Below the pieces are notes generated by a model. It searched no databases and was not told the origin of the DNA. It saw nothing but the letters and a program-made list of their open reading frames with translations. The translations under genes and the position numbers were made by a program. A DNA stretch of 64,000 bases, from contig NZ_JARXLA010000003.1 of the NCBI RefSeq assembly GCF_029872155.1, forward strand, positions 124,001-188,000, in the 5' to 3' direction. Every line of letters starts with the position of its first letter. Within the stretch, counting starts at the first letter, position 1. The stretch is from Hyphomicrobium sp. D-2 (GTDB lineage Bacteria > Pseudomonadota > Alphaproteobacteria > Rhizobiales > Hyphomicrobiaceae). This document shows, one piece after another, positions 1-64,000 of the stretch.

Positions 1-1
1 T

Positions 2-478
2 TCATCACCGCGATTGCGCACGCTTGAACCGGCGCGACTAATCGGGACGGCCCGGAAACTCAGCGTGCGCATGGATGACGATTGGCGCGAACTTGATTTC
101 GGCGCGTGGGACGGGCGCACGCTGGAGGAGCTGCGTGCGGACGCGGAAACGGCGGATGCCTTCATGGCATTCTACCGCTCGGCTGATGCGCCAGCGGCGC
201 CGGGCGGCGGAGAAAGCTGGCATATGCTGGAGGCGAGGGTAGCGGCGGCACTGCGGCGCTTGCTTGATCCGGTGTCCGCCGCCTCAACGCCACTGGAAAC
301 TGCGCTGGTCGTCACCCACGCCGGGCCGATCCGCGCGGCGCTGTCGGTGGCGTGCGCCATTCCGTTCGCCAACCTGTGGACATTCCGGATCGAACCGGGA
401 ACGCGCATTACGCTGAGGGTTGGCCGCGATGCGCAAGCTGGTCTATGGGGAGAGATCGTTGAGGTCGTCCAGCCATGA
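2..478 (+). CDS. Histidine phosphatase family protein, C-terminal part (alpha-ribazole phosphatase candidate)
   Basis: The reading frame is already open at the window edge, so the gene starts upstream and the N-terminal RHG catalytic motif is outside the window. The first visible codons encode SSPRLRT, which matches the conserved S-P-x-x-R-x-x-x-T segment of histidine phosphatases. The second catalytic histidine is seen in VVTHAGPIRA near the C-terminus, and WRELDFGAWDGRT is the usual E-x-x-F-G-x-W segment. The stop overlaps the ATG of cobS by four bases, so the two are translationally coupled. In this context the likely role is CobC-type dephosphorylation in nucleotide-loop assembly of cobalamin. 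The family is clear; the substrate is inferred from the neighbour only. Confidence 0.8.
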   Translation, partial: SSPRLRTLEPARLIGTARKLSVRMDDDWRELDFGAWDGRTLEELRADAETADAFMAFYRSADAPAAPGGGESWHMLEARVAAALRRLLDPVSAASTPLETALVVTHAGPIRAALSVACAIPFANLWTFRIEPGTRITLRVGRDAQAGLWGEIVEVVQP

Positions 479-1212
479 ACATCAAGGCGCACATCCGGTC
501 GTTTTCCCATGCGCTGCAGTTCCTGACACGGCTGCCCGCGCCGCCGGTTGATGTTTTCGATCCCGCCGATCTTTCCCGCTCTGCGCTGTGGTTTCCGGCT
601 GTTGGCGCCATCGTTGGTGCAATCGTTGCCGCCGCAGTCATGGTGGGCGGACTGGCTTCGCCGTGGATCGGTGCGCTGCTTGGCCTGGTGGCGTGGGTGT
701 GGGTGACGGGCGCGCTGCACCTCGATGGCCTTGGCGATGTCACGGACGCGCTTTCAGGATCGCACCGCTCGCCTGAAAAGCTGCTGCAGATTATGCGCGA
801 TCCGCATCTGGGTGCGTTCGGAGCGATTGCCATCGCCCTGCAGCTCATCGCCAAGCTGGTGCTGCTGGCGGAAGTGGCAACGCAGGCGGGCTTTATGCCG
901 CTGATATTGATTGCTGCCTGGGTGCGGTTGGGCGCGCCGGTGTGGAGCCTTGCCGTACCGCCGCTCGCAACGGGTTCGGGCGAGCGCTTCGCATGGCAGA
1001 TCGATCCGCGATTGATCGCAGCCGAAGCCGCCGTGCTGACACTGATAACGGTGTGGTTTGCGCCCGTGTTGCTGGCGGCGCTGCTTATCATTCCTGCGGT
1101 CGCGCTATACTGGCGCTGGCGGCTTGGCGGCATCACGGGGGATTGCCTCGGCGCCAGCATTGAGGTGACCGAAACGTTGCTGCTGCTTCTTCTGGCCGTT
1201 TGGATCGCATAG
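475..1212 (+). CDS. cobS: Adenosylcobinamide-GDP ribazoletransferase
   Basis: CobS joins alpha-ribazole (or its phosphate) to adenosylcobinamide-GDP, the last condensation in cobalamin synthesis, at the inner membrane. The 245-residue product has the usual family length. It carries the N-terminal FLTRLPAP segment (16-23), the acidic HLDGLGDVTDAL motif (82-93), MRDPHLGAFG (107-116) and GGITGDCLGA near the C-terminus, separated by several hydrophobic helices. It overlaps the preceding phosphatase gene by ATGA. With cobU and bluB nearby it forms a lower-ligand attachment locus. Confidence 0.95.
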   Translation: MNIKAHIRSFSHALQFLTRLPAPPVDVFDPADLSRSALWFPAVGAIVGAIVAAAVMVGGLASPWIGALLGLVAWVWVTGALHLDGLGDVTDALSGSHRSPEKLLQIMRDPHLGAFGAIAIALQLIAKLVLLAEVATQAGFMPLILIAAWVRLGAPVWSLAVPPLATGSGERFAWQIDPRLIAAEAAVLTLITVWFAPVLLAALLIIPAVALYWRWRLGGITGDCLGASIEVTETLLLLLLAVWIA

Positions 1213-1285
1213 TTTGCGGCACAGAATATCTGACGCGCCCCATGGTATCGATGGGCGTGAAATAGAATATTGGGGGATTTCTGAG

Positions 1286-1822
1286 ATGTCGGAAGCCATC
1301 GTCAAACGTATGATGTGGTTTGTATTTCTTGTCGCGGCGAGTATCGTCGCGACGACGGTATTCGCATGCGCATTTCCATTCGCGGCGGTTGCAGCACTGG
1401 CTGCACTCGATACCGAATATGAGGATGGCGCGTGGCTGGTTGGCGCCTCATGGCTGGCCAATCAGGCCTACGGCTTCGGCGTGCTCGGCTATCCGCTTGA
1501 GCTGCAGGCGTTCGGCTGGGGGCTGTTCATGGGCGCCGGTGCGATTGCGGGCTACTATGCGGCGCGCGCGATTGTGTTGGCACTGAAGCCCTACGGCATG
1601 ATCGCGATGCTTGCTGCTGCTCTCCCGGTGGCATTCCTTGTCTATCAGGCAGGCATCTATGCTGGCACACTGGTGCTCACGCACGGCGAAGGCGCGTTCC
1701 GTTACGATGTCGTGCGGTACGTGGCGACGGTCGAGGTGATTGGGTTCGCGGTGCTGCTGGTTGTGCACCGGATCGCCTTTGCAGCGGGTTTTGTGACGCC
1801 GAACGCGATTGAGCGCGCATAA
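1286..1822 (+). CDS. Unknown polytopic membrane protein in the cobalamin locus
   Basis: I do not recognise this 178-residue protein. I chose the ATG at 1286 because GGGGGA lies about ten bases upstream; the frame is open to 1214 but has only a TTG there. It has about five hydrophobic segments, an acidic DTEYEDGAW stretch after the first, and a conserved-looking NQAYGFGVLGYPLE loop followed by a glycine-rich helix (FGWGLFMGAGAIAGYYAAR). The size and helix number resemble substrate-binding S subunits of ECF vitamin transporters or small metal permeases, but no diagnostic motif is visible. Lying between cobS and the opposing cobU, a role in cobalt or cobalamin-precursor uptake is possible but only inferred. 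Confidence 0.65.
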   Translation: MSEAIVKRMMWFVFLVAASIVATTVFACAFPFAAVAALAALDTEYEDGAWLVGASWLANQAYGFGVLGYPLELQAFGWGLFMGAGAIAGYYAARAIVLALKPYGMIAMLAAALPVAFLVYQAGIYAGTLVLTHGEGAFRYDVVRYVATVEVIGFAVLLVVHRIAFAAGFVTPNAIERA

Positions 1823-1844
1823 CAGTCGGCTCAGTAAACGCCCG

Positions 1845-2363
1845 TTACTTCAGAATTAGCGGCAGGCCGGCCGCAACGAAAACGACGCGGTCGGCCGCCG
1901 CTGCCATGCGCTGGTTCAAGCGCCCCTGCGCGTCTCTGAAGGCGCGGCCGAGCGCGGTTTCCGGCACCAGTCCCATCCCCACCTCGTTCGACACCGCAAC
2001 GATTGGCGCACGATGGTTGCCGCGCGCAATCGCAGCGATCAGGCGCTCAGTCTCCGCATCGATATCGCGCTCGGCGAACATCATATTGCTGAGCCACAGG
2101 GTGAGGCAGTCGATCAGTGTCGGGCCGGCAAGCGTCGGAATAGTTTCCGCGAGCGTCAGCGGCGCGTCCAGCGTCTGCCACTGTTCATCCCGGCGGTCGC
2201 GGTGATGGGCGATGCGCTGGCGCATTTCCTCGTCCAGCGCCTCAGCCGTGGCAATATAGGTCCACGGCGCGGGCAGGCGCTTTATCAACTCTTCAGCATA
2301 ATGGCTTTTGCCGGAGCGGGCGCCGCCCAGCACAAGGGTGAAGCGTGGCGTTTCATCAGTCAC
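1845..2363 (-). CDS. cobU: Bifunctional adenosylcobinamide kinase / adenosylcobinamide-phosphate guanylyltransferase
   Basis: This enzyme (CobU/CobP) phosphorylates adenosylcobinamide and then transfers GMP from GTP, giving the GDP-cobinamide substrate of CobS. The 172-residue product opens with FTLVLGGARSGKS, where GGARSGKS (13-20) is the P-loop. IATAEALDEEMRQRIAHHRDRR contains the conserved histidine region of the guanylylated loop, and LIDCLTLWLSNM and VSNEVGMGLVPE are family signatures. The start is a GTG with no strong ribosome binding site. It is transcribed toward the membrane protein gene and divergently from bluB. Confidence 0.94.
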   Translation of the reverse strand: MTDETPRFTLVLGGARSGKSHYAEELIKRLPAPWTYIATAEALDEEMRQRIAHHRDRRDEQWQTLDAPLTLAETIPTLAGPTLIDCLTLWLSNMMFAERDIDAETERLIAAIARGNHRAPIVAVSNEVGMGLVPETALGRAFRDAQGRLNQRMAAAADRVVFVAAGLPLILK

Positions 2364-2487
2364 GGGCGGGTCCGATCTGCCGCAGAGGTTTTAGCGGCTT
2401 TCTTATCGGCCTCCGTTTGTCCCGCGGCAAGGGTAGGATAGAACGGCGGCAGGAGTAGCGTGGCAGCAGGAGCCTCAGAGAAGCGAG

Positions 2488-3144
2488 ATGACCGGCGACA
2501 GGCGACACAATCCGCCTCAGTTTGATGACGCGTTCCGCGCGCGTTTGCGGGAGCTTGTGTTCTGGCGCCGCGATGTGCGCCGGTTCCGACCTGAGCCGAT
2601 TGATGACGCGCTGTTGAGCGAACTGATCGCGCTTGCCTCCCGCGCGCCCTCGGTTGGTTACAGTCAGCCGTGGCGGTTCGTGTTGGTGGAATGTCCTAAG
2701 CGCCGCGCGCAGGTGCGGGCCTCGTTTGAACGCGCGAACGCCGATGCGCTTGCGTCCTATGGCGAAGACCGTCGCGGGCTTTATGCGCGCCTCAAGCTTG
2801 AAGGGCTCGACGTCGCGCCGGTGCATCTGGCCGTTTTCGCCGATGAGGCAACGGATGCGGGGGCCGGACTTGGCAGCCGCACGATGCCGGAGACGATGCG
2901 CTATTCGGTGGTTGGCGCCGTGCAGACGCTGTGGCTGGCGGCGCGCGCGCACGGGCTTGGTGTCGGCTGGATCTCGATCCTTGAGCCGGATGTCGTTTCG
3001 GCAGCGCTGGATGTGCCCGCCACATGGAGGCTGGTTGCGTATTTGTGCATCGGCTGGCCGGCGGAGGAGCATCTCGATCCGGAACTGGAGCGCAGTGGCT
3101 GGCAGGACCGCGTTGACGTGTCCGGGCTGATCGTCAAGCGCTGA
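2488..3144 (+). CDS. bluB: 5,6-dimethylbenzimidazole synthase
   Basis: BluB is a flavin-destroying nitroreductase-fold enzyme that turns FMNH2 and oxygen into dimethylbenzimidazole, the lower ligand of B12. The 218-residue product has FWRRDVRRF (25-33) with the conserved aspartate, APSVGYSQPWRF (53-64), GLGSRTMPETMRYSVVGAVQ, GLGVGWISIL and CIGWP, all typical of BluB rather than of general nitroreductases. Its presence implies aerobic synthesis of true B12 and completes the locus with cobS and cobU. The next gene downstream converges on it with about 50 bases between. Confidence 0.93.
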   Translation: MTGDRRHNPPQFDDAFRARLRELVFWRRDVRRFRPEPIDDALLSELIALASRAPSVGYSQPWRFVLVECPKRRAQVRASFERANADALASYGEDRRGLYARLKLEGLDVAPVHLAVFADEATDAGAGLGSRTMPETMRYSVVGAVQTLWLAARAHGLGVGWISILEPDVVSAALDVPATWRLVAYLCIGWPAEEHLDPELERSGWQDRVDVSGLIVKR

Positions 3145-3193
3145 CGGCGATTGCACGCCAACGTTCAAGCATGCAGCGTTTACTCAGCTGGCG

Positions 3194-6100
3194 TCACTCC
3201 GCTGGTGCGTGCAACGCTTCCGGCTCCGATTTCGCGCGGCGCATCGAGAAGCGGCGCACCACCACGTAGAAAACCGGCGTAAACACCAGCCCGAACAGCG
3301 TGACGCCGATCATGCCCCAGAAAACGCCGGTGCCAAGCGCGATGCGCATTTCCGCGCCTGCGCCGGTGGCGATGTAGAGCGGCACGACGCCGAGCGTAAA
3401 TGCCAGTGACGTCATAAGGATCGGACGCAGACGTAGGCGGCTGGCTTCCACAGCGGCCGTTACGAGATCACGCCCCTGATCTTCCAGCTGGCGCGCAAAT
3501 TCGACGATGAGAATGGCGTTCTTGGCTGCCAGACCAAGCAGCACGATGAAGCCGATCTGCGTCAGGATGTTGATGTCCTGACCGTGCAGGCGCACGCCGA
3601 ACAGCGCGCTAAGCAGACACATCGGCACAATGAGAATGATGGCCAGCGGCAGCGACCAGCTCTCAAACTGCGCGGCGAGCGCAAGGAACACGAACACGAC
3701 CGACAGCACGAAGATGTAGTAACCGGTGCCGCCGACCTTGACCTCCTGATAGGAAAGATCGGTCCACTCGTAGGTGATGCCCTCGGGAAGTTCCTGCTTG
3801 GCCAGCTCCGCCATCATTGCCAGACCCTGGCCGCTGGAAATACCGGGTTTCAGTGCGCCGTTCACTTCCACCGTCGGGAACAGGTTATAGCGCGGCACGC
3901 GATCGGGGCCGGAGATGTTGCGGAACGAAATCAGATTGCCGAGCGGCACCATCTGACCCATTTCGTTGCGCACGCGGATGCGGCTGACGTTCTGCGGATC
4001 GGTGCGGAAATCGGCATCAGCCTGCGCGGTCACGCGGAACGTGCGTCCAAACATGTTGAAGTCGTTGACGTAGGCCGAGCCGAGATAAACACGCAGCGCT
4101 TCGAAGATGGCCTCCAGCGGAACCTTCAGCATCTGCGCCTTGTCGCGATCAACGTCGACGTAAAGCTGCGGTGTGCCGCTGGAATAGCTGGTGAAGACGT
4201 TGGAAATGCCAGGCAGCTTGTTGGCTTCGGCAATGAAATCGTCGGCAACCGCCTGGAACTCGGCCGGTGTCATGTTGGCGCGGTTCTGCAGGCGCATGGA
4301 GAATCCGGTCTGCCCACCCATGCCGCGCACTGGCGGCGGAACGAACACGGAGGTTTTGGATTCTTCAATGCCGTCCAGCCGACTGCGGATGTCATCAACG
4401 ACGACATCAATGTCGAGGCCGCGTTTGGCCCGTTCGCGCGCATCCTCGACGATGGCGAAGATCGTGCCGGAATTACTGGCGTTCGATCCGGTTGATCCGG
4501 CCCGCCCGGTGTATGCGGAGGTATGCGCGACACCCGGAACTTCGAGCACTATCTTGTTCGCGCGCTGGATCACCTCATCGGTGCGCGGCAGCGATGCACC
4601 CTGCGGAAGCTGGATCGAAACGATGATGATGCCGCGGTCCATCTTCGGGATGAAGCCGGTGGGCGTGTGAAACAGCATCCAGCCAGCGATGCCCAGCAAC
4701 ACGGCGTAGAGCATCAGCATCAACGGCGAAATACCGATGATGAAGCGGACGAACACGCCGTAGATTTCTGACAGTTTGTCGAAGACGTAGTTGAACGCCC
4801 GGAAGAATGCGTGCACCGGCCACATGAGCAGGCTTTTCTTCTCGTGGCTGGTGTGCGGTTTCAGTAGCAAAGCGCACAGCGCAGGACTAAGCGTCAACGA
4901 GTTGAAAGCCGATATGACGGTGGCGGTTGCGACGGTTACAGCGAACTGCTGATAGAACTGTCCCGTGATCCCTGCGACGAACGCGGTCGGCACGAACACG
5001 GCGGTAAGCACCAGCGCGATGGCGACGAGCGCGGTGCCCACTTCATCCATCGTCACGCGCGCGGCCTCGATGGGTGACAGACCCTCGGCCAGCTTTCGCT
5101 CTACGTTCTCGACGACAACGATAGCGTCATCGACAACGATGCCGACGGCCAGCACAAGGCCGAACAGCGTGAGCATGTTGATCGAGAAGCCCAGCCCCTG
5201 CATCACCGCGAAGGTGCCGATCAACGAGACGGGGATGGCGACCAGCGGGATAATCGTGGCGCGCCATGTCTGCAGGAACAGCAGCACCACGATGATCACG
5301 AGAAACACCGCCTCGGCGATGGTGATGTAGAGCTCGTCGATGGATTCTTCGATGAACTCGGTCGGGTTATAAACGATCCGATATTCCAGCCCCTTGGGGA
5401 AGCGCTCGGCAAGGCGCGCCATCTCGGCTTTGACGGCGTTGGTGGTTTCGATCGCGTTGGAGCCCGGCTGCTGGGTGACGATCAGCACCATCGCGGGGTG
5501 CTCGTCCTGATAGCCGTAGGTGGTGTAATTGAGCGCGCCAAGTTCAACGCGGCCGACGTCCTTCACACGCACTACGCGGCCATCTTCGCCGGTTTTCAGG
5601 ACGATGTTTTCAAATCCGCTTGGCTCAAGCAGGCGGCCCTTAAGCTGCAGCGAAACCTGAAAGGCTCCGACATCACCCTGCGGCGGCTGGCCAAGCGCGC
5701 CACCGGCGACCTGCACATTCTGCGAGCGCAGGGCAGTGAGCACTTCCTCGGCCGTCATGCCACGCAGCGCGATGCGCTCCGGATCAAGCCAGATACGCAT
5801 TGAATACTGGCGGTCGCCGAACAGCGTGACGTTGCCAACGCCCTTGATGCGCGCCAGCTCGTTCTGCACGTTCAGCAGCGCATAATTTGAGACGTAGACG
5901 GAATCGTAGGTGTTGTCGGGCGACAGCATGTGCACGACCAACAACAGATCCGGTGAGCGCTTCTCAACCGTCACGCCGTTGCGGCGCACTTCTTCCGGCA
6001 GGCGGGGTTCGGCCGATGCTACGCGGTTCTGCACCAGCACCTGCGCCTTGTCGACGTCGGTGCCGATGTCGAACGTAACGCTCAGCGACATGGTGCCGTC

Positions 6101-6358
6101 GTCGGTCGACTGCGAGTACATGTAGATCATGTCCTCGACGCCGTTGATCTCCTGCTCGACGACGGAGGCAACCGTATCGGCGACGGTGACGGCGTTGGCG
6201 CCAGGATAGGTGGTGGTGACGGACACTGTGGGTGGCACAATTTCAGGAAACTGTGCAACCGGCAGTGTCAGGTAAGCGATCGAGCCGACGATGACGATGA
6301 TGAGCGACAGGACGGTGGCGAAGATCGGCCGGTCGATGAAGAAGCGGGAGAAGCGCAT
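3194..6358 (-). CDS. RND efflux pump inner-membrane transporter, HAE1 (AcrB/MexB) type
   Basis: This is a proton-driven multidrug exporter subunit of the inner membrane. The 1054-residue length and the start MRFSRFFIDRPIFATVLSLIIVIVG are typical. The TM4 proton-relay aspartates are in VGIVVDDAIVVVENVERKL. FQTWRATIIPLVAIPVSL and GLAAKNAILIVEFA are further HAE1 signatures, and two large periplasmic loops lie between helices 1-2 and 7-8. It begins five bases after the stop of the adaptor gene, so the pair forms an operon. No outer-membrane factor gene is adjacent, so it presumably uses a TolC-like protein encoded elsewhere. The substrate cannot be told from sequence. Confidence 0.94.
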   Translation of the reverse strand: MRFSRFFIDRPIFATVLSLIIVIVGSIAYLTLPVAQFPEIVPPTVSVTTTYPGANAVTVADTVASVVEQEINGVEDMIYMYSQSTDDGTMSLSVTFDIGTDVDKAQVLVQNRVASAEPRLPEEVRRNGVTVEKRSPDLLLVVHMLSPDNTYDSVYVSNYALLNVQNELARIKGVGNVTLFGDRQYSMRIWLDPERIALRGMTAEEVLTALRSQNVQVAGGALGQPPQGDVGAFQVSLQLKGRLLEPSGFENIVLKTGEDGRVVRVKDVGRVELGALNYTTYGYQDEHPAMVLIVTQQPGSNAIETTNAVKAEMARLAERFPKGLEYRIVYNPTEFIEESIDELYITIAEAVFLVIIVVLLFLQTWRATIIPLVAIPVSLIGTFAVMQGLGFSINMLTLFGLVLAVGIVVDDAIVVVENVERKLAEGLSPIEAARVTMDEVGTALVAIALVLTAVFVPTAFVAGITGQFYQQFAVTVATATVISAFNSLTLSPALCALLLKPHTSHEKKSLLMWPVHAFFRAFNYVFDKLSEIYGVFVRFIIGISPLMLMLYAVLLGIAGWMLFHTPTGFIPKMDRGIIIVSIQLPQGASLPRTDEVIQRANKIVLEVPGVAHTSAYTGRAGSTGSNASNSGTIFAIVEDARERAKRGLDIDVVVDDIRSRLDGIEESKTSVFVPPPVRGMGGQTGFSMRLQNRANMTPAEFQAVADDFIAEANKLPGISNVFTSYSSGTPQLYVDVDRDKAQMLKVPLEAIFEALRVYLGSAYVNDFNMFGRTFRVTAQADADFRTDPQNVSRIRVRNEMGQMVPLGNLISFRNISGPDRVPRYNLFPTVEVNGALKPGISSGQGLAMMAELAKQELPEGITYEWTDLSYQEVKVGGTGYYIFVLSVVFVFLALAAQFESWSLPLAIILIVPMCLLSALFGVRLHGQDINILTQIGFIVLLGLAAKNAILIVEFARQLEDQGRDLVTAAVEASRLRLRPILMTSLAFTLGVVPLYIATGAGAEMRIALGTGVFWGMIGVTLFGLVFTPVFYVVVRRFSMRRAKSEPEALHAPAE

Positions 6359-6363
6359 GGGGC

Positions 6364-7689
6364 TTACCGCCTTACCGGAGCAGGCGGTATATTAGCCGGC
6401 GCGCTGCCTGCCTTTGCCTCTGCGTTAGACACGGTGAGAGGAGAGCGGCGCGGATTGATCTTCATGCCCGGACGAACACGCTGTTCGCCGCGCAGGATAA
6501 CCCAATCCTCCGGCTCCAGTCCCTTACGGATGACACGCAATCCGTTGTCCATCGGGCCAAGCTGGACGGTGCGCCGCACCGGGATATCGTCGTCGCCGAC
6601 CACATAGACAAAGCGGTTGGCCTGATCGGTGCCGATTGCTTCATCCGGCAGCAGCAGCGCGGTGTATTCAGGCGAGCCCTGCACTCGCACGCGGGCGAAC
6701 ATGCCGGGCGAAAAGAAGCGATCGGGATTGGCAATGACAGCGCGTGCGCGCAGCGTGCCGGTGCCCTGATCCAGACGGTTCTCAAGAAAATCGAGTTTTG
6801 CGGTGTGCGGGAAGCCTTCTTCGTCCGGCAGTTCGAGCCCGACGGTGGCGCCCACGATGCCCTGCGCACCTTTGCCCTGTGCCTGCGACATCCGCTGATA
6901 TTTCAGCGCATCGTTTTCGCTGATGTCGAAATAGATATAGATGGGGTCCTGCTTCACCAGCGTGGTCAGCAGCGTCGAAGCCGATTCCGATCCGCCACCG
7001 CTGACGAAATTGCCCGGCGTCACATACGTGCGGCTGATGCGACCCGCGATGGGCGCGGTGATACGCGTGAAGCTGAGTTCCAGCTCGGCCGCCTTCACGC
7101 GCGCGTCGCCAATCTTCACCAGCGCTTCAGCGTCACGCAGCAGGTTCTCGCGGTCGTCGAATGCCTTCTTGGAGATGTGCTCACGCTTGAGCAGCGGCAG
7201 GCCGCGGTCGACATCCAGCTTTGCGTTGTTGACGCTTACCTTGGCCTGATTGAGCTGGGCCGTGGCTTGATCCAGTGCTCGCTCGAAAGGGCGGGGGTCG
7301 ATCGTGAACAGCAGGTCGCCCGCCTTCACTTCCTGCCCGTCCTTGAAGTTGACTTCAGTCAAGTAGCCGGACACGCGGGCGCGAACATCCACGCTTTCAA
7401 CCGCGTCGAAGCGGCCGGTGAATTCATCCCACTCGATGATCTTGCGCGATGCAGGTTGGGCGACGGTCAGCGTCGGTGCCTTCTGGCCGGACGCTGCGGA
7501 TTTCTGCGCTGGGGCTGCAGCCCCGCTGCCGCTGGCGAAATAGCCCTGCAGCGATTTATTGGCGGTATCGAGCTGCGTTCGCAGATCATCAATGCCCGCG
7601 CTTACGGTGCGTCCGCGCACGGGACCATAAGCGACGACGGCAGCCGCTGCGGCCAGGAGGACGATCAGAATGACGTAGCTGGGACGCAT
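6364..7689 (-). CDS. RND efflux periplasmic adaptor (membrane fusion protein)
   Basis: The 441-residue protein bridges the inner-membrane pump and an outer-membrane channel. It starts with a membrane anchor (VILIVLLAAAAAVVAYG, 6-22) followed by a short linker. The lipoyl halves are seen in RVSGYLTEVNFKDGQEVKAGDLLFTIDPRPF and ITAPIAGRISRTYVTPGNFV. Between them is an alpha-helical hairpin (LDQATAQLNQAKVSVNNAKLDV onward), and a beta-barrel domain follows (DPIYIYFDISENDALKYQ). It has no lipobox, so it is anchored by a helix rather than lipid. It lies just upstream of its transporter in the same operon. Confidence 0.93.
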   Translation of the reverse strand: MRPSYVILIVLLAAAAAVVAYGPVRGRTVSAGIDDLRTQLDTANKSLQGYFASGSGAAAPAQKSAASGQKAPTLTVAQPASRKIIEWDEFTGRFDAVESVDVRARVSGYLTEVNFKDGQEVKAGDLLFTIDPRPFERALDQATAQLNQAKVSVNNAKLDVDRGLPLLKREHISKKAFDDRENLLRDAEALVKIGDARVKAAELELSFTRITAPIAGRISRTYVTPGNFVSGGGSESASTLLTTLVKQDPIYIYFDISENDALKYQRMSQAQGKGAQGIVGATVGLELPDEEGFPHTAKLDFLENRLDQGTGTLRARAVIANPDRFFSPGMFARVRVQGSPEYTALLLPDEAIGTDQANRFVYVVGDDDIPVRRTVQLGPMDNGLRVIRKGLEPEDWVILRGEQRVRPGMKINPRRSPLTVSNAEAKAGSAPANIPPAPVRR

Positions 7690-7860
7690 TACAACTCACA
7701 GATCATGCTGAACCGGCGTGCACCGGAACCGGTCATCCGGCAGATATTACTCGCAAAAAGTAAACTCCATGCCGACAGGCTGTTACGGCAATCTTTCATA
7801 ACGCCTCGGATTGAAGCTTTTGTAGGCCTTTCCTCCCTGTGCCAGTCGGGCAGCAAAGCA

Positions 7861-7902
7861 ACAGGGGCGGACCCGGCGAAAGCCTGGCCCGCCCCTGTAA
7901 CG
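7861..7902 (-). terminator. Hairpin downstream of the doxX-family gene
   Basis: CAGGGGCGG and CCGCCCCTG form a stem around a loop containing CCCGGCGAAAGCCTGG, itself able to pair and similar to REP-type repeat cores. It begins about ten bases after the stop of the minus-strand DoxX gene. On that strand it is followed by a modest T-rich stretch (TTGCTTTG), so termination is likely but not textbook. Confidence 0.5.
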
Positions 7903-7912
7903 TAGGTCGCGG

Positions 7913-8311
7913 TTACTTTCCGTCGCGCGCGCCATCGACGCTGAACGCGCCAGGGCCGGCGGCCACGAAATACAGGAAGACGAAGCAGAACAGGATGGCG
8001 GCATCACCACCATTGTGCACCGGATAAATGCTGTTCGGTGCATGGGCGATCCAATATGCGAACGCCATCAGACCGCTGAGTACAAACGCGACCGGGCGCG
8101 TGAACAGACCAATAAGAAGAAGAAATCCACCAAAGGTTTCAAGTGCGCCAGCAAACCAGGTGAGCTGGAACAGCTCCGGCTGGCCACGCGTGGCTTCGGG
8201 GAAATTGAACAGCTTCTGCGTGCCGTGCATCATGAAAAGCCATGCTGAAACAATGCGAAGCAGGCCGAGCAGGCGTGGTGCCCACACGGTTTCGAGTTCT
8301 GTTTTAGTCAT
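7913..8311 (-). CDS. DoxX family membrane protein
   Basis: The 132-residue protein has four hydrophobic segments and the DoxX features LLRIVSAWLFMMHGTQKLFNFP near the N-terminus, WFAGALETFGGFLLLIGLFTRPVAFVLSGLMAFAYW in the middle and a final segment FCFVFLYFVAAGPGAFSVD. AGGAG lies well placed upstream of the ATG. It sits 81 bases downstream of the sigma/anti-sigma pair on the same strand. DoxX proteins often occur in sigma-F-type regulons of alphaproteobacteria (established for Caulobacter), so co-regulation is plausible. The molecular function is not established. Confidence 0.88.
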   Translation of the reverse strand: MTKTELETVWAPRLLGLLRIVSAWLFMMHGTQKLFNFPEATRGQPELFQLTWFAGALETFGGFLLLIGLFTRPVAFVLSGLMAFAYWIAHAPNSIYPVHNGGDAAILFCFVFLYFVAAGPGAFSVDGARDGK

Positions 8312-8392
8312 CCCATGCGCTCCTGTTCTTCATTTTTGATTTGAACAAGGTAGCGTTGTCTTATGTCGCGCTCAACAAATGTGCGCACGGTA

Positions 8393-9031
8393 CTACCAGC
8401 GCAAAAGTCGCGATCCGATCAGTGCGCCGATGGCGGCCACAAGCAGAGCTGAAAGAATATACCAGACAGCCAAAAACAGCGGGCTGTCGTCGCGGCAGTA
8501 CATTGCATAATAGCTGGCCGCGATGCCGGTCGCGGCGAGACCGGCAACCGCGCCGGCAAAGGCTGGCCGCGTGGGCGCGCCTTTTCTTATCGCCATGATC
8601 AGCACCAACAACGGCGCGAGAGCAAGAAACGGTATCGTGACGATGCAGCCGTGCGAGTTCATGCCGACCATGGTGCTCAGCCATTGTTCGGCGGGCAGCG
8701 CGATGAGTTCGAGAATTATTCCAATAATCAAAATCGCCGGTGCCGCAGCCAGCAGCAGCAGCGGTCCTTTTTGTGTCTGCTCCGGGCGCATGAGCAAGGT
8801 CGCTACGGCCAGGGCGGAGACAAACAGAGATAGCGTAAAGGCCCATTTGAACAGGAAGCGCGGATCGGTCAGGGCTGATGCCATGTCGCCGCGAACAGGC
8901 AGCCAGGCAAAGAATAGCGCTCCGGTCACCAGTGCAGCCAGCGCGGCGGCGATCCATACAATGCGATGGACCGGGGATGGTGGCACCGCCGTGTCAGCGA
9001 CCAGCGCATTGATCAGTTCGTCAGTCTTCAT
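8393..9031 (-). CDS. nrsF: NrsF-type (DUF1109) anti-sigma factor
   Basis: The 212-residue protein has about six transmembrane helices after a short cytoplasmic N-terminus (MKTDELINALVAD). Cys129 (NSHGCIV) and Cys179 (YAMYCRDD) match the two conserved cysteines needed for sensing in Caulobacter NrsF. The ATG at 9031 overlaps the stop of the sigma gene by ATGA; a longer open frame upstream only shadows the sigma gene. By homology it holds the sigma factor at the membrane and releases it on heavy-metal or oxidative stress. The pairing is clear; the signal is inferred. Confidence 0.88.
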   Translation of the reverse strand: MKTDELINALVADTAVPPSPVHRIVWIAAALAALVTGALFFAWLPVRGDMASALTDPRFLFKWAFTLSLFVSALAVATLLMRPEQTQKGPLLLLAAAPAILIIGIILELIALPAEQWLSTMVGMNSHGCIVTIPFLALAPLLVLIMAIRKGAPTRPAFAGAVAGLAATGIAASYYAMYCRDDSPLFLAVWYILSALLVAAIGALIGSRLLRW

Positions 9032-9600
9032 GTGCGGTCGTCTTCCCGGTGCAGGGCGCCAAGCGCTTTCAATCCGCGATGTAGGGTGACACGCACTGCA
9101 ACTTCTTTCATTTGCAACCTTTCGGCCACTTCCTTGATCGACTGGCCATCGATGCTGACAGCCTGCACCACATCGCGCTGTCGTCCCGGCAAACCGTTGA
9201 CGAGGCGCTGTGCATCCTGGCGATCCAGCTCGCTGCTGTCCTCTTCGGCCGCCAGCGTGCCAATGATTGCGTCTATCGGCACCTGAATGCGTCTGCCTCG
9301 GCGGCGCAGTGCATCGATCAGCTTGTGTCGCGCAATAGCACGTACCCATGGCCCAAGTGGCTGCGCCGGGTCCCACGTATTGCGCTTGAGATGCAGCGCA
9401 AGCAACGTTTCCTGCAGTACATCCTCGACATCATTTAACGGCGCGCCTGCATGGGCGAAACCGCGCCGGATAGCTGAACGTAAACTTTGCGATAACGCAT
9501 GTAGCAAGGCGCGATACGCAGCATCGTCGCCAGCGAGCGCCGCTCGCATCTGCTCAGCCCATTCTTCCTCTCGCAGCGTCTGAACCACAAATCGCCCCAT
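9028..9600 (-). CDS. ECF-family RNA polymerase sigma factor (sigma-F-like)
   Basis: This 190-residue sigma factor has region 2 (AFL-type segment VEDVLQETLLALHLKRNTWDPAQPLGPWVRAIARHKLIDALRRR, about residues 57-100) and region 4 with its helix-turn-helix (LVNGLPGRQRDVVQAVSIDGQSIKEVAERLQMKEVAVRVTLHRGLKAL). WVRAIARHKLID is the canonical -10 recognition helix. It is translationally coupled to the NrsF-type gene, which identifies the group. A promoter-like motif of the sigma-F type lies directly upstream, suggesting autoregulation. Confidence 0.9.
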   Translation of the reverse strand: MGRFVVQTLREEEWAEQMRAALAGDDAAYRALLHALSQSLRSAIRRGFAHAGAPLNDVEDVLQETLLALHLKRNTWDPAQPLGPWVRAIARHKLIDALRRRGRRIQVPIDAIIGTLAAEEDSSELDRQDAQRLVNGLPGRQRDVVQAVSIDGQSIKEVAERLQMKEVAVRVTLHRGLKALGALHREDDRT

Positions 9601-9606
9601 AGGCTG

Positions 9607-9632
9607 TTCGCGGCCCGGTCATGGTTCGTTAC
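9607..9632 (-). promoter_or_regulatory. Sigma-F-like promoter of the sigma/anti-sigma operon
   Basis: On the minus strand GTAACG is followed by exactly 16 bases and then CGAA. This matches the Caulobacter sigma-F consensus GTAACC-N16-CGAA, as I remember it, with one mismatch. CGAA lies six bases before the ATG, so a transcript starting at the usual distance would be nearly leaderless. Confidence 0.5.
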
Positions 9633-9753
9633 AGCACCGCGGCGAGACAGCTAACGGGGCACGAAAGACGGGCTTTTGCCTTGCGTAGCAGGCCGGGACG
9701 GTAGCAGCAATCCATAATGGTTCTAAGGTGCAGCGCAGCTCATGCGCCGATGC

Positions 9754-12700
9754 TCAGGTCGCCGCAGATGCTGGGGTTGCAGGGCCCGGGGTCGCGCCAT
9801 CGCTCGACAACTCAACATCCGTCGCCGACGGAACTTCGTCCAGTTTTGCAGGCGCAGCGCCGCCAAGCTTGCGGTGTACGCGGTCGAGCATCAGGTAGAT
9901 CACCGGCGTCGTGTACAGCGTTAGGAACTGCGAAACGAACAGACCGCCGATGATGGTGATACCGAGCGGACGGCGGATTTCAGAACCCGGCCCTTCGGCG
10001 AATGCCAGCGGTATGGCGCCAAGCAGCGCGGCCAGCGTTGTCATCAGGATCGGACGGAACCGGGCCAGGCACGCTTCATAGATCGCGGCGGCTGGCTTCA
10101 TGCCGCGCTCGCGCTCACCATCGAGCGCGAAGTCGACCATCATGATGCCGTTCTTCTTGACGATGCCGATCAGAAGAATGACGCCGATGAGCGCCGTCAT
10201 CGAGAGTTCCATCTTCGCGAGGTAAAGCGCCAGCAGCGCCCCAAGCCCCGCCGATGGCAACGTCGAGATGATTGTGATGGGATGCGCCAGACTTTCGTAA
10301 AGCACGCCCAGCACGATGTAGACGGCGATAAGCGCCGCCAGAATGAGAAACAACTGCTGCGTTGACTGCGCGGCGAATGCCGCCGCATCACCAGCCATCT
10401 CGCCACGCAGATTTGACGGCGTGTGCAGATCCGCCATCGCCTGCTCGATGTCGTTCAGCGCCTGCTCCATCGTGAAGCCGGGGGCGATGTCGAAGCTGAT
10501 GGTGATGGCGGGGAACGGCCCCTGATGATTGATGCGCAGCGGAGCGGTGGTTTTCTCCATGCGGATGAGGCTGGTCAGCGGCACCTGCGAATTGCCATCG
10601 GCGCTGGGCACGAAAATATGCTGAAGGTCGGATGGATCGCGCTGCAGGCGGGGATCAACCTCAAGAATAACGCGATACTGGTTGCGCTGGGCATAGATCG
10701 TAGAAATCTGCCGCTGTGCAAACGCGTTGTTCATCGTGCTGTCGATGTCGGAAATGCGCACGCCCATGCGCGCAGCGGCCTCGCGATCGATCTTGACGTC
10801 GAGCTGCAGGCCGCCTGCCTGACGGTCGTCGGAAACATCGATGATGCTGGGGATGCTGCGCATGCGGGCCTGCACCTTGGGGGCCCATTCGTTCAGCTCG
10901 TCGATATCCGGATCCCACAGCGTATATTGATATTGCGAATTGCCCTGCCGTGCGCCGACGCGAATATCGCGCGACGGAAACATGCGCACCTCCGCGCCCT
11001 TGATATGCGAGAACTTGCCCCGCATGCGCTGCACGACCTGCGCAGTAGAAACGCCGCCGCGCTCCTCCAGCGGCTTGAGATCGATGAACATGCGGCCGGT
11101 GGTGCTGCCGCCGGGGCCAGGTCCGGAGCCGCCGAGCGACGAGCCGACGTTGTTGACCGCCGGATCGGCGAGCACCACGTCCAGCGCCTGCATCTGCAAT
11201 TTAAGCATGGCCTCGTAGGAGACATCCGCTGAAGCTTCCACCGATCCCATGATGAGGCCGGTGTCATCTTCGGGGAACATGCCCTTGGGGATCTGCACAT
11301 AGAGATGCGCGGTCAGCAGGATCACGCACAGCAGCGAGAACAGCGTGACAATCTGGTGCCGAAGCGCGACGCGCAGCGTGCGGGCATAGAGCCCAACCAT
11401 CCAGTCAAGGGCCGCCTCGACGATCCGGTCGAAGCGATTACGAATGCCTTCGTTGCTATGTTTGATGAAGTGAGCGCAGATCATCGGCGTAACCGACAAC
11501 GACACGACGACTGACACCGCAATCGCGACGACGAGCGTTACCGAGAACTCGCGCAGCATGCGGCCCATCACGCCGCCCATGAACAGCACTGGAATGAACG
11601 CGGCGATAAGCGACACGCTGATCGATATGACGGTAAAGCCGATCTGGCGCGCACCCAGAAGGGCAGCGCGCATCGGCTCCATGCCCTTTTCGAGATTGCG
11701 AAACACGTTCTCGATCATGACGATGGCGTCATCGACAACGAAGCCGACCGCGATGACGAATGCCATCAACGTGAGATTGTTCACCGAATAGCCAAGCGCC
11801 CACATGACGGCGCATGTTCCGGCCAGTGACAGCGGCACCGTGATGCCCGCCGCGATCGTCGGTGTGATGCGGCGCAGGAAAACGAACACAACCACCATCA
11901 CAAGCGCGATGGACAGCACCAGCGTGAACTGCATGTCATGCACGCTGGCGCGGATGGTCATGGTGCGGTCGGTGACAATGTGCAGATCGACGCCCGCAGG
12001 CATCCAGCGCTCAAGATTAGGCAGCATCGCCTTCACGCCATCGACCGTTTCCAGCACGTTGGCGTCCGGCTGCTTGCGGATGATGAGCAGTACGGCCGGT
12101 TTGCGGTCATGCAGCGCCGTAGACCGTGAATTGAGCGTGCCGTGTTCGACCTTGGCGACATTCGACAGCCGCACGACGTTGCCGTTGCTCGTCTTCAGGA
12201 CAAGCGCGCCGTAGTCGTCGGGATCGAGAAGTTGCGTGTTGGTCTCGACCGTCAACGCGCTCTTGTCGCCGTCGATCACGCCAACCGGTTCAAGCGCATT
12301 GGCTGCGGTGATGGCATTGCGCACTTCATCCATGCTGACGCCGACACCGGCCAGCAGGGTAGGATTCACGCGCACGCGAATTGCAGGCTGCTCCGCGCCG
12401 CTGACATCCACCTGCGCAACGCCCGGCACCTGCGAGATGCGCTGCGCGACGATGGTGTCCGCGGTGTCATAGACCTCGCTGGGCGACATCGTGTCGGAGG
12501 TTAGCGCCAGGATCAGCACCGGCGACGCTGAGGGATTGTATTTGCGGAACGTCGGCACCTGCGGCAGATCACCGGGCAGATCCGCCGCGGCTGCGTTCAG
12601 CGCCGCCTGCACATCGCGCGCGGCGCCATCAACGTCGCGGCTGAGATCGAACTGCACCAGAATGCTGGCCGAGCCCTGCGAGCTGGAAGATGTGAGTTCA

Positions 12701-12933
12701 GTGACGCCTGCAATCTCACCCAGGCGGCGTTCGATGGGCGCGGCGATGGTGGCCGCCATCGTCTGCGGATCGGCGCCGGGGCTGCTGGCCTGCACGCGAA
12801 TGGTCGGGAAATCCACCGCTGGCAGGCTGGCGACGGGCAGATCGTAGTAGGCGGTGGCGCCGAGCAGGAACAGGCCGATCGCCATCAGCGCGGTGCCGAT
12901 CGGGCGTTTGATGAACGGAGCGGAGAAGTTCAT
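9754..12933 (-). CDS. mdtC: RND transporter, second permease of an MdtABC-like pump
   Basis: The 1059-residue inner-membrane transporter opens with MNFSAPFIKRPIGTALMAIGLFLLGATAYYDLPVASLPAVDFPTI, the typical MdtB/MdtC start. Its TM4 aspartates are in VGFVVDDAIVMIENVFRNLEKG, and GIVKKNGIMMVDFALDGERERG is a C-terminal family signature. It follows another permease of the same type with 14 bases between. In the Mdt system two MdtB and one MdtC form a heterotrimer, and the MdtC subunit conducts protons. The MdtC name here rests on gene order. The tail after the last helix is rich in Ala, Thr and Pro. Confidence 0.88.
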   Translation of the reverse strand: MNFSAPFIKRPIGTALMAIGLFLLGATAYYDLPVASLPAVDFPTIRVQASSPGADPQTMAATIAAPIERRLGEIAGVTELTSSSSQGSASILVQFDLSRDVDGAARDVQAALNAAAADLPGDLPQVPTFRKYNPSASPVLILALTSDTMSPSEVYDTADTIVAQRISQVPGVAQVDVSGAEQPAIRVRVNPTLLAGVGVSMDEVRNAITAANALEPVGVIDGDKSALTVETNTQLLDPDDYGALVLKTSNGNVVRLSNVAKVEHGTLNSRSTALHDRKPAVLLIIRKQPDANVLETVDGVKAMLPNLERWMPAGVDLHIVTDRTMTIRASVHDMQFTLVLSIALVMVVVFVFLRRITPTIAAGITVPLSLAGTCAVMWALGYSVNNLTLMAFVIAVGFVVDDAIVMIENVFRNLEKGMEPMRAALLGARQIGFTVISISVSLIAAFIPVLFMGGVMGRMLREFSVTLVVAIAVSVVVSLSVTPMICAHFIKHSNEGIRNRFDRIVEAALDWMVGLYARTLRVALRHQIVTLFSLLCVILLTAHLYVQIPKGMFPEDDTGLIMGSVEASADVSYEAMLKLQMQALDVVLADPAVNNVGSSLGGSGPGPGGSTTGRMFIDLKPLEERGGVSTAQVVQRMRGKFSHIKGAEVRMFPSRDIRVGARQGNSQYQYTLWDPDIDELNEWAPKVQARMRSIPSIIDVSDDRQAGGLQLDVKIDREAAARMGVRISDIDSTMNNAFAQRQISTIYAQRNQYRVILEVDPRLQRDPSDLQHIFVPSADGNSQVPLTSLIRMEKTTAPLRINHQGPFPAITISFDIAPGFTMEQALNDIEQAMADLHTPSNLRGEMAGDAAAFAAQSTQQLFLILAALIAVYIVLGVLYESLAHPITIISTLPSAGLGALLALYLAKMELSMTALIGVILLIGIVKKNGIMMVDFALDGERERGMKPAAAIYEACLARFRPILMTTLAALLGAIPLAFAEGPGSEIRRPLGITIIGGLFVSQFLTLYTTPVIYLMLDRVHRKLGGAAPAKLDEVPSATDVELSSDGATPGPATPASAAT

Positions 12934-12947
12934 GGCGCTGCGCTCCG

Positions 12948-15900
12948 CTATTCTGCTGCGGCAGGGTTGCCAGCCGCATTCGCTGCCGGCGTTGCGTTTG
13001 CAGCTGCGGGCGAACCACCGGTCAGCCGTGCCTTGAGCCGTTCCATCGCCAGATAGATCACCGGCGTTGTGTAGAGCGTCAGTAGCTGGCTGAGGATCAG
13101 GCCGCCGACAATGGTGATGCCGAGCGGATTGCGCAGCTCCGAGCCGACGCCGCCTTCAAGCGCCAGCGGCAGCGCGCCGAACAGAGCGGCCAGCGTGGTC
13201 ATGATGATGGGGCGGAAGCGCAGCAGCGCTGCCTCGACGATGGAGTCGCGAGGGTTGAGGCCGCGCTCGCGTTCGGCGTCGAGGGCGAAGTCGATCATCA
13301 TGATCGCGTTCTTTTTCACGATGCCCATCAGCAGCACGATGCCGATCAATGCCACCAGCGACAGATCGAGTCCTGCGAGCATCAGCGCCAACAGTGCACC
13401 GATGCCGGCCGATGGCAGTGTGGTGAGGATCGTGAACGGGTGGATGAGGCTTTCATACAGAATGCCGAGCACGATGTAGATGGTGACGATGGCGGCGAGG
13501 ATGAGCCACGGCTGGCTCTGAAGCGATGCCGCGAACTCGCTGGCGTCACCGAAGAAGTTGCCGGTGACCGACGACGGCATGCCGATCGCGGCTTCAGCTT
13601 GGGCGACGATCTCGACCGCGTCGCTAAGCGCAGCGCCGGGCACAAGGTTGAAGCTGATGGTCTCGGCCGGGAACTGATCCAGATGGCTGACGGCCAGCGG
13701 CGCTGTCGTGTGCGTAATCTTGGCGACGGAGGTAAGCGGCACCTGCGCACCGTTGCTGGAAGGTACGAAAAGGCGGTTGAGCCGCGACGGGTCGGTGCGG
13801 AACTGCGGCATCGCCTCCAGCACGACGCGATACTGGTTGGCCTGCGCGTAGATGGTGGAAACCTGGCGCTGGCCGAATGAATCGTTCAACGCGTCGGCTA
13901 CTGCCTGCACGGTGACGCCAAGGCGCCCCGCAACCTCGCGATCAACATCAACGCGGATGCGCGCGCCTTCGCTCATCGTTTCGAGGTTAACATCGCTGAG
14001 CATCGGCGAACGGGCGAGCTCGGCGGCGAGCTTCTGCGTCCACTCCTTCACTTCGTCGATGTCGGTGCTGACGAGCGTATATTGATACTGCGCGCGGCTG
14101 GTGCGGGTGGCGATCTGCACGTCCTGCACCGGCTGGAAGTACACCGTGATACCGGGAATGGCCGAGACCGCCTGCTGCAGACGCTCGACAATGCCAGCTG
14201 CAAGCACCTCGCGTTGTGCGCGCGGAATGAGCGTGATCTTCAGGTGCGCGATGTTCGGCGTCGGATTGAGCTGGCCGACACCGACGACGGCGACAACGCC
14301 AGCGACGGTCGGATCCTGGCTGACAAGCTTGGCCACCTCCGATTGCAGGCGGCTAAGCTCGGTGAAAGATACCTGCGGTTCGGCTTCCAGCGTGGCGGTG
14401 ATGAGGCCGGTGTCCTGCGCCGGCAGGAAGCCCTTGGGCATCGCCACGTACATCCACACCGTGATCACCAGCGTCAACGCAGTCACCATCAGCGTCGCGG
14501 TCTGGTGGCGCAGCACAACCTCAAGACTGCGGCGATAGCCTTCGATGATGCCATCGAAGACCCAGTTGAACCCGCGGCTCAAAACGTTGCCGCGCCGCTC
14601 CGGCTCATGCTTCAGCAACTTGGCCGCCATCATCGGCGTCAGCGTCAGCGAGACAACGGCCGACACCGTCACCGCGATGGTGAGCGTGAGGGCGAACTCG
14701 CGGAACATGCGGCCGACAAGCCCGGTCATGAACAGCAGCGGGATGAACACTGCAATCAGCGATAGCGTCAGCGAGATGACGGTGAAGCCGATTTCGCGCG
14801 CGCCATCGAGCGCAGCACGCAGCGGCTTCTGGCCTTTCTCGATATGGCGGACGATGTTCTCGATCATCACGATGGCGTCGTCGACAACAAAGCCGGTGCC
14901 GATGGTCAGTGCCATCAGCGAGAGGTTGTCGAGCGAGAAGCCGAAGAAATACATCACCGCGAACGTAGCGATGAGAGACACCGGCAGTGCGACGCCGGCG
15001 ATGATGGTGGCGCGGCCGGAGCGCAGGAACACCAGCACCACCATGACGATCAGCGCCACCGACAACACCAGCGTGAACTGCACGTCGTGGATCGACGCGC
15101 GGATCGTATCGGTGCGGTCATGCACCAGCGTCAGCTTCACGCTTGTCGGCAGCGCGCGCTCGATGCGTGGCAGCTCTTCGGTCAGGCGTTCGACGGTTTC
15201 AATGACGTTGGCGCCAGGCTGGCGCTGCACGTCGATGATGACAGCGGGCGAATTCTGGTACCAGCCACCGACGCGGGCGTTTTCCAGCCCCTCGGTTACG
15301 TCGGCAACATCCTTCAAGCGCACCGGCGCGCCGTTGCGATATGCGATGACCACGTCGCGATAGGCAGCCGCCGATGCGATCTGGTCGTTGGCGGCGATGG
15401 AATAGCTTTGATGCGTTCCGTCGAGCGAGCCCTTGGGGCCGGAAACGTTCGAGCTGGTGATCGCGCTGTTGACGTCGGAAATGCTGAGGCCATACGCGGC
15501 GAGGCGCGAAATGTCGGCCTGGATGCGCACGGCAGGGCGAATGCCACCCTCAACCGAGACATGGCCAACACCGCTGACGGTGGAGAGGCGTTGCGCGATC
15601 AGCGTATCGGCCAGATCGCTCAATTCGCGCATGGATACGATGTCGGACGTGAGCGCCAGCGTGACGATAGCGCTGTCGGCCGGGTTCACCTTCGCGTACG
15701 TCGGCGGATATGGCAGGTTGCGCGGCAGCGTCGAACCGGCGGCATTGATGGCCGACTGCACATCCTGTGAAGCGGCGTCGATATCGCGGCCCAGGTTGAA
15801 CTGCAGCGTGATCTTGCTGAGCCCGAACGAACTCGTCGATGTCATCGTCGCAAGATCGGGAATGCGGCCGAACTCGCGCTCCAGCGACGCCGTGACGAGC

Positions 15901-16082
15901 GTAGACATCGTCTGCGGGTTCGCACCGGGAAGCTGGGTCGTCACCTGAATGGTGGGAAAATCAACCTGCGGCAGCGATGAAACCGGTAGCCAGAAATAGC
16001 CCAGCCATCCGCCGAGGATCATGGCGAAGGCGAGGAGTGAGGTGGCGACCGGCCTCAGGATGAATGGGGCCGATACGCTCAT
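12948..16082 (-). CDS. mdtB: RND transporter, first permease of an MdtABC-like pump
   Basis: The 1044-residue transporter starts MSVSAPFILRPVATSLLAFAMILGGWLGYFWLPVSSLPQVDFPTIQVTTQLPGANPQTM, as in MdtB/MuxB proteins. TM4 carries the aspartates (GTGFVVDDAIVMIENIVRHIEKGQ) and the C-terminal half has GIVKKNAIMMIDFALDAERERG. Its ATG overlaps the stop of the adaptor gene by four bases, and the second permease follows at once, so the three genes form one operon. The alanine-rich tail beyond the last helix is probably unstructured. Substrates are not predictable; homologues export bile salts, aminocoumarins and similar compounds. Confidence 0.9.
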   Translation of the reverse strand: MSVSAPFILRPVATSLLAFAMILGGWLGYFWLPVSSLPQVDFPTIQVTTQLPGANPQTMSTLVTASLEREFGRIPDLATMTSTSSFGLSKITLQFNLGRDIDAASQDVQSAINAAGSTLPRNLPYPPTYAKVNPADSAIVTLALTSDIVSMRELSDLADTLIAQRLSTVSGVGHVSVEGGIRPAVRIQADISRLAAYGLSISDVNSAITSSNVSGPKGSLDGTHQSYSIAANDQIASAAAYRDVVIAYRNGAPVRLKDVADVTEGLENARVGGWYQNSPAVIIDVQRQPGANVIETVERLTEELPRIERALPTSVKLTLVHDRTDTIRASIHDVQFTLVLSVALIVMVVLVFLRSGRATIIAGVALPVSLIATFAVMYFFGFSLDNLSLMALTIGTGFVVDDAIVMIENIVRHIEKGQKPLRAALDGAREIGFTVISLTLSLIAVFIPLLFMTGLVGRMFREFALTLTIAVTVSAVVSLTLTPMMAAKLLKHEPERRGNVLSRGFNWVFDGIIEGYRRSLEVVLRHQTATLMVTALTLVITVWMYVAMPKGFLPAQDTGLITATLEAEPQVSFTELSRLQSEVAKLVSQDPTVAGVVAVVGVGQLNPTPNIAHLKITLIPRAQREVLAAGIVERLQQAVSAIPGITVYFQPVQDVQIATRTSRAQYQYTLVSTDIDEVKEWTQKLAAELARSPMLSDVNLETMSEGARIRVDVDREVAGRLGVTVQAVADALNDSFGQRQVSTIYAQANQYRVVLEAMPQFRTDPSRLNRLFVPSSNGAQVPLTSVAKITHTTAPLAVSHLDQFPAETISFNLVPGAALSDAVEIVAQAEAAIGMPSSVTGNFFGDASEFAASLQSQPWLILAAIVTIYIVLGILYESLIHPFTILTTLPSAGIGALLALMLAGLDLSLVALIGIVLLMGIVKKNAIMMIDFALDAERERGLNPRDSIVEAALLRFRPIIMTTLAALFGALPLALEGGVGSELRNPLGITIVGGLILSQLLTLYTTPVIYLAMERLKARLTGGSPAAANATPAANAAGNPAAAE

Positions 16083-17470
16083 GGCGCGTTACCCGAAGCG
16101 GAGCCTTCGACGTTGGCGCGTTTGCCTGCACCGGGCGCGCCCTTACCCGAAGCATCGCCGTCGCGCTGGCGGCGGCCTTCGCCGTTGCCACGGTTGGAGC
16201 GCTGCGCCGGAGCAGCAGCTGCTGCCGTTGCGGGAGCCAGCCCATTGATCGATGCGGTATCGCCGGGCGCGCCGCGACGTGCGGACGCCTGCGAAGGCCC
16301 TTCACGGCCAGCGCCGGAGGTTGCAGGCGGCGGAGCAGCGTCACCGGGGGCATCGACGCGGACATCGGCGCCATCCTTCAGGCGCGAGAAGCCGGTGGTG
16401 ACGACCTTATCCGTGGCGGCAACGCCGCTGGCGATCACCGAAAGGTTTTCGTCCTGCTGCGTGATCGTCACATTGCGCAGTCGAGCCTTGTTCTCAGCAT
16501 CGACGACGTAAACGAACGCACCTTCCGGACCACGCTGGATTGCGGCGGTGGGTACAACGACAACCTGATCGAGCGTGTCAACCAGCAGGCGCACGTTGAC
16601 GAACTGCCCAGGCCAGAGCTGCAGATCCTTGTTATCGAAGTCGGCCTTCAGCCGGATGGTGCCGGTGTTCTGGTCCACCTGATTGTCGACCACCTGCAGT
16701 TCGCCGGTATCGATCACGCTCTTGCTGTCGGTCTCCAACGCTTCCACCTTCAGTGCGCGCTTGGCGGATGCGCGGTTGATCGAAGGCAGATCCTGCTGCG
16801 GCAGGGTGAAGACAACCGAGATCGGCTGCACTTCAGTGATGACGACGATGCCGGCATCGGAGGCGCGCACGAGATTGCCGACGTCAACCATACGCATGCC
16901 GGTGCGGCCGGAAATCGGCGCCACAACGCTGGCATAATTCAGATAGGCGCGCGCGCTTTCGATCGCAGCGTCGTCCTGTTTGATCTGCGCTTCGAGCTGA
17001 GCCACCAGCGCGCGCTGGGTGTCCACGGTCTTGGCAGCGATGACGTTGGAGGAAAGCTTGGTGTAGCGCTCCAGATCCAGCTTGGCGTTGGCGAGCTGGC
17101 TTTCATCGAGCGCCTTCTTGGCCAGCGCCTGGTCTAGCTGGGCCTGATAGGTGACAGGGTCGATCTGCACGAGCAGATCACCGGCCTTCACTTCCTGGCC
17201 TTCCTTGAAATCGACCGAAAGGATCTGACCGTCGACCTGCGGACGCACAGTTACCGTGTTGCGGCCCCGCGCCGTGCCCACACCATCCAGCCAGACCGGA
17301 ATGTTGGCCAGCTTTGCATCGGCAACAACCACTGGCACCGGACCAGCCATGCGAGCGCCACGGAAGCCGCCGCGCTGGGGTGTGTTGCTGCCCTGCGTGT
17401 AATAGATCGCAGCGGCTGTGATGCCGGCAATGGCGAGGATCGCAAACAATGATTTGAAGAATTTTCTCAC
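16079..17470 (-). CDS. mdtA: RND periplasmic adaptor, MdtA-like
   Basis: I chose the GTG at 17470 (VRKFFKSLFAILAIAGITAAAIYYTQG) because AGGA sits seven bases upstream and a membrane anchor follows at once. The open frame reaches 17665 but adds 65 residues with no adaptor character. The 463-residue product shows the lipoyl motif VRPQVDGQILSVDFKEGQEVKAGDLLVQIDP, a helical hairpin and SVVAPISGRTGMRMVDVGNLV, then VVVVPTAAIQRGPEGAFVYVVD near the end of the barrel domain. A long low-complexity tail (about 90 residues rich in Gly, Ala, Arg, Pro) is unusual for the family. It is the first gene of the three-gene pump operon. Confidence 0.9.
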   Translation of the reverse strand: MRKFFKSLFAILAIAGITAAAIYYTQGSNTPQRGGFRGARMAGPVPVVVADAKLANIPVWLDGVGTARGRNTVTVRPQVDGQILSVDFKEGQEVKAGDLLVQIDPVTYQAQLDQALAKKALDESQLANAKLDLERYTKLSSNVIAAKTVDTQRALVAQLEAQIKQDDAAIESARAYLNYASVVAPISGRTGMRMVDVGNLVRASDAGIVVITEVQPISVVFTLPQQDLPSINRASAKRALKVEALETDSKSVIDTGELQVVDNQVDQNTGTIRLKADFDNKDLQLWPGQFVNVRLLVDTLDQVVVVPTAAIQRGPEGAFVYVVDAENKARLRNVTITQQDENLSVIASGVAATDKVVTTGFSRLKDGADVRVDAPGDAAPPPATSGAGREGPSQASARRGAPGDTASINGLAPATAAAAAPAQRSNRGNGEGRRQRDGDASGKGAPGAGKRANVEGSASGNAP

Positions 17471-17907
17471 TGGCGTTCCTGTCCCAAAATCTGCCCCTGA
17501 CCAGAGACTGCAAAGCGGCAACACTGCGGCGTCGATCATGAAAACGGTCGGTAGGGCTAAAACCGTCGCTGCAATCGCCCCGGTGCTACAACCTTTTTGT
17601 AACAGAACCCGCGATTGCGACCCTGGATAGAATGCCCTGAGAGGCACAATCAGTGCGTTGCACACAGCTCACACGTCTGGGCGCGGATACCCTGCGGCTT
17701 GAAGTGTCAGTGGCTTGCGATTGTGGGGCAGGGCTTTTGCCAATAGACAGGGCGCTCTCTCAATCCGCCCGTGCCGGATCATCCATCGGACCTGTAGGGC
17801 GGTCATACCCTGGCCCCGGAGCTGCGATCATACTTCTTGTTATGGGGTGTTACACCCGCAGCTATCTTTCATTCTCACAACATGTAAAGCGTTGAATTAT
17901 CAAAGTT
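17471..17907 (+). other. Non-coding stretch between the pump operon and a small membrane protein gene
   Basis: I see no convincing gene. The short open frames lack ribosome binding sites and coding character. The left part must hold the promoter of the mdtA-like operon (minus strand). The right end becomes AT-richer just before 17908, as expected for a promoter of the following gene. Confidence 0.5.
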
Positions 17908-18276
17908 ATGCGGAAAAATTCTGATGTGAAATGGCGTCCTGCGCGCCCTCGCGGCGGTGCGGTTCGGCGTTGGTTGGGGCCGATGGTGCTGGCCGCCACG
18001 GCGGTCATGAGCATCTGGTGGCTCCGGCCCGCCATCTGGCCGACCGCTGAAGCCGTGCAGCATATGCCGGAGCAGCCCGCGTCGCCCAAGGCGCTGGCGA
18101 GCGATGCGACCGGCGTGCAGGAGACCGGCATGCAGGAGAATGTTCCTCAGCCACGCCCGGCGCGACAGATCCGCCGATCGGAGAGCAGGCGTGACGCCGG
18201 CCAGCAAGAATATGGCTACGCCAGTCCGCCCCCTCGGCATCAGCCGCCGCCCCGGCGTGGTGCAGCTGATTATTGA
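17908..18276 (+). CDS. Small predicted single-pass membrane protein
   Basis: I do not recognise this 122-residue product. It has a basic N-terminus (RPARPRGGAVRR), one likely transmembrane helix (LGPMVLAATAVMSIWWL, about residues 23-39), and a periplasmic-side tail rich in Pro, Gln and Arg ending in PPPRHQPPPRRGAADY. The third codon positions are strongly GC-rich, as in the neighbouring genes, which supports coding. The ribosome binding site is weak. The upstream DNA is AT-rich and could hold a promoter. It could be a small envelope protein; a false call is possible. Confidence 0.45.
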   Translation: MRKNSDVKWRPARPRGGAVRRWLGPMVLAATAVMSIWWLRPAIWPTAEAVQHMPEQPASPKALASDATGVQETGMQENVPQPRPARQIRRSESRRDAGQQEYGYASPPPRHQPPPRRGAADY

Positions 18277-18395
18277 AAAGCTAGGGCAAGCATACGCGGC
18301 GACCTTGCGCTGCCGCGAGGGCATCACCTTGCAACGGCTCTACGCGGCTTTGATCCGCTGTTTGCCCGGTCAAATGCTGCGATCAGCCTGATCCA

Positions 18396-19799
18396 TCACC
18401 GACCGGTGATGGGTTTGATGCTGCCCCAAATATCTTTTGAAACGTCCAATACTTTTTGCATCACACTCGAAATCGTCGCATCTGCATTATACCGCAACAT
18501 ATGCGCATAGGCAGGCGCCGAGAAGAAACCCGAAAGCAGCCCTTCCGGAAACAGATCCGATCGCGATGCAACTGTGTCGAGTATGATTTCCCTGATCTCC
18601 GGCGACCACTGGTCAAGCGGCATGTAATTCATGAACAGCTGGACGTGGATGTAATCGGTTTTCATCAGATTGAACGCCGTAAGCGGAAAATAATCTGTTC
18701 CCATTTTGGCGTGCACAGTACGGTTCTGCCGCGCTATATAGGTTGTGAACCCTCGCGTAAGTCCCTTTTTGTGCTTGCTGGCCACCCCTATTCCGCGCTC
18801 GTTCATGTAGGCAATAGCCGAAATTGTAATAGCTTCCTTCCATAGCTCAGAGCGGTGCCGCTTTTTGGGGTCGTCGTTGATCTGATAATCCCAAGCGTAG
18901 GCGCCGTTTTCGCCAACCTCGACGTGACTAAACAGATAATTCAAAAATCCGTCACAGACGTCGCGGAATTCTTTGTCTCCGGTTAGCTCATAGGCATAAC
19001 TGGCCGCCAATGTGTAGGAGGCGATATGATTGAATGCGTCCTGCTCACCCGTGAAAATGTATTTGTAGTAGCGCTTGTCGCCGTCAATAATTTGAAACTG
19101 AAGATGCGCCTTTAAAATTTCGATGCCGTCGGCCGCATGCTTCTGTATTTCGCGGGCCGTTGCATCCGGAATGTTTTTCCCCTTGACCGCGATGGCCAGC
19201 CGCAGCATGGGCGCGATTATGCGGCCGGCAAAAGTGTGCTCGCGGCCTGTCTTGCCATAATGGTCAAAGCTCCATCCGCGCACATTCTCCCGATTAAAGT
19301 CTTCCGTTATGCCACGCGCATCGTCGGTGTTCTCGTAGGAAACCCGGAATATCCGTAGCGCCTGATCTATGAAACGTTGGTCACCAGTCGCCTCATATCC
19401 GATCACCGCGGCTTCACTTAAAGTTGCCCAGCCCCACGCCAGGATCATGCCCGGCCGCGCTTCTTGCGACACCGACAGTTTTTCTAGAAATGCCAGCTGA
19501 TGAGCAATGAAGCCGTGCAGCACGTCTTGATTTGCTGGCAATAGAATGAAGTCGTGATACGCCGCCTGCGCGGTCTGCCGTTTGGCGATGAAATAATCTT
19601 GGTCGGAACGGGCGGCCGATTCCATCTTTTCGATCAATGTAATCTGATCAGGAAAAAGGTTTCGCGCCTTCGCTACGGTTTCGTCGGTGACGTTGGCTGA
19701 TGCCAGCGCGATCTGGATAGCTCGATAGTCAGCGAACGCATCCGCCAATGCCGGATGCGATAGCGCTACAATAAGCGCCGCAAAAACTAGTCGAAGCAT
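18396..19799 (-). CDS. Predicted secreted protein of unknown function, helix-rich
   Basis: The 467-residue product has a clear signal peptide (MLRLVFAALIVALSHPALADA) and no further membrane segment. The mature part is rich in Trp, Tyr, His and Asp with repeated helix-like blocks (YEATGDQRFIDQALRIFRVSYENT; YAYELTGDKEFRDVCDGFLNYLFSH). This resembles the alternating helices of alpha/alpha-toroid proteins such as polysaccharide lyases or epimerases. I see no definite catalytic motif. The codon use is visibly less GC-rich than that of flanking genes, which hints at recent transfer. GGTGAGG lies upstream of the ATG, and a perfect 23-base palindrome ends 17 bases before the start codon. Confidence 0.75.
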   Translation of the reverse strand: MLRLVFAALIVALSHPALADAFADYRAIQIALASANVTDETVAKARNLFPDQITLIEKMESAARSDQDYFIAKRQTAQAAYHDFILLPANQDVLHGFIAHQLAFLEKLSVSQEARPGMILAWGWATLSEAAVIGYEATGDQRFIDQALRIFRVSYENTDDARGITEDFNRENVRGWSFDHYGKTGREHTFAGRIIAPMLRLAIAVKGKNIPDATAREIQKHAADGIEILKAHLQFQIIDGDKRYYKYIFTGEQDAFNHIASYTLAASYAYELTGDKEFRDVCDGFLNYLFSHVEVGENGAYAWDYQINDDPKKRHRSELWKEAITISAIAYMNERGIGVASKHKKGLTRGFTTYIARQNRTVHAKMGTDYFPLTAFNLMKTDYIHVQLFMNYMPLDQWSPEIREIILDTVASRSDLFPEGLLSGFFSAPAYAHMLRYNADATISSVMQKVLDVSKDIWGSIKPITGR

Positions 19800-19816
19800 G
19801 CCTCACCCTTGGCCTA

Positions 19817-19839
19817 ATGATCATTGCAGCAATGATCAT
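19817..19839. promoter_or_regulatory. Perfect 23-base palindrome, candidate operator
   Basis: Arms ATGATCATTGC and GCAATGATCAT are exact reverse complements around a single A. The element is AT-rich in a GC-rich region and lies 17 to 40 bases upstream of the start codon of the secreted protein gene. It could be the site of a dimeric repressor or form a hairpin near the ribosome binding site. It is not followed by a T run on either strand. Confidence 0.55.
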
Positions 19840-19935
19840 CCGGCCTGGTGTTCTACGGCTATCCAAACTTGTCTTTCGGACAGATTAGCTGGGGAAAGCT
19901 TGTTTCATCAAACGTAAATTGCACACAGGTTTTGC

Positions 19936-21225
19936 TTATAGCAGCGCGAAGCGCAGCACAAAGAGTATGGCAAGAACTGACACAGCCACTGGCAGTTCGC
20001 GCCAGCGGCCCGCCAGCAGTTTCATGCCCGCATAGGCGATGAAGCCGAACGCCAGGCCGTCGGCGATGGAAAACGTCAGCGGCATCGAGATGATGGTGAT
20101 TGCTGCTGGCACCGCTTCGGTAACATCGTCGAAGTCGATGTCGCGCGCCGCCGAGGCCATCAGGCAGCCGACCAGTACCAGCGCGGGTGCGGTCGCAAAC
20201 ACCGGGATGGAACCTGCCAGCGGCGCTATAAACAGCGTGAGCAAAAACAGCACTGCGACTGTAATCGCCGTGAGACCCGTGCGCCCGCCCGCGTTCACGC
20301 CGGCCGCGCTCTCGATGTAGCTGGTGGTGGTGGATGTGCCGAGCGCGGCTCCGGCCATCACCGAGGTGGAGTCCGCCGTCAGCGCGCGCTCAAGGTTGGG
20401 AATGCTGCCATCGGGGCGGGTCATGCCTGCGGCCCGCGTGATGCCCAGCAGCGTGCCGGTGTTGTCGAACAACACGACGAAAAACAGCGTGAGAATGACA
20501 CTCGCCATTGCGATATCGAACAGCGCGCCCAGATCCATTTGCAGGAATACAGGCGCGATAGAAGGCGGCATGGCTACGAGGCCGGAAAATTCGGCCATGC
20601 CCAGTATGAGGGCCGCCGCATAGGCCGCGAGAATGCCAATGAGAATGGCGCCATGCATGCGTCGCGCAGTCAGCGCAGCCATCAGGATGAACGCGGCCGC
20701 CGCGATGCCGACCGCCGGTGTCTTGACCTCTCCGAGCTTCACAAATGTTGCCGCGTCGGGTGCAATCAGGCCCGCGTTCTGCAGGCCGATGAAGGCGAGA
20801 AAGAAGCCGATGCCGGTTGCGATTGCCAGCTTCAGTGATGGCGAGATGCTGTCGATAATCCATTGCCGCAGCGGCGTTACGCTGACGACGAAAAACAGCG
20901 CGCCGGAGGCGAACACGGCGGCCAGTGCGCTCTGCCATGGCAGTCCCATGCCTTGCACGAGCGTATAGGTGAAATAGGCATTGAGCCCCATGCCGGGTGC
21001 AATGGCGATCGGGTAGTTGGCGAGCAGGCCCATCGCTGCCGAGCCAAACGCGGCCGCGAGGCAGGTGGCGACAAACACCGCGCCTTTGTCCATCCCTGCG
21101 TCGGCCAGCACTGAAGGATTGACGAAGGCGATATAGACCATGGTGAGGTAGGTCGTGAGGCCGGCCAGAAGCTCGGTGCGAATGTTGGTGCCGTTCTCTG
21201 CAAGCTTGAACATCGCCTGATCCAT
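19936..21225 (-). CDS. NCS2-type purine permease (AzgA/PbuG/GhxP group)
   Basis: The protein imports hypoxanthine, guanine or adenine across the inner membrane with protons. I chose the ATG at 21225 (MDQAMFKLAENGTNIRTELLAGLTTYLTMVYIAFVNPSVL), which gives 429 residues, the usual size; 30 extra codons upstream do not look coding and the ribosome binding site is weak for either start. The opening segment, NYPIAIAPGMGLNAYFTY and GTSTTTSYIESAAGVNAGGRTGLTAITVA are signatures of the AzgA branch. The gene stands alone on its strand. Confidence 0.9.
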   Translation of the reverse strand: MDQAMFKLAENGTNIRTELLAGLTTYLTMVYIAFVNPSVLADAGMDKGAVFVATCLAAAFGSAAMGLLANYPIAIAPGMGLNAYFTYTLVQGMGLPWQSALAAVFASGALFFVVSVTPLRQWIIDSISPSLKLAIATGIGFFLAFIGLQNAGLIAPDAATFVKLGEVKTPAVGIAAAAFILMAALTARRMHGAILIGILAAYAAALILGMAEFSGLVAMPPSIAPVFLQMDLGALFDIAMASVILTLFFVVLFDNTGTLLGITRAAGMTRPDGSIPNLERALTADSTSVMAGAALGTSTTTSYIESAAGVNAGGRTGLTAITVAVLFLLTLFIAPLAGSIPVFATAPALVLVGCLMASAARDIDFDDVTEAVPAAITIISMPLTFSIADGLAFGFIAYAGMKLLAGRWRELPVAVSVLAILFVLRFALL

Positions 21226-21288
21226 CGCCGGTTGTTTGCGCAGGTATTCTAGCAGTCGAATGCATCCCCGGCGCGGGAAGCTGGATGC

Positions 21289-21320
21289 AAAAAAGCGGAT
21301 GGCTGCTGCAACCATCCGCT
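21289..21320 (-). terminator. Intrinsic terminator of the small protein gene
   Basis: AGCGGATGG and CCATCCGCT form a nine-pair stem with a nine-base loop. On the minus strand the stem is followed by TTTTTT. It starts about 30 bases past the stop of the gene ending at 21350, so it ends that transcript before the purine permease gene. Confidence 0.85.
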
Positions 21321-21349
21321 CCGTCGATACAGCGATCAGGCGCTCGATA

Positions 21350-21706
21350 TCAGTTCTGGCTCGGCGTTGGACCGGAGAAGAAATCGCGCGGCATGCCCGG
21401 TTGCTGAACCTGAGCCTGCGCCTGGAGTTGCGCCTTTGCCTGTGCGCTGGCCTTCGCCTGGGCCGCAGCGCGCTTCTGTTTGGTTATGGCCGCAGTCGCG
21501 CGACGGCGCGCATCGTCAATGGCCTTCTGCTCTTCAGCATCGGGCTTGCGCTTGACGCAATAATGCGTGGCGGTTCGCAGCGATGTCTTCTTGCGCAGGT
21601 CGTCGGCAACCTGCGTGCAGATTTCCATGGACGGGAATTTCTGCGTGATCGTCCGTTTGGGTCCAGCGTTCAGCGACATGACGATAAACAGCGTCGCAGC
21701 ATCCAT
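21350..21706 (-). CDS. Small hypothetical protein with Ala/Gln/Lys-rich helix
   Basis: I chose the ATG at 21706 (MDAATLFIVMSLNAGPKRTITQKFPSMEICTQVADDLRKK), giving 118 residues, because GAGGGA lies about nine bases upstream. The longer frame to 21889 lacks such support. The first 55 residues hold a hydrophobic start and two cysteines (MEICTQ, THYCVK), resembling small periplasmic or membrane-associated domains. Residues about 60-105 are a charged then Ala/Gln-rich helix likely to be a coiled coil. The gene has its own intrinsic terminator. No function is assigned. Confidence 0.6.
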   Translation of the reverse strand: MDAATLFIVMSLNAGPKRTITQKFPSMEICTQVADDLRKKTSLRTATHYCVKRKPDAEEQKAIDDARRRATAAITKQKRAAAQAKASAQAKAQLQAQAQVQQPGMPRDFFSGPTPSQN

Positions 21707-21939
21707 TGTTCGTTCCCTCGTATGGCGAGAATACCAGCTGCAGGCGGGCCAGCTCCAGATGGCATGGGGCGCGGCAGCTACCAGCGCGATTGGTTGGGCC
21801 AAACATAGTCGCCAACCGGGGGGATGGCCCTGCGTCTTTCCAGCGCCCGCGTCAGCACAGCGCGCCTTAACGGTGCACGCCATGAACAAGCTGTGGACGA
21901 GTTGTGGACAACTTCAATGTGGTCATTCCTGCCGGCCGA

Positions 21940-23190
21940 TCACGCAGCGGAGCCCCGGAAACGCCGCGTCGATTGCGCCGTGAGCGGGTGCTGTTCTTCG
22001 AGCCAGCGCGAGTCGAGTGCGGCCTCATCCTGACTGAGCGTATCGGCGCAATGCACGCGGTTGCGGCCCGCCTGCTTGGCGGCGTAAAGCGCGCCATCGG
22101 CGCGGTGAAAGAGTGCGCTGAGGTCGTAATCGGTGCCGACATGCGATGCCACGCCGATGCTCACCGTGCTGCCCACGGGGATGCCGCCGATGAAAGCGCC
22201 GGAGTTTGCAAACGCGATGCGCACCCGTTCAGCCGCGGCCTGCGCGACCTCGATCGGGGTGTTTGGCAGGATGGCTGCGAATTCCTCACCGCCAAGCCGC
22301 CCCACGATGGTGTCTTCATCGAGAGTGCTGACGAGCGTCCGCGCAAAATACTGCAGAACGTTGTCGCCCACGCGGTGACCGTAGTTGTCGTTGATGCGCT
22401 TGAAGTGGTCGAGATCAAGGATCATCACCGACGTGGCGGTTGCGGTCTTTCTGCGACGGACCGCCTGCCGCAGCCGGCTGGCAGCTTCAAACAGCGAGCG
22501 GCGATTAGGCAGCCCGGTCAACGCGTCGGTGCGCGCGAACGCATGCTGGCGCCGTTCCTGCTGTTCCTGGGCAATGAAGAGAATGACGAAAGCGAGGGCG
22601 ATGCGGGCCAGCATTGCCAGCAGGAGCGCAGCGGGAAACCACGCGCTGAACTCGCCGCGGCCGGTTTCAAGGATGGGCAGCGACAGCGTCAGCGGCAGCC
22701 ATATGAGGTAGCTCGCCGCCGTGAAGCACAAAAGTAGCATGGCGACCCAGCGGCTGCTGGAAGGATCCTGGCCGGGGCGGGCAAATTCCGATGCGGTCAG
22801 CAGCAGCAGGGCCGCAATGGTGGTGGACGTCACGATCAGCCGCTGATCGAACGAAATGACAAACAGCGCGGCTATAACGACATAGGCAACCGGCCATGCT
22901 GCCACCAGCAGTGCGTTGAATGTGCGTCCGTTGAATTCACGGGCAGCCATCCACATGACTGCGGTGCCCATGATGATCAACGCCTGGGCGAACGCGACGA
23001 GGGCGGGCAGCTTCATCGCCGCGCCGCAAGCAGCCATGCCGAGGCCAATTCCCATCGCCAGTTGTGACAGCCCCCACCAGCCGATGAGCGCGCTGTTGCG
23101 ATCATGCCACCAGATGGCGAGCAAGATCGCGCCGATCATGAACGTCGCCGCGCACGACACGATTGAGATGGTCTGCAAGTCGAGCTGCAT
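21940..23190 (-). CDS. Membrane-bound diguanylate cyclase (GGDEF)
   Basis: The 416-residue protein has about seven hydrophobic helices in residues 7-205 and a C-terminal GGDEF domain from about 215 (ARTDALTGLPNRR). The active-site motif is GGEEF at 300-304, and DLDHFKRINDNYGH is the usual metal and substrate segment. This is a complete catalytic set, so cyclic di-GMP synthesis is expected. The position of the inhibitory RxxD site, five residues before GGEEF, reads DEDT, so product inhibition at the I-site is probably absent. The integral-membrane sensor does not match a family I can name. The gene stands alone. Confidence 0.9.
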   Translation of the reverse strand: MQLDLQTISIVSCAATFMIGAILLAIWWHDRNSALIGWWGLSQLAMGIGLGMAACGAAMKLPALVAFAQALIIMGTAVMWMAAREFNGRTFNALLVAAWPVAYVVIAALFVISFDQRLIVTSTTIAALLLLTASEFARPGQDPSSSRWVAMLLLCFTAASYLIWLPLTLSLPILETGRGEFSAWFPAALLLAMLARIALAFVILFIAQEQQERRQHAFARTDALTGLPNRRSLFEAASRLRQAVRRRKTATATSVMILDLDHFKRINDNYGHRVGDNVLQYFARTLVSTLDEDTIVGRLGGEEFAAILPNTPIEVAQAAAERVRIAFANSGAFIGGIPVGSTVSIGVASHVGTDYDLSALFHRADGALYAAKQAGRNRVHCADTLSQDEAALDSRWLEEQHPLTAQSTRRFRGSAA

Positions 23191-23458
23191 AGGTTCCCTG
23201 CAAATGACCCGTCATGGGCCTTGAGGGATATTGTCCGTGGACGCCATTGATGGCGTATCTAGAAATTCGATGAAATTGGAAGCATCAATAATTAAGGCAG
23301 AGGTTGCTCTGAATCAACCTGCTCCGATATTTAGAAAACGCCTGTTTTTGTTGCGTTTTTTGCATGTGTCGCGTTGACGTCGCGAGCCCGGATGCCGCAG
23401 GAGAAGTGCCGTCAAAGTGAACAGAAGGGCGTCTTTGGCGGGCGCCGAGGCATCGCCG

Positions 23459-23518
23459 TTCAGCTCGCATTCATGCGCAGTTCATCGGCCATTCATGTGG
23501 TGTTCATCAGGCATTCAT
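23459..23518 (+). promoter_or_regulatory. Six TTCAT-type boxes at exact 11-base spacing
   Basis: TTCAT occurs at 23470, 23481, 23492, 23503 and 23514, and TTCAG at 23459, each exactly 11 bases apart with different bases between. Eleven-base direct repeats placing each box on the same face of the helix are typical of PhoB/OmpR-family response regulators. An 11-base period excludes a coding origin. Confidence 0.55.
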
Positions 23519-23567
23519 CGGCGCGGCAAAGCGGCGCACGTTGTGCCCCCATGGCAAAAAAAAAATC

Positions 23568-23628
23568 AGCAGCGAATTTTGCCGGAGCGGGGTGCTCTCC
23601 GATTCCGGACGAAGGATATTTCGCTGCT
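23568..23628 (+). other. Nested inverted repeat, possible structured RNA or attenuator
   Basis: Outer arms AGCAGCGAA (23568-23576) and TTCGCTGCT (23620-23628) are perfect complements. Inside them CCGGA (23582-23586) can pair with TCCGG (23604-23608). It follows the repeat array and an A run. No T run follows, so it is not a standard terminator. Confidence 0.4.
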
Positions 23629-23888
23629 TACACAGCAGAGCGGAGCCGGAATGTCGGGGCTGTCAAAACCTGGCGTGCTGAGGCCCGTATGCACTTGTTT
23701 TCGGTGGCTAAGTTTTCCAAAGTTGACCTGTTAAGATTCGTTTGGAATTGCGCTGCAACTTGGCACGTGGGTGATATTTGGTGCTGCTATGGGCACCTGT
23801 TTGGGGCGGTTCAGGCCAACCTGTTGATCACACGTCATAATTTGCGCGCGGTTCCGCCCTGGAAGTTGAGCAAGACACAGGCCGCGCA

Positions 23889-25787
23889 TTGCCATGTGCC
23901 CGAAAGATAGCCGCCGGGCTGATGTTGAGTGCCGCTGTGGTGCTCGCACAACCCGAAGCGGCAATGGCCCTGGAGCTGTTCGGCGTCTCCGTTCTCGGAG
24001 ACGATGCCGCGCCGTCAGGCGCATTCCCCTATGCGGTTTCGCTTCAGGTCGAAGGTCAGGACGAGGCGCTGGCAAAGGCGCTGTCGCCGGCTTCCATTCT
24101 GATCGAGCAGTCCAAGCAGGGCGCGTCTGACGCGCTCGCGCTGGTGGCGCGGGCCCGCACTGATGTCGAGCGCATCGTCGCCGCGCTGTATGCCGAAGCC
24201 CGCTACGGCGGCGATGTGCAGATCACCATCGACGGCGTTCCGCTGGCAGCCATCAAGCCCGAAGAGCTGGAGCAGCGCGCGGAAGGCGCGCCGCCGGTTG
24301 AGGTGGTGATCAATATTCGTCCCGGGCCGGTCTTTCTGTTTGGTAGCGTGCGGATCGAACACAATCCGCCGACCGAAGCAGCGCCCACGCTAGATCCGCA
24401 GAGCTTCGGCCTCATCGAAGGCGAGCCCGCAAAGTCGGCGCTCATCGTCGCTGCTTCCGACAGGATCGTAGAGGCATGGCGTTCGAGCGGTTATCCCTTC
24501 GCGCAGATCACCGACAAGGACATTGAGGCCGACCATGCGCGCCATGTTGTCGATGTTCGGCTGATGGTCGCGCCGGGCGATCCCGCCGTATACGGCTGGG
24601 TCAACGTAACGGGTTCGGTTGATCTGGATTCCCGCCGCATCGCCGACCAAACCGCGATCCGCCCCGGCGAGCGCTTCAGCCCGCGCCAGTTGAAACAGAG
24701 CCGCGAACGGTTGCGCAAATTCGAAAGCATTGAATCGGTGCGCGTGATCGAAGGCGATCAGGTTGATGATACCGGCGGCATCCCGATCACCGTCGAAGTC
24801 ATCGAGCGTAAGGCGCGCTTTTTCGGTGCTACCGTTTCCGCTTCAACCGTCGACGGCGCCGAGGTGCAGGCCTATTGGGGCCATCGCAACCTCTTTGGCG
24901 AAGGCGAGAAGCTGCGCGTCGATGCAACGGTTTCGCAAATCGGTGCCGATGGTTTCGAGCGGCTGCAGTTTGACGTTGGCGCCACTTTCTCAAAGCCCGG
25001 CGTGCTGGATATCGACACCGATCTTTTCAGTGAGATCCGGCTCGTGCGCGAGCGGCCTGAAAGCTACGAAAGCCTTTCCGGCAATGTCCGCGTCGGTCTC
25101 GCGCATCGTTTCGACAGTGTGCTGTCTGGATCGATGGCTTTCGAAGCGACGCAATCGCGGATCGAGGACGCGTTCGGCACCACCAATTACACGCTGTTGA
25201 GCCTGCACGGCGATCTTCTCTATGACAGCCGCAATGATCGCTTTGATCCGAGCAGCGGCGTCAATGCCATCTTCCGGTTTGCGCCTGTCGTTGAACTGGC
25301 TTCGGGCGCTACATTTGGCGCCAGTGAGCTCTCGTTCGCCAGCTACCGTTCGCTCGATACGGAGGGGCGCGCCATCCTCGCCGGCCGCTTCGTCATCGGC
25401 AGCGATTTCGGTGCATCGCTTGCCGATGTTCCGGCAACATACCGCTTCTTCGCCGGCGGCGGTGGATCGGTGCGCGGCTACGAATATCGCAGCCTCGGCC
25501 CGACATTCAACGGACAGGTCGTCGGCGGCCTGTCGATGGTCGGCGGTTCAGCGGAATTACGCTGGCGCATCATGGATTCGCTGGGGCTGGTGCCGTTCGT
25601 TGACGTTGCTGTCGTCTCGCCTGACAGCTTCCCGACCTTCAACGAGCCCGTTTATGTCGGCGCCGGCATCGGGCTTCGTTACTACACATCTTTCGGGCCG
25701 CTGCGGCTCGATTTCGCCATGCCGACAACCCACACCGAAGGACAGCCGAAGTTCGGCGTCTATGTCGGTCTGGGTCAGTCATTCTGA
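23889..25787 (+). CDS. tamA: Translocation and assembly module outer-membrane protein TamA
   Basis: TamA is an Omp85-family barrel protein that, with TamB, supports outer-membrane assembly and envelope lipid transport. The 632-residue product has a signal peptide ending near AAMALELFG, three POTRA-like domains in roughly residues 45-330 (ARYGGDVQITIDGVPL; FGSVRIEHNP; VYGWVNVTGSVDLDSRRIADQTAIRPGERFSPRQLKQSRERLRKFE) and a C-terminal surface-antigen barrel. That barrel has RFFAGGGGSVRGYEYRSLGP and a terminal FGVYVGLGQSF. The first codon is a TTG with no strong ribosome binding site; an ATG at 23922 would cut the signal peptide. The stop overlaps the tamB ATG by one base. Confidence 0.92.
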   Translation: MPCARKIAAGLMLSAAVVLAQPEAAMALELFGVSVLGDDAAPSGAFPYAVSLQVEGQDEALAKALSPASILIEQSKQGASDALALVARARTDVERIVAALYAEARYGGDVQITIDGVPLAAIKPEELEQRAEGAPPVEVVINIRPGPVFLFGSVRIEHNPPTEAAPTLDPQSFGLIEGEPAKSALIVAASDRIVEAWRSSGYPFAQITDKDIEADHARHVVDVRLMVAPGDPAVYGWVNVTGSVDLDSRRIADQTAIRPGERFSPRQLKQSRERLRKFESIESVRVIEGDQVDDTGGIPITVEVIERKARFFGATVSASTVDGAEVQAYWGHRNLFGEGEKLRVDATVSQIGADGFERLQFDVGATFSKPGVLDIDTDLFSEIRLVRERPESYESLSGNVRVGLAHRFDSVLSGSMAFEATQSRIEDAFGTTNYTLLSLHGDLLYDSRNDRFDPSSGVNAIFRFAPVVELASGATFGASELSFASYRSLDTEGRAILAGRFVIGSDFGASLADVPATYRFFAGGGGSVRGYEYRSLGPTFNGQVVGGLSMVGGSAELRWRIMDSLGLVPFVDVAVVSPDSFPTFNEPVYVGAGIGLRYYTSFGPLRLDFAMPTTHTEGQPKFGVYVGLGQSF

Positions 25788-28700
25788 TGCCGCTGAAAGG
25801 CAAATATCTCGCTCGCGGAGCACTTGCAGTTGTTGTCGTCGCGCTCGCGGTGATGGCGCTGTCGTCGCTTGCGCTGATGACGACGGCGGGACAGGCGATA
25901 GCGTTGCGCCTTGCGTCGTATTTTGCTTCGGGCGACGGACGTACTGTTGCCATCGGCCAACTGCAGGGCTCACTGTTTTCTGAAGGGGGGATTGCGGAAG
26001 TTGTTGTCGGTGACAGTAATGGCGATTGGCTGTTCGTGCGCGATATCCGGTTTTCATGGTCGCCGATGCGCCTTCTCACCGGTGAACTCGATATCGCCTA
26101 TGTCACCGTCGCGCATGTAGATGTGTTGCGCGCGCCCGAAGCGCAGCCGGCGGATACGACCGCCGCGCCGCCCGCTTCCGATGGCAGCGGCAGCTTGCCA
26201 TTTATCGCCATCGCCGCGCGCCGGCTCGAAATCTCCAAGGTGTCGCTGGCTGAACCATTGCTCGGATTGGCGGCAGAGCTTTCTATCGCAGCCCGCGCCG
26301 AATTGAAGGACCGCAGCAATGCGCTTTCCCTGGCGCTTGAAATTCAGCGTCTTGATGGTCCGGGCGGTAGTCTGACACTCAGTGGCGATTACAACGCAGC
26401 CAGCAATGCGTTGCGGGTGCAGGCAGCGGCGTCCGAGCCGGCAAACGGTCTGATCGCCACCGCGCTCGATCTGCCGGAAAAGCCCGCACTTGATTTCAAG
26501 CTCAATGGCGACGGACCGATCGACGCCTGGCGCGCGCAATGGTCGATGGCGGCTGACCAGCGGCCGTTTCTGGCGGGCGGGGCACGCGTTGATCGCAGCG
26601 GAGCAGGTCACAGCTTCGCGCTCCAGTCCGAGGGTTATCTGCAGCAGCTTGTGCCCGGTGCGCTGGCTGGTGTGTTAGCTGGCAAGACAACACTGAGCGC
26701 GGCAGGCACGGTGAGCGGCGATCAGGCGATCGGCCTACAAAAACTTGCGATCGTCAGTGACGTGCTGCGCGTTTCCGCGACCGGAGGCGTCGATCCTGCC
26801 GCGCCATATTTTTACGGAGACATCATCGCGCAGCTTGCGTCGTCGGCTTCTGAAACGGACGCGGCTGCGGGTGACGGCAACGACGCTGGTGCGCCTTCGC
26901 AAAATGCGTCTGTGCAACGCGAGGCGGGCGTTCCGATCAAGCTTGGCACCGGCGAGGTTATCACGCTCGGCGCGGTTGATCTGCGTGTCTCGATCCCGGA
27001 CCGCAAGACGGCGCGGCAGATTGATATGCTGTTCGATGCGCGTTCGATTAAAGGCCCGTTCGGCAGCACCGAGAGTGTTGTCCTTGCCGCTTCGGGACAG
27101 CAGGCCGTGCCAACTGGTGTCAGCGCATTCGATGTAACCGGGGGCAAGTTGCAGGTTGTCGCCGATGGACTTGCACCGAGCGATCCGGCGTTGGCTAAGG
27201 CACTGGGCCCGAGAGTTGAGCTGACCGCGGGCAACGCAGAACACCGTCAAGGCATATTCGCCGTCAACGGCGCGCTCTTGACCACCGCAGCAGCCTCCGC
27301 CACCGCCGATATTACCGGCACGCTGGAGGCGATTGCGGCTAAGGCGAACATCCAGCTCGTCGACTTGGGCTACCTGTCGGGATTTGTCGGCGGCAGCGCA
27401 TCCGGCCGCGCGGCTTTCAACGCCGCCGCCAATGTATCGCGTTCCGATGGAGCCGTGAGCGCTTCTCTCCAGGGTGGCGCCGAAGAAGTTGCGCTCGGCA
27501 CGGCTGCGCTCGACGGATTGCTCGGCGGCGCAATGCAACTGGAAGCCAAAATTGCCACCGACGCGAACGGCAGGCTGACGCTGCAAACGTTTTCGGTCGC
27601 GGGGGGAAATCTTGCCGTCAACGCCAGCGGCGAAGGTCTAGAGCAACTGGCGGCCGACGCTGCCGCGCCATCGAACCGTCGCGGTCTGTTCAACAGTAGC
27701 GGGCTCAAGCTCAACGCTGAAGCGCGCATCAAGGATCTGGCCCGCGTCAGCCCGGAGCTGGCCGGTGCGCTTCTCATCACCGCCAACCTTGGCGGCAGCG
27801 CAGGCGATCTGACAACGGACGTAAATATCGGCGCCGAAAACCTGCGGCTGCGCGGCAAGTCTCTGCGCGGTGCCACGATTGCGTTTGCGGGCAGCGGTCC
27901 CATCACGGCGCACGCGGGCGATTTGAAAATCAGCGGCGATCTCGATGGCACTGTGATTGCGGGCGCGGGCCGGGTCGGTCAGGACGCGGTTGGCGATGTG
28001 TTCGCGGACAAGCTTCGGCTGTCGCTCGGAACGCTGCGCGTGGCGGCGGATGTGCGCGTCCCGCCGACTGGGCGCGCCACTGGCCAGATTGATCTCGATG
28101 CGCCGCAACTGGGCGTGTTGACATCGCTCGTCGGCCAGCCGCTGTCGGGCTCGGCAAGCGCGAAGGTTGTCATGGCGGCGGCGGGAGAGCCTGCGATTTC
28201 CATTCGCGCCAACGCACCGGCCGTCAATGCCGGTACCACCAAACTCAGCAAGCTCAACGCCAATATCGATGTGCTGGATTATGTCGATGCGCTGCGGTTT
28301 TCCGGCGTCGCGACCGTGGCGGCAATTGACGCCGGCGGAACACGCATCAACGGCCTGCGCTTCGAAGCCAAGGACAGTGCGGGCGCATCGTCGTTCCGCG
28401 TCGGTGCTGCAGTCGATGGCGATGGCCGTCTCGACGTCGCGGGCAAGCTCGCGCAGGATGGCGATGCAAGTATCCTGACGCTGTCGGAACTGAAGGCCGG
28501 GTTGTCCGGCATCGCTACGGCGCTTGATGGCCCGGCGACGATTGTTTCCCGCAACGGCGATGTAAATATCGAGCGCCTGATCCTGAAGGCGGGCAGCGGG
28601 CGGATTGAGGTTTCCGGGCGGGTCAGCGGCGAAACGCTGGATATCAAGGCCGATGTGAAACGCCTGCCCGCCAGCTTGGCGAATGCGTTCGACGAAACCT

Positions 28701-30244
28701 TGGGCCTTGAAGGCGTCATCGATGGCAACGCTGTCGTGCGCGGCGCTGCAAGTATGCCGAACGCCAATGCGAAATTCAAATGGACGGGCGCCGCGGCAGC
28801 GGCCACGCGCGCGCAGTTTCTGCCGCCGCTGGGCGTTGATCTCACCGCAACGATGAAAGACGGTACCGCGCGCGCCGATGTTGAGGCGGGCGGGGCGCAG
28901 GGCCTCAAGCTGAAGGCGACGGGCGAATACAACATCAAGGCCGAGCGGATCAATCGCGCCCACCTTGATGGTGTTGTTCCGCTGGCGCTCGGCAATGCGG
29001 CCCTGGCGGATCGCGACACGCGTCTAAGCGGCACGCTGCGCATCAAGGCCGATGCATCCGGCCCTGCCAAAGCTCCGGAAGTTGCGGGTGAAGCGGTGCT
29101 GGATGGCGTGCAGGTGAACGATCCTGCCAGCGGTTTGAAGCTCGTCAATGTGCAGGGCCGCGCGAACTTCACCCGCACCGGTTTGACGATCGATCGCATC
29201 ACGGCTAACGGCGACAAGGGCGGCACGCTGGCGCTATCAGGCCGCGTGCTGATGATCGAGAACGCCGATCCGGCCATCAATGTGAAGCTCGATATTGACG
29301 GCCTCAAGTTTGATGATCGCCAGATGATGTCGGGCGAAGTTGATGGCAGGCTGAACGTCGACGGCACGCTGGCGGCATTGCAGGCTGGCGGTCTGGTCGA
29401 GATCAAGCGTCTCGACATCATCGTGCCCAGCCAGATGCCGCATTCGGTTTCGTCTCTGGATCTGAAGCATGTCAACGCGCAGCCGGATTCCTACGCCGGG
29501 CGCTTGAAGCCCAAAGTTGCTGAGCGCAACAGCTCGCCCATGGCCATCCGCATCGATCTGGGTGTTGAAGCCGCGAACCGCATTTTCGTCCGGGGGCGCG
29601 GACTTGACGTGCAACTCGGCGGATCGCTGCGCATCACGGGCACCGCCGACCGGCCAGCCGCGAAGGGCGGGTTTTCGACCGAGCGCGGAACGCTCGATAT
29701 TCTCGGTCGTCAGCTTGCGTTCAAGCACGGGCGTCTGATCTTCACCGGCGATCTTGAACCGAGCCTCGACATGGAAGCAGTTGCCGAGGCCGATGGTGCG
29801 ACGATCTCTGTGTTCGTCAGCGGTCCTGCTTCCGCGCCGAAGTTTCGCTTCTCCTCCAGTCCGGCGCTGCCGGAGGATGAGGTCGTCGCGCGTTTGCTGT
29901 TCAACAAGTCGCTGGCGAAACTGTCGCCGATGCAGCTTGCCAGCCTTGCGGGCGAGATCGACAAGATCGGCGGCCTCTCCAGCGGGCCGAGCACCTTCGA
30001 TCAGGTCAAGGGCGCGCTGGGTGTCGATGTGCTGGATGTCACCACGGGCGCTAACAATTCGCCGGAAGTTTCGGCCGGCAAATACGTCGATGAAAACACC
30101 TACGTGGGCGTGCGCCAGGGCAGCAGCGCCAGTTCCAGCCGCGTGATAATCGACCACGATCTGACGAAAAATCTAAAGGCCCGGGGTGAATTGGGCGCCG
30201 ACGGGAACAGCAAGATCGGCGTCGGCGTCGAGTGGGATTACTGA
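25787..30244 (+). CDS. tamB: Translocation and assembly module inner-membrane protein TamB
   Basis: The 1485-residue protein has one N-terminal transmembrane helix (ALAVVVVALAVMALSSLALM, about 11-30), a very long region of repeated beta-strand segments that would form the periplasm-spanning groove, and the conserved C-terminal DUF490 domain. That domain contains GSLRITGTADRPAAKGGFSTERGTLDILGRQLAFKHGRLIFTGDLEPSLDMEA and ends with GVGVEWDY. Its start overlaps the tamA stop (TGATG), so the pair is translationally coupled. Bridge-like proteins of this type carry lipids between membranes. Length and domain order are normal. Confidence 0.93.
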   Translation: MPLKGKYLARGALAVVVVALAVMALSSLALMTTAGQAIALRLASYFASGDGRTVAIGQLQGSLFSEGGIAEVVVGDSNGDWLFVRDIRFSWSPMRLLTGELDIAYVTVAHVDVLRAPEAQPADTTAAPPASDGSGSLPFIAIAARRLEISKVSLAEPLLGLAAELSIAARAELKDRSNALSLALEIQRLDGPGGSLTLSGDYNAASNALRVQAAASEPANGLIATALDLPEKPALDFKLNGDGPIDAWRAQWSMAADQRPFLAGGARVDRSGAGHSFALQSEGYLQQLVPGALAGVLAGKTTLSAAGTVSGDQAIGLQKLAIVSDVLRVSATGGVDPAAPYFYGDIIAQLASSASETDAAAGDGNDAGAPSQNASVQREAGVPIKLGTGEVITLGAVDLRVSIPDRKTARQIDMLFDARSIKGPFGSTESVVLAASGQQAVPTGVSAFDVTGGKLQVVADGLAPSDPALAKALGPRVELTAGNAEHRQGIFAVNGALLTTAAASATADITGTLEAIAAKANIQLVDLGYLSGFVGGSASGRAAFNAAANVSRSDGAVSASLQGGAEEVALGTAALDGLLGGAMQLEAKIATDANGRLTLQTFSVAGGNLAVNASGEGLEQLAADAAAPSNRRGLFNSSGLKLNAEARIKDLARVSPELAGALLITANLGGSAGDLTTDVNIGAENLRLRGKSLRGATIAFAGSGPITAHAGDLKISGDLDGTVIAGAGRVGQDAVGDVFADKLRLSLGTLRVAADVRVPPTGRATGQIDLDAPQLGVLTSLVGQPLSGSASAKVVMAAAGEPAISIRANAPAVNAGTTKLSKLNANIDVLDYVDALRFSGVATVAAIDAGGTRINGLRFEAKDSAGASSFRVGAAVDGDGRLDVAGKLAQDGDASILTLSELKAGLSGIATALDGPATIVSRNGDVNIERLILKAGSGRIEVSGRVSGETLDIKADVKRLPASLANAFDETLGLEGVIDGNAVVRGAASMPNANAKFKWTGAAAAATRAQFLPPLGVDLTATMKDGTARADVEAGGAQGLKLKATGEYNIKAERINRAHLDGVVPLALGNAALADRDTRLSGTLRIKADASGPAKAPEVAGEAVLDGVQVNDPASGLKLVNVQGRANFTRTGLTIDRITANGDKGGTLALSGRVLMIENADPAINVKLDIDGLKFDDRQMMSGEVDGRLNVDGTLAALQAGGLVEIKRLDIIVPSQMPHSVSSLDLKHVNAQPDSYAGRLKPKVAERNSSPMAIRIDLGVEAANRIFVRGRGLDVQLGGSLRITGTADRPAAKGGFSTERGTLDILGRQLAFKHGRLIFTGDLEPSLDMEAVAEADGATISVFVSGPASAPKFRFSSSPALPEDEVVARLLFNKSLAKLSPMQLASLAGEIDKIGGLSSGPSTFDQVKGALGVDVLDVTTGANNSPEVSAGKYVDENTYVGVRQGSSASSSRVIIDHDLTKNLKARGELGADGNSKIGVGVEWDY

Positions 30245-30561
30245 CGCCTAGCCGTTCTGCCACCGCCTTCAGCCGACTTCCCAGAACCGTAAGAATGTCG
30301 GAAAATCTTTTGTTTTCATGGCGGTATGCGGAAAGAATTTGCCCGCAATGCTGTCTGATGGGGCATCCACCCCCGCATTTCGCATATTCACGGCCCGCGA
30401 CGGCTTTTCGCAGCCCCCGGCTCGGATCAACAAGCTGCTGGTGGGAAAGCACGAAACCAGCTAGGCATCTGAAATCACAAGATCCTTGGCAGTGTGCGAT
30501 GGCAACCCCGAAACCTTGAGGCGCCGTCAGTCCTCTGCATTTGAAAAAAGCACATCCCTGA
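30245..30561 (+). other. Non-coding leader region before the DEAD-box helicase gene
   Basis: I see no gene in these 317 bases. A stretch near 30295-30320 is AT-rich and could be a promoter. If so the helicase mRNA would have a leader of more than 200 bases, as known for cold-shock helicase genes of the csdA type. There is no clear ribosome binding site before the ATG at 30562. Confidence 0.4.
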
Positions 30562-33186
30562 ATGAATTTTTCTTCTGCCCATCCAGCGCTCGGGCGTGCA
30601 CTCGCCACGCGTGGCTATGAGACCCCAACCGCAGTTCAGCTTGCGGTACTCGAAGCCGACAAGGCATCGCGCGATCTTCTGGTTTCGGCTCAGACCGGTT
30701 CCGGCAAGACTGTCGCGTTCGGCCTTGCGATTGCGCCCACCCTGCTGGGTGATGGCGAAACGCTGCCTCCAGCTGGCGCTCCGATGGCGTTGATCATCGC
30801 GCCGACGCGTGAACTGGCGATGCAGGTGCAGCGCGAGCTTGACTGGCTCTACAAGGATGCCGGTGCAAAGGTCGTCACCTGCGTCGGCGGCATGGATGTG
30901 CGTACCGAGGCGCGCCAGCTGAACTTCGGCGCGCATATCGTTGTCGGCACGCCGGGCCGTCTGCGCGACCATCTTGAACGGGGCCGCCTTGATCTGAGCA
31001 AGCTGTCGGCGGTGGTTCTGGACGAAGCCGATGAGATGCTCGATCTCGGTTTCCGTGAGGATCTCGAATACATCCTCGACGACACGCCCGCTGAGCGCCA
31101 GACGTTGCTGTTCTCGGCAACCATGCCGCGCGAGATTGAAACGCTGGCTGGCCAGTATCAGCGCGATGCCGTGCGTATCGAGACCGTAAACAAGAACGAG
31201 CAGCACACTGATATTGAGTATCAGGCGATGCGTGTCGCGCCGCACGACGTTGAACATGCGGTTGTGAACGTGCTGCGCTTCCATGAGGCGCGCGCTGCTA
31301 TCGTATTTTGTGCCACGCGCGAATCCGTGAAGCGTCTGCACGCGCGCCTTAACGAGCGCGGATTTTCTGCCGTCGCTCTGTCCGGTGAGCTGACGCAGGG
31401 CGAGCGCACCAATGCGCTGCAGTCACTGCGCGCTGGTCATGCGCGTGTGCTCGTCGCTACCGACGTTGCGGCGCGTGGGCTTGATCTGCCGGATCTGGCG
31501 TTGGTCATCCACGCTGAACTGCCGAACGACGCTGAAACGCTGTTGCACCGCTCCGGCCGCACCGGTCGCGCAGGCAACAAGGGTCTGTGCGCGATCATCG
31601 TGCCGTTCAACCGCCGCCGCAAAGCCGAAGGGTTGCTGGGCGCGGCGAAGCTGAAAGTTACGTGGACGCCGGCGCCGACCGCCGATGAAATCCGCGCGCG
31701 GGATCAGCAGCGCTTTCTTGGCGCTTCGATGTTCACTGACCCCGCTACCGAAGATGACACCAAGCTGGCGCAGGAGCTGCAACAGCAGCATTCCGCCGAA
31801 GAGATCGCGATGGCGCTGGTGCGTTATCATCGCGCGCAGCTGCCCGCGCCGGAAGATCTGGCCGAGGATACCGGCCCGCCGCCGCGCCGCACAGATCGTG
31901 ATCGCGCGCCACGCGGTGAGTGGCAGCGCCGCGAAGGCAATGCTGATGGATTCCGCCGTGAACGGCCAGAAGGTGCTGGCGAACGCCGGAGCCCGCGTCC
32001 GGTGCATGATGATGGTCGCCCGATGACCTGGTTCCGCATCAACATCGGCCGCGAGCGCAATGCCGATCCACGCTGGCTGCTGCCGTTGCTGTGCCGCGCT
32101 GGTGGTGTGACGAAAGCCGAGATCGGCGCGATCCGCATTTTCGATCGCGACACGCGGTTCCAGATCGTTTCCGACGCCGCGGATCGTTTCTCTGAAACCG
32201 CGCAGACGTTGCCGAGCAACGAAGGGCGCATTTCGCTGGCGAATGACGGCGCCTCCGCCGGAGCAGGTGCCGGAGATGCAAAGCCGGAACATGCGCGCCC
32301 ATATCGCAAGTGGGATCGCGACGGCAAACGTGAGCCTCGCGAGCGCCGCCCGGATGCGCGCGCAGATCGTCCGCAGACGCAGCATGAAGGCGGAGCTGAG
32401 CAGCACGCTGAGCGCGACACGCCTGCGCATCGCGAAGGTGAGCAAGCAGTAGCCAAGGCTCCAGCACAGGACGCAGCTCCAGCGGAGCGCCGCGCGGAAA
32501 GAAGCTTTGATCGTCCCGATCGCCGCGACGGCGGAAAAGATCGCTCCGACCGTGATCGCGCGCCGCGTCCGGATTGGAAGAAGCGGGACGGCGACGCAGG
32601 CGGTCATCGGGCTGATCGCCGTGACGGTGGTAAGCCTCCGCGCCACGAAGGTGATCGCGGTCCACGCCCGGATTGGAAGAAGCGCGATGGCGACGCAGGC
32701 GGCCATCGGGCCGACCGTCGTGATGGTGGCAAGCCGCGCCACGAAGGTGATCGCGGGCCGCGTCCGGACTGGAAGAAGCGGGACGGCGACGCAGGTGGCC
32801 ATCGGGCCGATCGCCGCGACGGTGGTAAGGCGCGTCACGAAGGCGATCGCGGTCCGCGTCCGGATTGGAAGAAGCGTGACGGCGACGCAGGCGGTCATCG
32901 TGCCGACCGCCGCGACGGTGAAACGGGACGACAGGATGGCGAACGTGCGCATCGCGACGGGGCGAAGCCAAGAGCGAACTGGAGCGACAAGAAGGGTGCA
33001 AAAGCCGGCGGTGCGCGCGGAGGCCAACAGCCGCTGCGTCGCGGCGGTTCGAAGCCCCCTGCCAAGGGCGGCAAGCGTTTCGGCGATGATGCAAAGGCCG
33101 GTGGCCGTTCCGGTAAGCCGTTCAAGGCCGGTGACAAGCCCGCCGGTCAGAAGCCCCGCTCGGGCCGTATCCTGTACGATGCCTGA
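30562..33186 (+). CDS. DEAD-box ATP-dependent RNA helicase with repeat-rich basic tail
   Basis: The 874-residue protein unwinds RNA duplexes, in ribosome assembly or RNA decay. The helicase core has AQTGSGKT (43-50), PTRELA, TPGR, DEAD (about 154-157), SAT and the C-terminal motifs DVAARGLDLPDLALVIH and HRSGRTGRAG. A DbpA-type RNA-binding domain follows at about 488-560 (MTWFRINIGRERNADPRWLLPLLCRAGGVTKAEIGAIRIF). The last 270 residues are Arg/Asp/Gly-rich and include four near-identical 32-residue repeats (about 668-790). Such tails bind RNA non-specifically and may drive condensate formation. The gene resembles DeaD/CsdA-type proteins. Confidence 0.93.
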   Translation: MNFSSAHPALGRALATRGYETPTAVQLAVLEADKASRDLLVSAQTGSGKTVAFGLAIAPTLLGDGETLPPAGAPMALIIAPTRELAMQVQRELDWLYKDAGAKVVTCVGGMDVRTEARQLNFGAHIVVGTPGRLRDHLERGRLDLSKLSAVVLDEADEMLDLGFREDLEYILDDTPAERQTLLFSATMPREIETLAGQYQRDAVRIETVNKNEQHTDIEYQAMRVAPHDVEHAVVNVLRFHEARAAIVFCATRESVKRLHARLNERGFSAVALSGELTQGERTNALQSLRAGHARVLVATDVAARGLDLPDLALVIHAELPNDAETLLHRSGRTGRAGNKGLCAIIVPFNRRRKAEGLLGAAKLKVTWTPAPTADEIRARDQQRFLGASMFTDPATEDDTKLAQELQQQHSAEEIAMALVRYHRAQLPAPEDLAEDTGPPPRRTDRDRAPRGEWQRREGNADGFRRERPEGAGERRSPRPVHDDGRPMTWFRINIGRERNADPRWLLPLLCRAGGVTKAEIGAIRIFDRDTRFQIVSDAADRFSETAQTLPSNEGRISLANDGASAGAGAGDAKPEHARPYRKWDRDGKREPRERRPDARADRPQTQHEGGAEQHAERDTPAHREGEQAVAKAPAQDAAPAERRAERSFDRPDRRDGGKDRSDRDRAPRPDWKKRDGDAGGHRADRRDGGKPPRHEGDRGPRPDWKKRDGDAGGHRADRRDGGKPRHEGDRGPRPDWKKRDGDAGGHRADRRDGGKARHEGDRGPRPDWKKRDGDAGGHRADRRDGETGRQDGERAHRDGAKPRANWSDKKGAKAGGARGGQQPLRRGGSKPPAKGGKRFGDDAKAGGRSGKPFKAGDKPAGQKPRSGRILYDA
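32566..32925 (+). repeat. Four tandem 96-99 bp coding repeats in the helicase tail
   Basis: Units begin at 32566, 32665, 32761 and 32857, each encoding RPDWKKRDGDAGGHRADRRD followed by a GGKPRHEGDRGP-like linker. The first unit has one extra Pro codon and the last is truncated after the core. Synonymous differences between units show they are not a very recent duplication. Confidence 0.9.
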
Positions 33187-33193
33187 TAACGGC

Positions 33194-33220
33194 GCCGCCT
33201 CGCATTTTTCGCGGGGCGGC
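33194..33220 (+). terminator. Hairpin downstream of the helicase gene
   Basis: GCCGCCTCGC pairs with GCGGGGCGGC (one G-T pair) around a seven-base T-rich loop, starting about eight bases after the helicase stop. Only a C/T-mixed tail follows, so it is a moderate candidate. Confidence 0.5.
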
Positions 33221-33257
33221 TCTCTGCTCTCTCATCGCCACAAAGCGTAGCGTCGCT

Positions 33258-34298
33258 TCAGGCAACCGGCGCGTCATGCCGCTTCGGGCTGCCTGACATC
33301 AACTCCGCCATCCATGCGGTGCTGGGAAATTGCTCCAGGACTGTCAGGATCGCGATAGCAACCGGCACGCCGATGAAAGCGCCGGTGATGCCCCATAGCA
33401 GCGCACCGAAAAACACCGCGAAAATTACCAGAAACGGTGAGATGGAAAGTGCGCTGCCGGAAAGGCGCGGCTCCAGATAACTGCCGATGAGAAACTGCAC
33501 CACCGAGGAACTGGCGAGGATGAGCACCGCCGCTTCCCACGATTGATACTGCACGACGGCAAACGCTGCTGGCAGAACCGTGGCGATGAACGGGCCGATG
33601 AATGGAATGAAGTTGAGCGCGAACGCCAGCACGCCCCAGGCCAGAGCCAGGTCAATGCCGAGAAGCCAGCACAGCAGCGCCACCAGTAGACCGGTGAGCA
33701 CGCTCGCAGCCGTGCGGATGGCTGCATAGCGGCGAAACTTTTCGGCGATGAGGCCGGTGGTGTGCAGCACACGATTTGCCGTGTCGGGCTCCCAGGCTGA
33801 GACAACCTTGGCCTTCAAGTCGCGCACCTCCAGCAGCCCCAGCATCAGAAACACCAGCACCAGCGCGGAAAATCCGGTCAGCCCGCTAAGCATCGTCGCG
33901 ATCTGTTGCGTTCGCCGGACAAGCCACGAAACGTGGAACTGCTCGACAAAGATGCCGTTGAGATAGATGCCGAACCCTTCGAGCCATTGTGCCAGCTCCG
34001 CGTATGCCTGTTGAAGCTGCGCCGCGTTAAGCGCTATCCAGCGTCCCACCTGTCCAACACCCCACACGCTGAGGAGCAGCAACGCGCCGATTGCGATGAT
34101 GGTGAGGAAGAGCGAAATCGCCAGCGCCGCCAGTTGCGGCATGCGCGCCTCAAGCCGCCGCTGCACGGGCCAGACGACGGCGATCCCGAACAGCGCCAGC
34201 GCCATCGGTGCAAAAACCGAGCGCGCAAAATAGGCCAGCGCAATCGTGAGCACTGCCGCGCAGATGATAAGCGCGGTTCTGCCGTTGTCCGTCACCAT
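33258..34298 (-). CDS. AI-2E family transporter (PerM/TqsA-like membrane protein)
   Basis: The 346-residue protein has about eight hydrophobic segments and the family hallmarks ALNFIPFIGPFIATVLPA and LEPRLSGSALSISPFLVIFAVFFGALLWGITGAFIGVPVAI near the C-terminus. Members include the E. coli AI-2 exporter TqsA and Na+/H+ antiporters, so the substrate is not predictable. Its start is 12 bases after the stop of the metallophosphoesterase gene on the same strand, so the two are probably co-transcribed. Confidence 0.9.
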   Translation of the reverse strand: MVTDNGRTALIICAAVLTIALAYFARSVFAPMALALFGIAVVWPVQRRLEARMPQLAALAISLFLTIIAIGALLLLSVWGVGQVGRWIALNAAQLQQAYAELAQWLEGFGIYLNGIFVEQFHVSWLVRRTQQIATMLSGLTGFSALVLVFLMLGLLEVRDLKAKVVSAWEPDTANRVLHTTGLIAEKFRRYAAIRTAASVLTGLLVALLCWLLGIDLALAWGVLAFALNFIPFIGPFIATVLPAAFAVVQYQSWEAAVLILASSSVVQFLIGSYLEPRLSGSALSISPFLVIFAVFFGALLWGITGAFIGVPVAIAILTVLEQFPSTAWMAELMSGSPKRHDAPVA

Positions 34299-34310
34299 TG
34301 TGTCCCCCGG

Positions 34311-36098
34311 TTAGCTGTGCTGCACGCTTTCCAGGCGTGGCGTGATGGTCGTGCTGTCGCGGTCGCCGGCGACGTCGACGCGCTGCGGCGTCAGCAGCTG
34401 CAACCGGCCCGTGTTGTCGATCGTCAGTGAGTGGATGTAAAAATAGGTCGTGCCATCGTTTCTGGATTCCATTACCGGCGATGGCGCTGAAACGATTTTT
34501 ATGCCGCCGCATTCGCCGATCCAGTCAATGTGGCGATGGCCGTGCATTAGTATGATGCGATCGGCATAGGGTTGCAGTCGGCGTAAAAACCAGTTGCCGT
34601 TGATCAGCGTGGTGCCGATGCGTTCAGCCAGCACCTTTGCCTTGCGCGGGTATTCGATGGGATGATGGTGGAGGGCGATGAGCCAGCCCGCATCCGGATG
34701 CTGCGCCAACACCTGTTCCATCGCCGTGAACTGCTCGACGGAAATAAGCCCGAGCGCGTTGGTGAACGAGAAATGCGCGTCGGCATTGCTGTTCAGCAGA
34801 ATAACGCCGAGCCCGTTTGGTGTTTCGGGCGGCAGCACCATCGGGAACACATCGGCCCACAGATCCGACGCGAGCGTTGAAAACACCGGCCGGCCGGTGT
34901 CGGCAAACGCTTTTATCTCGTCGGCATGGGGCGCCAGCGTTGCCGCCAGTGTTCTGTCGGCGGTCTCCTGCTTGCGATCGACCGTATGAACGCGCTGCCC
35001 CTGCACCGCGTCCATCGCCGAGAGGGTACGGATCTTGCGCAGGCGGCTGTTCGGCCCGATTGAAAGATCAAGTCGGGCCGGATTGGATCGGTCTACGATG
35101 TTTATGTCGTGATTGCCGGGCAGCACCAGCGTGCGTTCTGCCAGAACCGGATGCTCTGCCAGTGCGTCGAGAAATTCCGCCCATTCGGCTGATCGTCCAG
35201 CGTCTGTCGCATCACCGGTTATGAGCACGCAATCCAGTGGATTATCGGCGTGAATGGTCTCAAGCTGCGTCAGCAGGCGGCGGAAACGGTCATCGCCCTG
35301 CGGTCCGCCGCGACCACATTCGATGCGAAAGCCATAGGGCTCGCCAACGGTGTGAATGTCGGAAAGGTGCGCGATACGCCACGCACGGCCGCCGTTCCCC
35401 GCATCGGCAAAGCGCTGCAAATCGCGCGGTGGTGGCATGGTAGCGTCGGCGATGCCCCAGGCGAACGCAGCGACGGCAAGATAGGCGCAGGTGACCGCAA
35501 CGGTGTTCGCGATTGCAGCCCACACCAGATGCAGCGGCGCGGCGAGATCGCTGAGCTGGCCGACCCATTGCGTGGATGGCCATACGGCGAGGAACACGGC
35601 GAGAGCGGCGAGCGAGATCACCAGTCCGGAAGCGGCGGCGGCCCAGGCGCGTATGCGCTCGCGGTTGCGCGGACTTGCGTCGTCCGAGAGCAGTTTCTCG
35701 GCAATGTGCCGCATAACCTCTCGGCAGACGATATAAACGGGTTCGATCACCAGCGCGTTCAGCGACCAGAAACTGCTTTCGGCCAGCCGCAGCAGTCGTC
35801 TTCCAAACAGCCAGCCAAGCATGATGATGATGGCGAGGATCGCAAGCGGCACGATGCCAAGCGCGGGCGTCAGCTTGCCGGCAAGCTTGGCCAGCCAGGC
35901 CGACGCGATCAGCGGCGTCACGCCGATAATGACAGCCGGCACAATGAACAGCGCCAGCCAGGCAACGAGCAGCTTGGCAAAGCTGATCTCGCCCAGCATG
36001 TTACCGGCCATCATCAGCAGGGAATTTGATTTTGTGCTGGAGGCATCATCCTCGATGTCGCCACAGCGCGGGTCGACCAGTGGCTTCATGTGATCCAT
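34311..36098 (-). CDS. Membrane-anchored metallophosphoesterase
   Basis: The 595-residue protein has an N-terminal half with about five hydrophobic segments (to residue about 220) and a C-terminal calcineurin-type phosphoesterase domain. Its metal-binding motifs are in order: AHLSDIHT, LITGDATDAG, LPGNHDI, LIALHHHP and LMHGHRHID, giving a full two-metal site. The domain is probably cytoplasmic. The substrate is unknown; related proteins act on nucleotides, phospholipids or UDP-sugars. An alternative start is the Met at residue 4. It lies just upstream of the AI-2E-family gene in an operon. Confidence 0.88.
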   Translation of the reverse strand: MDHMKPLVDPRCGDIEDDASSTKSNSLLMMAGNMLGEISFAKLLVAWLALFIVPAVIIGVTPLIASAWLAKLAGKLTPALGIVPLAILAIIIMLGWLFGRRLLRLAESSFWSLNALVIEPVYIVCREVMRHIAEKLLSDDASPRNRERIRAWAAAASGLVISLAALAVFLAVWPSTQWVGQLSDLAAPLHLVWAAIANTVAVTCAYLAVAAFAWGIADATMPPPRDLQRFADAGNGGRAWRIAHLSDIHTVGEPYGFRIECGRGGPQGDDRFRRLLTQLETIHADNPLDCVLITGDATDAGRSAEWAEFLDALAEHPVLAERTLVLPGNHDINIVDRSNPARLDLSIGPNSRLRKIRTLSAMDAVQGQRVHTVDRKQETADRTLAATLAPHADEIKAFADTGRPVFSTLASDLWADVFPMVLPPETPNGLGVILLNSNADAHFSFTNALGLISVEQFTAMEQVLAQHPDAGWLIALHHHPIEYPRKAKVLAERIGTTLINGNWFLRRLQPYADRIILMHGHRHIDWIGECGGIKIVSAPSPVMESRNDGTTYFYIHSLTIDNTGRLQLLTPQRVDVAGDRDSTTITPRLESVQHS

Positions 36099-36278
36099 CC
36101 CGGCTTGTTCGCAGCGGCGTACTGTGGGCGATGGATGCTTGCGGGATGGTAAATCGGCTGTCGCGACGCAGCCTTAGCGGCTGAGGCGACCAGCGGGATG
36201 GCGCATGCAACACTTGCGCTGGCGCCGGGGGCTATTTGTCCATTGACATCAGGCCGCCAATACGACGCAAGTAGGGGC

Positions 36279-36448
36279 GTGACGGTGCATGGGAACGCGG
36301 TGAGGCAGTGTGATCTGCCAAATCTGCGGCTGCGCCCGCAACTGTGAGCGGCAAGCGTCTTGCCTTGATTGCCACTGGCGCCGGATTTGGTTGCTGGGAA
36401 GGTTGGCAGGATCGCGTTGGAGCCGTGAGCCAGGAAACCTGCCGTCAC
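36279..36448 (+). promoter_or_regulatory. Cobalamin riboswitch
   Basis: The closing stem is formed by GTGACGG (36279-36285) and CCGTCAC (36442-36448). Between them are the conserved elements in order: GGTGCATGGGAACGCGGTG, CCCGCAACTGT, GCCACTG, CTGGGAAGG and the B12 box GAGCCAGGAAACCTGCC (about 36427-36443). It faces the btuFCD genes and should switch them off when adenosylcobalamin is plentiful. About 335 bases lie between its end and the first gene. Confidence 0.95.
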
Positions 36449-36784
36449 AGGTCGCCCATCCTGCGTGCGGGCTGCACGGAGGAACGGAAACCCGGAGTGG
36501 CGAGCGATGTGCAACCGAAGGGGAGCAACGTCAGGTTTGCCGTTTGCGGTGTCCGTTCTTTCGACACGCATTCAACGGACGGAATGAACGCATTGCGGTG
36601 CGCGCGGCGCGCCAGCAGTTCTGCTCCGTGCATGCCGGATCGGTTCGGGACATTTGGTTGTCCCGCGATCCAAGCGTAAGCCGAACCCGACCGATGCTCC
36701 CTGCATTCTGTTGCAACGGATTTTGACGCTTGCGTTTACAATCCGTTGCCGGACTAATTGATGCTGTGAGGTAGCGGTCTCTTT
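36449..36784 (+). other. Long leader between the riboswitch and btuF
   Basis: I see no convincing gene. Two inverted repeats are present: GTCCGTT/AACGGAC (36551-36557 and 36574-36580), and GCAACGGATT/AATCCGTTGC (36713-36722 and 36740-36749), the latter ending 35 bases before the btuF start. Neither is followed by a T run. They may be part of the expression platform or a protein-binding site. A 31-codon frame from 36583 is possible but unsupported. Confidence 0.5.
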
Positions 36785-37666
36785 ATGTGGGATGTGCTTC
36801 GAGCCGAAACATTGATTTTGCGCATGGGCATGCGGCTATTGGCTGTCGCGGCTGTGATGGGCGTGTGCTCCGTCCATGTCATGGCCGTTCCCAAGCGTGT
36901 TGTGTCGATGAATTTGTGTACGGATCAGCTCGCGATGCTGATGGCGGATGAAGGCCAGCTTGTTTCCGTTTCACACCTTGCCAGCGACCCCGCCAGTTCT
37001 GTGATGGTTACGCAGGCGCAGCGCTATGCTGTGAACCACGGGCTGGCCGAAGAGATCTTCGTTATGGCACCCGACATGGTTTTTGCTGGCACTTATACCA
37101 GTCGAGCAAGCGTTGCGATGTTGAAGCGTCTGGGGTTTCGCGTTGAGCAGTTCGAGCCCGCCAGTTCATTCGAGGACATCGAGAAGCACATTCTGCGCAT
37201 GGGCGAATTGCTGGGGCGGCCGCAACGGGCAAAGGAGCTCATTGCCGAATTTCATCGGCGGCTTGCCGAAGCTCGCGGTGGCGAAGCGCTGAAGCGTCCG
37301 CTCAGCGCGCTGCACTACGCCAACAGCTATACGTCCGGGGCCGGAACGCTCGCGGCGGAGGTGGTTGACGCTGCAGGTCTGCGCAATCTTGGCTCCGAGC
37401 TTGGGCTTACCGGCACTTCGCGCCTGCCGCTGGAGACAATCATCATTTCAAATCCGGATATCATCGCCGGTGAACGGCTGGCCGGTGAAGCGCCCGCTCT
37501 CGCCTATGAGACATTTCAGCATCCGGCGTTGAAAGCCATTCTGGGCGGTGAACCGATGACCGGTGTTGCGGACAAATACTGGGTGTGCGGCGGGCCGTTC
37601 ACGGCTGAAGCCGTCGCCATTCTCAACGCGGCGCGCCGCAAAGTGGTGGGACAGGCGCATCCATGA
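36785..37666 (+). CDS. btuF: Periplasmic cobalamin-binding protein of an ABC importer
   Basis: The 293-residue product has a signal peptide within the first 35 residues (RLLAVAAVMGVCSVHVMA) and a type III periplasmic-binding fold. VPKRVVSMNLCTDQLAMLM is the usual start of BtuF/FecB-like proteins, and TSGAGTLAAEVVDAAGLRNLG and the terminal WVCGGPFTAEAVAIL are typical. GAGG lies 13 bases upstream of the ATG at 36785; the Met at residue 14 is an alternative start. Its stop overlaps the permease ATG. The upstream riboswitch makes cobalamin or cobinamide the likely ligand rather than a siderophore. Confidence 0.88.
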   Translation: MWDVLRAETLILRMGMRLLAVAAVMGVCSVHVMAVPKRVVSMNLCTDQLAMLMADEGQLVSVSHLASDPASSVMVTQAQRYAVNHGLAEEIFVMAPDMVFAGTYTSRASVAMLKRLGFRVEQFEPASSFEDIEKHILRMGELLGRPQRAKELIAEFHRRLAEARGGEALKRPLSALHYANSYTSGAGTLAAEVVDAAGLRNLGSELGLTGTSRLPLETIIISNPDIIAGERLAGEAPALAYETFQHPALKAILGGEPMTGVADKYWVCGGPFTAEAVAILNAARRKVVGQAHP

Positions 37667-38652
37667 AGTTCGGCTTGCTTGTGGGGCTGCTGGTCGGCCT
37701 CGTCGGGGTGCTGTTTTGCGTGTCGCTTGGCGTAGGTCCTGCCGGGCTTGATCCGGTTACGGCGTTTCTCGGCCTGATCGGCATCGGTAATCGTGCGGCT
37801 GAGCTTGTGATGCAGGAAATCCGGTTGCCGCGTGCAATGCTTGCGATTTTGGTTGGCGCCACGTTGGGCTTATCGGGCGCGGTATTGCAGGGCTATCTGC
37901 GCAATCCGCTGGCCGATCCCGGCGTGCTCGGCATCGGCGCATCGGCTTCGCTGGGCGCGGTGCTGGCCATCTATACCGGCCTTGCGGCGCTGTTTCCTCT
38001 CGCTCTCCCGCTCGCGGCGATTGGCGGTGCGCTTATTGCGGTTAGCGCGTTGCTGTTGCTGGCGGGGCGCCATGCAACGCCGCTGATGCTCATCCTTGCG
38101 GGCATTGCAATCAGCTCGCTGGCGACGGCGTTCACGTCATTGGCTCTGAACCTTTCGCCCAACCCGTTTGCGGCGCTTGAAATCGTGTTCTGGATGCTGG
38201 GATCGCTGACCGATCGCTCCATGCTGCACGTCTGGCTGTCGGCGCCCTTCATTGTGCTTGGCTGTGTGCTGCTGTTTTCGCTTGGCCGTTCGTTGGATGC
38301 GCTGTCCCTTGGTCCGGATGTAGCGGCCAGCATGGGCATCCGGCCTGACCGTGTGCGGCTGGTTGCTGTGTTGGGCACAACCAGTGCCGTGGGCGCCGCC
38401 ACCGCGGTTTCAGGCACCATCGGTTTCGTCGGGCTGGTGGTGCCGCATCTGTTGCGTCCGCTGGTTGGTTCGCAGCCGAGCCGTCTGTTGCCGGTCAGCG
38501 CGCTGGGCGGTGCCGCAGCGGTGCAGGCGGCTGACATCGCCGTACGCGTCATTGCGCCGGGACGCGATCTGAAGCTTGGTGTTCTGACCGCGATAGTCGG
38601 CGCGCCGTTCTTTCTATGGCTCATCCTTGAGCAGCGCCGGAGGCTGGTATGA
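37663..38652 (+). CDS. btuC: ABC importer permease, FecCD/BtuC family
   Basis: The 329-residue protein has about ten transmembrane segments and family motifs RLPRAMLAILVGATLGLSGAVLQGYLRNPLADPGVLGIGASASLGA, ATAVSGTIGFVGLVVPHLLRPLVGS and the C-terminal GVLTAIVGAPFFLWLIL. GVLG and PHLLR mark the coupling region. It overlaps both neighbours by ATGA (37663-37666 and 38649-38652), so btuF, btuC and btuD form one translationally coupled operon under the riboswitch. Confidence 0.92.
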   Translation: MKFGLLVGLLVGLVGVLFCVSLGVGPAGLDPVTAFLGLIGIGNRAAELVMQEIRLPRAMLAILVGATLGLSGAVLQGYLRNPLADPGVLGIGASASLGAVLAIYTGLAALFPLALPLAAIGGALIAVSALLLLAGRHATPLMLILAGIAISSLATAFTSLALNLSPNPFAALEIVFWMLGSLTDRSMLHVWLSAPFIVLGCVLLFSLGRSLDALSLGPDVAASMGIRPDRVRLVAVLGTTSAVGAATAVSGTIGFVGLVVPHLLRPLVGSQPSRLLPVSALGGAAAVQAADIAVRVIAPGRDLKLGVLTAIVGAPFFLWLILEQRRRLV

Positions 38653-39422
38653 CGAGCCTCAGTGTCGAGAACTTGCATGTTTCGCTGGGCGGTCGTGAGA
38701 TCGTGCAGGGCGTGTCGTTTGCCGCGAAGGGTGGCGAGTTCATCGGTCTGATCGGCCCCAACGGTTCCGGCAAAACGACACTGTTGCGGGCGTTGCTGGG
38801 TCTGATCCCGTCGACAGGCAGCATCAGCCTGAATAACGTCGATTTACGCACGATGGCGGCGAAACAACGGGCGCTTAATATGAGCTACGTGGCGCAGGAA
38901 CGCGATGCCACCTGGCCGCTATCGGTGGAAACCGTCGTTTCGCTTGGGCGCACTCCGCACATCGCGCCGATGCAGCAGCTGAAAGCCGTGGACCGCGATG
39001 CGGTGGAAGCGGCCATGCGTGAAGCGGATGTTGCTGACATGCGCGAACGGCCAATCACCGAGCTTTCGGGCGGCGAGCGTTCACGCGTATTGATTGCCCG
39101 CGCGTTGGCACAGGCGAGTTCCGTCATGCTTGCCGATGAACCAACGTCAGCGCTCGATCCGGCCCATCAAATTCGCGTCACCGAGATCTTTTCGGGGCTG
39201 GCCGCCAATGGACGACTTGTGCTTATGACGTGTCACGATCTTTCGCTGGCCGCGCGCTTCTGTACGCGGCTGCTGCTGCTCAGTAACGGCAGACTGGAAG
39301 CGGATGGCCCTGCGCGTCAGGTTCTCACCGCTGAGAATTTGCAGCGTGTCTATGGTGTGCAGGCGTTTTTCGGTGAGGATGAAGACAAGCTTGTCGTGGT
39401 GCCAAGAAGCGCGACCGGCTGA
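38649..39422 (+). CDS. btuD: ABC importer ATPase for cobalamin
   Basis: The 257-residue ATPase powers import by the BtuC-type permease. It has the Walker A motif GPNGSGKT (36-43), the signature ELSGGERSRV (139-148), the Walker B segment VMLADEP (160-166) and the switch histidine in LVLMTCHDLS. The length is normal for FepC/BtuD-type proteins. The assignment to cobalamin rests on the riboswitch, not on the ATPase sequence. Confidence 0.92.
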   Translation: MTSLSVENLHVSLGGREIVQGVSFAAKGGEFIGLIGPNGSGKTTLLRALLGLIPSTGSISLNNVDLRTMAAKQRALNMSYVAQERDATWPLSVETVVSLGRTPHIAPMQQLKAVDRDAVEAAMREADVADMRERPITELSGGERSRVLIARALAQASSVMLADEPTSALDPAHQIRVTEIFSGLAANGRLVLMTCHDLSLAARFCTRLLLLSNGRLEADGPARQVLTAENLQRVYGVQAFFGEDEDKLVVVPRSATG

Positions 39423-39455
39423 ACTGTCTGCCTGAAGATATCTGGGGAAACGAAA

Positions 39456-40349
39456 ATGAATTTAGCCGCCAGACGCCAACGGCATTCGCCCTGCATCGGC
39501 GTTTGTAAACTCGATGAAGCGTCAGGTCTGTGTCTCGGCTGCGCGCGCACCGGCGATGAGATTGGCGCGTGGGCGGGCATGGGTGAAGCTGCGCGCGATG
39601 CGATCTGGCAGCAACTGCCGGAGCGCTTCAAGGCGCTGGCCGTACGCGTGCGCCTGCTACCGTCGACAAGCGATGAAATTCAGGCCTGGGTTGCCAAAAC
39701 CATCGAGCAACGCCAGGGCACCTGGGTGGTCGGGCCACCCGGTGCAGTGGCGGAGTTTCCATGCCGACCCGATCGCGACATCACCGTTACGATCGACGAA
39801 GACGGCGTGACCGCCCGCGCGCACGATGCAACCTTCCGGCTGAGTGCTTCCGACAAGTTGCGTGCCTTCGCGTTCGACGATGATGGTCCAACGGTGATTG
39901 GCTTTCCGCAGGTGCGCGCAACGCTGTCGAAGGCTTCGACGGTCACATCGCTGGGCGCCGACAACGATGCGATCAATGCCGATCACCGCAGCGAAACGCT
40001 GTTTGATCTGGGTGTCGATCGCCGCTTCAGCCGCTTCTGCGTCCGCACCGGCAACGCTGATCTGGCGGCCAAGCTGCGTGGTTTCATCGGTCAGCCGTGG
40101 TCCACCGTGATGGCGGGCATGGGCATGGATATCATCCAGCACAGTCCCGCACGCGTTGTTGAAACGGCGCAGGCCCGCATTGAGGTTTTTGCGCCGATTC
40201 CCCCGCCCGGTGGCAAATCTCCCGACGGCGCGCACACTCATTTTCTGCCGCAGTTTCTGGCGACGGGTGAGGAAATACCGTCGACGCTGGAGTTGCCTAG
40301 CTATGCCGCGCCAGTGGCAATATTTTATCCGGGCAAGTCACCGGCGTGA
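39456..40349 (+). CDS. DUF1289-domain fusion protein downstream of btuD
   Basis: The 297-residue protein starts with a DUF1289 domain (SPCIGVCKLDEASGLCLGCARTGDEIGAW), whose four cysteines (13, 17, 26, 29) look like a metal or Fe-S site. DUF1289 proteins are usually only 60-90 residues long; here about 200 further residues of unknown type follow, containing GMGMDIIQHSPARVVETAQARIEVFAPIPPPGGKSPDGAHTHFLPQFL. GGGGA precedes the ATG, and the gene lies 33 bases after btuD, so it is probably in the riboswitch operon. A role in cobalamin or metal handling is inferred only from that position. Confidence 0.75.
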   Translation: MNLAARRQRHSPCIGVCKLDEASGLCLGCARTGDEIGAWAGMGEAARDAIWQQLPERFKALAVRVRLLPSTSDEIQAWVAKTIEQRQGTWVVGPPGAVAEFPCRPDRDITVTIDEDGVTARAHDATFRLSASDKLRAFAFDDDGPTVIGFPQVRATLSKASTVTSLGADNDAINADHRSETLFDLGVDRRFSRFCVRTGNADLAAKLRGFIGQPWSTVMAGMGMDIIQHSPARVVETAQARIEVFAPIPPPGGKSPDGAHTHFLPQFLATGEEIPSTLELPSYAAPVAIFYPGKSPA

Positions 40350-40374
40350 TGCCTCGCGCGCGCCGGTTTCCGCA

Positions 40375-41655
40375 TCACCGGCCGGTTAAATACGGCGGCG
40401 GACCGGGTGGCTCAGAAAATTGGATCGCGCGAAAAAACAGCGCCGGTCGCGGTTCGCTGGGCTGCGCGACAACCATGGGTAAATGTCGCTTTGCGATACG
40501 AACAATAGCCTCGGATAGTTTGTCCAGATCGCGCACGCCATCGGCGTTTGTCAGCAATGTCACGCTGATCCAGCTGCCGTTGGCAGGGTTCTGCACAATC
40601 GCATTCGATGCTGTGTAGCCCGGAACATATCCCGTGTGGGTATACCAGTCCCAGCCGGCATCATGGTCGATGAACCATCCCATGCCGTAATATCTCGTCA
40701 GGGTTACGCGCGCGGCATTCGAGAACATCAACATGCGATTGGCAGGCGCAACCGCAGTGTTGCGCATGATGGCCCGGTTCCATTTGAACAGATCCGTCGC
40801 GGAACTGGCCATATCGGCTGCGCCTTGTAACCATGCGGATTGCACAAATGCCGGACGGCGCATGTGTGAAGGTGTGTTGCCCCATGAAGGCGTTGCTACG
40901 CGTGCGGCGCGATAGGATTTCGGGTCGCCGACAAAGCCGGTGTCTTCCAGCGCAAGAGGCGCTAGCAGCGTGGAACGAACGAACGGCATGAAGCCGCGTG
41001 CGTTGGCGTCCGGCGATCTGCAACTCACCGCTTCGATGATTTGCGAAAGCACAAAGTAGTTGAAGTTGTCGTAGGTGAATATCTTGCGGCGTGCGCTCGG
41101 GCGCAGATCCTTCAGCGCTGAAAGCAATTCGCCGGTGCTGATGCGGCCCCAAGGATCAGACCCCGCTGGTGGCCGGTTGAGCAGACTGGGCAGGCCGGAT
41201 GTCATTGTCAGCAGGCGACGGATCGTAACCGGCGAGCCGGTTTCGGGCGCGCTCCAGTTTTCGAAGCCCGGCAGAACGGCATCGACAGTCGACGCCAGAG
41301 AAAGAGGTGCCAGTGAACGCGGCGCAACGGGGGCCTGATCCAGCAGGTTCAGCATAGCCGCTGCAGTGAACTGCTTCGATAATGAGCCGATATGATAGAC
41401 GGTGCGCTCGGTGGCGATCTGGCCGGGGCGCGCTTCGCCGTAACCACGGGTGAATACAAGCTCGCCGTTGATGCCCACGGCGACGCTGAGCGCGGCGCGG
41501 CGGGGCTGCTTGCCGCTCTTGCGCCATTTGTCGATGAGGGTGTCGAATTGGGCGGTGTCGTAGGCGCCCCATTCTCCCGCCCGGGCATGGCGCGCGCCCG
41601 GCAATGAAATCATCAGCGCCATGATCCAGACCAGCGATAGAGAGTATCTCAGCAT
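40375..41655 (-). CDS. Secreted serine hydrolase, class C beta-lactamase family
   Basis: The 426-residue protein has a signal peptide (SLSLVWIMALMISLPGARHARAG). The catalytic S-x-x-K is SLSK (91-94) in HIGSLSKQFTAAAMLNLL, the tyrosine motif is YDN (195-197), and HTG in WYTHTGYVPGY stands for the third motif. This is the layout of family PF00144, which includes penicillin-binding proteins, D-aminopeptidases and esterases as well as AmpC. It is more likely an esterase or peptidase than a resistance enzyme. It converges on the DUF1289 gene with 25 bases between. Confidence 0.88.
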   Translation of the reverse strand: MLRYSLSLVWIMALMISLPGARHARAGEWGAYDTAQFDTLIDKWRKSGKQPRRAALSVAVGINGELVFTRGYGEARPGQIATERTVYHIGSLSKQFTAAAMLNLLDQAPVAPRSLAPLSLASTVDAVLPGFENWSAPETGSPVTIRRLLTMTSGLPSLLNRPPAGSDPWGRISTGELLSALKDLRPSARRKIFTYDNFNYFVLSQIIEAVSCRSPDANARGFMPFVRSTLLAPLALEDTGFVGDPKSYRAARVATPSWGNTPSHMRRPAFVQSAWLQGAADMASSATDLFKWNRAIMRNTAVAPANRMLMFSNAARVTLTRYYGMGWFIDHDAGWDWYTHTGYVPGYTASNAIVQNPANGSWISVTLLTNADGVRDLDKLSEAIVRIAKRHLPMVVAQPSEPRPALFFRAIQFSEPPGPPPYLTGR

Positions 41656-42054
41656 CGCGGAATCCTATTCGACATCTAAATTGTTACTGCCCCCGATGGA
41701 GTGAGGGAAAGCACTTCGCCGTGATCTTCGCCGTGGTCATGGGTGCGGCAGGTACATTCGCTGCCGAAGAGGTTTCAAACTCGGTTGTGTTGGCTGGTGT
41801 GTTCCCGCAAATGAGGCCGATGTCGGCTAAAGCTCTGCTCCGCGACGTCGGTTCAATTTCCGCGGGGGCTTTCAGCGGCTATAGTTGCCAGCGGCTACAA
41901 CGCTGCCCTGCTGATTTGCGGGGCTTTCGAAGCATTTTTCTGCCGAATGCGGCCTGGAGTTGCGGTAATGAGCAAATTGTTCGCAACCTCTGCTTCACAA
42001 TTCTATGCAGGCGGGGCCCTTGCGGCGGCCCCCTGGTATTGAGACATTCGGCCC
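41656..42054 (+). other. Intergenic region between divergent genes
   Basis: The 399 bases between the serine hydrolase and the dihydropteroate-synthase-like gene contain no convincing gene. They should hold both promoters. Near the right end GGGGCC and GGCCCC (about 42013-42032) can form a short hairpin about 20 bases before the start codon. Confidence 0.4.
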
Positions 42055-43614
42055 ATGACAGAGCGCGTCGTATTGGTCACCGGTTCGCTGGCGGAACCGC
42101 GGGTGAAAAGAATGGCGAACGAGCTCGGTGGTGAAACCATCGAGCCCGTTGTCGCGAACGTGGGCGTCAAGGTGGCTGCACTGATGACCACCGACATCGT
42201 CGAGCGGCGCCTCAAGCTGCCGGACGGCGTCGACCGCGTGATCATGCCGGGGCGCTTCCGTGGCGACCTTGAGCGGCTGTCGGATTTTTTCGGTACGCGA
42301 TTTGAGCGTGGCCCCGATGAGATCGCCGACCTGCCCGAATATCTGGGGCAGGCGCGGCAGAAGGTGGATCTCTCCCAGCACAACATGACGATCTTCGCGG
42401 AGATCGTCGATGCAACCGCGATGTCGATCGATCAGATCATCGAGCGTTCGCGCAAGTTACGCGCAGAAGGCGCCGACGTGATCGATCTTGGCTGTCTGCC
42501 AGACAGTCCGTTTCCGCATCTGGAACAAACCATCGCCGCGCTGCATTCCGACGGCGCGCGCGTCAGCGTCGACAGTTTCAATTCCGAGGAGTTATCGCGC
42601 GCGACGCGTGCAGGCGCCGACTTCCTGCTGAGCCTGTCGGAAAAGAACATCTCGATTGTCGATGAGGGTCCGGCAGCGCCGGTGCTGGTGTCATCGGGCG
42701 CGGCCGATATGGCATCGCTCGATCGCGTCATCGACATCATGATCGCGAAGGGGCGGCCGTACTATGCCGATCCGATCCTTGACCCGATCCATTATGGCTT
42801 CGCCGCTTCGGTGGCACGCTATTACGATCTTCGGATGCGACGGCCGGATATTCCGATCCTGATGGGCATCGGCAACCTGACCGAACTCACCGACGCTGAC
42901 ACCACCGGCATCAATGCGCTGCTGATGGGCATCTGTTCGGAGCTGAACATCACTGCGGTGCTGGCGGTGCAGGTCAGCCCGCACTGCCGTACCGCGATCA
43001 AGGAATTCGACTATGCGCGGCGCGAATATTACGCGGCCAAGCAGGCGAACGCGCTGCCGCAAGGGTTCGGCGGCGGTCTGATGGCTTTGCGTGACCGCAA
43101 GGGTTTTGCATCGACGCCGGAAGAGATCGAGTTTCTGGCCAGTCAGATCCGCGACCAGAACTATCGCATCGAAGTCGCTGAGGATGGCATTCACATCTAC
43201 AACCGCAACGGTCATGCGGTTGGGCAGGATCCGTTCGAGCTGTTCCCGCACATTGATACGCGGGCCGACGCGGGCCACGCATTCTATCTGGGCGTAGAAA
43301 CTGCGCGCGCCGAGATCGCGCACAAGCTCGGAAAGCGATATGCCCAGGATGAACCGCTGGAGTTCGGCATCGTGGCCGGCACCAAAGGCTCGGCTGACGA
43401 TGCACACGCGATGAAGTTCAAGGAAGCGGGCAGCACGTTCGGCAAGAAGGACGACGCGGCGACTGCCGGCGAGACGTCGAACGCAAAGCCTGAAACCGCT
43501 GCTGCCAAGCCGGATGCTGCAAATAAATCCGAGGCGCTCGATGCCGGGCAGGCTGCGGCAGATGCCGGTACGAAAGCGACTGCCGAAGCCAAGACAGCTG
43601 ATGACGGCGCATAA
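42055..43614 (+). CDS. Dihydropteroate-synthase-like protein (DUF6513 type), tetrahydromethanopterin-linked
   Basis: The 519-residue product has an N-terminal domain (MTERVVLVTGSLAEPRVKRMANELGGETIEPVVANVGVKVAALMTTDIVERRL) and a central TIM barrel with pterin-binding features (FAEIVDATAMS; GADVIDLGCLPDSPFP; ARVSVDSFNSEEL; ILMGIGNLTELTDADTTGINALL). Proteins of this type occur in methanogens and in methylotrophs that use tetrahydromethanopterin for formaldehyde oxidation, and are thought to act in making that cofactor. The last 75 residues are a low-complexity Ala/Lys/Glu/Asp tail. Classical DHPS motifs are changed, so p-aminobenzoate chemistry is not certain. It is transcribed alone. Confidence 0.78.
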   Translation: MTERVVLVTGSLAEPRVKRMANELGGETIEPVVANVGVKVAALMTTDIVERRLKLPDGVDRVIMPGRFRGDLERLSDFFGTRFERGPDEIADLPEYLGQARQKVDLSQHNMTIFAEIVDATAMSIDQIIERSRKLRAEGADVIDLGCLPDSPFPHLEQTIAALHSDGARVSVDSFNSEELSRATRAGADFLLSLSEKNISIVDEGPAAPVLVSSGAADMASLDRVIDIMIAKGRPYYADPILDPIHYGFAASVARYYDLRMRRPDIPILMGIGNLTELTDADTTGINALLMGICSELNITAVLAVQVSPHCRTAIKEFDYARREYYAAKQANALPQGFGGGLMALRDRKGFASTPEEIEFLASQIRDQNYRIEVAEDGIHIYNRNGHAVGQDPFELFPHIDTRADAGHAFYLGVETARAEIAHKLGKRYAQDEPLEFGIVAGTKGSADDAHAMKFKEAGSTFGKKDDAATAGETSNAKPETAAAKPDAANKSEALDAGQAAADAGTKATAEAKTADDGA

Positions 43615-43996
43615 TTGCGGGGCATGTTCCCGCTAGCCCCATTCCACTTAAGCGCCACTCGTGGTTTCGCTCATCGATGCGAGGCGACAATCAAGCACGG
43701 CGGCCGGGTCCCTGGAATGTGCACCATACTGCGCAGGCGGCCAGCTGACCGGACAGCGCAAATATAGCGTTACGTCCCCCCGGCGCAGGTCTGGATCCAC
43801 GCAAGTCTCCGCAATGATTTGGCTGGAGGGACGCGCGGCCAAGAAGAACGCACGCACCTTCACCCGATCCGGTGTTGAAGCTGGCGTAGATCCCGACCGT
43901 CTTCGGGATGACGATGTGCGGAGCCGAGCAGGTTTGGTGCGCACCAATCAGCGCTGGTGGCCGGCTCTCGCAGTGGAGTCGCCAGTGCGATAAAAT
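43615..43996 (+). other. Intergenic region with REP-like hairpins
   Basis: No convincing gene is seen. It contains a REP-like hairpin at 43890-43909 with arms ATCCCGA and TCGGGAT, and a diverged partner at about 43771-43805 (CCCCGGCGCAGG, then CTGGATCCACGC) in the opposite orientation. Such sequences resemble the GGGATCCACG-type intergenic repeats common in alphaproteobacteria. An open frame of 110 codons across it is probably accidental. Confidence 0.45.
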
Positions 43997-44035
43997 GCAC
44001 CGGCGGCCGGCGCCCCGGAGCGGTGTCGCCGGTGC
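43997..44035 (-). terminator. Terminator-like hairpin after idi
   Basis: GCACCGGCG and CGCCGGTGC form a perfect nine-pair stem with a 21-base GC-rich loop, 15 bases past the idi stop. On the minus strand ATTTTAT follows. This fits an intrinsic terminator for the eboF-idi transcript. Confidence 0.65.
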
Positions 44036-44049
44036 AAAGAAAGAAAAGC

Positions 44050-44580
44050 CTAAGCTGCAAACCAGTCAGTATCCTGTCGATCCAGATACAGGCGGAACCA
44101 AGCGGTGAAGCGCTCCGGTTCGTCGCGCGCTTCGACCCTCGTTTCGTCCAGCGTCTTCCAGGCGTAGTTGGAAACTTCGGACGGATCGGCGGCAACAGCG
44201 CCGTCCCAATGGCCGACGAACAGATGCACCACCTCATGTTCAATGAGGCCGTTACCAACATCGGCGCGATAGGTCAGCGAATGCAGAGGCACCAGCGGGC
44301 AATCGATGCCCATTTCTTCGATCAGACGGCGGCGCGCAGCGTCGATCGCCGTCTCGCCGGGACGCGGATGCCCGCAGCATGCGTTGGTCCACAGCCCGCC
44401 TGAGTGGTACTTCTCCGGCGCGCGTTGCTGCAGCAGCATGCGTCCATTGCCATCGTGGATCAGCACTGAAAATGCGCGATGCAGCTTGCCTTCCACGTGC
44501 GCTTCAATCTTGCGCTCGGTGCCCAGCGGCCGGTCGTCGGGGTCGACGAGAATGACGTGTTCCAGCTCGTCGATCATCAC
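44050..44580 (-). CDS. idi: Isopentenyl-diphosphate delta-isomerase, type 1
   Basis: The enzyme interconverts isopentenyl and dimethylallyl diphosphate, the two isoprenoid building blocks. The 176-residue Nudix-fold product has HRAFSVLIHDGNGRMLLQQRAPEKYHSGGLWTNACCGHPRPGE; Cys69 in TNACCGHP fits the catalytic cysteine, His71 is a metal ligand, and RRRLIEEMGI is the Nudix-like helix. Its ATG overlaps the eboF stop by four bases, so it is co-translated with an ebo gene. This makes a dedicated supply of prenyl diphosphate for that pathway likely, since bacteria with the MEP route do not strictly need Idi. Confidence 0.93.
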   Translation of the reverse strand: MMIDELEHVILVDPDDRPLGTERKIEAHVEGKLHRAFSVLIHDGNGRMLLQQRAPEKYHSGGLWTNACCGHPRPGETAIDAARRRLIEEMGIDCPLVPLHSLTYRADVGNGLIEHEVVHLFVGHWDGAVAADPSEVSNYAWKTLDETRVEARDEPERFTAWFRLYLDRQDTDWFAA

Positions 44581-45998
44581 GGCGTGTGCCTCTGTGATGA
44601 CGATGCGCCATCGCTCGCCTGCCGCCCGAAAATATGGTCGAGCATGATCTGCTTCACGGCAGTCGCCTCACATGTGCCCGCGGGCAGAAGGTCCGCCCGC
44701 GACGACATGATTACCGGGCTGCGCGCTTCCGGCGTATCGGCGCGACCATGCGAGCCGCGCACCAGCGATGCATCCAGCGGAATCACGTCTAGCAACGATC
44801 TGAAGCCAAGCTTACGTTTCAACAGGCGCCACCCTACTGCAAGTTTCGGGGCTTTGATTGCCGGATCGAGAAACAGTTCGACCGGATCGTAGCCCGGCTT
44901 GCGGTGAATCTCCACGCAGCGGGCGAAATCCGGCGCGCGCGCGTCATCCAGCCAATAATAATACGTGAACCACGCGTCGGGTTCGCTGATGGCGACGAGT
45001 TCGCCCGAGCGCTCATGCGCCAGCCCGTTGGCGCGCTTTTCTTCCTCGCCCCAGACTTCGGCCACGCCATCCAGCTTCAGCAGCAGCGCGCGCACTTCAT
45101 CAATATGCGCAGGGTCTGGCACATACACATGCGCCACCTGATGATCGGCCACCGCGAATGCCCGCGACTGTGGCGGGTCAAGCAATTCGCCGCCCTGTTC
45201 CACGCGCACCGCTAGCAGCCCCGCTTCACGCAGCGCGCGGTTGATGTGCACGGGTTTGTTGACCGGCACGATGCCGTACTCGGATAGAACGATCACATCG
45301 CGGCCGGACGCAGCGGCCGCATCGATCAGGCTGCCCGCTACCGCATCGATCTCAGCCAGATCTTTGGCGATCGACGGATCGTCCGGGCCGACGCGCTGCA
45401 GGCAGTAATCGAGATGGGGCAGATAAACGAGCGTCAGCGTCGGATCGCTTAGCTCCATCACATGCAGCGACGCGTCCGCAATCCAGCGCGAGGACGCTAC
45501 CGTCGTCGCGGGGCCCCAGAATGAGAACAGCGGGAAGGGGCCGAGCTTTTCCGTCAGCTCATCGCGAAGCTGCGAAGGCTGCGCGTAGCAATCCGGCAGC
45601 TTGCGGCCATCGGCCTTGTAGATCGGGCGCGGCGTGACAGCGATGTCCGCGTCCGACGCCATATTGTACCACCAGAACATGTTGGCGCAGGTGAACGCGG
45701 GATCGAGCCGCTTGCCGGCATCCCACACGCGCTCGCCGCTCAGCAGGCGGTTGGACTGACGCCAGAGCCAGATTTCGTAAAGATCGCGGAAGAACCAGCC
45801 GTTCGCCACCGCGCCATGCCCGCCGGGCGGCAACCCGGTCAGGAACGTCGCCTGCGCGGAGCAGGTTACGGCGGGCGTCACAGTACGCAAGGGGCGCATT
45901 GCGCCCGCTTGCGCGAACCGTTTCAGGTTGGGTGTGTGATCGCCAATGAGTTCCGGCGTAAGGCCGACGATATTGAGAACCAGGAGAGACTGCATCAC
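44577..45998 (-). CDS. eboF: EboF-like alkaline-phosphatase-superfamily hydrolase
   Basis: The 473-residue protein belongs to the nucleotide pyrophosphatase/phosphodiesterase group. It opens with LVLNIVGLTPELIGDHTPNLKRFAQAGAM, then TPAVTCSAQATFLTGLPPGGHGAVANGW, LPHLDYCLQRVGPD and VIVLSEYGI, and HQVAHVYVPDP. These match the metal and nucleophile segments of the superfamily, but the first metal aspartate is Asn (LNIVG) and the usual S-D-H-G is S-E-Y-G. Such proteins are the F member of ebo clusters. No signal peptide is seen, so it is probably cytoplasmic. It overlaps idi and lies 25 bases after the cytochrome gene. Confidence 0.85.
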   Translation of the reverse strand: MMQSLLVLNIVGLTPELIGDHTPNLKRFAQAGAMRPLRTVTPAVTCSAQATFLTGLPPGGHGAVANGWFFRDLYEIWLWRQSNRLLSGERVWDAGKRLDPAFTCANMFWWYNMASDADIAVTPRPIYKADGRKLPDCYAQPSQLRDELTEKLGPFPLFSFWGPATTVASSRWIADASLHVMELSDPTLTLVYLPHLDYCLQRVGPDDPSIAKDLAEIDAVAGSLIDAAAASGRDVIVLSEYGIVPVNKPVHINRALREAGLLAVRVEQGGELLDPPQSRAFAVADHQVAHVYVPDPAHIDEVRALLLKLDGVAEVWGEEEKRANGLAHERSGELVAISEPDAWFTYYYWLDDARAPDFARCVEIHRKPGYDPVELFLDPAIKAPKLAVGWRLLKRKLGFRSLLDVIPLDASLVRGSHGRADTPEARSPVIMSSRADLLPAGTCEATAVKQIMLDHIFGRQASDGASSSQRHTP

Positions 45999-46023
45999 TG
46001 ACGATTGTTGCGGCTGAGCCGAC

Positions 46024-46476
46024 TCACTTCTTGAGCGTATTGATGAAGGCGATGATCTTCAGCATCTGATCCTGCGTCATGCCGCGCTTGGCGAACGGAC
46101 GCATGGCACCAGCGGCACCGGAGTGAATGATCTCGAACATGCCGACGTCTGTGTTGGCGCGCGGATTGACAACCGCGTCGTCGTTCAGCGCTGGGCCCAT
46201 GCCGCCTGAACCGTCCGGCTTATGACAGACCTGACAGTTGGCGTTGTAGAGCTTTTGACCGGCAGCAATTTCATCGGCGTTGCCGTTGTAAGGGTTTTCG
46301 CCCGTCTCATGGAATTTCTTCACGGCGTCCGTGAACTCTTCCCCCTTGATCGGATCCATGTCGATCGGGGAGTCGTCAAGCGCACTTTTGAACTCCACTG
46401 CAACTGCGGGAACAGTGGCAGCGAAGGCAAACGCAACAAACGCGGCAGCAGAAAGGTGGCGAAGTTTGACCGGCAT
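46024..46476 (-). CDS. Periplasmic cytochrome c of the cytochrome cL (MxaG/XoxG) type
   Basis: The 150-residue product has a signal peptide (LRHLSAAAFVAFAFAATVPAVAV) and one haem site, CQVCH (81-85). AVKKFHETGENPYNG before the haem and GMFEIIHSGAAGAMRPFAKRGMTQDQMLKIIAFI after it line up with the MxaG of this same window (AVKQFLETGVNPYNE; GLFETIYGGAQGMMGPH). It is therefore a cL-like paralogue, shorter than MxaG. Such cytochromes accept electrons from PQQ dehydrogenases. The next gene upstream on the same strand encodes a PQQ-sugar-dehydrogenase-like protein, a natural partner. Confidence 0.88.
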   Translation of the reverse strand: MPVKLRHLSAAAFVAFAFAATVPAVAVEFKSALDDSPIDMDPIKGEEFTDAVKKFHETGENPYNGNADEIAAGQKLYNANCQVCHKPDGSGGMGPALNDDAVVNPRANTDVGMFEIIHSGAAGAMRPFAKRGMTQDQMLKIIAFINTLKK

Positions 46477-46786
46477 GGAGGCGGAACTTTCCTAAAGTGC
46501 GCCCGGGATCGGTGCACGTTCAAGATAGAGTGCGCCCAGGAAACTGAAGGCCAATTGCGTGGCCGATTGCCTGGGTTGAGCACACTTCACAGTGCAGCCG
46601 CGGAATAGGTGGCACCCGTTTTCCGAACAGAAGCACAATCGATTAAAACCACTGCAATCACCAAGTGTCATGCCGTGGTCTTGAGGTTCAGATGTGGGGG
46701 CAGGGCCCAGACTCTACAAGCATAGCTTTCTGCAAGCATCAGCTCTTCAAGCAATAGGCCCTGCCGCCGAAGCGATCGGCTAGCGA
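46477..46786 (-). other. Intergenic region upstream of the cytochrome gene
   Basis: The 310 bases contain no gene I can support. GGCAGGGCC (46699-46707) and GGCCCTGCC (46757-46765) are perfect complements separated by 49 bases and lie just after the stop of the PQQ-dehydrogenase-like gene. They may end or protect its transcript. The rest should contain the cytochrome promoter. Confidence 0.45.
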
Positions 46787-48205
46787 TTACTTCTTCGTCT
46801 TGGCGACTTCGGCGCCGGCAGGCACCTTGTCAGCAGCTACGACACGCCACAGAGCGCCCGGCGGGTTAGCCAGCGGGCCCTTGTCGTCCGTGTAGAAGCA
46901 GTCGCAGTTCACAGCCAGAACGGTGCCGTCTTCGTCGACGTTACCGGAGGTGAACTGCAGCGAGGTCTGCAGCAGTTCCTGGATCTGCCACTTCTTGCCA
47001 TCCCAGCCAGTGCCGAACACGCGGCCCGAGCACCAGTCACCGGTCAGGTACACGTTGTTCATGCCGGCATAGTTGGCAACGCCAAGACCCTGAACCGAGC
47101 AACCCCAGCCGTCCTTCAGCTTCTCTGCACCCGGATATGGCTCCTGATGCGGATATTCTGCGACGGGCAGCGTGCCAACGATCGGGCACTTGTCATCAGG
47201 ACCCAGCGACGGGTGACAGTGCGTGCCCATGTTGAACTTCCAGCCGTAGTTCTGGCCACCCTTGCTGTCTGCAGGCTGCCAGTTGATCTCTTCCCAGTGG
47301 TTCTGACCAACTTCAGCGATGAACAGCGCGCCCGTCTTCTTGTCGAAGTCGAGCGAGTAGGGGTTGCGCAGACCGTAGGCCCAGATCTCAGGGCGTGCGC
47401 CCATGTGAATCTTGGAGAAGCCTTCTTCGGTGATGCCGAACAGGGCCATCATGCGGTCCTGATAGGCCTTCGCGAATGGGTTGGTCGGCGGGATAGAGTA
47501 GGCAACATCGTCAGGCGTGTTGATGTCGATGCGCAGGATCTTGCCCCACAGCACCTTGGTGTCCTGACCGGCGTTGAGGGGGTCGCCCTCCCAGCCAGCG
47601 TCACCCTTGCCGATGTAGAGATAGCCATCGGGACCGAACGCAATGCCACCGCCGTAGTGGTTATAGTACGGCTGCGGGATGTTCATGATCACCTTGACCG
47701 ACTTGTTGGCCTGTTCGACCGTCACTTCGTCGGGGCTGCTGGGATCAACAGTGTAGCGGGCGATGATGTGCGCGCCATTGAACGGCAAGGACGAATAGCT
47801 CACGAAGAAGTGGCCATTTTCCTTGAAGTTCGGGTGGAACGCCACGGACCAGAGGCCCTGCTCAACGAAGCCCGTCTGGACTTCCGAGCCGAGAGGCGTG
47901 TTCTTGGTCAGGTCGAGGAACGGAGCTTCAAGAGTCTTGCCGTCCTTGACGACTTTGATCTTGCCGACGCGTTCGACGACGAAGATACGACCCGAACCGT
48001 CAAATGCCGAAGCGACGCCAACAGGATCGTTGAAACCATCAGCAACCTTGACGAGGGCGATCTTCGGATCACCTGGAAGCTTTCCAGGCGGCCGTGCGAC
48101 CTGCGATGGCTCTGTCGGCACAGTCTGGGCGACCGCAGCGGTCGTTCCCAGTGCTCCAACGAGGGCCATGCCCATCGAAGCGGCATGCAGCAACCGCATT
48201 CTCAT
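46787..48205 (-). CDS. Secreted PQQ-dependent sugar dehydrogenase-like protein
   Basis: I chose the ATG at 48205 because GGGAGA lies nine bases upstream; the open frame continues to 48289 without such support. The 472-residue product has a signal peptide (MRLLHAASMGMALVGALGTTAAVAQ) and a six-bladed propeller of the soluble glucose/aldose dehydrogenase family (GSDH). VADGFNDPVGVASAFDGSGRIFVVERVGKIKVV, YNHYGGGIAFGPDGYLYIGKGDAG, RPEIWAYGLRNPYSLDFD and GGQNYGWKFNMGTHCHP are family segments. The codon use is strongly biased to C-ending codons, as in mxaF, suggesting high expression. The substrate is unknown; sugar oxidation is only the family default. Confidence 0.85.
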   Translation of the reverse strand: MRMRLLHAASMGMALVGALGTTAAVAQTVPTEPSQVARPPGKLPGDPKIALVKVADGFNDPVGVASAFDGSGRIFVVERVGKIKVVKDGKTLEAPFLDLTKNTPLGSEVQTGFVEQGLWSVAFHPNFKENGHFFVSYSSLPFNGAHIIARYTVDPSSPDEVTVEQANKSVKVIMNIPQPYYNHYGGGIAFGPDGYLYIGKGDAGWEGDPLNAGQDTKVLWGKILRIDINTPDDVAYSIPPTNPFAKAYQDRMMALFGITEEGFSKIHMGARPEIWAYGLRNPYSLDFDKKTGALFIAEVGQNHWEEINWQPADSKGGQNYGWKFNMGTHCHPSLGPDDKCPIVGTLPVAEYPHQEPYPGAEKLKDGWGCSVQGLGVANYAGMNNVYLTGDWCSGRVFGTGWDGKKWQIQELLQTSLQFTSGNVDEDGTVLAVNCDCFYTDDKGPLANPPGALWRVVAADKVPAGAEVAKTKK

Positions 48206-48707
48206 AGAGCGTTCTCCCATTTCATAAGTCTCTGAAAGTCGCCCTGCGATCGGATGTCTTCGATCTGTCGCGTAGCGACCATTTTTCACGTTGCGAACGA
48301 AATCGCATCCAATTACTCAGCTAACCGAGTGTTTGTGGAGCGCCTCGCCACGCAAGCCGAACGCTAGTGAATGAATGTCACTGCGGCAATGGACCCCCTC
48401 ACGAATTGCACAAATTGACCTCGTTTTGGCTGACGAGGTAAGCATTTTTGCTGTTTATTCCTTCGATTTTTTCCAAACATTGAAACAGTCCAACGCGTGC
48501 ACCGTGGCCACGCGCGAAAAGATGAAGCAAAACCGTTGCTTGCCCCTGGCAAACCGCGCATGATTAAGGCCGGTTGCTTCCGTCTTTGTACCGCGCAGAC
48601 ACGAATGCTGGCGCTGTCCAAGATGCGAGAAGTAAAGCCAGCCCGGTTTGTTTCTGGGTCAAAAATACCACTGCAAATGCAGGGTGTTGGAAGGGGAAGC
48701 GGCGAAA
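48206..48707 (+). other. Divergent promoter region between the PQQ-dehydrogenase-like gene and eboD
   Basis: About 500 bases hold no convincing gene. ACCTCGT (48418-48424) and ACGAGGT (48433-48439) form an inverted repeat, followed by an AT-rich stretch (48440-48470) that could be a promoter. Both arms of the ebo locus (minus-strand redox genes and plus-strand eboDECAB) probably start here. Confidence 0.45.
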
Positions 48708-49922
48708 GTGGTTTCATCGGTCAGCGATGCACTAGCGAAAATCGAATGCACCGGCGAAGAGCGGGCTTTCGTTCAGCGCTTCACGGTGCCATACGAGTTT
48801 CCGGTCTATTTCACGCGGGATCTATTTTCGGAAGGAAATCAGATCCTTGCCGAATCCATCGAACGATCGGGTTCCGGTTCGCGGCGGCGCACAATATTTT
48901 TTATCGACGAAGGCCTCGTGCGCGAGATGCCCGATCTCAAGCGGCGCATCGCAGCCTATGCTGCTGCGCATGCCGATGCGATGGAATTGGTCGGGCCGCC
49001 GGAGCTCGTTCCGGGCGGAGAGCAATGCAAGAACGATCCCGCGCTGGTTGAGCGCCTGCAGCGCCTGCTCGTGAGCTACAAGATGGATCGCCATGCCTAC
49101 GTGGTCGGCATCGGCGGCGGCGCGTTGCTGGATCTGATTGGCTATGTGGCCGCAACAACCCATCGCGGCATCCGGCACATTCGCGTTCCTACCACGGTTC
49201 TGGCGCAGAACGATTCCGGCGTCGGTGTGAAGAATGGCGTCAACGCGTTCGGCTTCAAGAATATGCTGGGCACGTTTGTGCCGCCCGCTGCCGTCATCAA
49301 CGATTCAGCCTTCATTGATGTGCTGCCAGGACGCGACAAGCGCGCCGGCATGGCCGAAGCGGTAAAGGTGGCATTGATCCGCGACGGCGCATTCTTCGAC
49401 TGGCTTGAAGAGAAGGCCGAGGCGCTGGCGCTATTCACCTCTGAACCGCTCGACCGTCTGATCCGCCATTGCGCGCTGCTGCACATGCGGCAGATCTCCG
49501 GTGGAGGCGATCCGTTTGAGCGCGGTAGCGGCAGGCCGCTGGATTTCGGTCATTGGTCCGCGCACAAGCTGGAGGCGCTGTCCAACTATGATCTGCGCCA
49601 CGGTGAGGCGGTTGCCATCGGTGTCGCCATTGATACGCGTTATTCCGTTCTGGCGGGCCTGATGCCTCCGGGCGGAGACGAGCGCGTCCGGGCGCTGCTG
49701 GAACGGCTGGGCTTCAATCTGTGGCATCCGTCCTGCGATATGCGCAACGATGCGGGCAAGCGCCTGCTGTTGGCGGGTCTTGAAGAGTTCCGCGAGCATC
49801 TGGGCGGTCAGCTCACCATCACACTGTTGAATGATCTCGGCATCAGCGTGGATGTGCATGAAATGGACCACGCGCTGATCGATGAAGCGATCGAATGGCT
49901 ACGTCCACAGGACGGTAATTGA
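48708..49922 (+). CDS. eboD: EboD-like 3-dehydroquinate synthase homologue
   Basis: I chose the GTG at 48708 (VVSSVSDALAKIECTGEERAF) because AGGGGA sits ten bases upstream; the frame is open to 48648. The 404-residue product has the sugar-phosphate cyclase fold: GIGGGALLDLIGYVAATTHRG is the NAD-binding glycine loop, VPTTVLAQNDSGVGVKNGVNAFGFKNMLGTF the substrate loop, and HWSAHKLEALS and LRHGEAVAIGV carry metal-binding histidines. It is longer than AroB and lies in an ebo operon, so it probably cyclises a sugar phosphate other than DAHP. The stop overlaps the next start. Confidence 0.9.
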   Translation: MVSSVSDALAKIECTGEERAFVQRFTVPYEFPVYFTRDLFSEGNQILAESIERSGSGSRRRTIFFIDEGLVREMPDLKRRIAAYAAAHADAMELVGPPELVPGGEQCKNDPALVERLQRLLVSYKMDRHAYVVGIGGGALLDLIGYVAATTHRGIRHIRVPTTVLAQNDSGVGVKNGVNAFGFKNMLGTFVPPAAVINDSAFIDVLPGRDKRAGMAEAVKVALIRDGAFFDWLEEKAEALALFTSEPLDRLIRHCALLHMRQISGGGDPFERGSGRPLDFGHWSAHKLEALSNYDLRHGEAVAIGVAIDTRYSVLAGLMPPGGDERVRALLERLGFNLWHPSCDMRNDAGKRLLLAGLEEFREHLGGQLTITLLNDLGISVDVHEMDHALIDEAIEWLRPQDGN

Positions 49923-51124
49923 TGCGGCTGTCGCTGCCCGGTACGCCACACCTCACCTATTGCACCAACATCCACGCCGGTGAGACCTGGGAGGAAATCT
50001 ATGCCGCGCTCCGTCGCAATCTGCCGGCGGTCAAGCAGCAGGTTTCTCCCGATGCACCGATGGGTGTCGGCTTGCGGCTTTCGGCAGCCGCGGTCGATGA
50101 TCTCGCTGATCCCGAACGGTTGCGGGAATTAAAGGCGTTTCTGGATGCCGCCGGCTTCTACGTCTTCACCGTCAACGCGTTTCCCTACGGCACCTTCCAC
50201 GCCACGCGCGTGAAAGAGCAGGTCTATGAGCCCGACTGGCGCACGCAGGAACGTCTGCGCTTCACCGATGCGGCGGCGTACATTTTGAGCGTGCTGCTGC
50301 CCGACGGAATGGCTGGCAGCATCAGCACCGTGCCGGGCGGCTTCAAGCCCGCTATCGCAACCGAACCCGACATCGCCGCTATCGTCGATAACCTGATCGC
50401 TTGCGCCGCGCAGCTTCACGCGTTGAGCGAAGCGACCGGCAAGCACATCAGCCTGGCGCTTGAGCCCGAACCGCACTGCTTCCTTGAGACAACCGACGAG
50501 GCGATCGCGTTCTTCAACGGTCGGGTGTTTGCGCCTGCCGCCGTAAAAGCTTTCGCGCATGCCGCCAACATCGACGACCTCATGGTGGCTGAGCAGCGTC
50601 TGCGGCAGCATCTGGGCGTCTGTTTTGATGTCTGTCATGCCGCTGTCGAGTTCGAAGATCCCGTCGCCAGCATGGCGCGCCTGCGCGAGGCCGGCATCGC
50701 CGTGCCGAAAATCCAGCTCAGCGCTGCGCTGCGCGTTCCCACGCCCGACGCGGAGGCAGCGCGGCTTCTGCTGGCGTTCGACGATGGCGTCTATCTGCAT
50801 CAGACCGTGGCCCAACGTGGTGGCGAGCTGACCCGCTACCTCGATCTGCCCGAGGCAATCGCCGCGCTCGATGGCAGTGCACAAGCCACGGAATGGCGCG
50901 TGCATTGCCATGTGCCGTTGTTCTGGCAGGCGTCGGGCGTGCTGCAATCGACCCACGCGCCGCTGATCGATCTGCTGGCTGCATGCAGGGAAAGCGCACT
51001 CGCGCCTCACCTCGAAGTTGAAACCTACACCTGGGATGTGCTGCCCACCGATCTGCGGGCTGGCGACATCAGCAACGATATCGCGCGGGAGCTGCAATGG
51101 GTTCGCGAGCAACTGGGCGCATAG
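49922..51124 (+). CDS. eboE: EboE-like TIM-barrel protein (xylose isomerase/AP endonuclease fold)
   Basis: The 400-residue product starts MRLSLPGTPHLTYCTNIHAGETWEEIYAALRRNLPAVKQQV, a typical EboE opening. The ATG at 49922 shares one base with the eboD stop (TGATG). Candidate metal ligands are in LALEPEPHCFLETTDE, CFDVCHAAVEFED and VHCHVPLFW. Isomerase or epimerase activity on a sugar-like substrate is likely from the fold; no reaction has been shown that I know of. It overlaps eboC by 28 bases. Confidence 0.88.
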   Translation: MRLSLPGTPHLTYCTNIHAGETWEEIYAALRRNLPAVKQQVSPDAPMGVGLRLSAAAVDDLADPERLRELKAFLDAAGFYVFTVNAFPYGTFHATRVKEQVYEPDWRTQERLRFTDAAAYILSVLLPDGMAGSISTVPGGFKPAIATEPDIAAIVDNLIACAAQLHALSEATGKHISLALEPEPHCFLETTDEAIAFFNGRVFAPAAVKAFAHAANIDDLMVAEQRLRQHLGVCFDVCHAAVEFEDPVASMARLREAGIAVPKIQLSAALRVPTPDAEAARLLLAFDDGVYLHQTVAQRGGELTRYLDLPEAIAALDGSAQATEWRVHCHVPLFWQASGVLQSTHAPLIDLLAACRESALAPHLEVETYTWDVLPTDLRAGDISNDIARELQWVREQLGA

Positions 51125-51969
51125 GCCCATGGCGCACTGCGCTGCTGCTGGGGCGCGTTTCCAACCTGCCGACGGTGTGGAGCAACGTGATCGCCGCCAG
51201 TGCGCTGGCCGGCGGCGGCGCACTGCTATCCACGGCCGTCACCGCGTTGGCCATTTCGCTGATGTACGTCGGCGGCATGTATCTCAACGATGCCTTTGAT
51301 CGCGAGATCGATGCGCGTGAACGTCCCGAACGTCCCATCCCCTCTGGCAGTATCGCGCCGGAGCTGGTGTTTGCGGTCGGCGCGGCTTTGCTGGTCCTCG
51401 GCATCGTGCTGCTGGCATTTGAGCGCGAGGAGGCGGGCCTTGCGGGGCTTGCGCTGGGCGGTGCCATCATCCTTTACAACTGGCATCACAAGGGCAATCC
51501 GGTTGCGCCGTTCGTGATGGGACTATGCCGCGCGCTGGTTTATGTCGCCGCGGGGCTGGTGGTGTTCCCGGACGTGCAGTTCGATGTGCTCGTTCCGGCC
51601 GCCGCCGTGCTGGCTTACGTTGCCGGGCTCACGTTCACGGCGCGGATGGAAAACGTTGATCGTGTCACGAGCCTGTGGCCGCTTTCGCTGCTGGCGGCGC
51701 CTGTTATTGTTGCGGCCGTCGCCGGAGCATTCTCGCCGCTCGCATTGCTGATCTATGTCATGCTTGCGGCGGTCGGCTGGCGTGTTGCAACGCTTCTGCG
51801 GCGGCGCGCTACGGGTGACGTATCGCAGGCGGTCGCATTGCTTATTGCAGCAATTTCGCTGGTTGATGCACTATTCGCGACCACGACGGGCGTGCATTAT
51901 GCGGCGATCGCATGCCTCCTTTGTTTCGGGCTCACGCTGGTTCTGCAACGGTTCGTACCCGCGACCTAG
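51097..51969 (+). CDS. eboC: EboC-like UbiA-family prenyltransferase
   Basis: The 290-residue membrane protein has about eight to nine hydrophobic segments and the UbiA aspartate motif in NDAFDREIDARERPERPIPSG. The second acidic motif is not obvious; the region reads ARMENVDRVTS, so the polar acceptor may be unusual. GGGAG lies upstream of the ATG, inside the end of eboE. UbiA enzymes attach prenyl chains to aromatic or sugar acceptors at the membrane, and idi in the opposite arm of the locus could supply the precursor. In Nostoc the ebo cluster is needed to bring a scytonemin precursor to the periplasm. Confidence 0.9.
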   Translation: MGSRATGRIGPWRTALLLGRVSNLPTVWSNVIAASALAGGGALLSTAVTALAISLMYVGGMYLNDAFDREIDARERPERPIPSGSIAPELVFAVGAALLVLGIVLLAFEREEAGLAGLALGGAIILYNWHHKGNPVAPFVMGLCRALVYVAAGLVVFPDVQFDVLVPAAAVLAYVAGLTFTARMENVDRVTSLWPLSLLAAPVIVAAVAGAFSPLALLIYVMLAAVGWRVATLLRRRATGDVSQAVALLIAAISLVDALFATTTGVHYAAIACLLCFGLTLVLQRFVPAT

Positions 51970-52093
51970 ACCATTGCTGCTTTGGACCCTACATCCGAAA
52001 CGGTGCAACATCGGTCTCATGCAAGGCGGCAGTGCATCGCGATTGCGGAAACACGCGATCGCTCCGGAATACGCGAGCGGGGGAAGCTGAACG

Positions 52094-53017
52094 ATGCAGG
52101 ATGGATCTGAAATCGCAACCCGGATGGGCTTGCTGCGCGGATGGCTAACTGCGCGCGTCAGTCCGGAAGCGCTCCAGTGGCTGGATGATCAGGCCGCAAA
52201 AATCGCAGCCGCTCCCGATGCGCCCGTGCTCACCATGTCGATCGGGCTGGCGCCGCGTAAGGTCGGTAAAGCGCCGCTTGATCTGACAGCACAGGAATTG
52301 GCAGTCGCTGCAGCGGTGCGGCCGGGCTTCAATGCGCGCGACTGGTCGGCTGATCAGGCGGCCCGGGTTTTCCTGCTGCTGGCGAGCGCTGATTCATCGG
52401 CGGGCGCAGAAGGCTTCGCTGCGCGGCTTGATCGCCTGTTCCGCTCCGGCGAAATCGGTGAGCAGCTCGCGTTGCTGCGCGGCCTGCCGCTGTATCCGCG
52501 CGCGGAAGCAAATCTTGCGACGGCAGGTGAGGGCATTCGCTCCGCTGTGCAGCCAATCTTCGAAGCCGTTGCGCACAACAGCCCTTATCCCGCCGAGCAG
52601 TTCAGCGAGGCGATGTGGAACCAGATGGTTGTGAAGACGCTCTTCATCAACAGCACACTGGTTCCCATCGTGAAGCTGGACGAGCGCCGCAACGCTGATC
52701 TGGCGCGCATGCTGGTCGACTATGCGCACGAGCGCTGGGCGGCGGGCCGCGTTGTCAGTCCCGAGCTGTGGCGTTGTGTTGGGCCGTTTGCCGGCAATCG
52801 CTATCTGGACGATCTGGCTAGGGTGTTCCGATCCGCGGATCGGGACGAGCATCGCGCGGGTGCGCTGGCTTTGTTTGAATGCGCGACGCCCGAAGCACTT
52901 GCACTGCTTGATGCTGACGGACCGCTGACCGCATCGATCCGTTCTGGCGAATTGACCTGGGATCGGCTGTATGATGCCGGCATCGCCAAGCTATCCGATC
53001 ATCCCAGCCTGCCCTGA
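52094..53017 (+). CDS. eboA: EboA-like protein
   Basis: The 307-residue soluble protein has no signal peptide or membrane helix and is rich in alpha-helix-forming residues. VAAAVRPGFNARDWSADQAARVFLLL, AEQFSEAMWNQMVVKTLFINSTLVPIVKLDERRNADLARMLVDYAHERWAAGR and WRCVGPF are features I associate with EboA proteins. No catalytic motif is evident and its function is unknown. GGGGGAAG lies about eight bases upstream of the ATG. It follows eboC after 124 bases and precedes eboB in the same direction. Confidence 0.82.
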   Translation: MQDGSEIATRMGLLRGWLTARVSPEALQWLDDQAAKIAAAPDAPVLTMSIGLAPRKVGKAPLDLTAQELAVAAAVRPGFNARDWSADQAARVFLLLASADSSAGAEGFAARLDRLFRSGEIGEQLALLRGLPLYPRAEANLATAGEGIRSAVQPIFEAVAHNSPYPAEQFSEAMWNQMVVKTLFINSTLVPIVKLDERRNADLARMLVDYAHERWAAGRVVSPELWRCVGPFAGNRYLDDLARVFRSADRDEHRAGALALFECATPEALALLDADGPLTASIRSGELTWDRLYDAGIAKLSDHPSLP

Positions 53018-53108
53018 AGCGGATAATATCACAAACAGCATGTGTCGGCGCTGCGCATCTGATACGATGTTCGTCGAGCAGGCATGAAAGAACAGGACGG
53101 AATTTCCG

Positions 53109-53999
53109 ATGCCCTTTATCGACCCGCATGCGCACATGATCTCGCGCACCACCGATGATTACGAAGCGATGGCCGCAGCGGGCATCGTGGCTGTGATCGA
53201 ACCGGCTTTCTGGATTGGGCAGGCGCGCACCAACGTCGGCAGCTATCGCGATTATCTTTCTCACATTCTCGGCTTTGAGCGCTTTCGCGCCAGTCAGTTC
53301 GGCATCCAGCATTACTGCTGCATCGGTCTCAATTCGAAGGAGGCCAACAACGAGGCGCTGGCCGAAGATGTGATGGCAATTCTGCCGGAGTTCGCCACCA
53401 AGGAAGGCGTGGTGGCCATCGGCGAGATCGGCTTCGACGAGCAAACCGCGCTTGAGGAAAAGTATTTCCGCCTGCAACTCGATCTGGCGCGCGAACTGGA
53501 TCTTCCGGTCATGGTGCACACGCCCCACCGCGATAAGAAGAAGGGCGCATCACGATCGATGGACATCATCATCGAGCACAATCTCGCGCCCAACCGGGTT
53601 GTGATCGATCACGTCAACGAAGAGACCGTGCGCGAAGTAACGGAGCGCGGTTTCTGGGCTGGGTTCTCCATCTACCCGCATTCAAAAATGACCGCGCCGC
53701 GTATGCTGGAAATCGTCCGCCAGTACGGCGCCGATCAGCTGATCGTCGATTCCGCGTGCGACTGGGGCATCTCCGATCCGCTGTCGGTACCGAAGACGGC
53801 GGAGCTGCTGGCAGCGGCGGGCGTATCGGCTGACGATGTGCGCAAGGTGACCTATGGCAATGCATTGGCCGCGTACGGCCAGAGCGGTCAGATGAGCGAG
53901 CAGGACTGGGCCAGTACGGCCGTGGATCAGCGCTCGCGTTACGATGGAAATACAATTCTGCGTGGCGGGCAGGATCCGCGCGTCGAAGAGAAAAGCTGA
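53109..53999 (+). CDS. eboB: EboB-like TatD-family metal-dependent hydrolase
   Basis: The 296-residue TIM-barrel protein has the amidohydrolase ligands: His7 and His9 in FIDPHAHMIS, Glu in GEIGFDEQT, His in VMVHTPHR, His in VIDHVNEE and Asp in VDSACDWG. This is the TatD layout, but the protein is longer than TatD nucleases and closest in context to the hydrolase of ebo clusters. It is the last gene of the eboDECAB arm and is followed by a weak hairpin. Hydrolysis of an ester or amide in the ebo product is possible; DNase activity is unlikely in this setting. Confidence 0.88.
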   Translation: MPFIDPHAHMISRTTDDYEAMAAAGIVAVIEPAFWIGQARTNVGSYRDYLSHILGFERFRASQFGIQHYCCIGLNSKEANNEALAEDVMAILPEFATKEGVVAIGEIGFDEQTALEEKYFRLQLDLARELDLPVMVHTPHRDKKKGASRSMDIIIEHNLAPNRVVIDHVNEETVREVTERGFWAGFSIYPHSKMTAPRMLEIVRQYGADQLIVDSACDWGISDPLSVPKTAELLAAAGVSADDVRKVTYGNALAAYGQSGQMSEQDWASTAVDQRSRYDGNTILRGGQDPRVEEKS

Positions 54000-54019
54000 C
54001 CGATAGGGAAGGTATTGAG

Positions 54020-54053
54020 GAGCGGGCTTTGCGCGATCAGCGCGCCCGCTTCC
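54020..54053 (+). terminator. Hairpin after eboB
   Basis: AGCGGGC and GCCCGCT pair, with GCGCG/CGCGC pairing inside, about 20 bases after the eboB stop. TCCGTTTGTG follows, a weak T tract. This could end the eboDECAB transcript. Confidence 0.5.
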
Positions 54054-54200
54054 GTTTGTGCGCCGCAGCAGCCGGCGAAGTCGCGCGCATTACGGGAAAA
54101 TAATCCAATATATCGGGGAGATAGATATTATCGGATTGGGCCACTTGCTCCACTTCGCTCGGTGGGCGATTGAGCTAGGTTCTCAACCCATTGGGAGGAA

Positions 54201-54713
54201 ATGCGAATGCGCGTAAAAACAACAATCTGCGCCGCCGTTATGTTTGGGCTGGCGCTGCCTGTCGCTGGAATTGCCACGGCTGAAGATCAGAAGCCGGCAG
54301 CGGAGACTACCGAAAAGGTAGAGCTGGGTCAGGCAGACATTCCGAAGCGGAAGCCGGGGCACTGGCGTATCACGACGGTTGCCGCCAACCTTGGCAAGAC
54401 CACCATCGATACCTGTATTGGTCCCGATGATAGCATCGCAATGCCGGCTGATAACGGCGATTGCGGCGAGCCAAAGGTTGAGAAGGCCGGTACGGAAACT
54501 ATCGTCACCATCGTTTGCAAGCGGCCATATGCCAAGCAGACCATGAGCACGGTTTTCGGCGGCGATTTCAACAAGCGCTACCGCGCCATCATGAAGATGA
54601 CGTTCGATCCGCCGGATGGATTCCAGACCATGGGCGTGACGCTCGATGGCGAATATATCGGCCCGGATTGCCCGCCTGAGACCAAGCAGGACAAGAAAGA
54701 AGAAAAGAAGTGA
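54201..54713 (+). CDS. Secreted DUF3617-like protein
   Basis: The 170-residue product has a signal peptide (TTICAAVMFGLALPVAGIATA). The mature part fits DUF3617: RKPGHWRITTVAANLGKTTIDTCIG with the Pro-Gly-x-Trp start, then cysteines at CGEPKVEK, VCKRPY and GPDCPPE. It ends in a charged KQDKKEEKK tail. GGAGG-like sequence (TTGGGAGGAAAT) lies upstream of the ATG, and a second Met at residue 3 is an alternative start. Function is unknown; family members are small periplasmic proteins. It has a strong terminator behind it. Confidence 0.68.
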   Translation: MRMRVKTTICAAVMFGLALPVAGIATAEDQKPAAETTEKVELGQADIPKRKPGHWRITTVAANLGKTTIDTCIGPDDSIAMPADNGDCGEPKVEKAGTETIVTIVCKRPYAKQTMSTVFGGDFNKRYRAIMKMTFDPPDGFQTMGVTLDGEYIGPDCPPETKQDKKEEKK

Positions 54714-54754
54714 TGCAGGTTTTCTGACCCGCACCTTCTGGCGATATACAAGAC

Positions 54755-54792
54755 AAAAGCCCTCGATTGCCTAAGCAATCGAGGGCTTTTTT
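54755..54792. terminator. Bidirectional intrinsic terminator
   Basis: GCCCTCGATTG and CAATCGAGGGC form a perfect 11-pair stem with a six-base loop, flanked by AAAA on the left and TTTTTT on the right. It lies between the convergent DUF3617 gene and the NarL-type regulator gene and can stop both transcripts. Confidence 0.93.
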
Positions 54793-54819
54793 GTTTTTCA
54801 GTAGCGCTTGGAGCAGCGG

Positions 54820-55467
54820 TTACAGCGTCGAGCGGCCAGGCATGTTCGGCAGATGTTGAATGGCAATGCGCATCAGTTCAGGCAGCGTGCGCACACCCAG
54901 TTTGGCTTTAAGCTGGGCGCAGGTGTTCACCACCGTTTTGTAGCTCACGTGCAGTTCTTCTGCGATCGAGATGTACGGCTTGCCCTCGGCAATCAGCGAT
55001 AGCGTCTGCAGCTCACGCAGCGTCATGCGGCTGAGCGGGTTGCGGTCGCCACGCGCTTCCATGAACGCGATTTGCGAGGCGAGGTCGTGGCTGAGATAGG
55101 GCTGGCCGTCACGCACACGGCGGAATGCCTTTGAGAACTCTTCAGGAGAGGTGTCCTTCAGCACGTAGCCGTTAGCTCCGACCTCCAGGGCGCGGCTGAC
55201 GATCATGCGGTCGGAATGCATGCTGAGAACGAGTATCGCAGTGCGCTCGTCGTGGACGCGTAGGCGGCGGATAAAGGAGAGTCCTCCTAGCGCGCCAGAC
55301 TGCATGGAAAGATCAACGATAATAAGGTCGGGCTGTTTTTGCCGATAAAGTCGGAACCCTTCGGAAAGAGTGGCAGCCACGAAAATCTCGTCAACTCCCG
55401 CATCCTCGAGAAGCCGACGGCAGCCTTGAGCGACAATCGGATGGTCGTCTATGACCAGAACCTTCAT
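54820..55467 (-). CDS. mxaB: NarL/LuxR-type response regulator, MxaB candidate
   Basis: The 215-residue protein has a receiver domain with Asp7/Asp8 (VIDDHP), phospho-acceptor Asp52 (IIVDLSM), Ser82 and Lys104 (YVLKDTS). A LuxR-type helix-turn-helix follows at about 146-205 (LSRMTLRELQTLSLIAEGKPYISIAEELHVSYKTVVNTCAQLKAKLGV). No histidine kinase gene is adjacent. In Methylorubrum extorquens the orphan NarL-type regulator MxaB is required for mxaF expression and its gene follows mxaH. Here it likewise follows an MxaH candidate and lies next to mxaF, which supports the name. The family is certain; the name is inferred. Confidence 0.65.
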   Translation of the reverse strand: MKVLVIDDHPIVAQGCRRLLEDAGVDEIFVAATLSEGFRLYRQKQPDLIIVDLSMQSGALGGLSFIRRLRVHDERTAILVLSMHSDRMIVSRALEVGANGYVLKDTSPEEFSKAFRRVRDGQPYLSHDLASQIAFMEARGDRNPLSRMTLRELQTLSLIAEGKPYISIAEELHVSYKTVVNTCAQLKAKLGVRTLPELMRIAIQHLPNMPGRSTL

Positions 55468-55672
55468 TCAACAGCGTCTTTCTGCGATGAAATATTGTAA
55501 CAGTTAATCCCTATGTGAGGTGGGAAGGGCGATTGCAAGGGAATTATTGGCAACAGGTTGGGTGCCAGGCGGCAATTGGCAAGAGGGGGCAGGGCCTCGC
55601 GTTGCGAGTCTCTTGCCATGACTTAACGCATAGCAAGAATTCCCGCCCGCTGTCAGTAACCTGTCATGAACC

Positions 55673-56209
55673 TTACGGATTTTGCTGCCGCAGCGCGACA
55701 ATAGCCTTGTCTCGGTCCAGCCCTTCCATGCGCAAATTGTAATATTGCTGCGTCAACGATGAGAAGCTCTCAACCGACCGGCCAGAAAGCTGAACCTCGC
55801 ACAGCGTATCAATAATTTCCGGCGCACGCTCGGCGATTTTCTTCTCCTGCAGCATTCCTTCCAGCTGCACGGCCCGGTTGGCAATCATGCGCGGATGATC
55901 GCGAAAGCGCTTTGACGCAATATCCAGCTTTTCCCGCATCTTAGCGACTGCTGGGTCGTAGAGATCAAGATCATGCCCCACTTCCCGGCTTGCGAGCCAC
56001 TGTTCCGCGGGGGTCGGATCGATCTGCCTGAGCCAAGTCAGATTGTAAAACGTGGCTTTTTCCGTCGAAACCGGGGTTGGCGGGGTGGATGCCTCTGGAG
56101 TCGGCTCTTCTCCACAGCCAGTCAGTACGAAAGCTAGGGCCACAATCAATGTGCAAGCGCAGCATGATGGCAATCGGAGCGGCGGCATTAAGTGCTTAGT
56201 GAGGGCCAT
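55673..56209 (-). CDS. mxaH: Lipoprotein, MxaH candidate
   Basis: The 178-residue product has a lipobox (VALAFVLTGC followed by GEEP), so it should be anchored to a membrane in the periplasm. The mature part begins with a Thr/Pro-rich linker and then a helical region (PAEQWLASREVGHDLDLYDPAVAKMREKLDIASKRFRDHPRMIANRAVQLEGMLQEKKIAERAPEIID). I chose the ATG at 56209, preceded by GGTGA; an ATG at 56224 is possible. It is divergent from mxaF and precedes the regulator gene. The order mxaH then mxaB in known mxa clusters suggests MxaH, but I could not confirm this from motifs. Confidence 0.5.
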   Translation of the reverse strand: MALTKHLMPPLRLPSCCACTLIVALAFVLTGCGEEPTPEASTPPTPVSTEKATFYNLTWLRQIDPTPAEQWLASREVGHDLDLYDPAVAKMREKLDIASKRFRDHPRMIANRAVQLEGMLQEKKIAERAPEIIDTLCEVQLSGRSVESFSSLTQQYYNLRMEGLDRDKAIVALRQQNP

Positions 56210-56606
56210 ATTGAGTTCACCCATTTGGAAGTTCGATCGGGCGTTTTTCCCGGTCCACTAAAGTGTTGGGTAGTTCTAGTGCGACACTTCGGTATCCTAG
56301 CGCGGCTTTGCGGCGCAGCGCGACGGCACTGACTTGCACACACGTTGCCACCTTTGCCATGAGACTCTTGGAAGTTGACCTAAAGACGCGACAACATGTG
56401 CGTTCTAGCTTTCCTCACGGCCGAGACAGGATTCCGCAAGGAACCTTACTCAGCTCGTGCAGCTCAGACGAGTAACTGCGACTGATCACTGCACCTCTAA
56501 AAAAGGCGGCGAGGACTTTATTGCTCATACAAAATGTACGAGCGAGGTCATCTGTATCCTTAAGGAACCGCCTTTGTCCTGGGAGCGAAAACGCGAGGGT
56601 TTGTTG
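56210..56606 (+). other. Divergent mxaF / lipoprotein promoter region
   Basis: No gene is seen in this stretch of about 400 bases. It must carry the mxaF promoter. The longer open frame that enters mxaF from 56457 is not preceded by a ribosome binding site, whereas GAGGG stands nine bases before the ATG at 56607. An imperfect palindrome at 56523-56543 is listed separately. Confidence 0.6.
56523..56543. promoter_or_regulatory. Imperfect palindrome upstream of mxaF, candidate regulator site
   Basis: GCTCATACA and TGTACGAGC are reverse complements at eight of nine positions with AAA between. It lies 64 to 84 bases before the mxaF start codon. NarL-type regulators often bind such inverted heptamer-like sites, so it may be the target of the adjacent MxaB candidate. 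Confidence 0.35.
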
Positions 56607-58496
56607 ATGAAAGCACACCTCAAGTCAGGCTTGCTGGCGTCCGCATCGATTGCGGCGTTGGTAGGCTTCGTTACTGGCGCTAGCGCCAACGACAAGCTCA
56701 TTGAGCTGTCGAATAGTGACGAAGCCTGGGTTATGACCGGTAAGAACTACGACTCTAATAACTACAGCCCGCTGAAGCAGATCAATAAAAGCAACGTAAA
56801 GAATCTGCGGGTTGCTTGGTCGTTCTCGACCGGTCTTCTCCACGGTCACGAAGGTACACCGCGCGTCGTTGACGGCGTGATGTACATTAACTCTTCCTTC
56901 CCGAACAACGTCTATGCTCTGGACCTGAACAATCCGGGCAAGATCAAGTGGCAGCACAAGCCGAAGCAGGATCCTGCTGCGCGCTCGGTTGCTTGCTGCG
57001 ACCTCGTCAACCGCGGTCTGGCCTACTGGCCGGGCGATGGTAAGACCCCTTCCCTCATCATCAACAACCAGCTTGACGGCCACGTTGTTGCTCTGAACGC
57101 TGAGACGGGCGAAGAGTTCTGGAAGCTCGAAAACTCCGACATCAAGGTCGGTTCGACGCTGACGATCGCTCCTTACGTTGTTAAGGACCTCGTGATCATC
57201 GGTTCGTCGGGCGCTGAGCTCGGTGTTCGCGGTTATGCAACCGCTTACGACGTTAAGACGGGTGCCCAGGTGTGGCGTAAGTATGCCACGGGTCCGGATG
57301 ACGAAGTTGGTATCGGCGACAAGTTCAACGAAGCCAACCCGCATTACGGCCAGAAGGGTCTCGGAACGTCGACCTGGGAAGGCGATGCCTGGCGCATCGG
57401 TGGCGGCACGAACTGGGGCTGGTACGCATACGATCCCGAAGAGAACCTGATCTACTACGGATCGGGCAACCCCTCTCCGTGGAACGAGACGATGCGTCCG
57501 GGTGACAACAAGTGGACCATGACCATCATGGCTCGCGACGCTGACACCGGTGAGCTTCGCTTCGGCTACCAGAAGACTCCGCATGACGAGTGGGACTACG
57601 CGGGCGTGAACGTTATCATGCTCTCCACTCAGAAGGACAAGTCGGGCAAGGTTCGCAAGCTGCTGACCCATCCTGACCGCAACGGTATCGTCTACACCCT
57701 CGATCGTACCAACGGCGACCTTATCTCCGCTGACAAGATCGACGACACCGTCAACGTCTGGACGCACGTCGACCTGAAGACCGGTATCCCGGTCCGCGAT
57801 CCTGAGTACGGCACCCGCATGGACCACAAGGCAACGAACGTTTGCCCGTCGGCCATGGGTTACCACGATCAGGCTCACGACTCCTACGATCCGAACCGCC
57901 AGCTGTTCTACATGGCGATCAACCACATCTGCATGGACTGGGAACCGTTCATGCTGCCGTATCGCGCCGGCCAGTTCTTCGTCGGTGCTACGCTGTGGAT
58001 GTACCCGGGTCCGAAGGGCGACCGTCAGAACTACCTCGGCCTTGGTCAGGTGAAGGCATACAACGCCATCACCGGCGACTATAAGTGGGAAGTGATGGAA
58101 CGCTTCGCCGCTTGGGGTGGTACGCTTGCTACCGGTGGCGACCTGGTGTTCTACGGAACGCTGGATGGCTATCTGAAGGCTCGCGACAGCGATACCGGTG
58201 AGCTTCTCTGGAAGTTCAAGATGCCGTCGGGCGCTATCGGCTACCCGATGACCTACCTCCACAAGGGCACCCAGTACGTCGCCATCTACTACGGCGTTGG
58301 TGGTTGGCCGGGTGTTGGTCTGGTGTTCGACCTCAACGATCCGACTGCTGGTCTCGGTGCCGTGGGTGCGTTCAAGCATCTCGCCAACTGGACCCAGATG
58401 GGTGGTGGTCTTCTTGTCTTCTCGCTTGACGGCAAGAGCCCCTACTCTGAGGACGTGATGCTCGACGAGTATCCGCCGCAGCTGCCGAAGCTCTGA
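56607..58496 (+). CDS. mxaF: Methanol dehydrogenase large subunit, calcium type
   Basis: MxaF oxidises methanol to formaldehyde in the periplasm with PQQ. The 629-residue precursor has a signal peptide ending at ASA (27) and matches the M. extorquens protein closely. In mature numbering the vicinal Cys103-Cys104 pair ([10 protein letters not shown]), Glu177 (GAELGVRG), Trp243 (GTNW), Asn261 (SGNPSP) and catalytic Asp303 ([10 protein letters not shown]) are all present. The residue two after the catalytic Asp is Ala, as in calcium-dependent MxaF; lanthanide-dependent XoxF has Asp there. Codon choice is strongly biased, pointing to very high expression. It heads the mxa operon. Confidence 0.98.
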
Positions 58497-58512
58497 TGAG
58501 GAGCTGGACGTT

Positions 58513-58541
58513 CCCGCTGGGTTGCTAGGCAACCTGGCGGG
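58513..58541 (+). other. Stem-loop between mxaF and mxaJ
   Basis: CCCGCTGGGTTGC pairs with GCAACCTGGCGGG (two G-U pairs) around a three-base loop, about 17 bases after the mxaF stop. No T run follows. It may protect the 3' end of mxaF mRNA or partly end transcription, giving more MxaF than the downstream proteins. Confidence 0.6.
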
Positions 58542-58695
58542 GGCGCCCGACCCACAGCGCCGATCCGTACACTCCTCCAACGGTTAGGATGCTGTCTCCG
58601 CATCATCGCCAAAGTGGCGATTAGTGTCGGGCGTAGAACACTCAAGATAAGCTCGGCGCCGGAGCAGATCTGCTTCATGAAAGCATAGCGTCAAT

Positions 58696-59601
58696 ATGAG
58701 CAAGACATCAAAATTCCATCAGTCGGCCTTCGCGTTTTTGTCGGTTGCCGTGATGGCGGGAAGCTTCACCGTTCTGTCCGCAACGGCAGAGGAAGCTAAG
58801 AAGAAAACAACTCCGCCAGATCCGTCTGTCCTCCGCATTTGTGCTTCCGAGGTTGAGAAGCCTTACTCAATGCGTGACGGGAAAGGATTCGAAAACAAAA
58901 TTGGCAATGTTCTTGCCGAAGCAATGGGCAAGCGCGCCAGGTTCGTTTGGACGGATAAGCCTGCGATTTATCTCGTTCGGGATCAGCTCGACAAAAACAA
59001 CTGCGATGTTGTGATTGGCCTCGACACAGGTGATGAGCGGGTTCTGACGTCGAATCCCTATTATCGCGCGCCTTACGTGTTCGTAATGCGTTCGGACTCT
59101 CCGCTCGACATTACGAGCTGGGACAGCCCGGACATTCTCAAGGCATCGAAGATCGGTATGTCTCAAGACAGCCCGGCGCAGGTGATGCTTGAGAAGCTTG
59201 GTCTTTTCAATTCGAACTTCAACTACATGAAGTCGCTGGTCGGCTTCAAGAGCAAGCGTAACCAGTACATTCGTGTCGATCCGCAGCGCTATGTCGATGA
59301 CGTTGCCTCCGGAAAGGCCGATTTTGCCGTGGTGTTTTCTCCTGAAGTCGCACGTTATGCCAAGGATCGCGGCAATGCGTTGAAGCTCGTTGTAGTTCCC
59401 GACAACGCAACGCGCAGCGACGGACAGCATCTGCCTTTCCACTTTGATCAGTCGATCGCAGTGCGCAAGGATGACAAGGAGTTGCTGGCTGAGGTCAATG
59501 CTGCGCTAGAAAAAGCGAAACCCGAAATCGAGAGCATCCTGAAGGAAGAAGGCATTCCCCTGGACGAGCTCGCGAAGACCCCAGAGGGACGTCAAGGATG
59601 A
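58696..59601 (+). CDS. mxaJ: Methanol oxidation system periplasmic protein MxaJ
   Basis: The 301-residue product has a signal peptide (AFAFLSVAVMAGSFTVLSATAEEA) and the fold of periplasmic solute-binding proteins: VLRICASEVEKPYSMRDGKGFENKIGNVLAEAMGKRARFVWTDKPAIYLVRDQLDKNNCDVVIGLDTGDERVLTSNPYYRAPYVFV is the typical first lobe. MxaJ is needed for active methanol dehydrogenase and probably helps assemble it; XoxJ is its counterpart in xox clusters. Its position between mxaF and mxaG is the standard order. The stop overlaps the mxaG ATG. Confidence 0.95.
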   Translation: MSKTSKFHQSAFAFLSVAVMAGSFTVLSATAEEAKKKTTPPDPSVLRICASEVEKPYSMRDGKGFENKIGNVLAEAMGKRARFVWTDKPAIYLVRDQLDKNNCDVVIGLDTGDERVLTSNPYYRAPYVFVMRSDSPLDITSWDSPDILKASKIGMSQDSPAQVMLEKLGLFNSNFNYMKSLVGFKSKRNQYIRVDPQRYVDDVASGKADFAVVFSPEVARYAKDRGNALKLVVVPDNATRSDGQHLPFHFDQSIAVRKDDKELLAEVNAALEKAKPEIESILKEEGIPLDELAKTPEGRQG

Positions 59602-60182
59602 ATAAACTTACGAAGATAGTGCTTGTTGGTCTGTCAATGGTAGTTCTGCCGGCAGCAGCGATGGCATTGGATCCTTTCCGTAACACCATTACGGGCGATA
59701 TTCTCGACTTGAATATTGCGCCAAAGGATGATCCCGAGCCGCCTGCCGTCAAGCAGTTCCTTGAAACCGGTGTCAACCCGTACAACGAAAAGGCTGAGTG
59801 CTTGCCGCTGGGCAACTTCCTCTACCTGTCGTCGTGCTCCGGCTGTCACGGGCACGTTGCTGAAGGTAAGGTTGGACACGGCCTTAACGACGCGTACTGG
59901 ACCTATCCGAAGAACCGGACTGACAAGGGCCTCTTCGAGACGATCTATGGTGGCGCTCAGGGCATGATGGGCCCGCACAGCGATAAGTCGATCAACGAGA
60001 TCCTGAACATCATGGCTTGGATTCGCCATCTGTACGCTGAGGATCCCAAGAAGGCCCGTTGGTTGACACCTGAGCAGCGTGAAGTGTTCAAGCCCTATGT
60101 CGAAGACAAGAGCGTTGAGCATGGCACCGCTGAACTGGCGCAGGCTGTACCGGCCGATGTGTGCGGAACGATGCGCCATTAA
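59598..60182 (+). CDS. mxaG: Cytochrome cL, electron acceptor of methanol dehydrogenase
   Basis: The 194-residue precursor has a signal peptide (KIVLVGLSMVVLPAAAMA) and one haem motif CSGCH (80-84). AVKQFLETGVNPYNEKAECLPLGNFLYLSSC and GLFETIYGGAQGMMGPHSDKSINEILNIMAWIRHLY are cytochrome cL signatures. It takes electrons singly from the reduced PQQ of MxaF and passes them to a small cytochrome c. It is overlapped with mxaJ and followed by mxaI. Confidence 0.96.
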   Translation: MNKLTKIVLVGLSMVVLPAAAMALDPFRNTITGDILDLNIAPKDDPEPPAVKQFLETGVNPYNEKAECLPLGNFLYLSSCSGCHGHVAEGKVGHGLNDAYWTYPKNRTDKGLFETIYGGAQGMMGPHSDKSINEILNIMAWIRHLYAEDPKKARWLTPEQREVFKPYVEDKSVEHGTAELAQAVPADVCGTMRH

Positions 60183-60269
60183 AAGAATGTTCGCTTCCGG
60201 TGGGCGCGAGCAAGAAGGCGGGCAATACCGCCAAACTAAGACGTTAAGGAAAGCCAGGAGGAAATTGTC

Positions 60270-60557
60270 ATGACGAAGACTGTGTTCATCGCTACGGCCG
60301 TTGCTGCGCTCGTCGCCGCTTCGTCCGCTTTCGCCTACGACGGCACCAAGTGCAAGGCGCCGGGCAACTGCTGGGAGCCGAAGCCGGGCTATCCGGAGAA
60401 GATTGCTGGCTCCAAGTACGACCCGAAGCATGATCCGGCCGAGCTCGCCAAGCAGGGCAACTCGATCAAGGAAATGGAAGCTCGCAACGCGAAGCGCACT
60501 GCGCACTTCGTCAAGAGCGGCGAGTGGATCTACGACGTGGAAGACATCCCGAACTAA
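60270..60557 (+). CDS. mxaI: Methanol dehydrogenase small subunit
   Basis: The 95-residue precursor gives a mature protein starting YDGTKCKAPGNCWEPKPGYPEKIAGSKYDPKHDPAELAKQ, with the disulfide pair Cys6-Cys12 (mature numbering) and the long Lys/Glu-rich helix typical of MxaI. It wraps against MxaF in the alpha2beta2 enzyme. A strong GGAGG lies eight bases upstream of the ATG. Its presence confirms that the operon is of the mxa and not the xox type. Confidence 0.97.
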   Translation: MTKTVFIATAVAALVAASSAFAYDGTKCKAPGNCWEPKPGYPEKIAGSKYDPKHDPAELAKQGNSIKEMEARNAKRTAHFVKSGEWIYDVEDIPN

Positions 60558-60621
60558 TTTGGGTGTTAGGTGGCTCCTCGGAGCAGTACACGACTATTGC
60601 TGCTTCCTCCCGAGGACACTG

Positions 60622-60643
60622 GGGGTGCGGGTATCCGCACCCC
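60622..60643 (+). other. Stem-loop between mxaI and mxaR
   Basis: GGGGTGCGG and CCGCACCCC form a perfect nine-pair stem with a four-base loop. CTCCACCTTG follows rather than a T run. It may partly end transcription or mark an mRNA processing point between the structural genes and the assembly genes. Confidence 0.6.
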
Positions 60644-60716
60644 TCCACCTTGTCTGACGTTTGCTTTTCATTTCACTTGCTGACGTATGTCGGCCCCGGC
60701 GCACAGGAGTGCTACC

Positions 60717-61766
60717 TTGTCCCGCGAAGGTTTGCAGGCGGTCAAGGCTTCCGAAGGAATCGACCTTTCATCGTGGCGCCAGCACGCGATCGATTTCGAA
60801 ACGGAGCTTGGTAAGGTCGTAATCGGCCAGCAGCGCAATATTCATCTGTTGACCATCGCCATTTTCGCCCGCGGCCACGTGCTGCTAGAAGGCGATGTTG
60901 GCGTCGGCAAAACCACTCTGCTTCGCGCGGCCTCGCGCGGTCTGGGCGGTGCGTACGAGCGTGTCGAAGGCACAATCGACCTCATGCCTGCCGACATGGT
61001 GTACCACACCTATATCGGTGAAGATGGTCGTCCGCGCGTAGAGCCGGGTCCTGTCATTCGCTACGGCAGTGAGTTGACAGTCTTCTTCTTCAACGAAATC
61101 AACCGCGCCCGTCCGCAGGTTCATTCGCTGCTGCTGCGCCTTATGGCTGAGCGCTCGATTGCGGCCTTTAACAAGGAATATCACTTCCCGTACCTCTTGG
61201 TGTTTGCCGATCGCAATCGCATCGAGCGGGAAGAAACATTTGAACTGCCGGCTGCCGCTCGCGACCGCTTCCTGATGGAAATCAACATTTCCACGCCGAC
61301 TGATCCTGATGTCCGGCGTCAGCTTGCATTCGATCCGCGTTTCCACGATGGAGACAAGCTGATTGAGAGCGTGCGTGAGTCTATTCTCGATCACCGGGCG
61401 TTGCCGCAAGTAGCTGCAGCGATTCAGGAAAGCGTCACGGCCAGCGAAGATCTGCAGCGTTACACGCTCGATCTTTGGCAGGCAATTCGTAATCCTGCCG
61501 CAGCTGGCATCGAGATCCCCGACGTCGACATGGATCGCCTTGTTTCCGGCGGCGCCAGTCCGCGCGGAATGAGCTACCTGCTCCGTGCAGCGCGCGTTGC
61601 GGCATTCCTCGATAATCGGACGATGGTTGTTCCTGAAGATTTGCGTTCTGTGTTCTTTGAGACCATGGCACATCGCATTTTCTTCGACCCGATCTATGAA
61701 CTTCGGCGTGAGCCGATTGTTCGGGAACTGGTTCGCCAGCTGTTCGAAAGGGTGCCGGCGCCATGA
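60717..61766 (+). CDS. mxaR: MoxR-family AAA+ ATPase MxaR
   Basis: I chose the TTG at 60717 because CAGGAG lies seven bases upstream; an in-frame ATG at 60687 has no such site. The 349-residue product has Walker A GDVGVGKT (59-66), Walker B LTVFFFNEINRA, sensor segment LLVFADRNRIE and arginine-finger region PAAARDRFLMEI. MoxR ATPases work with VWA-domain proteins as chaperones; here the partners are MxaS and MxaC, and the task is calcium insertion into methanol dehydrogenase. The stop overlaps mxaS. Confidence 0.94.
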   Translation: MSREGLQAVKASEGIDLSSWRQHAIDFETELGKVVIGQQRNIHLLTIAIFARGHVLLEGDVGVGKTTLLRAASRGLGGAYERVEGTIDLMPADMVYHTYIGEDGRPRVEPGPVIRYGSELTVFFFNEINRARPQVHSLLLRLMAERSIAAFNKEYHFPYLLVFADRNRIEREETFELPAAARDRFLMEINISTPTDPDVRRQLAFDPRFHDGDKLIESVRESILDHRALPQVAAAIQESVTASEDLQRYTLDLWQAIRNPAAAGIEIPDVDMDRLVSGGASPRGMSYLLRAARVAAFLDNRTMVVPEDLRSVFFETMAHRIFFDPIYELRREPIVRELVRQLFERVPAP

Positions 61767-62644
61767 TCGATCCGCGCCGGCCTGAAGACGATGCGCCGCC
61801 GCCGGATCTTCCTTATCAGTTGGCCTGGCGCAGCTCGGAGGTCCGAGCCGGTGCCCATCGCGGCAAGCGCGAAGGAGCCGGGGGCTTCTTCCGTGACGTG
61901 GCGCCGTTGCTGCGCAGTCCTGATCCGCGGCGACTGGACCTGCGCGTCAGTGCGCGCGATCCGTTTGAGGGATTGCACGTCCGTCGCTTTGAGCAAAAGG
62001 CAACGGTCACGGTTTATGCGCTGGTTGACGTGTCAGCGTCGATGGGTTTCCGGGGCGCTTCTGACAAGATGCGCCTTGCAGCCGATCTTTGCGCGGCACT
62101 GGCCTCGGCTGTGCGCCGGGCTGGCGATGCATTCGGCCTTATAGGTTGCGACGCAGAAGTTCAGAAGGAACTCACGTTTCTCGCCACCCGTGCACGCGGC
62201 AGTGAGGTTGAGATGCTCCGGCGGTTGCGGAACTTCACCCCCCGCGGCGCCGGCACCGGTGGAATGGTCGATGCCGCAGCGCTGGTTGGCGGTGGTCGAA
62301 AGGTGATATTTCTCATCTCAGATTTTTATATGCCGCGCCCGGAGATTGAGGCAATCTTTGGGGCTCTTGCCCGGCACGACATCATTCCGATCGTGCTGTC
62401 TGACACTGCGGAACTTGAAAGGCTACCTCGGTGGGGGCTTCTGTCGCTCACCGATTTAGAGGTTGGCCGGCGGCGTCTCGTCGTCATGCGCCCGCGCTTG
62501 TGGGAGGCATGGCAAAGGAGGAGCGGACGCCGCCGAGCCGATCTAAAATCGATCGCGGGCCGATATGGCCGCACGCCCTTCGTGGTGGAAGATCGTATCG
62601 ATTGGGAACGACTAAGCGGGTATCTCGCGGGCGGTGTGGCATGA
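61763..62644 (+). CDS. mxaS: DUF58-family protein MxaS
   Basis: The 293-residue protein has DLRVSARDPFEGLHVRRFEQKATVTVYALVDVSASMGF, the usual DUF58 segment with a MIDAS-like D-x-S-x-S (89-93). LIGCDAEVQKELTFL, GGRKVIFLISDFYMPRPEIEAIFGALARHDIIPIVL and a C-terminal region continue the VWA-like fold. No signal peptide is present. It overlaps mxaR and mxaA by ATGA on each side. It is the expected MxaR partner in methanol dehydrogenase maturation. Confidence 0.93.
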   Translation: MIDPRRPEDDAPPPDLPYQLAWRSSEVRAGAHRGKREGAGGFFRDVAPLLRSPDPRRLDLRVSARDPFEGLHVRRFEQKATVTVYALVDVSASMGFRGASDKMRLAADLCAALASAVRRAGDAFGLIGCDAEVQKELTFLATRARGSEVEMLRRLRNFTPRGAGTGGMVDAAALVGGGRKVIFLISDFYMPRPEIEAIFGALARHDIIPIVLSDTAELERLPRWGLLSLTDLEVGRRRLVVMRPRLWEAWQRRSGRRRADLKSIAGRYGRTPFVVEDRIDWERLSGYLAGGVA

Positions 62645-63564
62645 TGCGAGTGATATTGCTCGGCTTGGTTGCGTTGTTCGTAGCGTCGGCTCCGGTATCG
62701 GCTGAGCCGTCTCTGGCGCTGAAAGATCCGCGCTCGTTTGGCTACTTCCTCGGCGATACGCTGACGCGTGAAGTGATACTGCGTGTTGATGCTGGCGAGA
62801 CGCTGGAGATGGCGTCGGTTCCGCTGGCCGGCCCTGTCAATTACTGGCTGGAACTCAACGACGTAAAGCTGGATACCGAATCCAGCGGCGGCGGTTCTAC
62901 GACCTACCGACTGGTGTTGAACTACCAGACGTTCTACACGCCGCTCGACCCACGCAAGCTCACGATTCCGGGTTTTGCGCTGAAGGTTGCCGGCGCTTCG
63001 GGAACGGGTGAGGTAACTGTTCCGGGCTTCGAGTTCATCAGTTCGCCGATCCGTCAGTTGTTCGCATCCAGCAGCCAAAGCAGCGGAAGCTCCGTTGCCC
63101 TGCAGCCGGATGTGGTGCCGTATCCGTTGACGACCGGGCGCGAGCGCACGGCTATGCTGGTGTCAGGTTTGATTGCGCTCGGTTCGCTGATCGCGCTGGC
63201 GTGGCATCAGGCGTGGTGGCCGTTCCACAAGCGTGCTGCCCGGCCATTCACTGACACGGCGCGTTATCTGCGCTCGAATGCAGGCAAGCTGCAGGATGCC
63301 AGCGGTTATCGCACGGCGCTGTTGCGGCTCCACCGGGCATTCGATCTCAGAGCCGGACGCCGCGTGTTGGCCGATGACGTCGATGGGTTCTTAGCCGATC
63401 ATCCGGAGTTCAAGCCCTACGCGACGGAAGTCGAGGCCATGTTCGCCTCGTCGCGGCAGACGTTCTTCGGCAACAATGTTGAGGGCGCCAGCAAGCAGTT
63501 GCCGCTTTCAGCGCTGACGGATCTCAGCTCCAAGCTGGCGGTGGCGGAACGGAGCGCGGGATGA
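62641..63564 (+). CDS. mxaA: Methanol dehydrogenase assembly protein MxaA
   Basis: I chose the ATG at 62641, which overlaps the mxaS stop; the open frame extends upstream only as a shadow of mxaS. The 307-residue product has a signal peptide (VILLGLVALFVASAPVSAEP), a periplasmic beta-rich domain to about residue 155, one transmembrane helix (TAMLVSGLIALGSLIALAWHQAWW) and a cytoplasmic tail. MxaA is one of the proteins needed to load calcium into methanol dehydrogenase. Position between mxaS and mxaC is the standard order. Confidence 0.9.
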   Translation: MMRVILLGLVALFVASAPVSAEPSLALKDPRSFGYFLGDTLTREVILRVDAGETLEMASVPLAGPVNYWLELNDVKLDTESSGGGSTTYRLVLNYQTFYTPLDPRKLTIPGFALKVAGASGTGEVTVPGFEFISSPIRQLFASSSQSSGSSVALQPDVVPYPLTTGRERTAMLVSGLIALGSLIALAWHQAWWPFHKRAARPFTDTARYLRSNAGKLQDASGYRTALLRLHRAFDLRAGRRVLADDVDGFLADHPEFKPYATEVEAMFASSRQTFFGNNVEGASKQLPLSALTDLSSKLAVAERSAG

Positions 63565-64000
63565 ACCTTGCGCTCACATATCCCTGGGTGCTCGCGTTAA
63601 TTCCGCTCGCGTTGTTACCGCTGACTTTCGCGATACAGCGCCGCCAGGGGTATCCGTCGCTTGCGGGCGTGGAGCCTGACGGCCTGTCGCGCGCGGTCGA
63701 TATCGGCCTGCACCTGCTTGGCGCACTTGCGATCCTATCGCTGTTGGCTGCAATTGGCGGACTGCACCTCAAGGGGCAGACGGTCGAACGTGTTGGTGAG
63801 GGTTCGCACGTTGTGCTGCTGCTCGACCGCTCCAGCAGCATGGACGAAACCTTCGCGGGCAAGCAGGCAACGGAAACGGAAGCTTCGAAGTCATCAGTAG
63901 CGCGTGAATTGATGCGTGAGTTCATCAATCGGCGCGACCACGATCGCTTCGGTGTGGCCGCGTTCTCGACCATGGCGATGCCGGTGCTGCCGATTACCAG
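63561..64000 (+). CDS. mxaC: VWA-domain protein MxaC, N-terminal part
   Basis: The gene starts at an ATG overlapping the mxaA stop and runs off the window; 146 codons are visible. It begins MNLALTYPWVLALIPLALLPLTFA, a membrane helix, has a second helix at about 48-66 (IGLHLLGALAILSLLAAIG), and then a VWA domain with the MIDAS motif DRSSS (89-93) in VVLLLDRSSSM. This is the MxaC pattern. With MxaR, MxaS and MxaA it makes up the calcium-insertion machinery; mxaK, L and D would be expected beyond the edge. Confidence 0.92.
   Translation, partial: MNLALTYPWVLALIPLALLPLTFAIQRRQGYPSLAGVEPDGLSRAVDIGLHLLGALAILSLLAAIGGLHLKGQTVERVGEGSHVVLLLDRSSSMDETFAGKQATETEASKSSVARELMREFINRRDHDRFGVAAFSTMAMPVLPIT

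Follow-up and report, generated by a model that had tools for sequence, protein, structure and literature searches.

A complete ebo gene set with conserved linkage to a GSDH-like propeller and a cL-like cytochrome in Hyphomicrobium

The window analysed here is a stretch of 64,000 nucleotides from the methanol-using Hyphomicrobium sp. D-2, which has H. sulfonivorans as a near relative, and all coordinates are positions within it. The ebo genes are a poorly understood set that probably serves to export small molecules from the cytoplasm. Gene calls and profile searches place a complete ebo set, with all six functions, at 44577–53999. It belongs to a nine-gene cassette of two divergent arms, eboD-E-C-A-B on the plus strand and, on the minus strand, the genes for a GSDH-like propeller, a cytochrome, EboF and Idi, with the propeller and cytochrome genes lying between eboF/idi and the plus-strand arm:

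44050..44580, minus strand: idi, type I isopentenyl-diphosphate isomerase (NCBIfam PRK03759, 166.5 bits, cut-off 127)
44577..45998, minus strand: eboF, type I phosphodiesterase/nucleotide pyrophosphatase family (PF01663, 222 bits; syntenic in relatives)
46024..46476, minus strand: mono-haem cytochrome c, cL/c551i-like (CxxCH, conserved GAM; MoxG model, 106 bits, cut-off 148)
46787..48289, minus strand: GSDH-like six-bladed beta-propeller (PF07995, 110 bits)
48290..48647, no strand: inter-arm region, presumed site of the promoters of both arms
48648..49922, plus strand: eboD, sugar-phosphate-cyclase-like (PF01761/PF24621; PRK06203, 566 bits)
49919..51124, plus strand: eboE, TIM-barrel (NF035939, 464 bits, cut-off 250)
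51097..51969, plus strand: eboC, UbiA-superfamily prenyltransferase (PF01040, 69 bits; NF035940, 111.5 bits, cut-off 250)
52094..53017, plus strand: eboA, predicted all-helical (NF035938, 162 bits, cut-off 50)
53109..53999, plus strand: eboB, TatD/amidohydrolase-like (PF01026, 68 bits)

The first-pass annotation had described six ebo functions at one locus, eboF opposite in strand to eboD-E-C-A-B and overlapping idi, and two arms flanking a GSDH-like gene and a cL-like cytochrome; genes, strands and positions all agree with this, and idi and eboF overlap by 4 bp, as do eboD and eboE, while eboE and eboC share 28 bp. When the open reading frames around ebo were clustered, any additional gene was confined to at most 7 of the 29 loci of the family and order and to at most 19 of the best 80 of 520 named loci. 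Downstream of ebo lies a methanol dehydrogenase cluster, in which the PQQ alcohol dehydrogenase (mxaF), MoxJ and MoxG are above cut-off (MxaG, at 59598–60182, has 197 bits on the MoxG model, cut-off 148), together with MoxR-like and DUF58 genes and an mxaI recognised by eye.

Among the ebo proteins, EboE and the EboA domain score above their NCBIfam cut-offs, EboC has the EboC model as its best match, and EboB (68–99% identical among relatives), EboD and EboF are placed by superfamily. Agreement with the EboA–F models thus holds for EboE and the EboA domain and falls short for EboC and for the stricter EboA-family model (227 bits against 320). The structure model of EboA (pLDDT 89.6) gave nothing at E 0.001 or better in a fold search, the top matches being ARM/HEAT-like helical repeats. 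EboC is under the cut-off of its model and is therefore a divergent member; it is only 30% identical, over 197 residues, to the EboC of the Bacteroidota genus Aureibacter. In its alignment, NDxxDxxxD (N64, D65, D68 and D72), Tyr57 and Arg145 are invariant in 17 of 17 sequences, which fits the features given in the text of PMC9235831 for the G2/EboC group (an Asp-rich motif, a Tyr replacing the UbiA Arg, and Arg145); the Ubi-297/EboC farnesyltransferase described there shares DxxDxxxD, a Tyr near position 56 and Arg145, and EboC homologues are reported there to farnesylate quinoline acids. The earlier assignment of a UbiA-type EboC is thereby strengthened. EboD, whose start codon is uncertain, is under the cut-off of the AroB model (215 bits, cut-off 305) and above that of PRK06203 (cut-off 333); with a separate AroB (360 bits, over cut-off) on contig C8 of the same genome, a duplicate AroB is ruled out. 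The Idi of the window is the only one over cut-off in the genome.

The GSDH-like protein, whose start is uncertain since many relatives begin about 28 codons later, has the six-bladed GSDH fold according to PF07995 and to a fold search. With its structure model (pLDDT 81), Foldseek gave HHIP as the best match (8e-25) and the PQQ-bound sugar dehydrogenase 3das at 1.5e-17; HHIP, which we take to be PQQ-free, is the top match by sequence as well. His210, Arg307 and Asn308 (first-row numbering), presumably positions of the PQQ-contacting kind, are invariant in 20 of 20 aligned sequences; where the aligned sugar dehydrogenases carry Gly-Pro, this protein carries Gly-Gln. On the ScyD/ScyE model NF033206 (cut-off 80), the protein obtains 19.7 bits, below cut-off, and the propeller of locus L091 obtains 176. 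The cytochrome, aligned with 15 relatives, has cytochrome c551i/cL as its closest solved chains (E 4e-20) and MoxG/cL as its best model; it is under the cut-off of that model and is therefore considered cL-like rather than MxaG itself. Signal-like N-termini, judged by eye, suggest that propeller and cytochrome are secreted. Their pairing recalls that of a quinoprotein dehydrogenase with cytochrome cL (MxaF with MxaG), and the soluble sugar dehydrogenases, from which the pair in the window differs in its six-bladed GSDH-like fold, its putative use of PQQ and a cytochrome below the MxaG cut-off.

EboA was found in 19 of the 103 genomes of the host's family. A close GSDH orthologue (type 1) is present in 16 of these 19 and in none of the 84 EboA-negative genomes; with a second type, found in genome G024 and 63% identical to that of locus L049, the count rises to 17. 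Neither close type was found in the other two, G063, which is fragmented, and G082, whose cluster is reduced. In the order sample, type 1 (E<=1e-60) or type 2 (>550 bits) occurs in 14 of 14 EboA-positive genomes versus 0 of 383 others, the type 2 query being from an EboA-positive genome and the 550-bit line having been set after the scores were seen (gap from 284 to 555). The linkage persists where gene order is altered, for example in L022, L030 and L047, and genome G197 has the type 1 GSDH even though on a different contig from ebo. The divergence of GSDH, cytochrome, EboC–F and Idi follows that of EboB (r 0.76–0.89, n 12–15; 0 of 2000 permutations each). The coupling of GSDH and cytochrome to ebo is not due to chance, and the comparison of neighbourhoods in relatives confirms that it is real and conserved. 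The linkage of idi, also announced in the first-pass annotation, stands in a looser form, 29 of the 84 EboA-negative family genomes having Idi too.

A wider survey considered 80 named loci, which are the best 80 of 520 and are therefore biased to near relatives. All six ebo genes are present in 50 of these, and here an electron carrier accompanies the propeller in 29 of 30 loci, the exception being L108, and occurs in 0 of the 20 without a propeller. The other 30 loci, with fewer than six ebo genes detected and many on short contigs, include 11 with a propeller, 9 of them with a carrier (not detected in L077 and L120), and three with a carrier and no detected propeller (L064, L083 and L087), so that among the best 80 of 520 the carrier is present in 38 of 41 loci with a propeller versus 3 of 39 without. 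In all 33 propeller–carrier pairs the two genes share a strand, with a median gap of 196 bp; idi adjoins ebo in only 22 of the 50 six-gene loci. The Granulosicoccaceae loci, the Roseobacter-related loci and four Bradyrhizobium loci, two of which share identical stretches, are not independent, and Fisher values therefore overstate the evidence.

By tblastn, neither propeller nor carrier was found in 20 of the 50 six-gene loci, some of them on short contigs, in any of 15 Bacteroidota loci, or in the alphaproteobacterial plasmid loci L160, L161, L163 and L165 (11 regions were examined from 51 plasmid records with EboB), and nothing was found at L060 and L061. The pair is therefore an optional partner of ebo. 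No close relative of the GSDH-like protein turned up when viral contigs were scanned by pattern. The nature of the partner also varies: a Methylococcaceae locus has a ScyD/ScyE-family propeller fused to a cupredoxin, the four Bradyrhizobium loci have a weakly ScyE-like propeller and a cytochrome, and 2 of the 4 actinomycete loci examined have a ScyD/ScyE propeller. In all four actinomycete clusters, EboD was not detected and inositol-3-phosphate synthase is present.

The reading that we prefer, with a probability of about 0.45, has ebo producing a cyclitol-like, prenylated molecule on which the entry of a metabolite into the periplasm depends; once there, the metabolite would be oxidised by propeller and cytochrome. 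Idi would balance the isoprenoid pool, EboD would form a cyclitol from a sugar phosphate, and EboE, EboB and EboF would modify it; membrane EboC would add the prenyl group, with EboA as a possible scaffold. The product would be the carrier, or be needed for the carrier, by which a small metabolite, probably an aromatic one, crosses the inner membrane. The periplasmic propeller would then oxidise this metabolite, and electrons would pass to the neighbouring cL/c551i-like cytochrome and on to the respiratory chain. That the GSDH-like propeller acts as an oxidase is proposed by analogy. The actinomycete loci, which have inositol-phosphate synthase where eboD would be expected, point to a cyclitol head group.

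Two known systems invite comparison. In the account of Nostoc punctiforme given by Klicki et al. (2018, PMC6282210), the scytonemin monomer stays cytoplasmic in every ebo mutant tested, and its oxidative dimerisation is proposed to be the task of ScyE in the periplasm; there too, ebo lies beside a secreted, periplasm-acting protein, whereas the Hyphomicrobium partner is GSDH-like, under the ScyD/ScyE cut-off, and comes with a dedicated cytochrome and idi. The eustigmatophyte plastid and bacterial ebo operon, as presented by Yurchenko et al. (2016, PMC5133447), has the same six families, with DECABF among the listed orders; in Hyphomicrobium, by contrast, eboF is on the opposite strand and the propeller, cytochrome and idi are added. 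The word cytochrome is absent from the main text of PMC5133447.

A broader form of the preferred reading, which for now is speculative, would treat ebo as a carrier system of general use, completed on its periplasmic side by an exchangeable, PQQ-independent oxidase module. The propeller could be a type 1 GSDH, a type 2 GSDH or of ScyE type, its dedicated electron carrier could be a cL-like cytochrome, a second cytochrome or a fused cupredoxin, and actinomycetes would build the cyclitol head group of the prenylated carrier with inositol-phosphate synthase instead of EboD.

The ebo product might instead be what the pathway finally delivers, a prenylated molecule of cyclitol or aromatic nature that, once oxidised, reaches the surface and there protects the cell or deters grazers. 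An isoprenoid-cyclitol compound has indeed been proposed as the product in PMC5133447, quinoline acids are prenylated by EboC homologues, and, according to PMC6282210, nematodes could feed on P. fluorescens NZI7 once its ebo genes were mutated; however, the Nostoc mutants in that account all halt at the same monomer, with no gene-specific product seen, and we consider a released end product rather unlikely.

Another explanation starts from the PQQ dehydrogenase named in the first-pass annotation: the GSDH-like protein would be a genuine PQQ-dependent dehydrogenase of sugars or cyclitols that passes electrons to the cL-like cytochrome, ebo would make the enzyme's substrate or anchor it, and the whole would serve methylotrophy in Hyphomicrobium. 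The family and fold, the three invariant residues, the neighbouring mxa genes, the PQQ-dehydrogenase-like and MoxJ-like genes next to eboB in genome G036 and the presence of PqqC in 16 of 16 type 1 family genomes are all consistent with this, and cL-type cytochromes serve quinoproteins. However, a PQQ-making host is not found wherever the GSDH-like protein is kept. In a set of 40 entries picked for long or informative loci (39 distinct genomes, L047 and L117 being the same contig), 22 distinct genomes have GSDH at ebo, and pqqC is absent from 13 of these, including five that are 93–99% complete, absence in draft genomes not being proof. For type 1 only, and with the family genomes counted as well, PqqC is lacking in 6 of 24 tested. 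Nor is PqqC commoner with GSDH (9 of 22) than in the tested ebo genomes without it (13 of 17). PQQ use by the propeller is therefore unproven and, with HHIP as the top match by sequence and fold, the PQQ enzyme of methylotrophy that was the first expectation is weakened to a doubtful one. The idea that ebo exports PQQ itself, raised because EboC homologues prenylate quinoline-2-carboxylates, was dropped: 17 of the 39 distinct ebo genomes are without pqqC, and 60 of the 84 EboA-negative family genomes have a PqqC match.

The specificity for methylotrophs put forward earlier fails, since GSDH-like genes also accompany ebo in loci of betaproteobacteria, Granulosicoccaceae, Roseobacter-related bacteria and others; within the flanks examined, mxa adjoins ebo in only 3 of the 19 EboA-positive family genomes and lies about 14 kb off in a fourth. 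A purely incidental proximity of the redox pair and idi to ebo, arising by chance or through the transfer of mobile elements, as the patchy distribution of EboA and the frequency of idi without ebo might suggest, is disfavoured for the redox pair and highly improbable as a whole, given the co-occurrence in the order sample, the linkage that survives changes in gene order and the type 1 GSDH retained apart from ebo in G197.

The mutational work on ebo described in these sources was done in a single cyanobacterium and, more in passing, in a single pseudomonad. A literature search found no paper coupling ebo with propeller, cytochrome and idi genes, which agrees with the first-pass remark that the combination looks undescribed. 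Were the periplasmic module indeed exchangeable, its propeller oxidases would form a new class, coupled to respiration and completing the metabolites that ebo exports. A tightly linked propeller–carrier partner offers a direct biochemical handle on ebo: electron flow can be read from the carrier, which allows mutant fractions to be screened for the substrate, and similar ebo–propeller partnerships in other bacteria make the job of ebo easier to test.

The gene layout that the first-pass annotation had described, an ebo set combined with idi, a GSDH-like gene and a cytochrome gene, was recovered with the same genes and strands, and each gene call was backed by profile searches:

44050-44580, minus strand, idi
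44577-45998, minus strand, eboF (superfamily match)
46024-46476, minus strand, cytochrome gene
46787-48289, minus strand, GSDH-like gene
48648-49922, plus strand, eboD (superfamily match)
49919-51124, plus strand, eboE (passes the profile cut-off)
51097-51969, plus strand, eboC (best model EboC, 111.5 against a cut-off of 250)
52094-53017, plus strand, eboA (EboA domain passes the cut-off)
53109-53999, plus strand, eboB (superfamily match)

The plus-strand arm thus reads eboD-eboE-eboC-eboA-eboB, with overlaps among its first three genes, and the minus-strand arm reads GSDH-like, cytochrome, eboF, idi. The expected agreement with the Ebo models held fully for EboE and the EboA domain and at superfamily level for EboB, EboD and EboF, but EboC fell below its cut-off. 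EboD is not the housekeeping AroB, since it reaches only 215 bits with the AroB model (cut-off 305) and a separate gene of the genome reaches 360 bits. By sequence the host belongs to Hyphomicrobium, and among the best 80 of 520 EboB relatives the named locus closest to its own is that of H. sulfonivorans S1 (EboB, 99%). Upstream lie a dihydropteroate-synthase-like gene and the genes for binding protein, permease and ATPase of an ABC importer of the BtuF/FecCD type (36785-39422), and downstream lies a methanol dehydrogenase cluster with mxaF, mxaJ and mxaG identified by profile, mxaI recognized by eye, and MoxR-like and DUF58 genes.

The linkage of the GSDH-like gene and the cytochrome to ebo proved solid. 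EboA occurs in 19 of 103 sampled Hyphomicrobiaceae genomes, and close orthologues of the GSDH-like protein (type 1: >750 bits, at least 70% identity, the next match dropping to 153 bits) occur in 16 genomes including the host's own, every one EboA-positive (16/19 versus 0/84 EboA-negative genomes); a cL-like cytochrome gene adjoins the type 1 gene in 16/16, the window included. As for the three exceptions, in G024 a second GSDH type (type 2, 63% identical to that of ebo locus L049) adjoins ebo, the draft genome G063 is fragmented and its ebo contig starts within eboD, and in G082 the ebo cluster is reduced. In this cluster, which is also that of L034 and L087 (a Hyphomicrobium MAG), the eboE match is shortened, GSDH is absent and a cytochrome-like stretch spans 58 residues; an alkyl-sulfatase-like gene lies nearby (L087:2541-4640). 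The proposed link to idi stood in part: idi adjoins ebo or the GSDH-eboF arm in 15 of the 19 genomes, but Idi exceeds its cut-off in 29/84 EboA-negative genomes as well as in 18/19 EboA-positive ones, and is therefore frequent at ebo without being exclusive to it.

Of the 397 genomes sampled across the order, 14 have EboA above its cut-off (the host included, six from its family). Type 1 (E<=1e-60) was found in 11 genomes and type 2 in six, the type 2 line of >550 bits having been set after the scores were seen; one or the other is present in 14/14 EboA-positive versus 0/383 other genomes. This count leaves out weaker type 2 matches (229-284 bits, 44-48% identity) in four genomes, of which two are EboA-negative. 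In pairwise comparisons, GSDH, cytochrome, EboC-F and Idi diverge in step with EboB (r 0.76-0.89, n 12-15).

Genome contigs were then scanned with an EboB alignment, which gave 520 relatives; the best 80 loci were kept, and in 50 of them all six ebo genes were detected. A propeller accompanies 30 of these 50 (12 type 1, 10 type 2, four both, and four Bradyrhizobium loci whose propeller is of a further type, weakly resembling ScyE), and an electron carrier is found in 29/30 loci with a propeller versus 0/20 without. With incomplete loci included, the figures for the best 80 are 38/41 versus 3/39. In these 50 loci, propeller and carrier genes form 33 pairs, each on a single strand (median gap 196 bp). 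In a Methylococcaceae locus outside this set (L091, four ebo genes detected), one chain unites propeller and carrier by sequence: the propeller, of the ScyD/ScyE family (176 bits against a cut-off of 80), is fused with a cupredoxin domain. A ScyD/ScyE gene adjoins ebo in two Streptomyces plasmid loci. No pair was found in 15/15 Bacteroidota ebo loci or in four alphaproteobacterial plasmid loci; the pair is therefore an optional ebo partner, mainly of Pseudomonadota in this sampling, and no general rule.

The idea of a methylotroph-specific combination was not upheld. Within the fetched flanks, mxa adjoins ebo in only 3/19 EboA-positive family genomes (the window, G039 and G033), and the pair extends beyond the family; it is therefore not a feature of methylotrophy. 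In G036, mxa lies about 14 kb from ebo, and PQQ-dehydrogenase-like (41% to mxaF) and MoxJ-like genes near eboB (L027:9810-12699) make up a second quinoprotein set.

The predicted structure of the GSDH-like protein is a beta-propeller (pLDDT 81, the N-terminal 51 residues being poor). Foldseek ranked hedgehog-interacting protein first (8e-25), with PQQ sugar dehydrogenases next (for example 3das, 1.5e-17), and sequence searches agreed. All 20 aligned sequences keep His210, Arg307 and Asn308; residues of this kind contact PQQ in soluble glucose dehydrogenase. The aligned sugar dehydrogenases have Gly-Pro where the propeller has Gly-Gln. The evidence from PQQ synthesis is mixed. Among 22 distinct genomes tested that encode a GSDH protein at ebo, 13 lack PqqC (five of the 13 being 93-99% complete), so the propeller family can persist without PQQ synthesis; PqqC is also absent from 4/17 tested ebo genomes without such a protein and, counting type 1 alone, from 6 of 24 tested genomes. 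PqqC is present in 16/16 own-family genomes with type 1, and the Hyphomicrobium copy always has PQQ available. The host has two PqqC genes (G000:C3:211976-212680 and G000:C2:92419-93123), as do several relatives. On this evidence it would be premature to call the ebo propeller a PQQ dehydrogenase. The cytochrome is closest to cytochromes c551i and cL, acceptors in periplasmic electron transfer.

Other genes recur near ebo. VioB-like and ferritin-like proteins are paired beside it in cyanobacterial, Bacteroidota, alpha- and betaproteobacterial loci (L123:953-3852, L076:1296-4388, L158:16981-20262, L159:8073-11133, L164:4017-7099 and L173 near 10497-11762), possibly as a second accessory module. 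A TMEM220-family small membrane protein is encoded near ebo in 19 of the best 80 of 520 loci (e.g., L122:4493-4885). A VTT-domain (DedA/TVP38-like) membrane protein gene follows eboB in L052 (11315-11989), L102, L113, L116, L128, L130 and L137; this family includes lipid scramblases, and such a protein beside eboB would suit a lipid carrier.

A Nostoc study (PMC6282210) reports that every ebo mutant studied keeps the scytonemin monomer in the cytoplasm and that a scyE mutant exports it; its authors posited that periplasmic ScyE dimerizes the monomer oxidatively and discussed export by a carrier of the prenylated cyclitol type. According to PMC9235831, quinoline acids are farnesylated in membranes by homologues of EboC, and the Asp motif, Tyr and Arg of the prenyltransferases described there are kept at matching positions in the window's EboC. 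All four actinomycete ebo loci examined contain an inositol-3-phosphate synthase gene (L162:8252-9394, L182:6408-7562, L184:6187-7374 and L183 near 6173) and no detected EboD, which fits a cyclitol head group. Three annotated ones also encode a sugar phosphate isomerase, and two of the four encode ScyD/ScyE and a multicopper oxidase.

No paper coupling ebo to a GSDH-like gene, cytochrome or idi was found in searches of mainly open-access journal papers; the ebo cluster itself belongs to a known kind, and its conserved propeller-carrier-idi extension is new within the reach of those searches. The cassette is observed directly in gene content, linkage and co-occurrence; its secretion, chemistry, transport and substrate we infer. 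In the most likely reading of the Hyphomicrobium cassette, which combines the Nostoc export phenotype, farnesylation by EboC homologues with the residues conserved in the window's EboC, and the actinomycete inositol-3-phosphate synthase, EboD-E-B-F-C with EboA would build a carrier or product that is prenylated and cyclitol-like, Idi would balance its isoprenoid supply, and propeller and cytochrome would oxidize the exported metabolite in the periplasm.
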